Shown here piece after piece: positions 1 through 40,460 of a stretch of DNA of 40,460 bases (the first letter of the stretch is position 1; each line of letters begins with the position of its first letter). The notes beneath the pieces were generated by a model, which did not search any database, was not told the DNA's origin, and was given only the letters and a program-made list of their open reading frames with translations. Source of the stretch: Paludibacter sp. (GTDB lineage Bacteria > Bacteroidota > Bacteroidia > Bacteroidales > Paludibacteraceae). Location: contig JADGPS010000024.1 in the NCBI GenBank assembly GCA_017882285.1, positions 1 through 40,460 of the forward strand. The letters are read 5' to 3'. The position numbers and the translations under genes were made by a program.

Positions 1-227
1 ATTCCGAGTATCGGAACAAATAAATAGTACAATAAGACGAACTTGTCCCGACTTGACGGGAGTCGAAATTGGACTATATTATTTGTGCAATCGGTATAAA
101 TTACATCATTCACACAATTGGAATTCCTCAAAGCGGAACTTTACATCTTTGTATCCGATGGATGTAACCAAGCTTGCTCTATGTTTTGTCGCCTTCGGAC
201 TGCATTGGGAAGGAATATTTTTTGCTG

Positions 228-453
228 CTTTTAATTCAGAGATTATTTACTCAAAAAGGCAAAATGAATTTCTCCCTTCATATTTTTCTTTCAAAACATA
301 CATCGGGAGCGAACTAACAGCGAGATACTATTTTTTATTTTTATTCACCAGTTTAACTACCAGCCAAATAAGTAATACTAGAATGATCAGGCCTAAAATC
401 CATCCAATTCCATACCCATAACCCATTCCCCAACTATTAAATCCATCCATCAT
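228..453 (-). pseudogene. SHOCT-type small membrane protein, interrupted
   Basis: An ATG at 453 opens a 41-residue peptide that ends at a TAG at 328. It has a Gly/Tyr/Trp-rich head (residues 1-17), one strongly hydrophobic segment (about 18-36) and a Lys/Asn tail. This is the usual N-terminal half of small Bacteroidetes SHOCT-domain proteins. Reading on past the TAG in the same frame gives YVLKEKYEG, and a one-base shift then gives KGEI, together resembling the SHOCT core LKERYxKGEI. The C-terminal domain therefore appears to have been lost through a stop codon plus a frameshift. It lies 16 bp after the DUF302 gene and is probably co-transcribed with it. The 41-aa peptide may still be made as a single-pass membrane protein. 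The membrane peptide is read directly; calling the tail a SHOCT remnant is inference. Confidence 0.55.
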
Positions 454-469
454 AATATTTATTTTTAAA

Positions 470-859
470 TTAATTAAGTTTATCTATTACAGTTTTCAAT
501 TTTTTCTCAATTTCAACCGCAATTTCCATTAGTTTTGGATTATTAATTCCTGACATAGAAACTATTGGGTTGACAGCAGCCACCTCAATTGTACCATTTT
601 TTGTTTCCTGAATAATCACATTGCAAGGCAACATGACACCTATTTTGTCTTCTAACTGAAGAGCTTTATAAGCATAACCCGGATTACATGCCCCAAGTAT
701 CTTGTATTTCCGGAAATCAAGGTTCAGTTTTTCTTTCAGCTTTTCCTGAATATTAATTTCGGTAAGGACTCCAAAACCTTCTTTTTTCAACGATTCGGTT
801 ACAAGTTGTACCGCCTGATCGAAATCTGTACTAATTTTTTTGGTAATGTAGTACTTCAT
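470..859 (-). CDS. DUF302 family protein
   Basis: A 129-residue protein covering the whole DUF302 fold: an N-terminal strand and amphipathic helix (F13-K26), the 'GFGVLTEINIQ' strand, and the 'LGACNPGYAYKALQ' and 'GVMLPCNVIIQE' segments typical of the family. There is no signal peptide, so it is probably cytosolic. The family has no established biochemical function and is often found beside copper or heavy-metal and sulfur-stress genes. Here it follows a heavy-metal-binding-domain peptide by 26 bp and precedes the SHOCT-type peptide by 16 bp, so the three look like one operon. Two cysteines (in GACNP and LPCNV) are conserved positions in many relatives and could bind metal. The family call is firm; the role is unknown. 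Confidence 0.85.
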   Translation of the reverse strand: MKYYITKKISTDFDQAVQLVTESLKKEGFGVLTEINIQEKLKEKLNLDFRKYKILGACNPGYAYKALQLEDKIGVMLPCNVIIQETKNGTIEVAAVNPIVSMSGINNPKLMEIAVEIEKKLKTVIDKLN

Positions 860-885
860 AATTTTAAGTTTTAATGACTATGTAC

Positions 886-1074
886 TTAGTTAATAGCTGA
901 CAGGCGCATGTTGCAAACAGGGCAATTCCCCGAGGCATTATAGGTTTTGTCCTCTTCGCATTTCATAGGGCATTGGTAAACTGTTTTCGAATTGATACTG
1001 CTCACTTCATGATGCTGATGCGCATTCCCACCGCAGCATGAATTTGTCTCTTGATTTTCACTTGACTTGTTCAT
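886..1074 (-). CDS. Heavy-metal-binding-domain peptide (HMBD type)
   Basis: A 62-residue peptide. Its C-terminal half (about residues 33-60) has the pattern YQCPMKCEEDKTY...GNCPVCNM, which matches the short heavy-metal-binding domain found at the N-terminus of many copper P-type ATPases and in CusB/efflux adaptors. The N-terminal half adds a second possible metal site (CCGG followed by HQHH). There is no signal peptide or membrane segment, so it is probably a cytosolic metal buffer or chaperone. It is first in a short operon with DUF302 and the SHOCT-type peptide. The start at 1074 fits the upstream 21-bp-spaced repeat pair at 1137-1167. The metal identity (copper, zinc or other) cannot be told from the sequence. 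Confidence 0.75.
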   Translation of the reverse strand: MNKSSENQETNSCCGGNAHQHHEVSSINSKTVYQCPMKCEEDKTYNASGNCPVCNMRLSAIN

Positions 1075-1136
1075 GATAATTTTTTTTAAAATGTTTTATA
1101 ATAGTTCAACGTTACTTGAATAACACCTCGAGGATG

Positions 1137-1167
1137 TTACACAATTTCTTGAATAGTTTACATGATT
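1137..1167 (-). promoter_or_regulatory. 21-bp-spaced direct repeat upstream of metal-peptide operon
   Basis: On the plus strand TTACACAATT (1137-1146) and TTACATGATT (1158-1167) start exactly 21 bp apart, 63-93 bp upstream of the ATG at 1074. The same arrangement, in the same orientation to the downstream gene, precedes both universal stress protein genes in this window (2831-2861 and 12401-12431). Two helical turns between direct half-sites is the geometry of an activator binding as a tandem dimer. No good TAnnTTTG box was found downstream, which fits an activator-dependent promoter. The regulator is not identified. Confidence 0.5.
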
Positions 1168-1228
1168 CTCAGGTTTTCAGACTTCATAAATTGATTTTCT
1201 ATTCCATTTTATGATCCATCCCTTCCAT

Positions 1229-1663
1229 TTAATTCATACCCTTCATATCCATCTTTCCGCCCATTTTCTTATGCATCATATCCATCATTTGGGGATTTTC
1301 CATCATGGTTTTACACATTGAGGACATCATAGTTGAGTCACCTTTACATATTTCCATCATACCGGTCATCATACTTTGCATCATAGCGGGATTCTCTTTC
1401 ATCATTTTCATCATTGTTCCGTGGTTTTCCATCATCATCATGGTCATCTTTTCATTTCCCATCATCATCATTTTACTGTTTTCATTGTTCATCATAACTT
1501 CCATCATGTCGATAGACAGATTACTGTCATTTGCAATGGTGTTCATGATAGCCTTTTTTGTATCCTGATTTGCAAGAATTTTGTTTACATCGGTATTGGA
1601 TTGACACGATGCGAAAAGAGCAATTAATGCAATAAGCAAGGTAATTTTTTTTAATGTTTTCAT
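1229..1663 (-). CDS. Methionine-rich lipoprotein, putative copper binder
   Basis: A 144-residue protein with a lipoprotein signal peptide: Lys-containing head, hydrophobic stretch, then FASC with the lipidated Cys at about position 20. The mature part is remarkable for roughly a quarter methionine, arranged as MM pairs and MMMM runs separated by 2-6 residues (about 53-140), with two further Cys and one His pair-like site near the end. Methionine clusters of this kind bind Cu(I) or Ag(I) in periplasmic copper proteins. That function is inferred, not shown. It is probably anchored in the inner or outer membrane and exposed to the periplasm. It has its own upstream region and stands next to the HMBD/DUF302 operon. 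The antisense frames are His-rich only because ATG reads as CAT. Confidence 0.75.
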   Translation of the reverse strand: MKTLKKITLLIALIALFASCQSNTDVNKILANQDTKKAIMNTIANDSNLSIDMMEVMMNNENSKMMMMGNEKMTMMMMENHGTMMKMMKENPAMMQSMMTGMMEICKGDSTMMSSMCKTMMENPQMMDMMHKKMGGKMDMKGMN

Positions 1664-1896
1664 AATTGTAATTTTTAAAATGTAGATATTTTAATTAACG
1701 AATTTGATTCTTTTAAGTATGGAAAATGTTATAAAATCCTGACAGGAGTTGTGGAACAAATAATTCCAGTTTTTTCACTTTATATGCCCTTTATTTTTAA
1801 TTCCTCAGATGTAATTTATCCACAACAGCAGACATACTTACCCTCTGACCTTAAACCGGAATATATTGACATTAAGCTATTTAAACCTCACTTTAT
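1664..1896. other. Intergenic region, no gene seen
   Basis: This AT-rich stretch separates the methionine-rich lipoprotein (start 1663) from the end of the frameshifted STAS-like gene (1897). It must hold the lipoprotein promoter, but I see no clear TAnnTTTG box and no strong hairpin. A plus-strand frame across it has no recognisable content. Confidence 0.5.
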
Positions 1897-2261
1897 TTAT
1901 TTCTCTATTATCCATTTCCTTGCGTCTTCGAATTCTGCATTTTTAAATATGCGAAGTTCACAGGAAAGCACATAGCCAAAGACTTTTGCAAAAGTATTAA
2001 TCATATCATGATCAGAAACCAATGCAATTTTTTCCCATGCCGAAAGATGTTTCATTCCCATCTTAGCGTCATCCAGCATTGCATTCAAATCGAAATCGCT
2101 GAAATTGCTTCCAAGATGGTACAGCATATTGATTTTTTTGTTTGCTTTTAATTTTTCTTCTAAAGCAGGAATCAATACTTTTTCATAATCTTCACCGGTA
2201 ATTTTTCCTTCTGATGAAACGCCAGAACATTATCTGGTAAATCATTCATTATTTTTAGCAT
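1897..2261 (-). pseudogene. STAS/SpoIIAA-like protein, frameshifted
   Basis: The intact frame (1897-2175) gives the body of a SpoIIAA-like STAS-domain protein: IPALEEKLKANKKINMLYHL, then FSDFDLNAMLDDAKMGMKHL, AWEKIALVSDHD and a C-terminal AEFEDARKWI. The expected first ~25 residues are missing from it. They are present upstream in another frame: an ATG at 2261 reads MLKIMNDLPDNVLAF, and a shift near 2211-2220 then returns to GKITGEDYEKVLIPAL. One lost base (or two gained) therefore splits an otherwise complete ~120-aa protein. It lies 53 bp downstream of the universal stress protein gene and may share its transcript. Family members are small cytosolic proteins of unclear, possibly lipid- or stress-linked, function. 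A sequencing or assembly error is an equally good explanation of the shift. Confidence 0.7.
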
Positions 2262-2314
2262 ATCGTTGTTTTTAATCAAGATTAATCGCTGAATTCATCC
2301 AATCCATTTCACTA

Positions 2315-2758
2315 TTATTCGACTTGCTTTTTTGTTGGAATAATGAAAAGTGGAATAGTCGAATGTTCTAACACACTTTCTGCAACGCTGCCCAGAAGTA
2401 TATTTTCCAGCCATTTTCTGCTGTGGGTGCCAATAACAATAATATCTGCTTTTAGTTCTTTTGCTGATTCCAATATTGATTCAGCAGTATCGCCCTCTTT
2501 AATAATGGTTTGAATGGTTTCGTCTCCAAGATCGTGTTTCGTTTTATCAAGAAATTTTTGAGAAACTGCTTTTAGATCACCAACACTATTTATTTGTACT
2601 GGAGCCATAGCCATGTATGATGAATAATATAACACCGGGTTTGATATTACATGCAGTAATATAACTTCAGCATTCATATCCCTGGCCATTGAAAAACCTT
2701 CATTAGCTACTTTTTGTGCAGTTTGATCATAATCAATTGCAATCAATACTTTTTTCAT
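2315..2758 (-). CDS. Universal stress protein, UspA family (copy 1)
   Basis: A 147-residue single-domain Usp protein. It opens with KKVLIAIDYDQTAQKVA, the first strand with the nucleotide-contacting Asp, and ends with VIGTHSRKWLENILLGSVAE, the ATP-loop region. In the usual G-2x-G-9x-G(S/T) loop the second Gly is Ser here, as in the paralog at 11818, so ATP binding is likely but not certain. It stands at the downstream edge of the phosphoketolase gene cluster. A clear gap with the 21-bp-spaced repeat separates it from GH130, so it probably has its own promoter. Usp proteins help survival under starvation, oxygen or redox stress; the specific role here is not visible. Confidence 0.92.
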   Translation of the reverse strand: MKKVLIAIDYDQTAQKVANEGFSMARDMNAEVILLHVISNPVLYYSSYMAMAPVQINSVGDLKAVSQKFLDKTKHDLGDETIQTIIKEGDTAESILESAKELKADIIVIGTHSRKWLENILLGSVAESVLEHSTIPLFIIPTKKQVE

Positions 2759-2830
2759 TTTTATTTGTTTTAATGTTCATTAAAGTGTTTTTTATCGGGA
2801 CCAAATTAAATATATGGAATAGGATGAGTG

Positions 2831-2861
2831 TTACATTATTTATGAAAAGAGTTACATCATT
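2831..2861 (-). promoter_or_regulatory. 21-bp-spaced direct repeat upstream of uspA copy 1
   Basis: TTACATTATT (2831-2840) and TTACATCATT (2852-2861) on the plus strand start 21 bp apart. They lie 73-103 bp upstream of the Usp start at 2758, in the same orientation as the pairs at 1137-1167 and 12401-12431. The outer half-site is followed by CACACATT, also conserved at 12432 and near position 111. This is probably an activator site. Confidence 0.55.
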
Positions 2862-2886
2862 CACACATTTCCCTATTTCAAGTGGA

Positions 2887-3996
2887 TTATACTTTTTCTC
2901 CCGGTGGATCAGCAAGTCCTTCCGGTGGCAAAATATCCGGCAAATCCAGGCGTGCCACGCCAATTCGGGCATCTGCCATTCCATAATATACATCGAATCG
3001 ATTGGGCATGCCAATATCATCGCGCCGATCAATGCCGGTAGGAAACACAACGTTTGGCACTATTCCGTTCCGTTCTTCGGGTATAATTGGATTTAGTACA
3101 GGATGTATCGAACGATAATGTATAATACGTGGATGTTTTTCGGATAAAACCATCACACCGGCAGAATAACAGAGATGTTTTGTTTCATCTTCTGCATTGT
3201 CAATTTCACTTACACCGTGATAAATTATCAACCAACCATGTTTTGTAAGAATTGGCGGAGTGCCACCTCCAATTTTAAGCCGTTCCCAGGGAGAAACAGG
3301 CGTAGCAAGCCGGTGATGTGAATTAAATAAACCAAGTTCATGTAAATCCTTACCTTCTTCGGGCATCGGACAATAGGAAATCCACATACTTTCATGATAA
3401 ATATCTATTTTTCTGGAATCTGCTTTTTTTTCTGTTTCTTCAGGACGGGTGTTTGGAAATAGCGGCCGGTGAATTATGGCCATTTGCATTTTGCCCGAAT
3501 GGTTGGGAATGGCAATAGGGAAAAGGCTGGCATCTTTGTCGTCCACATGAGCAAAATCAATTCCAATAAACGATTCAAAATTAGCAAGTCCAAGTCGTTT
3601 CCAATGAAATAAATCTTCTGAAATAGCAAAGGCAATTCTTGGTCCGTTGGAAGAATGCGCGGTATAAGTCATCAAATAACGTTTGAGTGGTTCCATGTAA
3701 GTTACCCGGGGATCCTCGCAACCGCCACTACCATCTGCTCGGAATTCATATTCAGCTTCAGGCTCTAATGCTATTCCGAGCCGTTCAACCCCATAAGGAT
3801 CTCCGGCATCATTAAACAGAACCCTTGCAATGCCAATTCGTGAATAATTCCCTTTTGACACGATTCGGGGAAAAAGGTAAAGTTTACCATCCGGACCACG
3901 TACGGCAGCCGGATTTAGGGTACCTTCCACTTCCATCGGGTTTCCGGGTTCCGGTTCCATAATCACTCCCATTCGTTTTAATTTTAATCCACTCAT
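2887..3996 (-). CDS. GH130 family beta-mannoside phosphorylase-like enzyme
   Basis: A protein of about 369 residues matching glycoside hydrolase family 130 along its length: a beta-propeller with EGTLNPAAVRGPDGKLYLFP near the N-terminus, GGCEDPRVTYMEPLKRYLMTYTA (the Glu-Asp-Pro-Arg active-site loop), and GGGTPPILTKHGWLIIYHGV further on. GH130 enzymes cut beta-mannosides by phosphorolysis and release alpha-mannose 1-phosphate (a few hydrolyse). The next gene upstream encodes a phosphomannomutase-like enzyme, which would turn that product into mannose 6-phosphate. There is no signal peptide, so it is cytoplasmic. I chose the ATG at 3996; the slightly longer frame opens with GTG at 4002. It is last in the long metabolic operon. 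The exact substrate linkage cannot be told. Confidence 0.85.
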   Translation of the reverse strand: MSGLKLKRMGVIMEPEPGNPMEVEGTLNPAAVRGPDGKLYLFPRIVSKGNYSRIGIARVLFNDAGDPYGVERLGIALEPEAEYEFRADGSGGCEDPRVTYMEPLKRYLMTYTAHSSNGPRIAFAISEDLFHWKRLGLANFESFIGIDFAHVDDKDASLFPIAIPNHSGKMQMAIIHRPLFPNTRPEETEKKADSRKIDIYHESMWISYCPMPEEGKDLHELGLFNSHHRLATPVSPWERLKIGGGTPPILTKHGWLIIYHGVSEIDNAEDETKHLCYSAGVMVLSEKHPRIIHYRSIHPVLNPIIPEERNGIVPNVVFPTGIDRRDDIGMPNRFDVYYGMADARIGVARLDLPDILPPEGLADPPGEKV

Positions 3997-4023
3997 ATTC
4001 ACACATCCAATATTTTTTTTACA

Positions 4024-4773
4024 TTAATTAGAATCCAAACAAGCAATAATTGTTTCGATCACTCGTTTCGACTCTTCCGGGCCTTTTATCCTGATTGACA
4101 CTACGCCTGCTTCTTTGGGCGGATAGTCGTTTCCTCCGGGAAATATTGCATCACCAATAAAAATCATCTCTTCAATTTTAATGTCAAGCTTATCCCGAAG
4201 TTTCATAATTCCATACCCTTTATCAATTCCGGGTTTGGTAATATCAACCGAGGTTGTTCCACCAAGATGAACAGAAAACTCGGGAATTGATTCACTCAGT
4301 ATTTTCTGAATCTTCTTCCGTTTTGTGAAATCAGGATCCCATTTTGTTTTTTCTTTGATGGGAGCTTCTTGACCCAATGCGGAATAGGTTATTTGGCTAC
4401 CACGATCCTCAATAGTTTCACCCCAAACTTTTTCTATATTAAAACCAACGGTAATAAGTGCATTTTTTAACGCATCAATGATTTTCTTTTTTTCTTCCGC
4501 GTTGAAATCTTCTGAATATATTTTTTTCCAGGTTCCATCATATTGATAGAATTGTGTGCCGCAGGTTGGAAGTAGCGACAAATTTTTCAATACATCATCA
4601 GGTGGAAGATTGGAGAGAATTTGTTTTTCAAACTGTGGCCATCCACCTCCTGAAATAATAGCTACTTTGACAATTCCGAGAAGCTCATTCAGCAGCGCAG
4701 CCATTTCAGCATCGAGAGACGATTTACTTTCGGCAAGTGTTCCGTCCAAATCAAATACAATGAGTTTCTTCAT
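4024..4773 (-). CDS. HAD-family phosphomannomutase-like phosphatase/mutase
   Basis: A 249-residue HAD-superfamily protein with a type-IIB cap. Motif I is LIVFDLDGTLAESK (residues 4-17), motif II is AIISGGG, and motif IV is IFIGDAIFPGGNDYP near residue 205. The GGND loop after the acidic motif is characteristic of the eukaryotic-type phosphomannomutase branch (PMM), which interconverts mannose 1- and 6-phosphate. The placement 27 bp upstream of a GH130 mannoside phosphorylase supports that reading. Otherwise it would be a generic HAD sugar phosphatase. The cap contains TCGTQFY and RGSQITYSALGQ, as in PMM relatives. It is cytosolic. Family is firm; mutase activity is a good inference. Confidence 0.8.
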   Translation of the reverse strand: MKKLIVFDLDGTLAESKSSLDAEMAALLNELLGIVKVAIISGGGWPQFEKQILSNLPPDDVLKNLSLLPTCGTQFYQYDGTWKKIYSEDFNAEEKKKIIDALKNALITVGFNIEKVWGETIEDRGSQITYSALGQEAPIKEKTKWDPDFTKRKKIQKILSESIPEFSVHLGGTTSVDITKPGIDKGYGIMKLRDKLDIKIEEMIFIGDAIFPGGNDYPPKEAGVVSIRIKGPEESKRVIETIIACLDSN

Positions 4774-4798
4774 TCGGGGAAATATTAATATTGTTCGA

Positions 4799-5833
4799 TT
4801 ATTTATTCATTTTGTCATTGAATTCACCTCGCCTTGCTGCTAAGTTGCACACTGTCTGATGATACAAAGCCTTCTGTGCTTCCGTTACATTCTTTTCTTT
4901 TCCGAGCCAGATATCCAATGCGGGCTGTTGAATAGCACGACCGAATGAAAAGGATAATTCCCATGGAAGTTTGTTTTTAAACCGAACATTTATAGCATTC
5001 AGACGAGCCGAAGCCAGTTCCGAAGATTGCCCGCCCGACAAGAATGCAATTCCCGGAACTGCTGCCGGAACAGTACGTAACAGACATTTTATTGTTGCAT
5101 CCGCTACCTCATCAATCGATTCTTGTTTTTCACAAGCCAATCCGGGTACAATCATGTTTGGTTTTAAAATCATGCCTTCGAGCAGCACTCCTTGTGTATA
5201 AAGTTGATTGAATACCGTATGCAGTACTTGTTCGGTCACTTCAAAACAACGTTCCATCGTATGCTCACCATCCATAAGCACTTCCGGTTCTACAATCGGA
5301 ACAATTCCTTCTTCCTGGCATAATGCTGCATATCGGGCCAATGCCTGTGCATTTGCTTCGATGCATGCCTGAGTCGGAATACCTTTGCCAATAGTAATTA
5401 CAGCCCGCCATTTTGCAAATTTCAATCCCATTTTAGCATATTCTTTGAGTCGGTCACGTAAATTATCCAACCCTTCGGTAATCTTTTCTCCGGGATGGCC
5501 TGCCATAAGTACAGTACCGCCATCTACTTTAATTCCGGGAATAATTCGGTTGTCGGTCAGGGATTTAATAAAAGAAGTGCCGTCCATTAAGTGCTGACGA
5601 ATTGTTTCATCAAACAGGATGGCTCCACTAATACTTTCATTCAATCCGGCAGTTGTGACAATCATTTCGCGATAGTCACGCCTGAGTTCTGCTGTTTCCG
5701 GAATTCCCAGTTTTGCAAATCGTTTATTACAGGTTGGATAACTTTCGTCCATAGCCAGCAAACCTTTGTTGTCGGCAACCATCGCTTGAGCGGTGTCTAT
5801 TAGTTTTTGAATATTTATTTCTGATAGTATCAT
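4799..5833 (-). CDS. fba: Class I fructose-bisphosphate aldolase
   Basis: A 344-residue protein of the metal-independent, Schiff-base class I aldolase family. It has GLLAMDESYPTCNKRFAKLG near the N-terminus, the KWRAVI segment, EPEVLMDGEH, and LEGMILKPNMIVPG, which holds the lysine that forms the Schiff base. GIAFLSGGQSSELASARLNA follows near residue 265. It splits fructose 1,6-bisphosphate into glyceraldehyde 3-phosphate and dihydroxyacetone phosphate, and runs both ways. It is cytosolic. It sits between rpiB and the PMM-like gene with gaps of about 26 bp on each side, so it is part of the same operon. In a phosphoketolase shunt it supplies or drains triose phosphates. The C-terminus is complete. 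Confidence 0.93.
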   Translation of the reverse strand: MILSEINIQKLIDTAQAMVADNKGLLAMDESYPTCNKRFAKLGIPETAELRRDYREMIVTTAGLNESISGAILFDETIRQHLMDGTSFIKSLTDNRIIPGIKVDGGTVLMAGHPGEKITEGLDNLRDRLKEYAKMGLKFAKWRAVITIGKGIPTQACIEANAQALARYAALCQEEGIVPIVEPEVLMDGEHTMERCFEVTEQVLHTVFNQLYTQGVLLEGMILKPNMIVPGLACEKQESIDEVADATIKCLLRTVPAAVPGIAFLSGGQSSELASARLNAINVRFKNKLPWELSFSFGRAIQQPALDIWLGKEKNVTEAQKALYHQTVCNLAARRGEFNDKMNK

Positions 5834-5859
5834 AATTAACAGGATGTGTTTTAACTCTT

Positions 5860-6390
5860 TTATATCAATGCTGGTTTGTTATAATTATTATTTTCGTTTT
5901 CCAAAACTGCTATTTTTGAAAGTCGACGAATGAATCTTTCATCCGCTTTGAAACGAGCATGCAAGAAAGTCAATGCCAATTCCAACGCTAAGTTATATCC
6001 GGTAATTTGACCTCCCAGACATATCACATTCATGTTGTCATCTTCTACTCCTTGATGAGCAGAAAATGAATCAGTGATTAATGACGCACGCACACCATGC
6101 ACTTTATTGGCTGCAATGCAAGCCCCTACACCACTCCCACAGATTGCCAAGCCCCGGGCGACATCACCTTTCGCCACGGCCTTGGCTAATGGAATTACAA
6201 AATCAGGATAGTCATCATCCGAAACCAATTCATTAGCGCCAAAGTCTTCTACTTCAAAACCGGAATTTCTAAGAGCTGAAGCAAGTTGCACTTTCAACTT
6301 AAAACCGCCATGGTCAGCAGCTACACCAATGCGCATCATTTCAGATGTTTGTTGAGCACTTCCTTTTTCTATATTTTTTTCTGATTCCAT
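5860..6390 (-). CDS. rpiB: RpiB-type ribose 5-phosphate isomerase
   Basis: A 176-residue RpiB/LacA/LacB-family sugar isomerase. [15 protein letters not shown] (about residues 19-33) is the canonical phosphate-site start, [13 protein letters not shown] holds the active-site Cys region, and [26 protein letters not shown] completes the core. It interconverts ribulose 5-phosphate and ribose 5-phosphate and so feeds the pentose pool used by transaldolase and phosphoketolase. The ATG at 6390 overlaps the last codons of phosphoketolase by 22 bp and adds an 18-residue extension before the conserved core. A start at the internal Met pair would give the usual family length (about 150-158 aa). The overlap suggests translational coupling. 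Confidence 0.9.
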
Positions 6391-8747
6391 TTCCAGTTGC
6401 GTATTTCCGGCAAATCCTCGCCATGTTTATTAATATAGGTTCTATGTTCAATAAGTTTTTCCTCCAGCATTAGTTTCAGTTTAGCCGCTTTGTCACTCAT
6501 TTGTGGCAAACGATTTATTACATCTATTACCAGATGAAACCGATCAAGGTCGTTGAGCACCAGATTGTCAAAAAAAGTAGTTATGGTACCTTCTTCCTTA
6601 TAACCACGAACATGCATGTTTGCATGGTTTGTACGGCGGTAGGTAAGAAGATGTATTAGTTTTGGATATCCGTGAAAGGCAAAAACAATAGGTTTATCTT
6701 TTGTAAACAAAGCATCGAACTCTGAATCGGTTAATCCGTGTGGGTGTTCTGTACTTGGTTCAAGTTTCATAAGATCGACCACGTTAACCACCCTGATTTT
6801 CAGGTCAGGTAAATGTTCCCGTAGAATGGAAACTGCTGCCAGTGACTCAAGCGTTGGCACATCACCGCAACTGGCCATTACTACATCCGTCTCCGAACCC
6901 TGATCATTACTTGCCCATTGCCAGATACTAATTCCGCGGGTACAATGTTCTATTGCTTCTTCCATGTTTAACCATTGAGGTGCCAGATATTTACCGGCAA
7001 TAACAACATTTACATAATTGCGGCTTCGTAAACAATGATCTCCAACGGATAATAAACAATTAGAATCCGGTGGCAGATAGACACGTACAATGGAAGCCTT
7101 TTTGTTTACCACATGATCGATAAATCCCGGATCCTGATGGGTGTCGCCATTATGCGCCTGTTGCCAGACGTGGGAAGCAAGCAGGTAATTCAGTGATGCT
7201 ATTTTTTTTCTCCAAGGCAATTTATTACAAATTTTCAGCCACTTAGCATATTGATTAAACATCGAATCGACAATATGAATAAATGCTTCGTAGCTGGTAA
7301 ACAGCCCGTGTCGTCCGGTGAGCAGGTATCCTTCGAGCCAGCCTTCGCATTGATGCTCGCTCAATATTTCCACTGCTCGTCCCTGGGTTGATAGAAATTC
7401 GTCATTATCTTGTGTTTGAGCTTCCCATTGCCGGTTGGTCACCTCAAAAATGGCGTTCAAACGGTTGGAAAGGATTTCGTCAGGGCCGAAAACCCGAAAG
7501 TTGTTTTGTTCTTTATTAAGTTTTATCACATCACGAAGGAACTCACCAAGCACATGTGTGTCAGAAGACATAACAGAACCCGGCGATGCAATCTGAACCG
7601 CATGGTTCCGAAAGTCCGGCATAATCAGGTCGTGCAGCAGCAAGCCACCGTTGGCGTGCGGATTAGCACCCATTCTTCGTTCTCCTTTTGGTGCAAGCTC
7701 GGCCAATTCGGGCAAAAGGCGACCGGTCGTGTCAAAAAGTTCTTCCGGCTTATAGCTTTTCATCCAGTTTTCAAGCAATTGTAAATGATGTGGATGATCG
7801 GAATCTACGAGCAGTGGAATTTGGTGGGCACGAAATGTTCCCTCAATTTGGAGTCCATCTACTTCTTTCGGTCCGGTCCAGCCTTTAGGTGAATTGAATA
7901 CAATCATTGGCCAGCGCGGACGAGTGGCATCATTATTGTCTTTGGCATTGCTTTGAATTTGTTTAATTTCTTCAATAGCAGTATCTAAAATACCAGCCAT
8001 GAGTTGATGCATTTTTTCCGGTTCATCACCTTCTACAAAATATGGTGTCCACCCACAACCTTTGAGAAATTGTTCCAGTTCCTCACGCGGGATACGAGCC
8101 AGAATCGTTGGATTGGCAATTTTGTAGCCGTTAAGATGCAAAATTGGCAGCACAGCCCCATCGGAAATCGGATTCAGAAATTTGTTGGAATGCCAGGCAG
8201 TTGCCAACGGACCAGTTTCTGCTTCACCATCACCAATTATACAAGCTACAATTAATTCAGGATTATCAAATGCTGCTCCAAAAGCATGACTTAGTGAATA
8301 TCCCAATTCTCCACCTTCGTGAATTGATCCGGGACAATCGGGCGAAACATGACTGGGAATTCCACCCGGAAAAGAAAATTGAGTAAACAACTTTTTCAGT
8401 CCGGCTTCGTCCCGGGTAATGTTCGGGTAAACTTCAGTGTAAGTACCTTCGAGGTAAGTATTACCTACCAAAGCTGGCCCACCGTGACCTGGACCTGCTA
8501 TATAAAACATATCCAGATCGTATTTTTTAATAACCCTGTTCAAATGAGCATAAATGAAATTTTGCCCCGGCGTGGTGCCCCAATGCCCCAGCAGCATTTT
8601 CTTAATATGAGACTGCTTTAGCGGCTCCCGAAGCAATGGGTTTTCGTGGAGGTAGAGTTGTCCGACTGAAATATAATTAGCTGCACGCCAATAGGCGTTC
8701 ATTTTTTGCAGAAGATCTTGGGATAAAGTTTTGTTTTTAGTTTCCAT
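6369..8747 (-). CDS. xfp: Xylulose 5-phosphate/fructose 6-phosphate phosphoketolase
   Basis: A full-length 792-residue thiamine-diphosphate enzyme. The N-terminal half carries [57 protein letters not shown] and the TPP/Mg motif [17 protein letters not shown]. The C-terminal half has [13 protein letters not shown] and the [12 protein letters not shown] loop. It cleaves xylulose 5-phosphate (and often fructose 6-phosphate) with phosphate, giving acetyl phosphate plus a smaller sugar phosphate. Acetate kinase, 35 bp upstream, then makes ATP from acetyl phosphate. It is cytosolic and central to this operon, between ackA and rpiB. No truncation or missing catalytic segment was seen. Single or dual substrate specificity cannot be decided from the sequence. 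Confidence 0.96.
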
Positions 8748-8782
8748 CTTTTAGTTGTTTCGTTTTAATTTTATGGTTACAA

Positions 8783-9967
8783 TTATTTTAGCATTTGACG
8801 AACTGTTTTCGCCATCATCCATTCCTCATCAGTATTTATTACTCGAACTATCACGCGACTATCATCCGTTGAAATAACGGGTGCATTTGCGTTATTCATT
8901 TTCTCATCAAGCTCAATTCCAAAGCATTGTAATCCTTCGCAAATGCGGGAGCGTATCTGCGGACTGTTTTCGCCAATGCCCCCTGCAAAAACCACAATAT
9001 CTAATCCGCCGAGCACTGCAACAAAAGCGCCTACCCACTTTTTGGCCTGATAGCAAAATAAATCCACTGCTTCGGCTGCCCTATAATCAGTAGTTTCCTG
9101 CTCCAGCAAATCATGCATATCGGAACTAATTTCGGAAACGCCAAGAAGACCAGAATCATGGTTGATTAAATGATTGAACTGTTTAGAGTTTAGGTTTTCC
9201 GAGTTCATCATATACCAAGCTACACCCGGATCCAAGTCACCGGGACGTGAACCCATTATTAAACCACCCGCCGGTGTAAAACCCATGCTGGTGTCTATAC
9301 TTTTGCCTTCGCTTACAGCAGCCATACTTGCTCCATTTCCCAAATGAGCCAATATCACCCGACCATGAGCAGCTTTAGAACCTTCAATTCGTGTCAATTC
9401 TTCCATTAAATAAGAATAGGAAATACCATGAAAACCATATCGTTGTATTCCTTTCGTATCAAAACGGCGAGGAATGGGAAGCAATTTTGCTACCCGGGGC
9501 ATGGTGGTGTGAAATGCGGTGTCAAAACAAGCTACTTGCTTCAATTTTGGATAATGCTGAAGGAAAGTTTCAATTAATTCAATCTCATTCGGTAGATGAT
9601 CGGGATCATACGGAATAATCTGACGAAGTTCATCCAATAATTCCGGTGTGATGCGTTCTGATTTGGTGTGGTGCATTCCATGAACAATCCGATGAGCCAC
9701 AGCCTTTACCGAAGCGAATTCGACTTGGTTTTCGAGCCAATTCATCAGATAAGTCGAAGCCATCTTGTTATCGGAAGCATGTATCGGAAGTGTATTTTTC
9801 TGATTTTCGCCCTCGACATTGTATGTCAATGTGGAATCTGTTAACCCAATTCGATCAATTTTACCATGAAATAAGTGTGTAAGAGTTTTATTAGCTGTAT
9901 ATAGTGCAAACTTGATGGTGGACGAACCACCGTTTATAATTAATATGCAAGCTTTATCAATTTTCAT
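8783..9967 (-). CDS. ackA: Acetate kinase
   Basis: A complete 394-residue acetate kinase of the ASKHA fold. ILIINGGSSTIKFALY (residues 8-23) is the N-terminal phosphate motif, FDTAFHTTMP and RYGFHGISYSYL form the substrate region, and GRVILAHLGNGASMAAVSEGKSIDTSMGFTP is the second signature. VFAGGIGENSPQIR follows near residue 325. It converts acetyl phosphate plus ADP to acetate and ATP. It lies directly upstream of phosphoketolase and 15 bp after the HAD hydrolase, in one operon, so it is most likely the energy-conserving step of the phosphoketolase route. The usual partner pta is absent from the window. Confidence 0.96.
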   Translation of the reverse strand: MKIDKACILIINGGSSTIKFALYTANKTLTHLFHGKIDRIGLTDSTLTYNVEGENQKNTLPIHASDNKMASTYLMNWLENQVEFASVKAVAHRIVHGMHHTKSERITPELLDELRQIIPYDPDHLPNEIELIETFLQHYPKLKQVACFDTAFHTTMPRVAKLLPIPRRFDTKGIQRYGFHGISYSYLMEELTRIEGSKAAHGRVILAHLGNGASMAAVSEGKSIDTSMGFTPAGGLIMGSRPGDLDPGVAWYMMNSENLNSKQFNHLINHDSGLLGVSEISSDMHDLLEQETTDYRAAEAVDLFCYQAKKWVGAFVAVLGGLDIVVFAGGIGENSPQIRSRICEGLQCFGIELDEKMNNANAPVISTDDSRVIVRVINTDEEWMMAKTVRQMLK

Positions 9968-9982
9968 TACTGCTTTTCATTT

Positions 9983-10606
9983 TTATTCCGTCGATAGTCC
10001 GCATGAGGCTAACTCAGCTAAAGTAGAGGCATAATCCAGATGGGTAATGCTTCTGATTCCCATGTCTCGGGCAATATCAATAAACATCTGCGTATCATCG
10101 ATATACAATACATTTTCGGGCAATACATGAGCGATGTCCAACGCCAGCCGAAAAATATCCGCATCGGGTTTCCGAATATGAACGAAACAGGAGGAAATGA
10201 AGAAATCGACAAACTTATTCAACTGAAATTTATTTATCCGATATTCATTTAACTCCCGTGCTTCGTTGTTGATCACCGCTATTTTTAAATGATACTTTTC
10301 TTTCAACCGCCGCATTAATTCAATCATATTTTGGTCGGGAGTGGTTTGAGCAAACATAAATTCACGAAAAATTTCAGGAGTAAAAGGACGTTCTTTGTAG
10401 AATATTATCCTATTGAGGTAGTCACTCAACGAGAGTTTTCCCTCTTCAAAAGTAGCCATAACCAGTTTGTGCCGACTTTGCATTTCGTCATAATTTAAAT
10501 TAAATGCTTTAGCAGCAGCTATGCGTGATACATGTCCCCATCCATTAGTAAGCAACACATCACCAATATCTAAAAATAAAGTTGTAATTAAATTTGAATT
10601 ACCCAT
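9983..10606 (-). CDS. HAD-family hydrolase, subclass IA-like
   Basis: A 207-residue HAD protein. Motif I is LFLDIGDVLLTNG (residues 11-23) with the nucleophilic Asp in DIGDV. A helical cap follows, then motif II 'AVINNEARELNEYR', the conserved Lys in HIRKPDADIF and motif IV YIDDTQMFIDIARDMG. It resembles haloacid dehalogenase-like sugar-phosphate phosphatases. The substrate cannot be assigned. The placement between transaldolase (24 bp) and acetate kinase (15 bp) suggests a phosphosugar of the same pathway, or removal of a toxic side product. It is cytosolic, complete, and probably co-transcribed with its neighbours. Confidence 0.85.
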   Translation of the reverse strand: MGNSNLITTLFLDIGDVLLTNGWGHVSRIAAAKAFNLNYDEMQSRHKLVMATFEEGKLSLSDYLNRIIFYKERPFTPEIFREFMFAQTTPDQNMIELMRRLKEKYHLKIAVINNEARELNEYRINKFQLNKFVDFFISSCFVHIRKPDADIFRLALDIAHVLPENVLYIDDTQMFIDIARDMGIRSITHLDYASTLAELASCGLSTE

Positions 10607-10630
10607 TTTAATATAGTATTTGCAGCCTAA

Positions 10631-11740
10631 TCAGACTGACGATTTCTTAATTAAAGTCTTAATTAATAGATCATACGATGCGATGAATTTTTGGACACCG
10701 TCATCTTCCAGTTTATTGGTGATTTCATTAAAATTAATGCCAACTTCAGATAATTCGGATAAAACCCATGAAGCTAATTCTATATTCTCTTTTAATAAGG
10801 ACACAGGCTCACCGTGGTCGCGATAAGCTTCGAGTGTTTTAAGCGGAATAGTATTGACTGTATTTGGTCCGATAAGTGCTTCTACATATTTAATATCACT
10901 ATAACCGGGATTTTTAGGACTTGTACTTGCCCAGAGAAGCCTTTGGGGTAAGGCTCCAAGCTTAGCGAACTCTTCACTTTCAAATATTTCCTGATAAATT
11001 TTATACGCCACTTTTGCGCTCGATATGGCAACTTGCCCGCGTATCTTTGTTGCAAAATGCGCTTGTTCACCTCCCAGAGCAACAAAATCCGCTTCTTTAG
11101 GATCAATTACAGCATCAATGCGACTTAAAAAGAAACTGGCTACCGATGCAATTTTGTCTACTGGTTTGCCTTGATTTATTCGATCCGTGATACCGGCAAT
11201 ATATGCTTCAGCTACCTCCCGGTATCGCTTTAATGCAAACAGCAAGGTAACATTCACATTAATTCCTTCGCTAATAAGTTGCCGTATGGCTGGCAGACCT
11301 TCTTTAGTTGCCGGAACTTTAATGAGGACATTGGGTCTGTTTAGTGCCGCCCACAATCGACGAGCTTCTTTAATGGTTCCATCGGTGTCATGTGCCAGAT
11401 GTGGGTTAACCTCCAGACTCACAAATCCATCTTTCCCATCGGTTTTTTCATATATTGTTTTGAACTCATCGGCTGCATTCTGTACATCGCGCAGACATAT
11501 CGTTTCATAAATCAGTTGAATGTTCTTCTCTTTGAGGGCTATTTCGCTAATGTCTTTATCGTATATATGGCTTTCAGCAATCGCTTTTTCAAAGATGGAT
11601 GGGTTTGAGGTCATTCCGCGTAATCCATCTTCCTTAATCAACAGTTTCAATTTGCCGCTCGTAATCAAATCGCATCGAATATAATCGAGCCAGATTGACT
11701 GACCCAAAGCTTCTAATTTTTTTAAAGGATTTTCTTCCAT
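10631..11740 (-). CDS. tal: Transaldolase
   Basis: A 369-residue transaldolase of the longer bacterial class, also seen as the N-terminal half of transaldolase/glucose-6-phosphate isomerase fusions. GMTSNPSIFEKAI (about residues 41-53) is the first signature. FVSLEVNPHLAHDT, NVLIKVPATKEGLPAIRQLI (with the Schiff-base Lys) and NVNVTLLFALKRYREVAEAY follow. Near the end, LWASTSPKNPGYSDIKYVEA and GPNTVNTIPLKTLEAY are also family-typical. It moves a dihydroxyacetone unit between sugar phosphates and links fructose 6-phosphate with the pentose pool. No isomerase fusion is present. It follows the second universal stress protein gene by 77 bp without a visible terminator and is the first enzyme gene of the operon. 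Confidence 0.95.
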   Translation of the reverse strand: MEENPLKKLEALGQSIWLDYIRCDLITSGKLKLLIKEDGLRGMTSNPSIFEKAIAESHIYDKDISEIALKEKNIQLIYETICLRDVQNAADEFKTIYEKTDGKDGFVSLEVNPHLAHDTDGTIKEARRLWAALNRPNVLIKVPATKEGLPAIRQLISEGINVNVTLLFALKRYREVAEAYIAGITDRINQGKPVDKIASVASFFLSRIDAVIDPKEADFVALGGEQAHFATKIRGQVAISSAKVAYKIYQEIFESEEFAKLGALPQRLLWASTSPKNPGYSDIKYVEALIGPNTVNTIPLKTLEAYRDHGEPVSLLKENIELASWVLSELSEVGINFNEITNKLEDDGVQKFIASYDLLIKTLIKKSSV

Positions 11741-11817
11741 TATATTTCCTTTTTATGTTTTTAATACGAAAACGCACGTTACGTTCCTGTTGTAAAGTCC
11801 TTATTTTGAGAATAGAA

Positions 11818-12273
11818 TCAGTTTTGTTTTTTTGTTGGAATGATAAAAAGTGGCAAAGTGGTACTCTTTAATACGTCTTCCGCTTCACTTCCCATGATGA
11901 TATTTTCCAGCCATTTCCGGCTATGTGAGCCCATAACAATAATATCCACATTCAGTTCTTTAGCCGTTTCCAGAATCGTTTTAGCAATTTCTCCTACTTT
12001 TATAATGGTTTTAATTGATTCGTTTTCAAGGTGTTTCTTTGTTTTATTAAGAAATTTTTGAGTTGAATCTTCTAAATTGCCAATAAAATCAACCCGCAAT
12101 TCACGCATATAAGAATATTCGGAATAATAAACCGGTTGTTCGGAAATTACATGCAACAATATCGTTTCAGCATTCATGGCCTGTGCCATCGAGAAACCTT
12201 GTTCTGCTACTTTTTGTGATGTTTCATCATAATCAATCGCAATCAATACTTTCTTAATTTTGTTCGTTTTCAT
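11818..12273 (-). CDS. Universal stress protein, UspA family (copy 2)
   Basis: A 151-residue single-domain Usp protein, clearly paralogous to the one at 2315 (shared IKKVLIAIDYDE-type start and a nearly identical VMGSHSRKWLENIIMGSEAE end). As in its paralog, the ATP loop has Ser in place of the second Gly. It lies immediately upstream of the transaldolase-to-GH130 gene run, with no obvious terminator in the 77-bp gap, so it could lead the operon. Its upstream region carries the same 21-bp-spaced repeat pair as copy 1, so the metabolic cluster may be under the same stress or anaerobic control. Confidence 0.92.
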   Translation of the reverse strand: MKTNKIKKVLIAIDYDETSQKVAEQGFSMAQAMNAETILLHVISEQPVYYSEYSYMRELRVDFIGNLEDSTQKFLNKTKKHLENESIKTIIKVGEIAKTILETAKELNVDIIVMGSHSRKWLENIIMGSEAEDVLKSTTLPLFIIPTKKQN

Positions 12274-12400
12274 GTTCGTTGGATATTTAAATTATAACTA
12301 ATTTCAATTTGTATTTTGTAGAAATAGTACTGTAAACATTGTTTTCAAAAAAGGCATTTACCTCATTAAGCAAAGAACAATACTTTCAGCCTGAATTGTA

Positions 12401-12431
12401 TTACATAATTTTTGGAGATTGTTGCATGATT
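12401..12431 (-). promoter_or_regulatory. 21-bp-spaced direct repeat upstream of uspA copy 2
   Basis: TTACATAATT (12401-12410) and TTGCATGATT (12422-12431, followed by CACACATTC) start 21 bp apart, 128-158 bp upstream of the Usp start. This is the third instance in the window with the same spacing and orientation. A perfect dyad ATTGCAT-AA-ATGCAAT lies about 55 bp further upstream (12486-12501) and may be a second site. Confidence 0.55.
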
Positions 12432-12439
12432 CACACATT

Positions 12440-12815
12440 CTAAAAGACAAAATATTGCCCTGAAGGTTTTGCTACAGATTGAGAGATTGCATAAATGCAA
12501 TCAACTTTTGGCAAATTGGGAATCAAAGATTGGAGTTTTGTCGGAAAGTGGGGAAGTTGGGAAACTGGATATTTGCCGTATGATTTTCAATCGACCTTTT
12601 CTACGCTCGGCAGAGCTCGAATAAATTCTACTCTGCGCTCACTTATGCAAATATTGTGACAGAAAAAAACAACAGCAGGGTTGATTGTGCGGAAGCCGAC
12701 AAAAAGACCGTGCAAGCCCAGAGGTACGATGGGCGGGGATTTTTGGCGGCTGGGGATTTGCCCTGCGGAGCTGCCCGTAATTATCTTTCAGGCTTGTCTG
12801 ACCGCTTTCTGTATA
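12440..12815. other. Gene-poor junction with a GC-rich patch
   Basis: No believable gene lies between the Usp upstream region and the arsenic cluster terminator. The first part (to about 12655) is AT-rich non-coding DNA. The segment at about 12665-12805 is visibly richer in G and C than anything around it. Both strands have frames there, but without start context or recognisable domains. The sequence CGGAAAGTGGGGAA at 12542-12555 recurs at 21554-21567 on the far side of the arsenic cluster. I read this as the scar or edge of a mobile segment. Confidence 0.4.
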
Positions 12816-12820
12816 AAACA

Positions 12821-12853
12821 AAAACAGACCAATTCATTGAATTGATCTGTTTT
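12821..12853 (-). terminator. Hairpin terminator after the ACR3 gene
   Basis: AAAACAGA and TCTGTTTT form the outer arms, with AATTCA/TGAATT inside, so the element is an almost perfect inverted repeat ending in T-rich sequence on both strands. It lies about 20 bp beyond the stop of the arsenite transporter, the last gene of the arsenic cluster. Confidence 0.75.
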
Positions 12854-12874
12854 AAGTATAAATATAGTGTGTTC

Positions 12875-13909
12875 TTAAAACATTTTCTTTTTGAACCAAA
12901 ACGCCACATTTACCAATCCAATCATTACCGGAACTTCCACTAACGGACCAATGACAGCTGTAAACGCTTCACCGGAATTGATACCGAAAATAGCAATGGC
13001 AACAGCAATAGCCAATTCAAAATTGTTACTGGCAGCTGTGAATGATAATGTAGTTGATTGTTCGTAAGTTGCACCTGCTTTTTTGCTCATAAAGAACGAA
13101 AATACAAACATAACCACAAAATAAATAACTAACGGAATGGCAATGCGCAAAACGTCCATTGGGATTTTTACAATGTATTCGCCTTTGAGCGAGAACATGA
13201 CAATGATTGTAAACAGTAAGGCAATGAGCGTTAGTGGTGAGATTTTAGGAACAAACTTAGTTTCGTACCATTGAACGCTTTTCACGCGGGTAAGAATGAA
13301 ACGGGTAAGAAAACCTGCAATCATTGGAATTCCCAAATATATAAATACACTTTTTGCAATGGCACTCATAGTAATTTTTGAAACCGAATCATTTACCGGA
13401 AGACCAAACCAACCGGGTAAAACGGCAATAAAAAACCAAGCGTAAACTGAGAAAAGTAAAACCTGAAAAATGGAGTTGAACGCTACTAATCCGGCAGCAT
13501 ATTGACGGTCACCCTTTGCTAAATCATTCCATACAATGACCATTGCAATACATCGGGCTAATCCAATGAGGATAAGACCATACATATAATCAATGTTGAA
13601 TTGGAGAAAGATTATGGCAAGTAAAAACATCAATACGGGTCCGATAATCCAATTCTGAACTAATGACAAACCAAGTATTTTGGTGTTTTTGAATACGTCG
13701 CCCAATTCTTCATATTTGACTTTTGCCAAAGGTGGGTACATCATAATGATTAAACCAATGGCAATTGGAATATTTGTTGTTCCCACTGAGAAGTTGTTCC
13801 AAAATGCAGCAACATTGGGGCTATACCAACCTGCAAAAACGCCAATGAACATGGCTATGAAAATCCACAGAGTCAGATAACGGTCAAGAAATTTCAATCT
13901 TGTTTTCAT
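12875..13909 (-). CDS. arsB: Arsenite efflux transporter, ACR3 family
   Basis: A 344-residue polytopic inner-membrane protein with about ten hydrophobic segments. It has the ACR3 signature [17 protein letters not shown] near residues 117-133, which includes the essential transmembrane Cys, and [16 protein letters not shown] early on. ACR3 proteins export arsenite, driven by the proton motive force. In this cluster ArsA and ArsD are present, so it may couple to the ArsA ATPase. Its ATG overlaps the arsC stop by four bases (ATGA), so translation is coupled. It is the last gene of the cluster and is followed by a hairpin terminator. The symbol follows common usage; the family is ACR3, not the E. 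coli ArsB family. Confidence 0.93.
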
Positions 13910-14331
13910 AGTTGTGGCTTAATCTGTTCGATATAAAGTTTATAAAAACCGTCTTTGATTTCGTCGCGAACACGGATAAATTCGCTCCAGATAAATTCTT
14001 CTGTTCCTTCGGCGTGACTTGGGTCGTCGAAACCCATGTGTAAGCGGTGTTTTACTTTGCCAAAGAATGCAGGACATTCTTCGTTTGCACCACCGCAAAC
14101 AGTGATTACATAATCCCATTCATCTTTCAGGTATTTATCTACTGAGTCGGAAGTATGTTGACTAATGTCTATTCCGGCATCTTTCATAGCAGCAACAGCT
14201 TTTTCGTTGAGTTTGCCCGAAGCTTGCGTTCCTGCCGAACAAACGGTAATGTTTTTATCGAACGATTGTAAAAAGCCATGTGCCATTTGACTGCGGCAAG
14301 AGTTTCCTGTACAGAGAATTAAAATTTTCAT
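13906..14331 (-). CDS. arsC: Arsenate reductase, thioredoxin-coupled type
   Basis: A 141-residue low-molecular-weight phosphatase-fold enzyme. The P-loop [13 protein letters not shown] starts at Cys7, and [13 protein letters not shown] supplies two cysteines seven residues apart. That matches the three-Cys relay of the pI258-type, thioredoxin-linked arsenate reductases. It reduces arsenate to arsenite for export by ACR3. I chose the ATG at 14331 because the conserved [14 protein letters not shown] start lies there; the longer frame from 14388 would overlap the HesB-like gene and adds a non-conserved hydrophobic tail. It is cytosolic and overlaps the ACR3 gene by four bases. Confidence 0.94.
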
Positions 14332-14375
14332 AAATTGTTGATTTGATAATTTGAAAATGAAAATAAGTTGAAAAA

Positions 14376-14666
14376 TTAACCACAACAACTGCTGCCACTT
14401 TTTTGTAATCCTGCTAAACGAAAACCGTTTGAGCCAATTTCTATGGTAACGTCTGCCAATTGCGAAATTAAATCATTGGCAATGAAAAATTCAATATCCT
14501 GAATGGATAGGACTGTTTCGTTAGAACCAACATGTTGTGCAATATCCATTTGGATAGATGGACCACAGCATCCTGCTGTGCTAAAAATATGGATGCCTGC
14601 ATCCGGTTTGTCGAATTCAGCAATGATTTTTTTTAATTCAATAGCTGCCTGATCGGTAATGTTCAT
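14376..14666 (-). CDS. HesB/IscA-like small Cys protein of the ars operon
   Basis: A 96-residue protein resembling the HesB/IscA-like fold: ITDQAAIELKKIIAEF at the start, a middle FSTAGCCGPSIQMDI with a Cys pair, and an end GSSCCG with a second Cys pair. True IscA proteins carry one central Cys and a C-terminal CxC, so this is a divergent relative, of a kind seen beside arsenic genes. It may hold an Fe-S cluster or bind arsenite through its vicinal Cys pairs; both are inference. It lies between arsA (21 bp) and arsC, clearly in the same operon. It is cytosolic. Confidence 0.75.
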   Translation of the reverse strand: MNITDQAAIELKKIIAEFDKPDAGIHIFSTAGCCGPSIQMDIAQHVGSNETVLSIQDIEFFIANDLISQLADVTIEIGSNGFRLAGLQKSGSSCCG

Positions 14667-14687
14667 ATTATTTTGTATTTAAACTGT

Positions 14688-16481
14688 TTACTTATTGAAA
14701 ATTTTATCCGAAAGTGCTTTTACCTTGTCAATTCCCACAATTTCGGATGATTGAAGTGGAATGGCAAACAAGGGTTTTGACTCATACAATTCTTTTGCTT
14801 GTTGCAAATAGTGTTGTTGCAATTTCCAACGTTCCAACGAGAAATTGTCGGGGCAATCTTCTTTGTTTAAAATGTTATTTAAAAATACGCCTTGAGATTG
14901 AATGCCAACACGTTCCAAATCTTTCATAGCCCTGAAACTTTCGTGTAATGGTGTAAATTCGGGATAGGCTACCAACAAAAAGCTTGCTTCATCCGGGTTT
15001 TTCAATCGCAGAATCAATGCTTCAATTTTAGTGTTTTCGGTACTTATTTCATTTGTTGCATTTCCCTTCATATCCATTTGCTTTTTGTATTCAAATGGTA
15101 ACTCCAAAAGTCGTAACGTGTGTCCGGTTGGTGCTGTATCTAAAACAAAATAATCCCATTCCGGTTCGTTTAGCAAATTGGCAAACTGCTCAAATATGGC
15201 GATTTCTTCTGTACAAGGTGATTCTAACTCTTCTTCCAACTGCGCAACAAGTTCATCGTTATAGCCGTTTGCTTTGGCATCGTTCAGTATTTTTGCGCGA
15301 TATTCTTCAACCGCTTCTTTTTGGTCGATATTCGCTGCCCAAAGATTCCCCGTCACCTTTACAGGAATATGATTAACCTCTGTTTCCAGCACCTGTCCGA
15401 TATGCGCTGCCGGGTCGGTAGTGAAGAGTAAGGTTTTTCCTTTTTCGGCTAATTTCATAGCAACAGCACAGGCTGTAACTGTTTTCCCCACGCCTCCTTT
15501 GCCTGTTAATATGGCTATGCGGCTATGATGTTTCTTTTCCAATAAATTGACAAGCACTTCGGGGGAAGTAAAATCATTGAAAAGTTTACTGTCAATGAAT
15601 TTACTCTGTATCGTTGCCTTTTTTTGCTCGAAAGCAATTTCGCCCAGTAAAGCAATATTTTCTACGCCTTTTACTTCCGACTGCTGCATAGGTACTTCGG
15701 AAGTAGCATCGGGAAAATAAGCTTGCAATTCAATGATATATTTTTTTTGATTTTCGGCAATCTTACCAAAAATTCCTTTAATGGAGTTGTTGTTTGGATA
15801 AACGCCATTTATAATCAGGTGAAAGTTGTGAATTCCCGTTTTTTCAAGTTCAGTACGAGCCCTAAGTGTTTCGTATACCGACGTTTTTTCGGGTCGGCTC
15901 ACCAAATAAACTTTGGTTTGGCTGGCATCCTGCATAACACTCACTGCATGAGCGTATTTTGCACGTGCTCCTTCAATCTGCGAAACAGGTCCAATACAGG
16001 TTTGTCCGTCCCCCTCCGAGCTTTTTTTAATATATTTATCCCATTCGTTGGGTAAAGTCATAAGCCTGAGTGTATGACCTGTTGGAGCCGTGTCGAATAC
16101 AATGAGGTCGTAGGTTTCATCTCCTAAAAAGTCGGTAAATTTATCGAACGTAGCGATCTCAACCGTGCAACCTCCGTTAAATTCCTCTTTAACCTGTGCC
16201 AGTTCCAGTTCGCCAAGAATAGCCGAAAGCGGTTCGAGCATTCGATCTTTGTAAGCGTCGGTAATGGCATCGGAATCCATTTGAGCTACAAATAGATTTG
16301 TTGAAACCTCTGTTGGTTCTACCGAAATTTTACGTTCAAAAATATCGCCTAAGTTACCGGCAGGATCTGTAGAGACTAATAAGGTTCGTTTGCCTTTGCG
16401 CGATTGATAAAGTGCTGTGGTAGCGGCCATAGTGGTTTTGCCCACGCCGCCTTTACCTGAAAAGAAAATATAGTGTGTCAT
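14688..16481 (-). CDS. arsA: Arsenical pump-driving ATPase ArsA
   Basis: A 597-residue two-domain ArsA. The first deviant Walker A, FSGKGGVGKTT, is at residues 8-17 and the second, LTGKGGVGKTV, at about 325. Each half has the matching DTAPTGHTLRL signature. The metalloid-site cysteines are in GGCTVEIATF and GQTCIGPVS in the first half and SPCTEEIAIF in the second. It binds arsenite delivered by ArsD and energises efflux through the membrane transporter. A 34-bp tandem duplication covers its start: the functional ATG is at 16481, and a decoy ATG at 16515 reads MTQYIFF and then leaves the frame. It lies between the thioredoxin-like gene and the HesB-like gene. Confidence 0.96.
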   Translation of the reverse strand: MTHYIFFSGKGGVGKTTMAATTALYQSRKGKRTLLVSTDPAGNLGDIFERKISVEPTEVSTNLFVAQMDSDAITDAYKDRMLEPLSAILGELELAQVKEEFNGGCTVEIATFDKFTDFLGDETYDLIVFDTAPTGHTLRLMTLPNEWDKYIKKSSEGDGQTCIGPVSQIEGARAKYAHAVSVMQDASQTKVYLVSRPEKTSVYETLRARTELEKTGIHNFHLIINGVYPNNNSIKGIFGKIAENQKKYIIELQAYFPDATSEVPMQQSEVKGVENIALLGEIAFEQKKATIQSKFIDSKLFNDFTSPEVLVNLLEKKHHSRIAILTGKGGVGKTVTACAVAMKLAEKGKTLLFTTDPAAHIGQVLETEVNHIPVKVTGNLWAANIDQKEAVEEYRAKILNDAKANGYNDELVAQLEEELESPCTEEIAIFEQFANLLNEPEWDYFVLDTAPTGHTLRLLELPFEYKKQMDMKGNATNEISTENTKIEALILRLKNPDEASFLLVAYPEFTPLHESFRAMKDLERVGIQSQGVFLNNILNKEDCPDNFSLERWKLQQHYLQQAKELYESKPLFAIPLQSSEIVGIDKVKALSDKIFNK

Positions 16482-16528
16482 TGTTGTAATTTTTAAAGAA
16501 AATATATTGTGTCATTGTTGTAATTTTT
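16461..16528. repeat. 34-bp tandem duplication over the arsA start
   Basis: 16461-16494 and 16495-16528 are two adjacent 34-bp copies that differ at one base. Each contains an ATG on the minus strand. The downstream copy is the true arsA start (16481). The upstream copy overlaps the stop of the preceding gene as ATGA (16512-16515). Because 34 is not a multiple of three, the upper start is out of frame with arsA. Confidence 0.9.
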
Positions 16529-16826
16529 GTTGTATCGCTCTTGTTACTTTCGATACATTAATTTTTTTGTCGGCATTGGCTATCTCGCCATCTACCAATA
16601 CAAAAGGAAAATTGATTTCGCCATTTTCCAATAACTCTGAGGCTTTTGGATTAGCAAACCATTGTTCGGACATAAATTCGATATGACTGAACGAAATGGC
16701 ATCCTGAAATTTAATTGTCAACTGCCTTTGAATCATTTCACCCACTTGTGTCCAGTTCGCTTTTCCGGAATCACAGGCAGCTTGTGGAATGGTGAAAAGT
16801 TCAACGATAATAACGTTTTGTTTCAT
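16512..16826 (-). CDS. Thioredoxin-fold-like small protein in ars operon
   Basis: A 104-residue cytosolic protein that I do not recognise as a named family. It opens VIIVELFTIPQAACDSGKANW, in which a strand leads to a Cys near residue 18, as in thioredoxin-like and ArsD-like folds. A helix, a second strand and FPFVLVDGEIANADKKINV follow; a Pro before a strand at that place resembles a cis-Pro loop. It stands between arsD and arsA, where a metallochaperone or redox helper would make sense. Its stop overlaps a decoy arsA start created by a tandem duplication. The ArsD-like or thioredoxin-like role is inference. Confidence 0.65.
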   Translation of the reverse strand: MKQNVIIVELFTIPQAACDSGKANWTQVGEMIQRQLTIKFQDAISFSHIEFMSEQWFANPKASELLENGEINFPFVLVDGEIANADKKINVSKVTRAIQQKLQQ

Positions 16827-16838
16827 CTTTAGTTCTGA

Positions 16839-16872
16839 CTGTTCTTTAAGTCCCCTTTAGGGGATTTAGGGG
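16839..16872. repeat. Dispersed CCCCTAAA-type repeat, copy 1
   Basis: This 34-bp sequence, containing the GTCCCCTTTAGGGGATTTAG core, is identical to 32165-32198. It ends directly beside the stop codon of arsD, just as the other copy sits two bases beyond the dnaK stop, in the same orientation. The CCCCTTTAGGGG core is a perfect palindrome. It looks like a member of an interspersed intergenic repeat family. Confidence 0.85.
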
Positions 16873-17217
16873 TTAGCTAAATATGCCCAATATTCTCGTG
16901 TCGGGTTTGATATTTTTCAACTCCGGTACAAGCTCTTTCAGCTCAACTATTGTTGGATAAGCTCCGCTTTTAATTATTTTATTATCGAGCAATGTCAATG
17001 GTAATTTGCCGGGACCATTGGCTTTTATAAAATCACGCACCACAGCGTTTTGTACAAAAACAAGCGGAGCTTGATTAATAGCGTAACGTTTTGTTTCCAC
17101 ACCCACTTTTTTCAGCAATTGAATGCTGTTTTGCAGTTCAATCAGTGCTTTGTCGGGTTCGGGACCACATACGCCGCTATCGCAGCACATGGAGGGCTCA
17201 AATATTTCAAGTTTCAT
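16873..17217 (-). CDS. arsD: Arsenite metallochaperone ArsD
   Basis: A 114-residue ArsD. The vicinal cysteines C11-C12 and C17 in SMCCDSGVCGPEPDK match the arsenite-binding set of characterised ArsD (C12, C13, C18). The thioredoxin-like body has FVQNAVVRDFIKANGPGKLPLTLLD and an end KLPLTLLDNKIIKSGAYPT typical of the family. It passes arsenite to ArsA and raises its ATPase activity. No C-terminal Cys pairs are present, as in many homologs. It is cytosolic, about 10 bp after the DUF1573 gene. A dispersed repeat follows its stop. Confidence 0.94.
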   Translation of the reverse strand: MKLEIFEPSMCCDSGVCGPEPDKALIELQNSIQLLKKVGVETKRYAINQAPLVFVQNAVVRDFIKANGPGKLPLTLLDNKIIKSGAYPTIVELKELVPELKNIKPDTRILGIFS

Positions 17218-17227
17218 CGTTTGTGAG

Positions 17228-17623
17228 TTATTTAGGTAAAGTTACATTCCCTTTTATCTGCAATATTACTGTTGAATTCTTTGCATTTGAATTTACAGTA
17301 ATTGACTTGTTAAAAGTTCCCGGTATTTTGGTGTTGTAATTAATTTTTATTACACCTGTTTTTCCTGGTAAGACTGGCTCTTTTGTCCAGTCGGCAATGG
17401 TGCAACCGCACGCTGGTTTAACATTACTAACTACCAAAGGAGTTTTCATTCCGTTGGTAAATTTGAATTCATAATTACCAGAACTGCCAACTTCAATAGT
17501 ACCATAATCATGAATCAACCCAGTAAAATTGATTGAATCATTTTGTTTGATTTTTTGCTTTTGTGCAAATATCACAATAGAAGTTAGACAGATTAGAAAC
17601 AAAAATGCTACAATTTTTTTCAT
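17228..17623 (-). CDS. DUF1573 exported protein
   Basis: A 131-residue protein with a cleavable-looking signal peptide (KKIVAFLFLICLTSIVIFA). A single DUF1573 immunoglobulin-like domain follows: IHDYGTIEVGSSGNYEFKFT, then NVKPACGCTIADWTKEPVLP and GVIKINYNTKIPGTFNKSI. The CGC motif is family-typical. It is probably periplasmic. DUF1573 proteins are abundant in Bacteroidetes and have no set function. Its location between the ABC ATPase gene (4 bp) and arsD (10 bp) places it firmly in the arsenic operon, where the CGC thiols could bind metalloid; this last point is inference. Confidence 0.85.
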   Translation of the reverse strand: MKKIVAFLFLICLTSIVIFAQKQKIKQNDSINFTGLIHDYGTIEVGSSGNYEFKFTNGMKTPLVVSNVKPACGCTIADWTKEPVLPGKTGVIKINYNTKIPGTFNKSITVNSNAKNSTVILQIKGNVTLPK

Positions 17624-17627
17624 GATT

Positions 17628-18305
17628 TTAATTTTTAATTATTTGTAATTTACCGTTCTTTAGTTGAATTTTTGTATTGCCGTATTCAGCAGCCATTGGG
17701 CTATGCGTTACCATTACCACAGTGGTTCCCTGTTTTTGGTTTATCTCTTTTAAAATGCCCAGAATTTCTTCCGATAGACTTGGGTCAAGATTTCCGGTTG
17801 GTTCGTCGGCAAGCAATAAATCAGGGTTGTTGGCCAAAGCCCGGGCTATTGCCACACGTTGTTGCTGACCTGCTGAAAGTTCTTTGGGGTAATGGGTAGT
17901 TCTGTCGGACAACCCAACCCATTCCAATAATTCTAATGCCCGTTTTCGGTTTTTATCCTTGTCGTTTTCTTTTACGTTTAAAGCAATAGAAATGTTTTCC
18001 AACGCTGTAAGGTAAGGTATCAGGGCAAAACTCTGCATTACGAAACCTACATGATTGCTGCGGAAAGTAGCCATGTCCTTTTCTTTTTGCAAATCTAATT
18101 CCTTGGCATTATATTTCATTTTACCTGAAGTAGGTTGTAATAAACCACCCAAAATCAAGAGTAAAGTAGTTTTTCCCGAACCCGAAGCACCTGTTATGGT
18201 AACATATGAGCCTTTTGGAATATCCAGTGAAAGATTATCAACCGCATTGATAGCTCCATCGTGGCGTTGATATGTTTTTGTGAGATTATTTATTTGTATC
18301 AGCAT
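17628..18305 (-). CDS. ABC transporter ATP-binding protein, LolD/MacB type
   Basis: A 225-residue ATPase with all motifs: Walker A GASGSGKTTLL (about residues 39-49), Q-loop GFVMQSFALIPYLT, signature LSAGQQQRVAIARAL, Walker B LLLADEPTGNLD and switch His in VMVTHSP. It belongs to the LolD/MacB/FtsE-like group that works with FtsX-type permeases, and the permease gene lies only 3 bp upstream. Together they form a mechanotransmission-type ABC complex, which usually acts on periplasmic lipoproteins, peptides or toxins rather than on ions. Its presence in an arsenic operon suggests export of an arsenic conjugate or an envelope repair task. Confidence 0.93.
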   Translation of the reverse strand: MLIQINNLTKTYQRHDGAINAVDNLSLDIPKGSYVTITGASGSGKTTLLLILGGLLQPTSGKMKYNAKELDLQKEKDMATFRSNHVGFVMQSFALIPYLTALENISIALNVKENDKDKNRKRALELLEWVGLSDRTTHYPKELSAGQQQRVAIARALANNPDLLLADEPTGNLDPSLSEEILGILKEINQKQGTTVVMVTHSPMAAEYGNTKIQLKNGKLQIIKN

Positions 18306-18308
18306 AAT

Positions 18309-19526
18309 TTAGTCCTCCTGCATGTTTGAAAATGGTTCGATTTTTCCGGCCATATAAGCTGGAATAAGAGAGCCTAAAACTGAAATGAAAATTGATAAAC
18401 CAATGGATAAAAGTAGCAACGTGTAAATTGGACTCACTACTATTCCAATGAATTGTGGACCCAACCAAACGGCTGCCAATGTTCCAACAATGTATCCGGC
18501 TATTCCACCCACAATACCCATTATCAAGGCTTTCAATACCAAGATATAATAAATGTGGCGTTTGTGATACCCAATCATGCGGAGAATTCCAATTTCTTTG
18601 CGGCGTTCGTTCACGTTAGCCCAAATATAATTTCCAATGGAAATGCTACCAACAAAAAGAATAATGATTAGAAAAACCAATGATATTTTATTCATCATTC
18701 GGTTGGTTTCTATTTGTGTAGAAACAATTTGACCAATGGTGGTGATACGTGTATCGGGCAAAATATTTCGCATTTTGCTTAGTAAACCATCCGAAATGGC
18801 ACTGCAACAGCCCATAATTTCGATAGCACTAATTTGTTCGCCGGTTGCTAAAAGCTTTTGAACTGTATGTAAGTTGGCAAACACACGGTCATCATCCACA
18901 GTACCTGTTTCGGGTAGCACTTTTACAATGCTAAAACTTTTCTTTTCTATGGTAAGTGTGCCTTGTTCTTTTAAATTGAGTCGTTGAGCTACAGCAGAAC
19001 CAACAAAACAATCCGATTCAGCAAGGTCTTGAATTCCTTTTCGTTGCAACTTTGGGTCTAAGTATTTGGCGGGTGCTGTACCCGGTTTTGGTGCACAACT
19101 GGCATTAACTTTATTGCCTTGAATTCCATTTTGTTGCCAAATTGGTTTGGAGGCAATTTCGCTTTTTGGTAAAATACCTGTCAGTACAATATTCTCGTTT
19201 CCAATTTTTACACGTCGGGAAAGTTTTGGCGACATATTATCCACGCCGGGCAAAGTGGAAGTTACTATTTTTTCTACATAACTTTCGGGGAAGGTTGGTG
19301 CGTCAATATCGGCAGAGTAGTAATTATCTACACTGGTTGCTTGTGGCAACACCAGAATGTTTGCCCCTAAATTGTCGAGGTTTACCGCCACTGCTTTTTC
19401 GGAAACGACAGAAATAGTGCGTATGCCTACAATTACTCCAATTCCAAGGGTTATAGCCAATAAACCGGAAGTAAGCTGCGACTTGCGATGCCACAGCTCT
19501 TTTATTGTTAAATCGATTAATCTCAT
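18309..19526 (-). CDS. FtsX/MacB-like ABC permease
   Basis: A 405-residue permease with the MacB topology: one N-terminal membrane segment (about 19-38), a large periplasmic domain (about 45-275), and three C-terminal segments (about 285-395) with the FtsX-like NERRKEIGILRMIGYHKRHI. The periplasmic domain has four or more cysteines, in NASCAP, ESDCF and the pair MGCCSA, unusual for MacB-like permeases and attractive as metalloid ligands. The pairing with the ATPase gene 3 bp downstream is clear. It is inner-membrane. The substrate is unknown; position within an arsenic operon is the only guide. Confidence 0.9.
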   Translation of the reverse strand: MRLIDLTIKELWHRKSQLTSGLLAITLGIGVIVGIRTISVVSEKAVAVNLDNLGANILVLPQATSVDNYYSADIDAPTFPESYVEKIVTSTLPGVDNMSPKLSRRVKIGNENIVLTGILPKSEIASKPIWQQNGIQGNKVNASCAPKPGTAPAKYLDPKLQRKGIQDLAESDCFVGSAVAQRLNLKEQGTLTIEKKSFSIVKVLPETGTVDDDRVFANLHTVQKLLATGEQISAIEIMGCCSAISDGLLSKMRNILPDTRITTIGQIVSTQIETNRMMNKISLVFLIIILFVGSISIGNYIWANVNERRKEIGILRMIGYHKRHIYYILVLKALIMGIVGGIAGYIVGTLAAVWLGPQFIGIVVSPIYTLLLLSIGLSIFISVLGSLIPAYMAGKIEPFSNMQED

Positions 19527-19571
19527 TTTTTTGATATTAAGTTCTGCTCAATTGAAGATTTGAAAATGTGT

Positions 19572-20402
19572 TTATTTAGCACATCCGGCAGGTCCACAAC
19601 CAGATCCACAACCGCCTTTTACTACAGCAACCGCCGCCGCAGCTAATTTTGAAGCATCGGGTGTTGTAGTAGAAGTTCCTGATACCTGACCTTGTGCATT
19701 GATTACTATTGTTACAGAAGCCTTCGACAATTTATCTATTCGAAGTTGGTTCATAAAACTGTTTTCTCTGCTATCATCCATATCCACTTCAACAAGAACG
19801 GCATTATTTTTTAATTTTGTAACAGCATCCTTTCCAATTTTAAGCACTTCCGATTTATCAACATGAGATTTTTTAGTAAATACCACAATGGCTGGTTTTT
19901 TATTTTCCATAGCTGCATAAACTACTTCCATTTTAGGCGAAGGGACGAGAGCTGCAATATTTGCGGAAGTTGCATCTGCAAGTGCATATCCTCCTGTTGC
20001 CATACCTTTGCTCGAAAGAACAAGAATAAGTGGAACCGGAGTGCCGGATAATCTCCATTCAGTTACTAAAGGTTCATTAATAGGCAAATCCTTATTCATT
20101 TGAATTACAGTTGCATTCTTGTAAATAGCATTTGCACCTTTGGCAATAGTCATTGCTTTATTAAGATCTGTCGCACCTGTTCCGGTTACAACTACAAATA
20201 CCGCTTTACCAGCTGCTTTGGCTTGGTTGAGTTCCGCCTGTAATGGAGAAGTAGCCTTAACGGTTTGTTTTACTTGTGTTTGTTGATTAGCACTGTTTTC
20301 GGAACTTGCCTGACTGTTCTCTTTTTTTGGGTTTGCACAAGCATTAAATGTGATTGCTACTAAAAGCAGCGATAGTAGCTGCAATTTCTTTGAAACTTTC
20401 AT
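19572..20402 (-). CDS. Lipoprotein with thioredoxin-like domains and Cys-rich tail
   Basis: A 276-residue lipoprotein. The signal peptide ends in FNAC (Cys at about 22), a Ser/Gln/Asn-rich linker reaches about residue 55, and two repeated alpha/beta domains follow (about 55-150, with KAVFVVVTGTGATDLNKAM, and about 155-260, with KPAIVVFTKKSHVDKSEVL). They look like thioredoxin-type folds without a CxxC. The tail ends in KGGCGSGCGPAGCAK, with three Cys, a probable thiol metal or arsenite site. It is most likely periplasmic and membrane-anchored. It follows arsR by 33 bp and precedes the FtsX-type permease, so it may be that transporter's binding partner. I know no established function. Confidence 0.75.
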   Translation of the reverse strand: MKVSKKLQLLSLLLVAITFNACANPKKENSQASSENSANQQTQVKQTVKATSPLQAELNQAKAAGKAVFVVVTGTGATDLNKAMTIAKGANAIYKNATVIQMNKDLPINEPLVTEWRLSGTPVPLILVLSSKGMATGGYALADATSANIAALVPSPKMEVVYAAMENKKPAIVVFTKKSHVDKSEVLKIGKDAVTKLKNNAVLVEVDMDDSRENSFMNQLRIDKLSKASVTIVINAQGQVSGTSTTTPDASKLAAAAVAVVKGGCGSGCGPAGCAK

Positions 20403-20435
20403 AATGAATTATTTTAAATTGTTTTGGTAATTAGT

Positions 20436-20780
20436 TTAATTACAATGGTTTTCATTTGTGCAGTCTACATCAACTGCCTTTATTTGAGCGAAAAAAGTGT
20501 CGAAAAGCTCCAGTTTCTCTGCAATACAGTTTCCACACAAGCAATAATTGATTTTCATACCATCAATTTCGCCATGAATCAATCCCATATCACGCAATTC
20601 TTTTAAATGCTGCGAAACGGTGGTTCGACTCAAGGGCAGTTTGTCGGAAATATCACCCGAAATGCAGGACTTGGTTTCTGCCAAATACTTTAGAATTGCC
20701 AAACGAGCAGGGTGTGAAATTACTTTGGCGAATGTGGCTAACTCTTGTAGCTCTTTTTCAAATACTTCTGATTTTATCAT
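20436..20780 (-). CDS. arsR: ArsR-family transcriptional repressor
   Basis: A winged-helix regulator of about 114 residues with the ArsR/SmtB layout: VISHPARLAILKYLA, then the recognition helix LSRTTVSQHLKELRDMGLI and the wing GEIDGMKINYCLCGNCI. The CLCGNC cysteines near the end of the wing, and CTNENHC at the C-terminus, are likely arsenite ligands; they differ in place from the E. coli ArsR site. The ATG at 20780 is chosen because the longer frame's ATG (20813) lies inside the promoter and operator, upstream of the likely transcription start. It should repress the cluster through the dyad at 20794-20813. Confidence 0.93.
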   Translation of the reverse strand: MIKSEVFEKELQELATFAKVISHPARLAILKYLAETKSCISGDISDKLPLSRTTVSQHLKELRDMGLIHGEIDGMKINYCLCGNCIAEKLELFDTFFAQIKAVDVDCTNENHCN

Positions 20781-20793
20781 GATGAGTTGTTGT

Positions 20794-20813
20794 ATGTCGC
20801 AAACATACGACAT
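20794..20813 (-). promoter_or_regulatory. arsR promoter -7 box inside an ArsR operator dyad
   Basis: On the minus strand the perfect dyad ATGTCG-N8-CGACAT encloses TATGTTTG (20800-20807), an exact Bacteroidetes TAnnTTTG promoter box. Binding of a repressor to the arms would block the polymerase directly. The transcript would start about 7-10 bp further on, leaving a short leader to the ATG at 20780. Confidence 0.75.
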
Positions 20814-20875
20814 TTATTTGTATATCGAATTTAATTGTCAGTTAATAATATCTAAATGGATAAAAATAGATAGAA

Positions 20876-20913
20876 AGAAGATAAACGCATTAGTATAAAT
20901 GCGTTTATCTTCT
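20876..20913 (-). terminator. Hairpin terminator between thioredoxin gene and arsR
   Basis: AGAAGATAAACGCATT pairs with AATGCGTTTATCTTCT around a short loop, a perfect stem of about 16 bp beginning next to the thioredoxin stop codon. It separates the thioredoxin/DGC transcript from the arsR-led operon. Confidence 0.85.
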
Positions 20914-20914
20914 A

Positions 20915-21334
20915 TTAATGAACTCCTTTAGTTTTCAATACTTTCACCAATTCTTCTTCAGGGAAAAAGCCTTCATGGCGAAAAAATTCTTTCCCTTTTT
21001 CATCCAAAAATACCTGGGTAGGAATAAGCTGAACATTGTATTTATCTCCATAAGTTTTCCCAAGCGGAGTCCATACATCGTAAAAAATCACTTTTACCTG
21101 CGAAGTGTATTTTTCTTCGATAGATTTCATAATAGGTTGCATTTGCTTACAAGGCACGCAACGCACTGAACCCAATTCGATAAAAGTTACTTTGTACTTT
21201 GGAACATGTTGTTTTTGTTCTGTAGCGGTTTTTGTTTTTTTGTTTTGAGTAGCATTTTGAGCATTGGCACTTAGCAACATAATAGCGACTAAAATAAAGG
21301 ATAATGAAAGTCTTTTAAAAAGATATTTGTTCAT
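20915..21334 (-). CDS. Exported thioredoxin-like protein
   Basis: A 139-residue protein with a signal peptide (hydrophobic stretch about 9-25, ending near SANAQ). A charged linker and a thioredoxin fold follow, with the active site SVRCVPCKQMQP at about residues 57-68 and the cis-Pro loop NVQLIPTQVFLD. It is periplasmic. In arsenic clusters of this lineage such proteins may recycle or assist the Cys-rich partners; in thioredoxin-linked arsenate reduction the partner is cytosolic, so this exported one has another duty. It lies 11 bp after the truncated DGC gene and ends in a strong terminator before arsR. Confidence 0.88.
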   Translation of the reverse strand: MNKYLFKRLSLSFILVAIMLLSANAQNATQNKKTKTATEQKQHVPKYKVTFIELGSVRCVPCKQMQPIMKSIEEKYTSQVKVIFYDVWTPLGKTYGDKYNVQLIPTQVFLDEKGKEFFRHEGFFPEEELVKVLKTKGVH

Positions 21335-21345
21335 ACGTTTACTGT

Positions 21346-21627
21346 TTAATTGATTTGTAAATTTTTAATATGTTCCACAATCTCATTTGCTTTTTCTTTT
21401 GTGAAAGGTGTTTTTCCTTTTACAATGTCGAAATCGGTTGTGTTGATATGTGTAATGTCAGTAATACCTTCTTTTCCAAGAATTTTCTCTGCACAGTTTA
21501 TCGGGCAGCCGTCCAAAACAATAATTTTAGTTTGCTGCGCTTTTACTTTTTTGCGGAAAGTGGGGAAATGGAGTAAAGCGGATATTTTACATATCCGCTT
21601 TTTCCTCTTAATCCCCATAATCCTCAT
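21346..21627 (-). pseudogene. DGC-domain protein, N-terminally truncated
   Basis: The last about 60 residues match the C-terminal half of DGC-domain (putative zinc-binding) proteins: KIIVLDGCPINCAEKIL, then ITHINTTDFDIVKGKTPFT. The normal first half, with its own CSG metal motif, is absent. Upstream of about 21545 the frame runs into Arg/Lys-rich sequence with no similarity, and a hairpin lies at 21575-21604. The gene has therefore been cut, and its present first ~28 codons are fortuitous. It sits 11 bp before the thioredoxin gene. The break coincides with the start of the island that carries the DISARM-like operon. Confidence 0.7.
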
Positions 21628-21645
21628 TTATGAGGAATGGGGATT
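21575..21645. other. Two consecutive hairpins at the island edge
   Basis: The first is AAAGCGGATAT / ATATCCGCTTT with a 5-base loop (21575-21601), followed by T residues on the plus strand. The second pairs AATCCCCAT with ATGGGGATT and TCCTCAT with ATGAGGA around two bases (21610-21645). They could be terminators isolating the arsenic cluster from the island, or the ends of an inserted element. Confidence 0.6.
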
Positions 21646-21953
21646 TTCTATTTATTATAAAAACCAAAGGTTGTCATTTCCTATGTGTTTGTAGGAATGT
21701 CGCCACCATTGAAATGTGGGGCGATATGAGCAACCATTTCGGGGTATATAGTTTACTGTTCATCTCCACTATATATACGCCAATTTGACCTAACTTTTTT
21801 TCAGTCTAAACAAAAATTTTAATTCTTGGAAAATCATCTTCATTGCAATTTCAATCTATCTCGCCAAAATGGCGAGATAATGGCGAGATAATTTATTTGT
21901 TAGATTTTCAGGTTTCTTATCTCGCCAAAAAGGCGAAGTAATGGCGAGATAAT
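21628..21953. other. Structured non-coding region
   Basis: No open frame of interest is present. The region holds a three-way-junction-like fold (21668-21734), a weaker inverted repeat built on TATATAGT / ACTATATA (about 21743-21774), and two copies of a palindromic unit TATCTCGCC-N5-GGCGAGATA starting 61 bp apart (21857 and 21918). Each unit is followed by a further GGCGAGATA. This density of inverted repeats is far above the rest of the window. Confidence 0.6.
21857..21952. repeat. Duplicated palindromic unit
   Basis: TATCTCGCC-AAAAT-GGCGAGATA (21857-21879) is followed by GGCGAGATA (21882-21890). A second, slightly decayed copy (TATCTCGCC at 21918, GGCGAAGTA, then GGCGAGATA at 21943) begins 61 bp later. 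It lies just beyond the stop of the winged-helix remnant, where related genes often encode short repeated tails, so the copies may be decayed coding repeats or operator sites. Confidence 0.7.
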
Positions 21954-22157
21954 CTATAAATTGATTAGATAGCTTATGCTTGGTCCAGCACCTAATTTAG
22001 AAATCAATTTTAAGTCAGTAAATTTCTTTAGCAAACGTTCTGCAGTTCTGGTGGGTAATCCAGTACTGATGGCAAATTCGGATTTAGTAATGGATTTATT
22101 GTTTCTGAAAATTTCAAAAGCCACCAACTCTTCGTTGCTAAGTTTATGTGGTTGATT
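21954..22157 (-). pseudogene. Winged-helix domain remnant, no start codon
   Basis: A 67-codon open stretch without an ATG reads HKLSNEELVAFEIFRNNK, KSEFAISTGLPTRTAERLLK and KKFTDLKLISKLGAGPSISY, then stops at 21954. This is a helix-turn-helix with wing, as found at the C-terminus of Fic-type and AlbA/ATP-binding regulatory proteins of Bacteroidetes. An in-frame stop (22158-22160) precedes it, seven bases past the end of the DrmB-like gene. It therefore seems to be the leftover C-terminus of a larger gene, cut when the operon arrived. Expression as a separate protein would need a non-ATG start. Confidence 0.55.
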
Positions 22158-22164
22158 TTAAATA

Positions 22165-24282
22165 TCAATAGTTTTGACTGAAAAATCCAAATTCATCGTC
22201 AACTAAAGCTCTACGGTCTAACCCTAAATTACGCTGTTCGCAGGACGTCTCTGATACAAGACAACATGAAAAGCAAGCTGCTAAATTGAGTTGTTCATCG
22301 GCTTCCCAACAGAGTGGGTCAGAAGAGCAACTTTGAGATCTTTCTAATGCAGAGAATATAATCTTTTGTATTAATCGCGGTTGACCTTGCCATACTAAAC
22401 CACCCATGCTACCTTCAGAACCATCGGCAGTATAAATTAAAACACCACACATCCTATCAGAGTAATATAAACGCTCCTTTAAACTTGCTGTCGGGTAGCC
22501 GCAACTAAATTCGAGTTCCTTGAGTATAATATGAGAGAAAGTGTGTAATAGGTAAAACATAGGTACACCATATTCATCCATTTCCTCTTTCAATGACTTA
22601 CCCAATTCGCCCGGTGATTTATTATATCTTTTTGCAAAGATCGTTTCAAATTGATTCGTCCATTGATTTATAGTGTCTCTATTAAATTCAAAGAAAATAC
22701 CTTCTCCAAAAACTTGATTTGCAGGCAGGGTAAATACTTCGTTTGTTTCATCGAAAATAGCTTGGCCTTGTTCTCTTATTACTTCTCCATTAATTCGTTT
22801 TGGTGTTGGTATTGAAACCCGATTAAATCCAAGTTGAGTACTTGTTATTGCTAATGTGGAAACTTGTTGAATTTTTTTGAAATACAAATCTAATTCTTCC
22901 GGTAATTTAATGTCATTAAACTCTAACTTATTTGAATCCTTATTAGAAGTCACATTTTCTGAAAATACTGTGAACTCTTCAAATTTGTATTGTTCTCTAT
23001 CGTCCATAACATCTTCCTTGACTTGGAGGAAATGTTTTTTGATAATTTCAGCTTCTGATTCAGTAATACTAAAACCGGCAATGTCTGCATTATCTATTAT
23101 AATATCTATTGAATCAACATACTTTTCTTTTGATAGAGTTGAGTCTTTATCTAATGCTTTTGGGAACCATTTTGAATTTAGCAATTCAAGAATCTTTTGC
23201 AAATGTATATTTGTAAGTGTATCATTCAGATAACAAACAGGAATATATAAACTATTAAATGAATCAGCGTAATATACACTATTACTCGTTGCCAATACAA
23301 ATTGCATAGTGCAACGAGTTCCATCAGTTGTTGACTTGCATGGGTTTTCAGACTTTGTATTCAGACCATTCCAAGGTGTTTCACCAGGGCATATAGGTCT
23401 AATGTTCATAATACCTTCTAAACTGTAATTCTTTAGACATTTACTGCATTTAAGAATACCCCAACTCTCTGATTGATTTCGGTTCTCAATCCATTGTAAC
23501 TCATGCTTACCCCCTGAATCACATTCTTTGCACTCATACTCAAAAAGAGGAAAACCCTTATCTTGCATCATTTCTTGTCTCTTGCCATCAATGCCAGCAC
23601 AAAATAGTTGATACCAAGGAATATCAGAAATATGACCATTCTTGCAAATTAGCAACATGGGAATCTGGTTAAGCGGTGCAAATACTTTATATGACTTATT
23701 ATTATCTTTGAAATAACGTGAAGTCTCAGAATAAGGATCTCTTGGCGGGGCAAAGAATTTTAAATTACCTTCATCACAGTTTTTTTGTTTCCAAAGTCTT
23801 TTCCATTCCGTAATTTCTTTGAAAGAACCGTTCTTAGAGCTATAAAACCAACGAGGGAAATGAACTGCCGGAATAACAAAATGATCATCAGTTAATTGAG
23901 AACCAACATCTTTTAGATATTTAGTATACAATGGGTGATTGTCCTTTTGTGGAGTGTTCCAATCATTTAAGTTTAAATGAGGAACTTCAACCAAACATTT
24001 CAAATCATTAATGGCTTGCTCATGTTTTAGAAAGCTTATAAACCTAGGATCGTCAATTATGTCGACACCACTTGATCTGGCAATAGAAGCCATATCATTG
24101 TCATTTTTATGTGCTAAAATATATTTATTTACATTCTTAATAAAACCCCAAAGTGATACTGATTGAGGCATGATAAAAAACCCCAACTTAGTTGTTATTA
24201 TTGAACCAACCCCGGCATTTGAAGAAAGTACTTTATATTTACCAACACCTTGATTGTATTGAAAATCCTTGTATATTTCCAT
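22165..24282 (-). CDS. drmB: DrmB-like DUF1998-domain protein
   Basis: A 705-residue protein. Its C-terminal quarter is a clear DUF1998 domain: GVLIYTADGSEGSMGGLVWQ, then SSDPLCWEADEQLNLAACFS and CLVSETSCEQRNLGLDRR, containing the conserved Cys set. The middle has zinc-ribbon-like Cys pairs (ICKNGH, YECKECD, LKCSKCLKNY, about residues 210-290). This is the architecture of DrmB of the DISARM antiphage system, and DUF1998 proteins act with SF2 helicases. It is 11 bp downstream of the helicase gene and last in the four-gene operon. It is cytosolic. The family assignment is good; membership of true DISARM is uncertain because other DISARM genes are missing. Confidence 0.82.
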   Translation of the reverse strand: MEIYKDFQYNQGVGKYKVLSSNAGVGSIITTKLGFFIMPQSVSLWGFIKNVNKYILAHKNDNDMASIARSSGVDIIDDPRFISFLKHEQAINDLKCLVEVPHLNLNDWNTPQKDNHPLYTKYLKDVGSQLTDDHFVIPAVHFPRWFYSSKNGSFKEITEWKRLWKQKNCDEGNLKFFAPPRDPYSETSRYFKDNNKSYKVFAPLNQIPMLLICKNGHISDIPWYQLFCAGIDGKRQEMMQDKGFPLFEYECKECDSGGKHELQWIENRNQSESWGILKCSKCLKNYSLEGIMNIRPICPGETPWNGLNTKSENPCKSTTDGTRCTMQFVLATSNSVYYADSFNSLYIPVCYLNDTLTNIHLQKILELLNSKWFPKALDKDSTLSKEKYVDSIDIIIDNADIAGFSITESEAEIIKKHFLQVKEDVMDDREQYKFEEFTVFSENVTSNKDSNKLEFNDIKLPEELDLYFKKIQQVSTLAITSTQLGFNRVSIPTPKRINGEVIREQGQAIFDETNEVFTLPANQVFGEGIFFEFNRDTINQWTNQFETIFAKRYNKSPGELGKSLKEEMDEYGVPMFYLLHTFSHIILKELEFSCGYPTASLKERLYYSDRMCGVLIYTADGSEGSMGGLVWQGQPRLIQKIIFSALERSQSCSSDPLCWEADEQLNLAACFSCCLVSETSCEQRNLGLDRRALVDDEFGFFSQNY

Positions 24283-24293
24283 AGTATAAGAAT

Positions 24294-27200
24294 TTAGTTA
24301 TTCTCTTTTATTTTAATTACAGCTTCAGCTTCAACAGTTCTCAATGATTGAGGAACATTCCAAAGACTATTGTTTTGGTCACTTTCATACGCATCTAATG
24401 ACGTAAATAAGTCTTGGGAAAGCTCACCTCTTTTTTTCTTTTTATTGATATATTCAGATCCCGAATATATCAATTTATAATTACCATTGTCTTGTTCAAT
24501 TGCAAGGTGTAGCCATTCGTCGACAGCAGTACTTATGAAATCTTCGATATTTTTCTCTAAATCGTTATTTAGAAGATCTTTCATTGATTCATCTAATTTT
24601 TGAGTTCGGTCTAAGCGTTCTTTGAAATAAACATTCAACTCTTGTTTGATTTTGTTTGATAATGAACTTTCAATATGCCCGGCAGAGTGTTTGTCTGCAA
24701 TAGCATCATATGTGTGTCGAACAATTGTTGCCAAATATAATGGCAGATATTTTTCAACTGATTTTTTCGAAAATGGTGTAATTGAAATTGGTTCAACGTA
24801 AAAATACATTTTTTCATGAAACTCACGGAATTTCTCAAAATGAGAAAGATCTCTTGAACGGAAAGGATTATGAAGTGTAACTACTAATCCAAAGTCGTTT
24901 CGAGCCACACGACTACTTGCCTGAATGTATTCTGCAATGTTACGAGGCATTGAATTCATAATAATTGTATTGAATCTATCCACATCAAGTCCAACAGAAA
25001 TCATATTTGTTGCTAAAATAAAATCTGGTGGTGTTTTACCTTTTCTCCATTCTGTGTCCGTTTCATTATCTTTGTAAGGAAGTCTAAGTGAAGGCGCCCA
25101 GTTTTTACCAACTAATTCAAGTTGGTCAACTACTTCAGAGCCCGATAAACGACCAGTTAATTCAGATTTACTAAAAGACGAATCGTAAGCATAAAAACAT
25201 TCCAGCATATCGCTATATCTCAATACACGTTTAAATAAACGACGTGTGTATTTTGTGAACTCACTATAAAACTGAGCATCAGTTTTTCCTACTTCTTTAA
25301 GACTATTGAAATATGAAATAATTGAGAAATAAAAATCTGCTGCTTTGACGAACTGCGGTTCATCTATTTTGTCTTTATGCTCTTTTTCAAACAATGCCCT
25401 ATGAATAAACATTATTGCAGCCAACCTCATTTGTGTAGTCATTTGAGTTCTGCCTGTTGGTAGAATGCCCATATATTTACGTTTGGCTACAAACTCTACC
25501 TCATTATTCTCTTGCTTTCTTTTGTAGAACGAGAAAAATGAATCATCATAGTCAATGCCATTCTTAGGGAATATATTTACATCTCTATCATATAATGCAC
25601 GAATTTGTAGTTCGGTATTTCGAGTCGTTGCTGTTGAAGATATTATTTTAGGACGAATACTAATCTTGCTGCCATCAGGTAATAGTTTTTTTCGAGTACA
25701 TAACTGATCAATTGCAGCTTCAAATAGACTAACTGCTGAACCTAAAGGACCTAATAGTAGGTGTAATTCATCTTGGATTATTAGATCGGGAGTTAAATAT
25801 CTCAAATTACCTTTACCAAAAATTCTACGAGAATCTTCAGTCTGTTTTAATGTCGATACATTATGTGCAATTGCAGCAAACTTATCCACAGTACCAAAAA
25901 GCAAAGTAGGAGGTGTGGAGTAAATATAATCATCGCATAGTACAACAGGTAGCTTGTCTGAAAATGAGCAATTAATATTTTTACACCTAAACTCAATAAT
26001 GGGTGAAGATTCACTGCCTTTATTGTTGTACTCTAAAAAATTACCACACCAAGGACATCTATCCAATGGTATCTTGGATTCCGATCTTTTGTTGTTATTT
26101 ATGTTTTGCCATTTGTTGCACTCAATCAATAATCCTGCTGCATGATTAGGAAGTGAGGAATCTCCAACAAAAAGACCAATAGAAATAGCTTCAGTACCTA
26201 AATCTGAAGTATTCCATTTTCTAATTTGGTCAAGTGCCATTATGACTCTTAATGCTCTTTGAAACTGTTGTGTTGCAAGTAATCGTAGAGTATAACGCAT
26301 GATAGCTGTTGTACCACCTGAACCCGTAGGTTCAGTTCTTCTACGGTTTATAATAGTAAGTGCTATTATCCCTAAATAAGCTTCTGTTTTACCGCCACCG
26401 GTTGGAAACCAAACTAAATCAACTAATTCATTTCGTTTTCCCCAATTCTTGTCATCTTCACGTTGAAATACACCATCAAGATTGAGCAATATAAATGCAA
26501 TCTGGAAAGGTCTCCATGTTGCAGAGCCTGCATTCGGGAAAATAAAATCGCTGGCATTTTTGTAGAAATCCGGTTGAAGTTTTATAGTACTTACAGCATT
26601 TCTATTATCTTTTTTGCTGTGCCATAGTTGAATAAACATTGCGGCATTCATTAATCTGAATGACTTTATATTTGACGGACTATTTTCTAAAAGCAATTTT
26701 ATATTGCTTCTCATTCTTAAATAATCACTTCGGCAATTATCAATGTTATGTTTTGAAAACTCGTTTTTTTCTTTATCCTCAATTTCAATAGTGGATATCC
26801 ACTCTCCATATGCATCAACAAACTTATATAGATTATCTATTATCTCAGAGTCTGTTGCATTTGAGAGGGTTGACAGCCATTTGAATTCTAAAGCTTTACT
26901 GTCTGCTAATAGTGGCTTTGGTACTATATCTTCATTTTCTTCAACCCAATTATTTATATCACGTTTATCACGGGGTATAGGCTCTACATCGGGTGTTTCG
27001 TAAGTTGGAATAAATTCAGATTTTATATATCTAACATTGTTTTCTAAACCCCAACTAACTGAACAAAAATGACCAGTACCATAATCGTCTATTGATCTGT
27101 ATAAATAATTTAGTCGATCAGCATCATCATTTATATCTAAATATTTAGTTGTTTGACGATAAGTACAAAGGTGCTCACTTGCAACCTTTATTTCAGCTCC

Positions 27201-28424
27201 AAAGAAACAACGTTGATTCACTTTCTCAGTTACAATTGAAAAGTAGTGCTTGTTATCTTCTTCAAATTCAGTGGAAGTATTTTCAATCTGTACTTTGATA
27301 TATCTTTTTTTATTTGTTGAATCCCTACTATCTTTTGTTACTTGCAACCATACGGATAATGAGGCATTTATTTCCTCCTCTATTTTAAATGATACTACGT
27401 TTCTTAGATTTGAATACTTTCTTGGTGAGAAAATCACTTTATTAGATTCACTGTTAAGGTTTAATCCTGAGACATCGATTGTTGAAGAAAAAGGATTTGC
27501 CTTCCAAAATCCAAATCCTTTAGTATTATAGATACTAAGAACATCTTCTAAATATGATAGAAATGTTTCGTAAAGTTCAATTTTAGATATTCTAATAATT
27601 GTACTTTGTTTGTCAGCTTCCGAAAGATATTCAACTCCATTATTTTTTATAGACTTTAATTTTCTGAATAGTCTTTCTTTGTATGATTTGAGATATTGAT
27701 ATTGTCCGGAAATTTTCCTAAACTCTTCTTCGAGATTGCCATCATTGCCTGTTGCAATTTCTTTGGCAAGTAGCATATTGATTCCTAAAATTGTATTTTT
27801 TATCTCAGAAAAATGTTTTGACAAATCTCCAGTTGCAAAAACTACATTGTTGTTAAGTGTGAAATGTGGTTTTAAATCGTTTTCGTATTTTTTGTAGAAT
27901 GAATTAAATTCATCAAAATGATCTTCAATTCTAACATAGACTTTTTCTCTGTCTTGCTTTGTTATTTTTGAATAATATCGACCTGAGATTATTATTGATA
28001 AATTTTCTGCATTTTTGAGACTTTCCTGACAGTCAAAACAACACGAGATACCCATACTATTTGGGAATCTTTGGCTTAGTGAAAATAAATCATCTTCTTC
28101 TGATTGAGTTAGTGTGCAGCTACTATCTTCATAATCAGAAGGAAGATTGAGACTCTCCTCTTCAGGATTGGTCAATAAGTTTTCTTCAGTATTTTCAGAG
28201 TTTTGATCTATTGAAGAATTAACCATTAAAGATTGAAGTTTCCTTTTTGGGAAAAGTATAGCAGTACTATAAAGCGAACCAGGAGTCGTGTTTATGATTT
28301 CAATAGGTTTTTCTATATCTTCATTTTCTTCGGAAAGATAACCAAATCGATTATTACAGGCTCCCGGTCCTTCCATCTGATCCCGAATAAATTGTTCTAA
28401 AGAATCTCTTTTAGTTTTTATCAT
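24294..28424 (-). CDS. drmA: DrmA-like SF2 helicase
   Basis: A protein of about 1376 residues. The N-terminal half lacks recognised motifs. The helicase core starts near residue 675 with Walker A WFPTGGGKTEAYLG. A zinc finger DRCPWCGN...CKNINC lies near 790, Walker B LIIQDELHLLLGPLG near 885, and SSTATTRN follows. The second RecA domain has ATNMISVGLDVDRFN and YIQASSRVARNDFG (about 1130-1180). The embedded zinc finger and GGGKTEAY loop are typical of DrmA of DISARM. I chose ATG at 28424; the longer frame opens with TTG at 28439. It overlaps the end of the 788-aa gene by 14 bp, so translation is probably coupled. It likely loads on or translocates phage DNA. Confidence 0.85.
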   Translation of the reverse strand: MIKTKRDSLEQFIRDQMEGPGACNNRFGYLSEENEDIEKPIEIINTTPGSLYSTAILFPKRKLQSLMVNSSIDQNSENTEENLLTNPEEESLNLPSDYEDSSCTLTQSEEDDLFSLSQRFPNSMGISCCFDCQESLKNAENLSIIISGRYYSKITKQDREKVYVRIEDHFDEFNSFYKKYENDLKPHFTLNNNVVFATGDLSKHFSEIKNTILGINMLLAKEIATGNDGNLEEEFRKISGQYQYLKSYKERLFRKLKSIKNNGVEYLSEADKQSTIIRISKIELYETFLSYLEDVLSIYNTKGFGFWKANPFSSTIDVSGLNLNSESNKVIFSPRKYSNLRNVVSFKIEEEINASLSVWLQVTKDSRDSTNKKRYIKVQIENTSTEFEEDNKHYFSIVTEKVNQRCFFGAEIKVASEHLCTYRQTTKYLDINDDADRLNYLYRSIDDYGTGHFCSVSWGLENNVRYIKSEFIPTYETPDVEPIPRDKRDINNWVEENEDIVPKPLLADSKALEFKWLSTLSNATDSEIIDNLYKFVDAYGEWISTIEIEDKEKNEFSKHNIDNCRSDYLRMRSNIKLLLENSPSNIKSFRLMNAAMFIQLWHSKKDNRNAVSTIKLQPDFYKNASDFIFPNAGSATWRPFQIAFILLNLDGVFQREDDKNWGKRNELVDLVWFPTGGGKTEAYLGIIALTIINRRRTEPTGSGGTTAIMRYTLRLLATQQFQRALRVIMALDQIRKWNTSDLGTEAISIGLFVGDSSLPNHAAGLLIECNKWQNINNNKRSESKIPLDRCPWCGNFLEYNNKGSESSPIIEFRCKNINCSFSDKLPVVLCDDYIYSTPPTLLFGTVDKFAAIAHNVSTLKQTEDSRRIFGKGNLRYLTPDLIIQDELHLLLGPLGSAVSLFEAAIDQLCTRKKLLPDGSKISIRPKIISSTATTRNTELQIRALYDRDVNIFPKNGIDYDDSFFSFYKRKQENNEVEFVAKRKYMGILPTGRTQMTTQMRLAAIMFIHRALFEKEHKDKIDEPQFVKAADFYFSIISYFNSLKEVGKTDAQFYSEFTKYTRRLFKRVLRYSDMLECFYAYDSSFSKSELTGRLSGSEVVDQLELVGKNWAPSLRLPYKDNETDTEWRKGKTPPDFILATNMISVGLDVDRFNTIIMNSMPRNIAEYIQASSRVARNDFGLVVTLHNPFRSRDLSHFEKFREFHEKMYFYVEPISITPFSKKSVEKYLPLYLATIVRHTYDAIADKHSAGHIESSLSNKIKQELNVYFKERLDRTQKLDESMKDLLNNDLEKNIEDFISTAVDEWLHLAIEQDNGNYKLIYSGSEYINKKKKRGELSQDLFTSLDAYESDQNNSLWNVPQSLRTVEAEAVIKIKENN

Positions 28425-30777
28425 AATCAAATCTTTCAACAGGTTTCAAATCTATTTCTTGAAGTAAAAGTTCTTTCAAACTGATTAAGTCACTATATGA
28501 ATTCGCGTTTATAAGAATCAATATATCAGAATAGTCATATTGAAATTTCTCGAATTCATCTGCCTCAATGTTGACAAATAAGAGATTCTTTAATAGATTT
28601 TCAATTAGCATATTCATTTTTCGAGTACCATTGATATTAGCAAGTTTCTTTGTAGTAATGATTTTTTGATATGCAGAACCAATTTCAATACCTAAAAATG
28701 AAAGTACAGATTTTTGGTCTTTTTTGCTTCGAGGTAAGATTATTTTACTCGATAAATTATACCACTGACTAAATGCATTTGTAGAAACGCGTTCATTTTC
28801 AGGGATTGCCGCTAAAACATCTTCATAAACTTTCTTAGCTCCATACACATCAACCTTACGTTTTAAAAGTATTTTCCATAATTCAATGGTTGAAGATTTT
28901 TCTTCCTCAGATAAATTATACTTTACATCAGATCTGATAATTTTCTCTACATTATTATTTTCATTAATTGCTTCTGTGATTAATATTTTTACTTTTTCTG
29001 TAATATCCTCCAATAATTGAATTGATATATTTTCAAGGTCAAAAATTTCTTTGACTACAGCAATTGAACAAACATCATTTACTTTGTATATTACATCCTG
29101 TGAAAGAGATATCTCTTTATCTTTCAGTCCATTTTTAAAATGGATTCTACATTTTTCAGTTTGATATGGGCGGTGATTGTTTTCTTCATCATCTTCATCA
29201 ATAAAATCTTTTGGTGAAGTAGATTGAGGGCGTATAAATGACAATACTTTCCAATTCAAGAATTCTTTTCTGAAATTAGAATATAATACGCCGTTAAATT
29301 TATGATAGTACCAATAATAATCCCACTCAAATAAAGAGTCGTGAGTAAGATTGTTGACAATTGAGAGTGCTTCTTGCCCATTATTTAGACAAAGTTCATC
29401 GAATGAGTTTGGGTATAAAGCGAGTGCTCCATTTGGAGACTTATATTGCATTATTATAATTTTTTCTGCTTCTACAGAAGTATTATAACGACCTTTGTTT
29501 TTGGAAAATTTTAAATCTTCAAACTTGTAAAAACGAATATTTCTATTACCAACCTGAAACAAATTAACGATAGAGTTCTTTATATCACTTGGAGTATCTT
29601 TTTCTACAATAAATGCTATTTTATTACTTACTTCAATAAAGCTCTGAATTCGGGGGGCAATGTCTTTTTGCCAAACCTGACTTAAAAGAGTATAATATCC
29701 ATTACACATTTCATGTTTGAAATCAGGTATATTTCTGGATAACAAACCTGAAAATTGCCTTTGGTTCTTATCGCTCCAACATAACGAAAGTCGGTTCCTA
29801 ATTTTGATATTATATTCAATGTTTTCAATAAAAGTTTCAATTTCATTTGAAAAGAATATTCTATCTGGAGAATCAATTATCACTCTATGAAATCTATTAT
29901 TCCTGTTAAACAAGTAATTGGATTCTTTTTGAGTAAATGTTATGAAGTTATCGAAATCGTTGTATTTGTTTATTATTCTTTGGAGATATACTGAAATATA
30001 TTTCTTCTTGATTGATTCAATAGTATTGTTAAGTATGAATGGTTTTCCCGATATTGAAAAAACAAAGCAATTTTTTATGCCAAGACCATATTGATTCAAT
30101 CTATCCAATTGATTTTTACAATAAGAACTTGAAACCATATTTCTAACATGTAATATGAAAATATTTTCAATAGGCACTGGTTGGTGCATTTCTTTTATTC
30201 TATCCTCTAATGTATAAGCATCTGTTTCGGTGCTTGCAAGCAAATTGTAACGCTTATTGTTGATACAATTAATATCTGTATAAAAACTATTAATGTAAAG
30301 ATTCTTATCTTCTTTTGTGACAAATAAGTCAGATTCTTTATAGATAATAAGATTCTTCGTGCCGACACCATCAGTTATGTTAGTATCTTTAAATTTTGAG
30401 CAAATATTACGAAAATAGTGTTTGCGTCCCTTTATTTCCAAAAATTCTTTGTTGGACTTACAGATAATGTCTTTTGACTTGTCTTCGTTAAAACGGTTTA
30501 ATGTAGAATTATCGTGGAATAGGGCTGTCTTGTGGATCAAGAATTCTAGAAAAAGTTCCCTGCTCCATGGTTCACAAGCAGGCAAGTGGATAATATGAAA
30601 ATTTATATCATTTTGAATACATGACAAAGATAATTTGTAGTCAATAATGTTATTCATTAGATTTAGAAAGCGTTTTCCATCTTCCTTCTTCGAGTGAAAC
30701 ATTGTCTCAAAAATTAAACTGAATTCAGTAGATTCAGAATTGACTAATGATGTAAACTGTTCTTTTAGATTGCCCAT
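28411..30777 (-). CDS. Unknown 788-aa protein of DISARM-like operon
   Basis: A 788-residue, Lys/Asn/Ile-rich, probably cytosolic protein that I cannot assign to a family. There is no signal peptide, membrane segment, Walker motif or methyltransferase motif. Residues about 60-80 hold NFHIIHLPACEPWSRELFLE. Around 320-420 are NRFHRVIIDSPDRIFFSNEI and KIAFIVEKDTPSDIKNSIVN. An acidic stretch DFIDEDDEEN lies near 535, and the C-terminal third is strongly helical. It starts 12 bp after the radical SAM gene and overlaps the helicase gene by 14 bp. By size and place it could correspond to DrmE of class 2 DISARM, but I cannot show this. It may be the specificity or effector component. Confidence 0.7.
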   Translation of the reverse strand: MGNLKEQFTSLVNSESTEFSLIFETMFHSKKEDGKRFLNLMNNIIDYKLSLSCIQNDINFHIIHLPACEPWSRELFLEFLIHKTALFHDNSTLNRFNEDKSKDIICKSNKEFLEIKGRKHYFRNICSKFKDTNITDGVGTKNLIIYKESDLFVTKEDKNLYINSFYTDINCINNKRYNLLASTETDAYTLEDRIKEMHQPVPIENIFILHVRNMVSSSYCKNQLDRLNQYGLGIKNCFVFSISGKPFILNNTIESIKKKYISVYLQRIINKYNDFDNFITFTQKESNYLFNRNNRFHRVIIDSPDRIFFSNEIETFIENIEYNIKIRNRLSLCWSDKNQRQFSGLLSRNIPDFKHEMCNGYYTLLSQVWQKDIAPRIQSFIEVSNKIAFIVEKDTPSDIKNSIVNLFQVGNRNIRFYKFEDLKFSKNKGRYNTSVEAEKIIIMQYKSPNGALALYPNSFDELCLNNGQEALSIVNNLTHDSLFEWDYYWYYHKFNGVLYSNFRKEFLNWKVLSFIRPQSTSPKDFIDEDDEENNHRPYQTEKCRIHFKNGLKDKEISLSQDVIYKVNDVCSIAVVKEIFDLENISIQLLEDITEKVKILITEAINENNNVEKIIRSDVKYNLSEEEKSSTIELWKILLKRKVDVYGAKKVYEDVLAAIPENERVSTNAFSQWYNLSSKIILPRSKKDQKSVLSFLGIEIGSAYQKIITTKKLANINGTRKMNMLIENLLKNLLFVNIEADEFEKFQYDYSDILILINANSYSDLISLKELLLQEIDLKPVERFDYDKN

Positions 30778-30789
30778 ATCATTAAATTT

Positions 30790-31986
30790 CTAGTCTGTTG
30801 CCCATAAGGCTGGATTGATAGTGCTATCATATTTCATATTGAAATAATGATTTAATTGAGGGGCATATTCGGGAAAGTTACTCAAAAAGTCCTCATAGGT
30901 TTTCAATGACATACATTTGTTGTCTGTCTTTACCCAAAATTGATTACGATCAATAAATTCTTTGAAAGACATTTTTTTATAAAATTGTGGTTGGTTGCAC
31001 CAACGCGCAATTTGAACATAAATGTTGTTTAGTGGGTGATTCCTATAATCTTCATGTCTCATAACATACCCTAAACAACCAAAACTCATTAAGACTTCAA
31101 TTCGCTCAAAGAGATGGAGAATATCATTAATAAGTGAATGGTCATCTGATATTTCATAACCACAAAACAAATAAAGTTTTGTCGTTTTTTTTGTGTATCG
31201 TTTCCAGATTTTTAGTTTTTTGTCAATAAGTTCTTTGTCCTTAATTTGGTCAAATGCAAATATGAAATCACCATGATATTTTGATTTTGCCAACATTTCT
31301 GCTTTTTCCTCATTGACAAGTCTTATGTCTAAACCTTGTCTGAATTGAAATGGCTTGTTTGTTGCTTGTAATTCAAGTAATAATGGTTTCCAGTCTTTTG
31401 AAGCTAAAAAGTTGTCATCCCAAAGATAAATCATTGGACGACTGTTGTCCACAAAATCAAGTAAGTTGGAGTAGTTGTATACGTAGTCTATATTTTTGTT
31501 TACACAAAATGGGCATTTTCTAATGCAACCGCGTGTTAGAAAACCAATTGAAAAAAATTGATAATCTTTATAATTTTGAGGATTTTTACCATGCCTAATT
31601 TCGCCCGCAACGTACTCATCATACAGAGTGTAATCAGGCATTTGACTTGCCATATTAAAGTCTGGGAGATTTGGGTCAAGTTCTAATCTTGCCATATCAT
31701 CTTCACGTTGCTGATTGAATAATTCAAGATCATCTTCCTCAACGTAATAACCTGTACCACCCTTTATAATTTTTGAAGGATCAATTTTATCAAGGAATGA
31801 AGGCACTTTTGTGAAGGTAAATACTTTGGAAACGTAGATAAATGAATATTTTGAAATGTCATCATTATTGTAGATAAATTTGTAAGGTATATTTCGATCA
31901 CGGAAATAACCAGCCAATTTCATCAAAACAAGGTTTGGGTGTCTTGTTCCATTATCTAATAAATCTGCATCAACAATTCCAAACAT
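30790..31986 (-). CDS. Radical SAM protein, first gene of DISARM-like operon
   Basis: A 398-residue protein. The radical SAM cluster motif is C154-x3-C158-x2-C161, within GFLTRGCIRKCPFCVNKN. Residues 1-80 form an alpha/beta region (MFGIVDADLL...IYVSKVFTF) resembling the cobalamin-binding-like domain that precedes many radical SAM modules, though the cobalamin DxHxxG signature is absent. Downstream, IYLWDDNFLASKDW and FRQGLDIRLVNEEKAEML are typical TIM-barrel segments. It would cleave S-adenosylmethionine to a radical; the substrate is unknown. Similar proteins occur in phages and defence loci. It lies first in a tight operon (12 bp to the next gene) after a promoter with a dyad operator. Confidence 0.85.
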   Translation of the reverse strand: MFGIVDADLLDNGTRHPNLVLMKLAGYFRDRNIPYKFIYNNDDISKYSFIYVSKVFTFTKVPSFLDKIDPSKIIKGGTGYYVEEDDLELFNQQREDDMARLELDPNLPDFNMASQMPDYTLYDEYVAGEIRHGKNPQNYKDYQFFSIGFLTRGCIRKCPFCVNKNIDYVYNYSNLLDFVDNSRPMIYLWDDNFLASKDWKPLLLELQATNKPFQFRQGLDIRLVNEEKAEMLAKSKYHGDFIFAFDQIKDKELIDKKLKIWKRYTKKTTKLYLFCGYEISDDHSLINDILHLFERIEVLMSFGCLGYVMRHEDYRNHPLNNIYVQIARWCNQPQFYKKMSFKEFIDRNQFWVKTDNKCMSLKTYEDFLSNFPEYAPQLNHYFNMKYDSTINPALWATD

Positions 31987-32046
31987 TAATTTTCTAATTT
32001 ATGATTCTAGTATTTTATTATCTGAGTTTCAAAACAGAAAGTCTAT

Positions 32047-32094
32047 TTGACAATTGTTGTCAATTAGTGAATTTTTTAGTATTATGCAAAGGTA
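32047..32094 (-). promoter_or_regulatory. Promoter and dyad operator of the DISARM-like operon
   Basis: On the minus strand TACCTTTG (32087-32094) is an exact TAnnTTTG promoter box about 100 bp before the radical SAM ATG. About 24 bp further on, within the predicted leader, is the perfect dyad TTGACAA-TTG-TTGTCAA (32047-32063). A repressor bound there would block the operon. Confidence 0.6.
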
Positions 32095-32133
32095 ATAAAT
32101 TTTAATGTATTTATTCTTTTTTGACGAAAACAA

Positions 32134-32169
32134 AACAGACCAACCTAATTTTCATTAAGTTGGTCTGTT
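32134..32169. terminator. Hairpin terminator after dnaK
   Basis: AACAGACCAAC (32134-32144) pairs perfectly with GTTGGTCTGTT (32159-32169), with a short inner TAA/TTA pairing, and T-rich sequence follows on the minus strand. It ends dnaK transcription and separates it from the DISARM-like operon promoter. The outer arms share AACAGACCAA with the terminator at 12821. Confidence 0.85.
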
Positions 32170-32198
32170 CTTTAAGTCCCCTTTAGGGGATTTAGGGG
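32165..32198. repeat. Dispersed CCCCTAAA-type repeat, copy 2
   Basis: Identical over 34 bp to 16839-16872. Here it starts two bases beyond the dnaK stop codon and overlaps the right arm of the dnaK terminator. The same orientation relative to the upstream gene in both places suggests insertion or selection at gene 3' ends. Confidence 0.85.
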
Positions 32199-32200
32199 CA

Positions 32201-34117
32201 TTATTTTACTTCTTCAAAATCCACATCAGTTACATCGCCCTGTTTGTTACCTTCGCTTGAACTTTGTGTTCCACCGAAATCGGCATTAGGTTGTGCTTGT
32301 CCTTCCTGAGCGTTTTGAGCGTTGTACATTTCCTGACTTGCAGCCTGGAATGCTGTGTTTAATTCGTTGGTGGCAGCATCCAATTCATCTAAATTTTGCG
32401 ATTTGTGTGCTTCTTTCAGTTTTGCTAAAGCAGCTTCGATAGGACCTTTTTTGTCAGCCGGAATTTTATCGCCAATTTCGCTCAGTTGTTTTTCAGTTTG
32501 GAAAATCAAGCTATCGGCATGATTCAATTTGTCGATTTTTTCTTTTTCTTTAGCATCAGATTCTGCATTTGCAGCAGCTTCGTCTTTCATACGTTTGATT
32601 TCGGCTTCGGTCAACCCGGATGAAGCTTCGATACGGATACTTTGTATTTTTCCGGTCGCTTTATCTTTGGCTGAAACATGTAAAATACCGTTGGCATCAA
32701 TATCAAAAGTTACTTCAATTTGCGGTTCCCCACGACGAGAAGGCATGATACCATCCAGATGGAAACGACCGATTGATTTGTTTTGATTAGCCAAAGGACG
32801 TTCGCCTTGCAGAATATGAATTTCTACCGAAGGTTGATTGTCAGCAGCCGTTGTAAATGTTTCCGATTTTTTGGTCGGAATAGTTGTGTTTGCTTCTATC
32901 AATCTGGTCATTACGCTTCCCATAGTTTCAATTCCCAATGAAAGTGGCGTTACGTCGAGTAACAATACATCGGTAACTTCGCCTGTCAAAACTCCACCTT
33001 GAATGGCTGCACCTACGGCAACAACTTCGTCAGGATTCACACCTTTGGAAGGAGCTTTTCCAAAGAATTTTTCAACAGCCGATTGAATGGCAGGAATACG
33101 GGTTGAACCGCCTACCAGAATTATTTCGTCAATATCACCGATTTTCAAACCGGCACTTTTCAATGCAGATTTACATGGAGCAATGGTTTGTTGAATCAAA
33201 TCGTCGATCAGTTGTTCGAATTTTGCACGGGTCAAAGTACGAACCAAGTGACGTGGAACGCCATCCACCGGCATAATATATGGCAAATTGATTTCCGAAG
33301 AAGTTGTATTTGATAATTCAATTTTTGCTTTTTCGGCAGCTTCCTTCAAACGTTGCAAAGCCATTGGGTCTTTGCTCAGGTCTATATTGCTGTTTTCATT
33401 TTTAAATTCTTGTACCAACCAGTCGATAATTCGGTGATCGAAGTCGTCACCACCAAGGTGAGTATCACCATCAGTTGCTTTTACTTCAAATACTCCGTCG
33501 CCCAATTCAAGTACAGATACATCATGTGTTCCACCACCGCAGTCGAAAACTACAATTTTCATATCTTTGTTGGTTTTGTCCAAACCATAAGCCAAAGCTG
33601 CTGCAGTTGGTTCGTTAATAATGCGTCGCACATTCAATCCTGCAATTTCGCCTGCTTCTTTTGTGGCCTGACGTTGCGAGTCATTAAAATAAGCCGGAAC
33701 GGTTATTATCGCGTCGGTTACTTCGGTACCAAGATAATCTTCGGCTGTTTTTTTCATTTTTTGAAGAATGATCGCCGAAATTTCTTGTGGAGAATATAGG
33801 CGTCCGTCAATGTCAATGCGTGCGGTGTTGTTGTCGCCTTTTACCACTTTAAACGGTACGCGAGCAATTTCTTTCGTCAATCGATCGTACGTTTCGCCCA
33901 TGAAACGTTTAATAGAGTATACGGTTTTTGTTGGGTTAGTAATAGCTTGACGTTTAGCAGGATCACCTACTTTGCGTTCGCCACCGTCAACAAATCCAAC
34001 TACAGAAGGAGTTGTGCGTTTCCCTTCACTGTTGGCGATAACGATAGGTTCGTTACCTTCCATTACAGAAACGCACGAGTTTGTGGTTCCTAAGTCAATT
34101 CCAATAATTTTTCCCAT
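32201..34117 (-). CDS. dnaK: Molecular chaperone DnaK (Hsp70)
   Basis: A complete 638-residue Hsp70. The ATPase domain starts [20 protein letters not shown] and has [49 protein letters not shown] and [13 protein letters not shown]. The substrate domain begins at [13 protein letters not shown] (about residue 390). A Gln/Asn/Ala-rich tail ends in [12 protein letters not shown], close to the usual EEVD-like end. It folds and protects proteins with DnaJ and GrpE, neither of which is in the window. It stands alone on the minus strand, with a sigma-54-like promoter 65 bp upstream and a terminator downstream. Confidence 0.98.
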
Positions 34118-34181
34118 GATTTTTTGAATTTATTTTAATACGTTTGAGTTTTCTTTTTTTTAATGAATACATTTGACATTT

Positions 34182-34197
34182 TACAAAGCGTATGCCA
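34182..34197 (-). promoter_or_regulatory. Sigma-54-like promoter of dnaK
   Basis: On the minus strand TGGCATACGCTTTGTA matches the sigma-54 pattern TGGCAYR-N4-TTGCW at every fixed position except the C of the -12 element, with correct spacing. It lies 65 bp upstream of the dnaK ATG. No perfect TAnnTTTG box was seen in the same place (TACGCTTTG has one base too many), so a variant sigma-ABfr promoter is the alternative. Confidence 0.45.
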
Positions 34198-34381
34198 ACG
34201 ATAAATTTTCAGTAATGAATTGTATTTTGACAGAAAAAGTCAGAAAACCGGATGTGAAAATGGAGAACTGTCTGACAAAAGGGCAGAAAAATGTGTCAAT
34301 TTGAAGATTTGAAAATGTGCCAATTTCGAAATGAAAGAGTTTATGAAAGCATTAAATAAGCTATCCCTCAAAAAATTGAAC

Positions 34382-34389
34382 TAACTTTG
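34382..34389 (+). promoter_or_regulatory. Promoter -7 box of folK
   Basis: TAACTTTG is an exact Bacteroidetes TAnnTTTG box, 18 bp before the folK ATG. It implies a very short leader of about ten bases. Confidence 0.6.
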
Positions 34390-34406
34390 CATGAAAATTG
34401 ACCATT

Positions 34407-34862
34407 ATGTCACTTGTTTATCTGGGTTTAGGAACAAATTTAGGAGAAAAAGAGCGCAACTTAAACGATGCGGTCGCAGTCTTGTTGTTGGAAGTGGGTG
34501 CGATTATTTGTCAATCAACGTTTTATGCTTCCAAACCGATGGGGTTTGAGTCGGAAAATGAGTTTCTGAATCAAGTAGTGCTTATTGAAACTTATTTGTC
34601 ACCTTTTGAATTATTGACAAAAACGCAGGAAATTGAACGGAATATGGGGCGTATTGCCAAATCTTCAAACAGTTATTCTGATCGTTTAATTGATATTGAT
34701 ATTTTGCTGTACGACAATTTGATAATAGACCAACCGACATTAAAAATCCCACATCCGCTGATGGCGGAACGGGATTTTGTACTTATTCCGTTAGCCGAAA
34801 TTGCGCCGGATTTTGTGCATCCTGTATTTGGCAGAAAAATTGATGAAATGTTGATTAAGTAA
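34407..34862 (+). CDS. folK: 2-amino-4-hydroxy-6-hydroxymethyldihydropteridine pyrophosphokinase
   Basis: A complete HPPK of about 151 residues. YLGLGTNLGEKERNLNDAV opens the fold, FYASKPMGFESENEFLNQV follows, and SDRLIDIDILLYDN (about residues 92-105) carries the DxD that binds Mg-ATP in the family signature. It transfers pyrophosphate to the pterin in folate synthesis. I use the ATG at 34407; the longer frame begins with TTG at 34398 and would start almost on the promoter. It is convergent with the DUF2007 gene, whose stop lies 32 bp away. It is cytosolic. Confidence 0.94.
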   Translation: MSLVYLGLGTNLGEKERNLNDAVAVLLLEVGAIICQSTFYASKPMGFESENEFLNQVVLIETYLSPFELLTKTQEIERNMGRIAKSSNSYSDRLIDIDILLYDNLIIDQPTLKIPHPLMAERDFVLIPLAEIAPDFVHPVFGRKIDEMLIK

Positions 34863-34894
34863 TTGGTTGATAGAGTCAAATAGGCTCCCAACTA

Positions 34895-35128
34895 TCAATT
34901 GTCAACTGATTTATTGTATTCTTCCAATACTTTCGTGGCTTGTTCAAAGTCTTTTTCAAAAACCAGAATTCTCAAACCTTCATTAATTTCGCCAAACATA
35001 GGCATAAGTTCCACCGAATCTTCATTGTTTAGAGTACTGTCGATGTTGTTTTCGCGTAATAATTCCTGATCGAACATGGCTTCAACCATTGTTTCGTAGT
35101 TTTTCAGGGTAATAAGCTTTTCTTCCAT
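34895..35128 (-). CDS. DUF2007 family protein
   Basis: A 77-residue protein of the DUF2007 (putative signal transducing, PII-like fold) family: LITLKNYETMVEAMFDQELL at the start, INEGLRILVFEKDFEQATKVL near the end. It is small and cytosolic, and common in Bacteroidetes. No function is established. It is transcribed towards folK and diverges from the DUF5063 operon across a 225-bp region. An inverted repeat GTTGATAG / CTATCAA (34866-34898) between it and folK may be a weak bidirectional terminator. Confidence 0.85.
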   Translation of the reverse strand: MEEKLITLKNYETMVEAMFDQELLRENNIDSTLNNEDSVELMPMFGEINEGLRILVFEKDFEQATKVLEEYNKSVDN

Positions 35129-35317
35129 AAGGCTAATTAAAGGCTTTTGACTGATTTAATAATGATTACTTCATAATGTTATAACAGATTCTTATTCGGT
35201 TTGTTCTTGTAAAACTTTATTTTCTTCAACTTTTTTACATTGTCAACAAAGGTTTAATGTCAATATTTTGTCTTACTTTTAAGGAAAACCTTATGTCAGC
35301 AAGTGGATATTTTTTGT

Positions 35318-35325
35318 TACTTTTG
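35318..35325 (+). promoter_or_regulatory. Promoter -7 box of the DUF5063 operon
   Basis: TACTTTTG is an exact TAnnTTTG box 29 bp before the ATG at 35354. The following three plus-strand genes are closely spaced and may share this promoter. No convincing -33 element was picked out. Confidence 0.6.
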
Positions 35326-35353
35326 CAACTGTTTATTAAATAATTTCACCTGA

Positions 35354-35989
35354 ATGGAAATCGACCAATTACCCAACCATATTGTTTACAGCAAAAATGT
35401 GATTGAATTTGTGACTGTTGCTGCCGAAACCTGTTTGTTTCTGGAGCATACTGCTGAGTTAATACGGACAGATTTTATTCAAAAATCAGTTAAAATTCTC
35501 CCTCTTTTATATCTGAAAGCGTTGCTAATCGAAATCCCTGAAACGGTTTTTGATGAGGTTCCTGTACGTTTTGTATCGGAAGATGATTATCTATTTGTTC
35601 GTGAACAAGTGGAACAGATTTTGGGTGCCGACGATTCTTATCTGGAAGTTTTTCATCCCGATATGGCTATCAGCGACACGCCAATTGCCGCTTTTGTGTC
35701 GGAAAATCTGGCAGATATTTATCAGGAACTAAAGGATTTTGCGGCTAATTATCAATTGGCTGATACAGATATAATGAATGATTCGCTTGTAACTTGCCTT
35801 GTAGCTTTTGGCGAACATTGGGGACAGAAATTACTAAATGCACTTCGTGCGTTGCATGCTTTGCGTTTCAGTGATGGTTTTAGTGAAGTAGATGAAGATA
35901 ATATTTTGTCAACCCAAAACACTATTGACCGCAATTCGTTTCTGAATTTTCAACATGATGAAGAAGACGAATTGACGAATTTACAGTAA
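35354..35989 (+). CDS. DUF5063 domain-containing protein
   Basis: A 211-residue cytosolic, mostly helical protein matching DUF5063: VIEFVTVAAETCLFLEHTAE at the start, ILPLLYLKALLIEIPE, SENLADIYQELKDFAANYQL and FGEHWGQKLLNALRALHALR. It has no known function. In Bacteroidales it commonly precedes a 3'-5' exonuclease, as here (10 bp gap), so the pair is probably co-expressed. The C-terminus is acidic (DEEDE). It is complete, with a good promoter 29 bp upstream. Confidence 0.85.
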   Translation: MEIDQLPNHIVYSKNVIEFVTVAAETCLFLEHTAELIRTDFIQKSVKILPLLYLKALLIEIPETVFDEVPVRFVSEDDYLFVREQVEQILGADDSYLEVFHPDMAISDTPIAAFVSENLADIYQELKDFAANYQLADTDIMNDSLVTCLVAFGEHWGQKLLNALRALHALRFSDGFSEVDEDNILSTQNTIDRNSFLNFQHDEEDELTNLQ

Positions 35990-35999
35990 TTTACAGTCT

Positions 36000-36683
36000 A
36001 TGTTTAAAACAAAAATAACTAAAGAAGAGGTAAATCAAATGCCTGTTGTTTTTTTCGAAGGAAAAATAACGATAGTGGATGATTTGTCTAAAATACAACC
36101 TGCTATCGAAGAACTTCGTAAAAGCCGGATAGTAGGCATTGATACCGAAACAAAACCCTCATTCACCAGAGGTATACACTACAAAGTTTCATTAGTGCAA
36201 ATTTCTACGCTCGATCATTGTTTTTTATTTCGGTTAAATAAAATTTCTTTTCCGCCTGCTTTAGCCGAATTTCTGGCTGATGAGCGTGTAAAGAAAATCG
36301 GACTTTCGTTGCGCGACGATTTTAGTGGATTGAATAAACATCACGCTTTTATACCTGCAAATTCAATTGATATTCAAACGATTATTCAAAGTTATGGAAT
36401 TCTTGAATTGAGTCTTCAAAAAATTTACGCTATTCTTTATGGTAAAAAAATATCCAAATCGCAACGCCTGACGAATTGGGAAAGTCCCGAACTGACTGGG
36501 TTACAACAACGTTATGCTGCTACCGATGCTTGGGCAAGTTTAAAGATTTACCTGCAATTAATGAACGAGAAGAAACTACCCAAAAAAGAACTCGATAAAA
36601 TTTTATTGGAAAATGCGCTTGAGCAACGTGAATTGCGCGAACAGCAAGCAGCTTATAATCAGCCCGAAACTCCTGTGTTGTAA
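36000..36683 (+). CDS. 3'-5' exonuclease, RNase D/WRN-like DEDDy type
   Basis: A 227-residue single-domain exonuclease. Exo I is IVGIDTETKPSF (about residues 44-55), Exo II is KKIGLSLRDDFSGL (about 98-111) and Exo III is QRYAATDAWASLKIY with the YxxxD arrangement (about 168-182). It would trim RNA or DNA 3' ends with two metal ions. There is no HRDC domain, so it is shorter than RNase D. It is cytosolic. It follows the DUF5063 gene by 10 bp and precedes the methyltransferase gene, suggesting a nucleic-acid maintenance or RNA-processing operon. Confidence 0.9.
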   Translation: MFKTKITKEEVNQMPVVFFEGKITIVDDLSKIQPAIEELRKSRIVGIDTETKPSFTRGIHYKVSLVQISTLDHCFLFRLNKISFPPALAEFLADERVKKIGLSLRDDFSGLNKHHAFIPANSIDIQTIIQSYGILELSLQKIYAILYGKKISKSQRLTNWESPELTGLQQRYAATDAWASLKIYLQLMNEKKLPKKELDKILLENALEQRELREQQAAYNQPETPVL

Positions 36684-36757
36684 TTTGGAAATCGTATTCT
36701 ATTTAACTTAAATCTTCCAATTTTTAATTTTTAATTGTTCAATAATTAATTATCCAC

Positions 36758-37945
36758 ATGATTACTATAATATTAAAACCCAAAAAGGAAGAAAGTTTAC
36801 AACGTTTTCATCCATGGGTGTTTTCAGGTGCCATTCAACGCATGGAAGGAAAACCTGCCGAAGGTGATTTGGTAGAAGTGCTCGACAGCAACCGTAATTT
36901 CCTGGCAATAGGTCATTATCAGATTGGTAGCATTGCCGTAAGGGTTGTATCATTTGAAAATATAGCGATTAACGACAATTTTTGGAATCGTAAAATTCTG
37001 CAGGCTTATGTTATGCGTAAATCACTTGGTTTGATTGTTCCGAATTACACTAACACGTATCGGTTGATTCATGGCGAAGGTGATTCGTTGCCGGGATTAA
37101 TTGTGGATGTTTATGACGATACAGTAGTGATGCAGGCACATTCGATTGGCATGCACGAAATTCGTGAAACGATTGCCAAAGCTATTGTGGCCAATGTGCC
37201 CGAAGTGAAAAACGTGTATTATAAATCGGAAACCACTTTGCCTTTTAAAGCGGCTATTGAACCGGAAGATGGCTATCTGATTGGAAAAGAAACGACTCAA
37301 CTAAGCGCACTCGAAAACGGTTTACGGTTTCACGTGGACTGGTTACGCGGACAAAAAACCGGATTTTTTGTTGATCAACGTGAGAATCGATTGTTGCTTG
37401 AAAGGTATTCTGCCGGAAAATCGATACTGAATATGTTTTGTTATACAGGCGGATTTTCGGTTTATGCCATGCGTGGCGGAGCAAAATTGGTGCATTCGGT
37501 GGATAGTTCGGCAAAAGCTATTGACTTGACTGATAAAAATGTTGAAGCTAATTTCCCGAAAGATTCGCGACATACATCTTTTGCCGAAGATGCCTTTAAA
37601 TATTTGAATAATCTCCACACACTAAATCAACAATACGATCTGATTATTCTTGATCCGCCTGCTTTTGCCAAACATCGCGAAGCATTACGCAATGCACTGA
37701 AAGGCTACAAGCGATTGAACGCCAAAGCTTTTGAGTTTATTAAACCCGGCGGAATATTATTTACGTTCTCATGTTCACAAGTGGTTACTAAAGAACAATT
37801 CAGATTGGCGGTTTTCAGTGCTGCAGCCGAAAGTAAACGCAATGTTCGCATTTTACACCAACTCTCACAACCGGCAGATCATCCCATTAATATTTACCAC
37901 CCCGAAGGAGAATATCTGAAAGGGTTGGTGCTTTGGGTAGAATAG
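36758..37945 (+). CDS. rlmI: Class I SAM-dependent rRNA methyltransferase, RlmI family
   Basis: A 395-residue protein with an N-terminal PUA domain (residues 1-80; LKPKKEESLQRFHPWVFSGA and VLDSNRNFLAIGHYQ), an EEHEA-like middle, and a Rossmann methyltransferase with the SAM motif ILNMFCYTGGFSVYAMRGGA (about 222-241) and catalytic region LIILDPPAFAK. TFSCSQ near residue 345 supplies the Cys typical of m5C enzymes. By analogy with RlmI it would methylate a cytosine of 23S rRNA. It lies 74 bp after the exonuclease gene. It is cytosolic and complete. The exact target base is inferred from the family only. Confidence 0.9.
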   Translation: MITIILKPKKEESLQRFHPWVFSGAIQRMEGKPAEGDLVEVLDSNRNFLAIGHYQIGSIAVRVVSFENIAINDNFWNRKILQAYVMRKSLGLIVPNYTNTYRLIHGEGDSLPGLIVDVYDDTVVMQAHSIGMHEIRETIAKAIVANVPEVKNVYYKSETTLPFKAAIEPEDGYLIGKETTQLSALENGLRFHVDWLRGQKTGFFVDQRENRLLLERYSAGKSILNMFCYTGGFSVYAMRGGAKLVHSVDSSAKAIDLTDKNVEANFPKDSRHTSFAEDAFKYLNNLHTLNQQYDLIILDPPAFAKHREALRNALKGYKRLNAKAFEFIKPGGILFTFSCSQVVTKEQFRLAVFSAAAESKRNVRILHQLSQPADHPINIYHPEGEYLKGLVLWVE

Positions 37946-38310
37946 ATTCCCACAGACTTTCCGCTGTTATTTTCTTCAATTATCCTAAAAACAGAATTAG
38001 TTAAAACTTTTATTTTGTAATAAAATAAGCGATTTTAATGAGAGTTTTACGATATTTGAGCTGTATCCTTTTTATTATTTTTTTTATCTGTGAAATTACT
38101 ATCAAATTGACAGTTGGTAATCAAAATCAATAGAAATAATTAAAGAATTATTTCTTTAATTTCTTTTTTTATCAAAAAAAATATCGGATATTTGTACTCA
38201 AATTCAAAACGGCAATAAAAAAGTCTATATTTCAGATAATCAGATTGTTGTGTTGTTTCAGGTTTAAATAAATATTCTTTTTTTGAAAAACTTTCAAAAC
38301 AGATTATAAA
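37946..38310. other. Intergenic region before carboxyltransferase
   Basis: Very AT-rich. A 31-codon hydrophobic frame (38038-38133; begins MRVLRYLSCILFIIFF) is the only coding hint and is weak. A promoter-like ATATTTG lies near 38189-38195, about 115 bp before the next gene. No clear terminator for the methyltransferase gene was found. Confidence 0.45.
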
Positions 38311-40068
38311 ATGAAAGAAATTAAATTCAGTCTTGTTTACCGCGATATGTGGCAATCGTCGGGTAAATATGTGCCTCGTAAAGACCAATTGGCCAAAATT
38401 GCCCCGGTAATCATTGAAATGGGATGTTTTGCCCGTGTTGAAACCAATGGGGGTGCTTCGGAACAAGTTAACTTGCTGTATGGCGAAAATCCAAACGATG
38501 CGGTTCGTACTTTTACAAAACCTTTTAACAAAGTTGGAATTCAAACTCACATGCTCGACCGAGGATTGAACGGTTTACGCATGAATCCGGTTCCTGCCGA
38601 TGTTCGTGAGTTGATGTACAAGGTAAAAAAAGCGCAGGGAGTTGATATTACCCGTATTTTCTGCGGTTTGAATGATGTTACAAACATTATTCCTTCCATT
38701 CATTATGCCAAAGCTGCCGGCATGATTGCTCAAGCTACCATGTGTATTACTTATTCCGAAATTCATACTGCGGAATATTACATTAGTATGGCAGAAAAAC
38801 TAATCGAAGCCGGTGCTGATGAAATTTGTCTGAAAGATATGGCCGGTATTGGTCGTCCTGTCATGTTGGGACAAATTGTAAAAGCCATTAAAACTGCTCA
38901 TCCTCATATTATTATACAATATCATGGTCACACAGGACCGGGATTTTCAGTAGCTTCGATGCTTGAAGTGGCAAAAGCAGGAGCCGATTATCTCGACGTT
39001 GCAATGGAACCACTTTCGTGGGGAATGGTTCATCCGGATGTAATTACCATTCAAGCCATGTTGAAAGATGCAGGTTTTAAAGTACCTGAAATCAACATGA
39101 ATGCTTATATGGAAGCCCGTCGACTGACTCAAAGTTTCGTGGACGATTTCTTAGGTTATTTTATCGATGATCGCAACAAATTCATGACTTCATTGCTTGT
39201 TGGGTGTGGACTTCCGGGTGGTATGATGGGCTCGCTTATGGCTGACCTGAAAGGAGTTCATGCAGGGATAAACTCTTATTTGAAAAACGTAAACAAAAAA
39301 GAATTGAGCTCTGATGAATTACTTGTTATGTTATTCGACGAAGTAAAATATATTTGGCCTAAGTTGGGAAATCCACCGTTGGTAACTCCTTTCAGCCAAT
39401 ATGTAAAAAATATCGCGCTGATGAATGTTATGTTTTTGGTAAAAGGACAACCACGCTGGGGCATGATTGACAAAAATAGCTGGGATATGATTTTGGGTAA
39501 AGCCGGTAAACTTCCCGGCAAACTCGATTCGGAAATCATTGCTTTGGCCGAAAAGAACAAATATGAATTTTTCGAAGGAAATCCTCAAGATAATTATCCT
39601 GACGAATTGCCAAAATTCATTGCAGAAATGAAAGAAAAAGGCTGGGATAGGGGTAAGGACGATGAAGAATTGTTCGAATTTGCTATGCATGATAAACAAT
39701 ATCGCGATTTTAAATCGGGTGAAGCAAAAAAACGTTTCGAAGCCGAGTTGGAAGTCGCCATCAAAGAAAAATATGCAACAAGTACCATTGAATTACCCGA
39801 TTTACGTGCTTTGAAATATCCAAATGCAGAACCGGTAGTTTCGAATGCAACCGGTCGCGTTATTTGGGAACTTGACTTTAACGAGGGATCCGTGGAACCG
39901 GTTCATGGTAAAGAAATTAAAGAATTTGATACACTTTGTACTATTCAAACCAACTACGGCTTGGAGCATATTGGCAGCTTCTGCGATGGTCGCATTGTAG
40001 GTGTAGAAAAGAAACAGGGCGAAATTGTACGCAAAGGCGAAGTGCTGGCGTATGTGGAAAAGAAATAA
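38311..40068 (+). CDS. Pyruvate/oxaloacetate carboxyltransferase (alpha-subunit type)
   Basis: A 585-residue protein. The HMGL-like TIM barrel has FSLVYRDMWQSS in place of the usual RDxxQS start, CLKDMAGIGRPVMLGQIVKA with the metal-binding Asp region, IIIQYHGHTGPGFSVASMLE with the HxH ligands, and AGADYLDVAMEPLSWGM. A conserved carboxyltransferase domain follows (about 290-490). The C-terminus (about 515-585) resembles a biotinyl/lipoyl fold, with EIVRKGEVLAYVEKK at the end, but has no MKM motif. It probably moves carboxyl groups between biotin and pyruvate/oxaloacetate in decarboxylase or pyruvate carboxylase complexes, with biotin on a separate protein. A terminator follows at 40161. Confidence 0.88.
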   Translation: MKEIKFSLVYRDMWQSSGKYVPRKDQLAKIAPVIIEMGCFARVETNGGASEQVNLLYGENPNDAVRTFTKPFNKVGIQTHMLDRGLNGLRMNPVPADVRELMYKVKKAQGVDITRIFCGLNDVTNIIPSIHYAKAAGMIAQATMCITYSEIHTAEYYISMAEKLIEAGADEICLKDMAGIGRPVMLGQIVKAIKTAHPHIIIQYHGHTGPGFSVASMLEVAKAGADYLDVAMEPLSWGMVHPDVITIQAMLKDAGFKVPEINMNAYMEARRLTQSFVDDFLGYFIDDRNKFMTSLLVGCGLPGGMMGSLMADLKGVHAGINSYLKNVNKKELSSDELLVMLFDEVKYIWPKLGNPPLVTPFSQYVKNIALMNVMFLVKGQPRWGMIDKNSWDMILGKAGKLPGKLDSEIIALAEKNKYEFFEGNPQDNYPDELPKFIAEMKEKGWDRGKDDEELFEFAMHDKQYRDFKSGEAKKRFEAELEVAIKEKYATSTIELPDLRALKYPNAEPVVSNATGRVIWELDFNEGSVEPVHGKEIKEFDTLCTIQTNYGLEHIGSFCDGRIVGVEKKQGEIVRKGEVLAYVEKK

Positions 40069-40160
40069 ATAGTTACAAGTATTTAGTTACGTGTTACTTA
40101 GATTAGATTGTTCTATTTTAAATTGTTAACTAAAACGAATATTGGATGTTTTTGAAAAGG

Positions 40161-40196
40161 AAGAGGCTGTCTATTTTTAGACAGCTTCTTTTTTTG
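40161..40196 (+). terminator. Hairpin terminator after carboxyltransferase
   Basis: GCTGTCTA and TAGACAGC form a stem with a TTTT loop, extended by AAGA/TCTT with one wobble pair and followed by a run of T. It lies about 93 bp beyond the stop. Confidence 0.85.
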
Positions 40197-40210
40197 ATTA
40201 ACTCAGAGTC

Positions 40211-40315
40211 TTATGTCTTAAAAAACTCAGCTATAAAACGCTTGCGGTTTTCTTTTGAAAGACCGTTATGGTTTCTAAGTTTGTTTTTTAGTTCAGTAAA
40301 AGGACCTTTATTCAT
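40211..40315 (-). CDS. Possible 34-aa basic peptide
   Basis: A short frame reads MNKGPFTELKNKLRNHNG and goes on to FIAEFFKT. It is Lys/Arg-rich and cytosolic, with no family that I know. It is supported only by the well-placed promoter box TATCTTTG (minus strand, 40332-40339), 17 bp upstream, which would give a very short leader. It could also be a chance frame or the start of something disrupted. Confidence 0.35.
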   Translation of the reverse strand: MNKGPFTELKNKLRNHNGLSKENRKRFIAEFFKT

Positions 40316-40331
40316 AACCTTTGATTTGCTG

Positions 40332-40339
40332 CAAAGATA
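40332..40339 (-). promoter_or_regulatory. Promoter -7 box, TAnnTTTG type
   Basis: TATCTTTG on the minus strand, followed by GCAGCAAATC and the small frame at 40315. It is an exact match to the Bacteroidetes -7 consensus. No convincing -33 element was picked out. Confidence 0.5.
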
Positions 40340-40460
40340 ATTAGAATAAGCTCTTCAAGAAATTTCAGCCTACTTTTTGAGCTATAAGCCAATTTTTAAT
40401 TCAATTTTTTCAATCCCTTTTTATTATCTATCATATCTTTGATAAATTCAATTTCGGTAC

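Follow-up and report, generated by a model that had tools for sequence, protein, structure and literature searches.

A window of 40,460 nucleotides from a Paludibacter sp. contig (JADGPS010000024.1, assembly GCA_017882285.1) carries a cassette of four co-directional minus-strand genes in the order radical SAM enzyme, 788-aa protein, drmA and drmB. The cassette is a rare relation of DISARM, and its core is a DISARM-like DrmA/DrmB pair, an assignment supported by matches to sequence models. DISARM is thought to separate self from phage through methylation plus DNA structure, and finding a radical SAM enzyme in place of the methyltransferase hints at a chemical mark on DNA that has yet to be described. 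Our preferred reading, held with slightly less than even confidence, is that the cassette is a system of the DISARM kind, nearest to class 2, in which the radical SAM enzyme marks DNA as self and DrmAB respects that mark. The cassette is predicted to have an anti-phage function.

The first gene (30790..31986, minus strand) encodes the 398-aa radical SAM enzyme of the phrog_9298 family, and the second (28411..30777, minus strand) encodes the 788-aa protein, a probable divergent DrmE. These are followed by a gene for a DrmA-like SF2 helicase of the YprA family (24294..28424, minus strand, from the ATG of MIKTKRD) and one for a DrmB-like protein with a DUF1998/MZB zinc domain (22165..24282, minus strand). 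The longer drmA ORF (24294-28439) begins at a TTG at position 28439; because the homolog in locus L002 begins MIKTKRD, position 28424 is the likely start. With this start the spacings are 12, -14 and 11 bp, in agreement with the tight spacing of -14 to 12 bp given for these four minus-strand genes in the initial annotation, which had also rightly described the cassette as AT-rich (GC 0.320 vs 0.381 in the remaining window). The gap between dnaK and the cassette (31987..32200, minus strand) holds the dnaK terminator (32171-32132, 18 pairs), followed by 145 bp that should contain the cassette promoter. Three weak sigma-70-like sites are found on the cassette strand of this gap (four on both strands vs 1.9 expected), and TACCTTTG at 32094-32087 fits a Bacteroidetes -7 box; the full Bacteroidetes promoter pattern with its upstream TTTG had no match in 31987..32200. 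A single promoter for the four genes is plausible. Among the seven relatives read, no empty insertion site was demonstrable, because the genes downstream of dnaK vary among them.

The last two genes had been called DrmA-like and DrmB-like, and both models and structure uphold this. DrmA scores 565 bits with the PADLOC model and 707 bits with NCBIfam NF038325, the latter below the equivalog cut-off of 950, while DrmB scores 288.5 bits with NF038324, above the cut-off of 240. Both proteins align with the solved DrmAB complex (7s9v/7s9w), DrmA corresponding to 7s9v chain A and DrmB to chain B. A search for DrmA in phage records found none. DrmAB has been described as recognizing single-stranded DNA and 5' overhangs (PMC9142583).

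The leading gene was correctly taken to be a radical SAM gene, since motif and fold alike place its product among the radical SAM enzymes. Its product features a C-x3-C-x2-C motif at residues 154-161 that is invariant in 28/28 aligned sequences, its own included, and translation and alignment place the codons of this cluster-binding motif (C154-x3-C158-x2-C161, CIRKCPFC) at 31504..31527 on the minus strand. The protein matches phrog_9298, annotated 'radical SAM domain protein', and gives a structure model with a pLDDT of 87.7. For this model OxsB (5ul3) alone in the PDB reaches an E below 0.001 (3.9e-4, at a probability of 1.00), though its TM-score is 0.35 and its rmsd 12.6, while HemN and lipoyl synthase match at just E 0.13 and 0.20; the structural matches among viral proteins include one named tRNA methylthiotransferase. 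Pfam Radical_SAM (PF04055) did not match the protein even up to E 10, no PADLOC or NCBIfam model matched it, and a PDB sequence search with the protein and its profile returned none.

The 788-aa protein was initially placed in no known family, and it does lack a match to Pfam, PADLOC, NCBIfam and PHROG models at the thresholds used; as a new component it fares less well, being probably, on a weak signal, a divergent DrmE. The DrmE model NF038316 did not match it at E 1, and hmmsearch of the protein against DrmE did not rise above background. In hhalign, its comparison with DrmE C-termini scored 26.9 against a maximum of 20.9 in 200 column shuffles, with a probability of 9.4%, and probabilities across comparisons with DrmE ranged from 1 to 9%. 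A structure model built from two sequences was useless (mean pLDDT 36.4). Three features suggest that this is probably a very divergent DrmE: its place in the operon, its length and the weak C-terminal match, which scores above every shuffle. Neither plasmid records nor a viral-contig scan with its alignment yielded this protein.

To look for a methyltransferase or drmC, Pfam models were run on ten ORFs lying between 18.3 and 34.9 kb of the window and NCBIfam models on ten lying between 20.9 and 40.1 kb, ORFs at about 11 to 18 kb were checked by blastp and by eye, and a blastp comparison of every window ORF of at least 80 aa with three DNA methyltransferases gave no match. No DNA methyltransferase was found in the flanks examined, nor did the scanned ORFs of the cassette and its surroundings include drmC (PLD nuclease); within this scope, both absences claimed initially stand. 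The sole methyltransferase-like gene (36758-37945) resembles RlmI-kind rRNA methyltransferases, below cut-offs, and was rejected as a DNA methyltransferase hidden in the flank. DndC-like or Dpd-type modification was ruled out, such genes being absent from the cassette. The genome as a whole (98.29% complete) has no match to PF00145, the C5-cytosine methyltransferase family of DrmMII. Its other contigs hold six PLDc_2 matches, at most candidates for DrmC, and seven N6/N4-type methyltransferase matches, six of them above cut-off; a mark could therefore have another source.

Class 2 DISARM comprises DrmA, DrmB, DrmC, DrmE and DrmMII (PMC9252829). The cassette resembles it in that genes for DrmA and DrmB homologs stand in the same order, preceded by a gene of DrmE size, with a SAM-using enzyme encoded at the front, and differs in that DrmMII is absent and DrmC was not found, a radical SAM enzyme standing first instead, while its relation to DrmE is only weakly detectable and its DrmA falls short of the NCBIfam equivalog level. 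One locus used for comparison (L100) carries a C5 methyltransferase, DrmE (NF038316, 589 bits), a NERD helicase and the start of drmA. Another (L009) carries a C5 methyltransferase (PADLOC DrmMII, 457 bits), to which that of L100 is 44% identical, then an 801-aa protein with no detectable relation to the 788-aa family or the DrmE family, drmA and drmB. Two further loci, in the Bacteroidales genome G541 (L101) and on a Haliscomenobacter hydrossis plasmid (L008), lack the radical SAM gene but otherwise keep the gene order of the cassette, as DrmE-DrmA-DrmB, and their DrmE-like proteins are linked to NF038316, which recognizes that of L101, to which that of L008 is related. Blastp with the three DNA methyltransferases found none at either locus. 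The absence of a methyltransferase is not unusual in itself among DrmE-DrmA-DrmB loci; since none was found in L101 and L008, and drmC is reported to be non-essential (PMC9142583), these absences do not set the cassette apart as had been supposed. The distinctive, new trait is the radical SAM enzyme where DrmMII sits elsewhere, as the C5 methyltransferases of L100 and L009 illustrate. ARMADA, BRIGADE and Dpd (PMC12458937) have a YprA-family helicase in common with the cassette, and Dpd and BRIGADE also possess non-methyl base modification genes; however, the modification is 7-deazaguanine or PglX-type methylation, and in the main text of that source the word 'radical' appears solely as 'radically'.

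In the preferred reading, DrmA and DrmB would assemble into a helicase complex loading onto DNA that is single-stranded or has a 5' overhang, with the 788-aa protein occupying the place of DrmE. The radical SAM enzyme would replace the missing DrmMII and modify host DNA by altering a base in a way that requires radical chemistry, rather than by making simple 5-methylcytosine, and DrmAB would spare marked DNA and block unmarked DNA. We infer both that DNA is the substrate of the enzyme and that the mark protects self.

The radical SAM enzyme belongs to a family carried mainly by phages. Its relatives are common in viruses, with 138 confirmed in viral contigs, and rare in the genomes sampled (1/395 and 3/393). 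The window's enzyme is 39-42% identical to those of phage records PV036431 and BK063680 and at most 47% identical to those of viral contigs; a viral-contig scan with two Bacteroidales radical SAM proteins gave one distant copy. The phage proteins belong to the same family and share the motif, but they often occur with ParB-type and C5 DNA methyltransferases and without the cassette partners: the window's DrmA, DrmB and 788-aa protein had no match in 80 viral loci. Phage DNA methyltransferases are often fused to ParB domains (PMC12783734). DNA methyltransferase Pfams are matched by 24/89 ORFs directly beside the 49 non-redundant viral copies vs 3/89 control ORFs (Fisher p 1.2e-5); in 21 of the 49 loci, however, no methyltransferase clusters with the copy within 2.5 kb, and this holds for every one of the ten closest to the window's (L016-L025, 0/10). 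Methyltransferase-like neighbours were seen by eye in L018 and L025. We count the enrichment in favour of the preferred reading, and the loci that lack such neighbours, the closest ten above all, against it. An archaeal plasmid copy has three overlapping DNA methyltransferase genes downstream. At a single locus, viral contig L016, a radical SAM ORF (47% to the window's) abuts PbeA (724 bits), followed by PbeC (339 bits), and the 31-kb record has no PAPS-reductase match. PbeABCD is the restriction partner of DndCDEA phosphorothioation. Here a relative of the window's enzyme heads a PbeA-PbeC operon, although these restriction proteins are unrelated to those of the cassette and the L016 enzyme has a C-terminal extension of ~270 aa. 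It is possible, though we lean against it, that one radical SAM family is the source of a new DNA base mark other than methylation, which phages use along with DNA methyltransferases and which bacteria or their viruses captured as a plug-in self-mark for DISARM-type DrmAB and for Pbe.

We consider it rather unlikely that the enzyme instead modifies RNA or a protein partner, such as the 788-aa protein or a phage component, with self and non-self told apart by DNA structure alone. This would agree with L101 and L008, in which no methyltransferase was found, with the described preference of DrmAB (PMC9142583), with the match named tRNA methylthiotransferase and with the lack of clustered methyltransferases near the closest viral copies, but it leaves the family's co-occurrence with DNA methyltransferases in viral contigs and the archaeal plasmid, as well as the Pbe operon, unexplained.

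The linkage of the four genes recurs in part. In a congeneric genome (G023), a radical SAM gene (86-87% identity) and a homolog of the 788-aa gene (48%) precede drmA on one contig, and a second contig holds the rest of drmA (73%), drmB (68%) and then an Argonaute (784 bits), together with a weak AbiP-like match (31 bits). A genome-contig scan gave one locus, apparently G023:C61 again. In a human-faecal contig (L007), the radical SAM gene is followed by a NERD helicase and a 794-aa homolog of the 788-aa protein (27% identity, E 4e-90), after which the contig ends; against phage records this homolog matches itself alone. A further locus (L096) has a radical SAM gene and a truncated 788-aa gene with no drmA or drmB nearby, which counts against strict linkage unless, as we think, it is a decayed copy. 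Linkage to drmA and drmB, the lack of which in homologs would tell against the initial interpretation, is present in G023, is not seen in L096 and is cut short by the contig end in L007, and the radical SAM, 788-aa and drmA genes are found together in the window and G023 only, both of one genus. The radical SAM proteins of all four loci form one group (100/100) in a tree whose bootstrap is unsettled, in which the L006 row comes from an ORF picked in error (E 0.12) and L097 is a long branch.

The commonness of viral relatives, their rarity in sampled genomes and the L101 locus could be taken to mean that the radical SAM gene came from a phage and is no more than a passenger beside an ordinary methyltransferase-free DISARM-like system. 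We regard this as improbable, as the gene heads a closely packed operon in the window and, within contig limits, in G023; between these two it is better conserved than the other three genes, the 788-aa gene being the least conserved; it adjoins the 788-aa family, or lies one gene away, even at 27% identity; and its four copies group together. It is likewise improbable that the enzyme, instead of marking DNA, is a second effector whose product is a small antiviral molecule, comparable to the modified nucleotides made by prokaryotic viperins, even though its best solved match, OxsB, acts on a deoxyadenosine nucleotide. At E 0.01 it matches no model in PADLOC-DB, a set that should include viperin models. 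Viperins are radical SAM defence enzymes (PMC12926258), but the carriage of the family by viral contigs, often beside DNA methyltransferases, fits DNA modification better because an antiviral molecule would harm the virus.

The preferred reading, a self-mark written by the radical SAM enzyme, is directly testable by expressing one gene and seeking a new nucleoside. If it is true, the swap of a radical SAM enzyme for a methyltransferase would show that the DISARM mark is interchangeable, and it would point to an as yet undescribed DNA modification common to phages and their hosts.

The cassette lies in a 3.18-Mb genome of 143 contigs (98.29% complete), of which the window is the whole of contig C138 (40,460 bases), and consists of four minus-strand ORFs encoding, in order, a radical SAM enzyme (30790-31986), a 788-aa protein (28411-30777), a DrmA-like protein (24294-28439) and a DrmB-like protein (22165-24282). 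The start of drmA is better placed at 28424, because the homolog at locus L002 opens with the same MIKTKRD. With this start the intergenic spacings are 12, -14 and 11 bp, in agreement with the gaps and overlaps of -14 to 12 bp claimed in the initial annotation, and the AT-richness also claimed there is borne out by a GC content of 0.320 in the cassette vs 0.381 in the rest of the window. The first gene is separated by 145 bp from a dnaK terminator of 18 pairs (32171-32132, minus strand), and neither drmC nor a NERD gene was found in the cassette.

Directly after drmB, a short helix-turn-helix-like coding stretch was noted by eye at about 21955-22155 on the minus strand (EFAISTGLPTRTAERLLKKF); it may be left over from a regulator gene. 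Also downstream of drmB, at 21857-21957, two 40-bp copies of a palindrome-rich unit (TATCTCGCCAAAATGGCGAGATAATGGCGAGATAA) are 90% alike and 61 bp apart. Just below the cassette, at about 21345-21560 (minus strand), a coding-looking stretch (KIIVLDGCPINCAEKILGKEGITDI) resembles by eye the 3' end of a gene that lacks its 5' portion, as though severed by an insertion; presumably it belongs to a family of small zinc-binding proteins. Beside the cassette, an arsenic/thioredoxin-type cluster at 12875-20813 includes an ArsR-type regulator and an FtsX permease, both by Pfam, along with transporter-like and ArsA-like ORFs recognized by eye.

The third protein matches the PADLOC DrmA model at 565 bits and the NCBIfam DISARM_DrmAS model at 707 bits, below the equivalog cut-off of 950, and the fourth matches DrmB_fam at 288.5 bits (cut-off 240). 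When searched against the PDB with phmmer, the window DrmA and DrmB gave one match each, to their respective counterparts in 7s9v/7s9w. An alignment of the window DrmA with six other DrmA-like proteins shows conservation, with small changes, of the Walker A segment (in the window FPTGGGKTEAYLG), the DELHL segment, the CxxC pairs and the SRVAR segment.

The 788-aa protein is probably a divergent DrmE, judging from its position, its size and a weak C-terminal match. No Pfam, PADLOC, NCBIfam or PHROG model matched it at the thresholds used. Homologs occur in the congeneric genome G023 (47-48% identity), in the human-faecal contig L007 (27% full-length, E 4e-87 to 4e-90) and, as a 207-aa remnant, in locus L096 of genome G684. 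In related loci, the gene one or two places before drmA encodes a protein of 785-864 residues (483 in the Nostoc annotation). The DrmE_fam model NF038316 matches proteins of genomes G047 (589 bits) and G541 (114 bits), which are read as those of loci L100 and L101; its matches in Hymenobacter and Nostoc fall below the cut-off, and a 792-aa Haliscomenobacter protein is 33% identical to the DrmE-like protein of G541. When the 788-aa family is compared with DrmE proteins at the profile level, residues 630-696 align with 688-752 of the L100 DrmE, and the score of 26.3 exceeds all 100 column shuffles (maximum 20.6). The C-termini alone score 26.9, above all 200 column shuffles (maximum 20.9); a reversed profile scored 17.4. 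The probability reported for these alignments is nevertheless only 1 to 9%. With hmmsearch among 992 ORFs, neither family rose above background for the other, and an 801-aa Lactiplantibacillus plantarum protein in the same operon place had no detectable relation to either.

The first protein clearly belongs to the radical SAM superfamily because of its cysteine motif, its match to phrog_9298 ('radical SAM domain protein', a mainly phage-borne family) and the match of its modelled fold to OxsB, a cobalamin-dependent radical SAM enzyme. The motif reads CIRKCPFC, and all 28 aligned sequences, among them the window's own, share its three cysteines. An AlphaFold model built from this alignment has a mean pLDDT of 87.7, and OxsB is its sole PDB match with E < 0.001 (E 3.9e-4, probability 1.00, but TM-score 0.35 and rmsd 12.6); HemN (E 0.13) and lipoyl synthase (E 0.20) are not significant. 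No Pfam radical SAM model matched the protein, and no close solved relative turned up in the PDB library searched.

The cassette recurs in G023 on two contigs that we infer to join: one ends early in drmA, after the radical SAM and 788-aa genes, and the other opens with the remainder of drmA (73% identity over 859 aa), directly followed by drmB (68%). Downstream of drmB come a gene for 164 aa, one for a prokaryotic Argonaute (784 bits) and, two genes beyond the Argonaute, a weak AbiP-like match. L007, a 7-kb unverified record filed as 'Bacteriophage sp.', encodes the radical SAM enzyme, a NERD-domain helicase and a 794-aa homolog up to the contig end. The order in L096 is another ORF, the radical SAM gene, a NERD helicase and the truncated 788-aa homolog, with no trace of drmA or drmB by tblastn within the 19.5 kb read; the single DISARM_DrmAS match in the G684 genome (24.5 bits) lies away from this locus. 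The radical SAM proteins of the window, G023, L007 and L096 form one tree group (100/100). NERD-UvrD helicase genes sit within DISARM-like operons at L100:757-2496, before drmA, and at L007:2897-4636, before the 788-aa homolog, and the best PADLOC match of both is a DRT-associated NERD helicase. The system is rare among the genomes sampled: the 788-aa protein was found in 2 of 60 relatives (the window's genome and G023) and, among 395 genomes from the phylum, in the window's alone. At E 1e-20 the radical SAM profile matches three of 393 genomes from the order (the window's, G684 and, more weakly, G054), and at E 1e-30 just one of 395 from the phylum, again the window's.

The first place in the operon is held by different enzymes. 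On the L. plantarum plasmid L009, a C5 methyltransferase (PADLOC DrmMII, 457 bits) is followed by the 801-aa protein, drmA and drmB, and in L100 a C5 methyltransferase (44% identical to that of L009) is followed by DrmE, the NERD helicase, the start of drmA and the contig end, whereas in the window the radical SAM gene comes first, as it also does in G023 as far as the contigs reach. By blastp with three DNA methyltransferases, none was found in L101 and the Haliscomenobacter hydrossis plasmid L008 (DrmE, drmA, drmB) or in the drmA-drmB loci L010, L011 and L012, the last with type I restriction genes upstream; some relatives therefore show neither enzyme. L011, on a Rhizobium plasmid, has a UvrD-helicase gene before drmA-drmB and a NERD-domain gene after.

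In viruses, relatives of the enzyme often neighbour methyltransferases. The sample comprised the best 80 of 138 contigs confirmed to encode a relative, in 74 of which the ORF caller located the gene; the genes around it were clustered by BLAST linkage, and the clusters took their names from matches to the two methyltransferases of locus L005, with MetK assigned by eye. Methyltransferases of the ParB/N6-N4 group occur on the same strand no more than 300 bp away in 29 of 74 loci and those of the C5 group likewise in 21, and the MetK group is represented within 2.5 kb in 22. After removal of near-copies (88% identity), 49 loci remained; either methyltransferase lies within 300 bp in 20 and within 2.5 kb in 28, and 21 have neither. 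The ten best-scoring loci (L016-L025), whose copies are nearest to the window's, have no clustered methyltransferase within 2.5 kb. Of the complete ORFs immediately next to the gene in these 49 loci, 89 in all, Pfam assigns N6_N4_Mtase to 15 and DNA_methylase to 9. The corresponding figures are 3 and at most 1 (absent among the 25 families listed) for the control, 89 out of 93 ORFs drawn at random in these loci, three or more genes away from the radical SAM gene. Fisher's p is 1.2e-5 for 24 vs 3 and 5e-5 for 24 vs 4, assuming disjoint families and independent neighbours, which same-locus pairs are not. In phage record PV036431, the radical SAM gene is flanked by a ParB/N6-N4 and a C5 methyltransferase, and on an uncultured archaeon's plasmid an intein-bearing relative (33% over 204 aa) precedes three overlapping DNA methyltransferase genes.

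The same family is first in a DISARM-like operon and, in the single case of viral contig L016, in a Pbe-like operon, where Lamassu genes, the enzyme's ORF, PbeA, PbeC/DndD and a very weak PbeD match follow one another. The L016 enzyme is 47% identical to the window's, and the same ORF adds an extension of about 270 aa. Between L016 and L017 the enzyme part shares 94% identity, and the other 79 viral loci have no match to the L016 PbeC and no close match to its PbeA, which points to recent movement. This 31-kb record, possibly a fragment, gave no PAPS-reductase (DndC-type) match. The Lamassu genes (LmuA-LmuC-LmuB, L016:1205-4437) directly precede the operon as virus-borne defence cargo, and a DNA polymerase-like ORF was seen by eye.

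DrmAB binds ssDNA and 5' overhangs, its ATPase is reduced by 5-methylcytosine, and drmC is reported to be non-essential (PMC9142583). PF00145, the C5-cytosine methyltransferase family, has no match in the window's genome, so a 5-methylcytosine mark is probably unavailable to the host; N6/N4-type methyltransferase matches lie on other contigs. The accessible portions of the largely open-access literature searched contain no description of a radical SAM enzyme combined with DISARM, whether in work on DISARM (including PMC9142583, PMC9252829, PMC9716671, PMC12926258 and PMC12458937) or on phage radical SAM enzymes, hypermodification and ParB (including PMC10853773 and PMC12783734). Where those portions name both, the two mentions have no connection with one another; the contexts are a nitrilase cluster, viperins, a gene in a hotspot flank, and RiPPs. 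Taken together, the DISARM-like cassette is real, rare and recurrent, and its protective DNA mark would, as a testable proposal, be supplied by the radical SAM enzyme.
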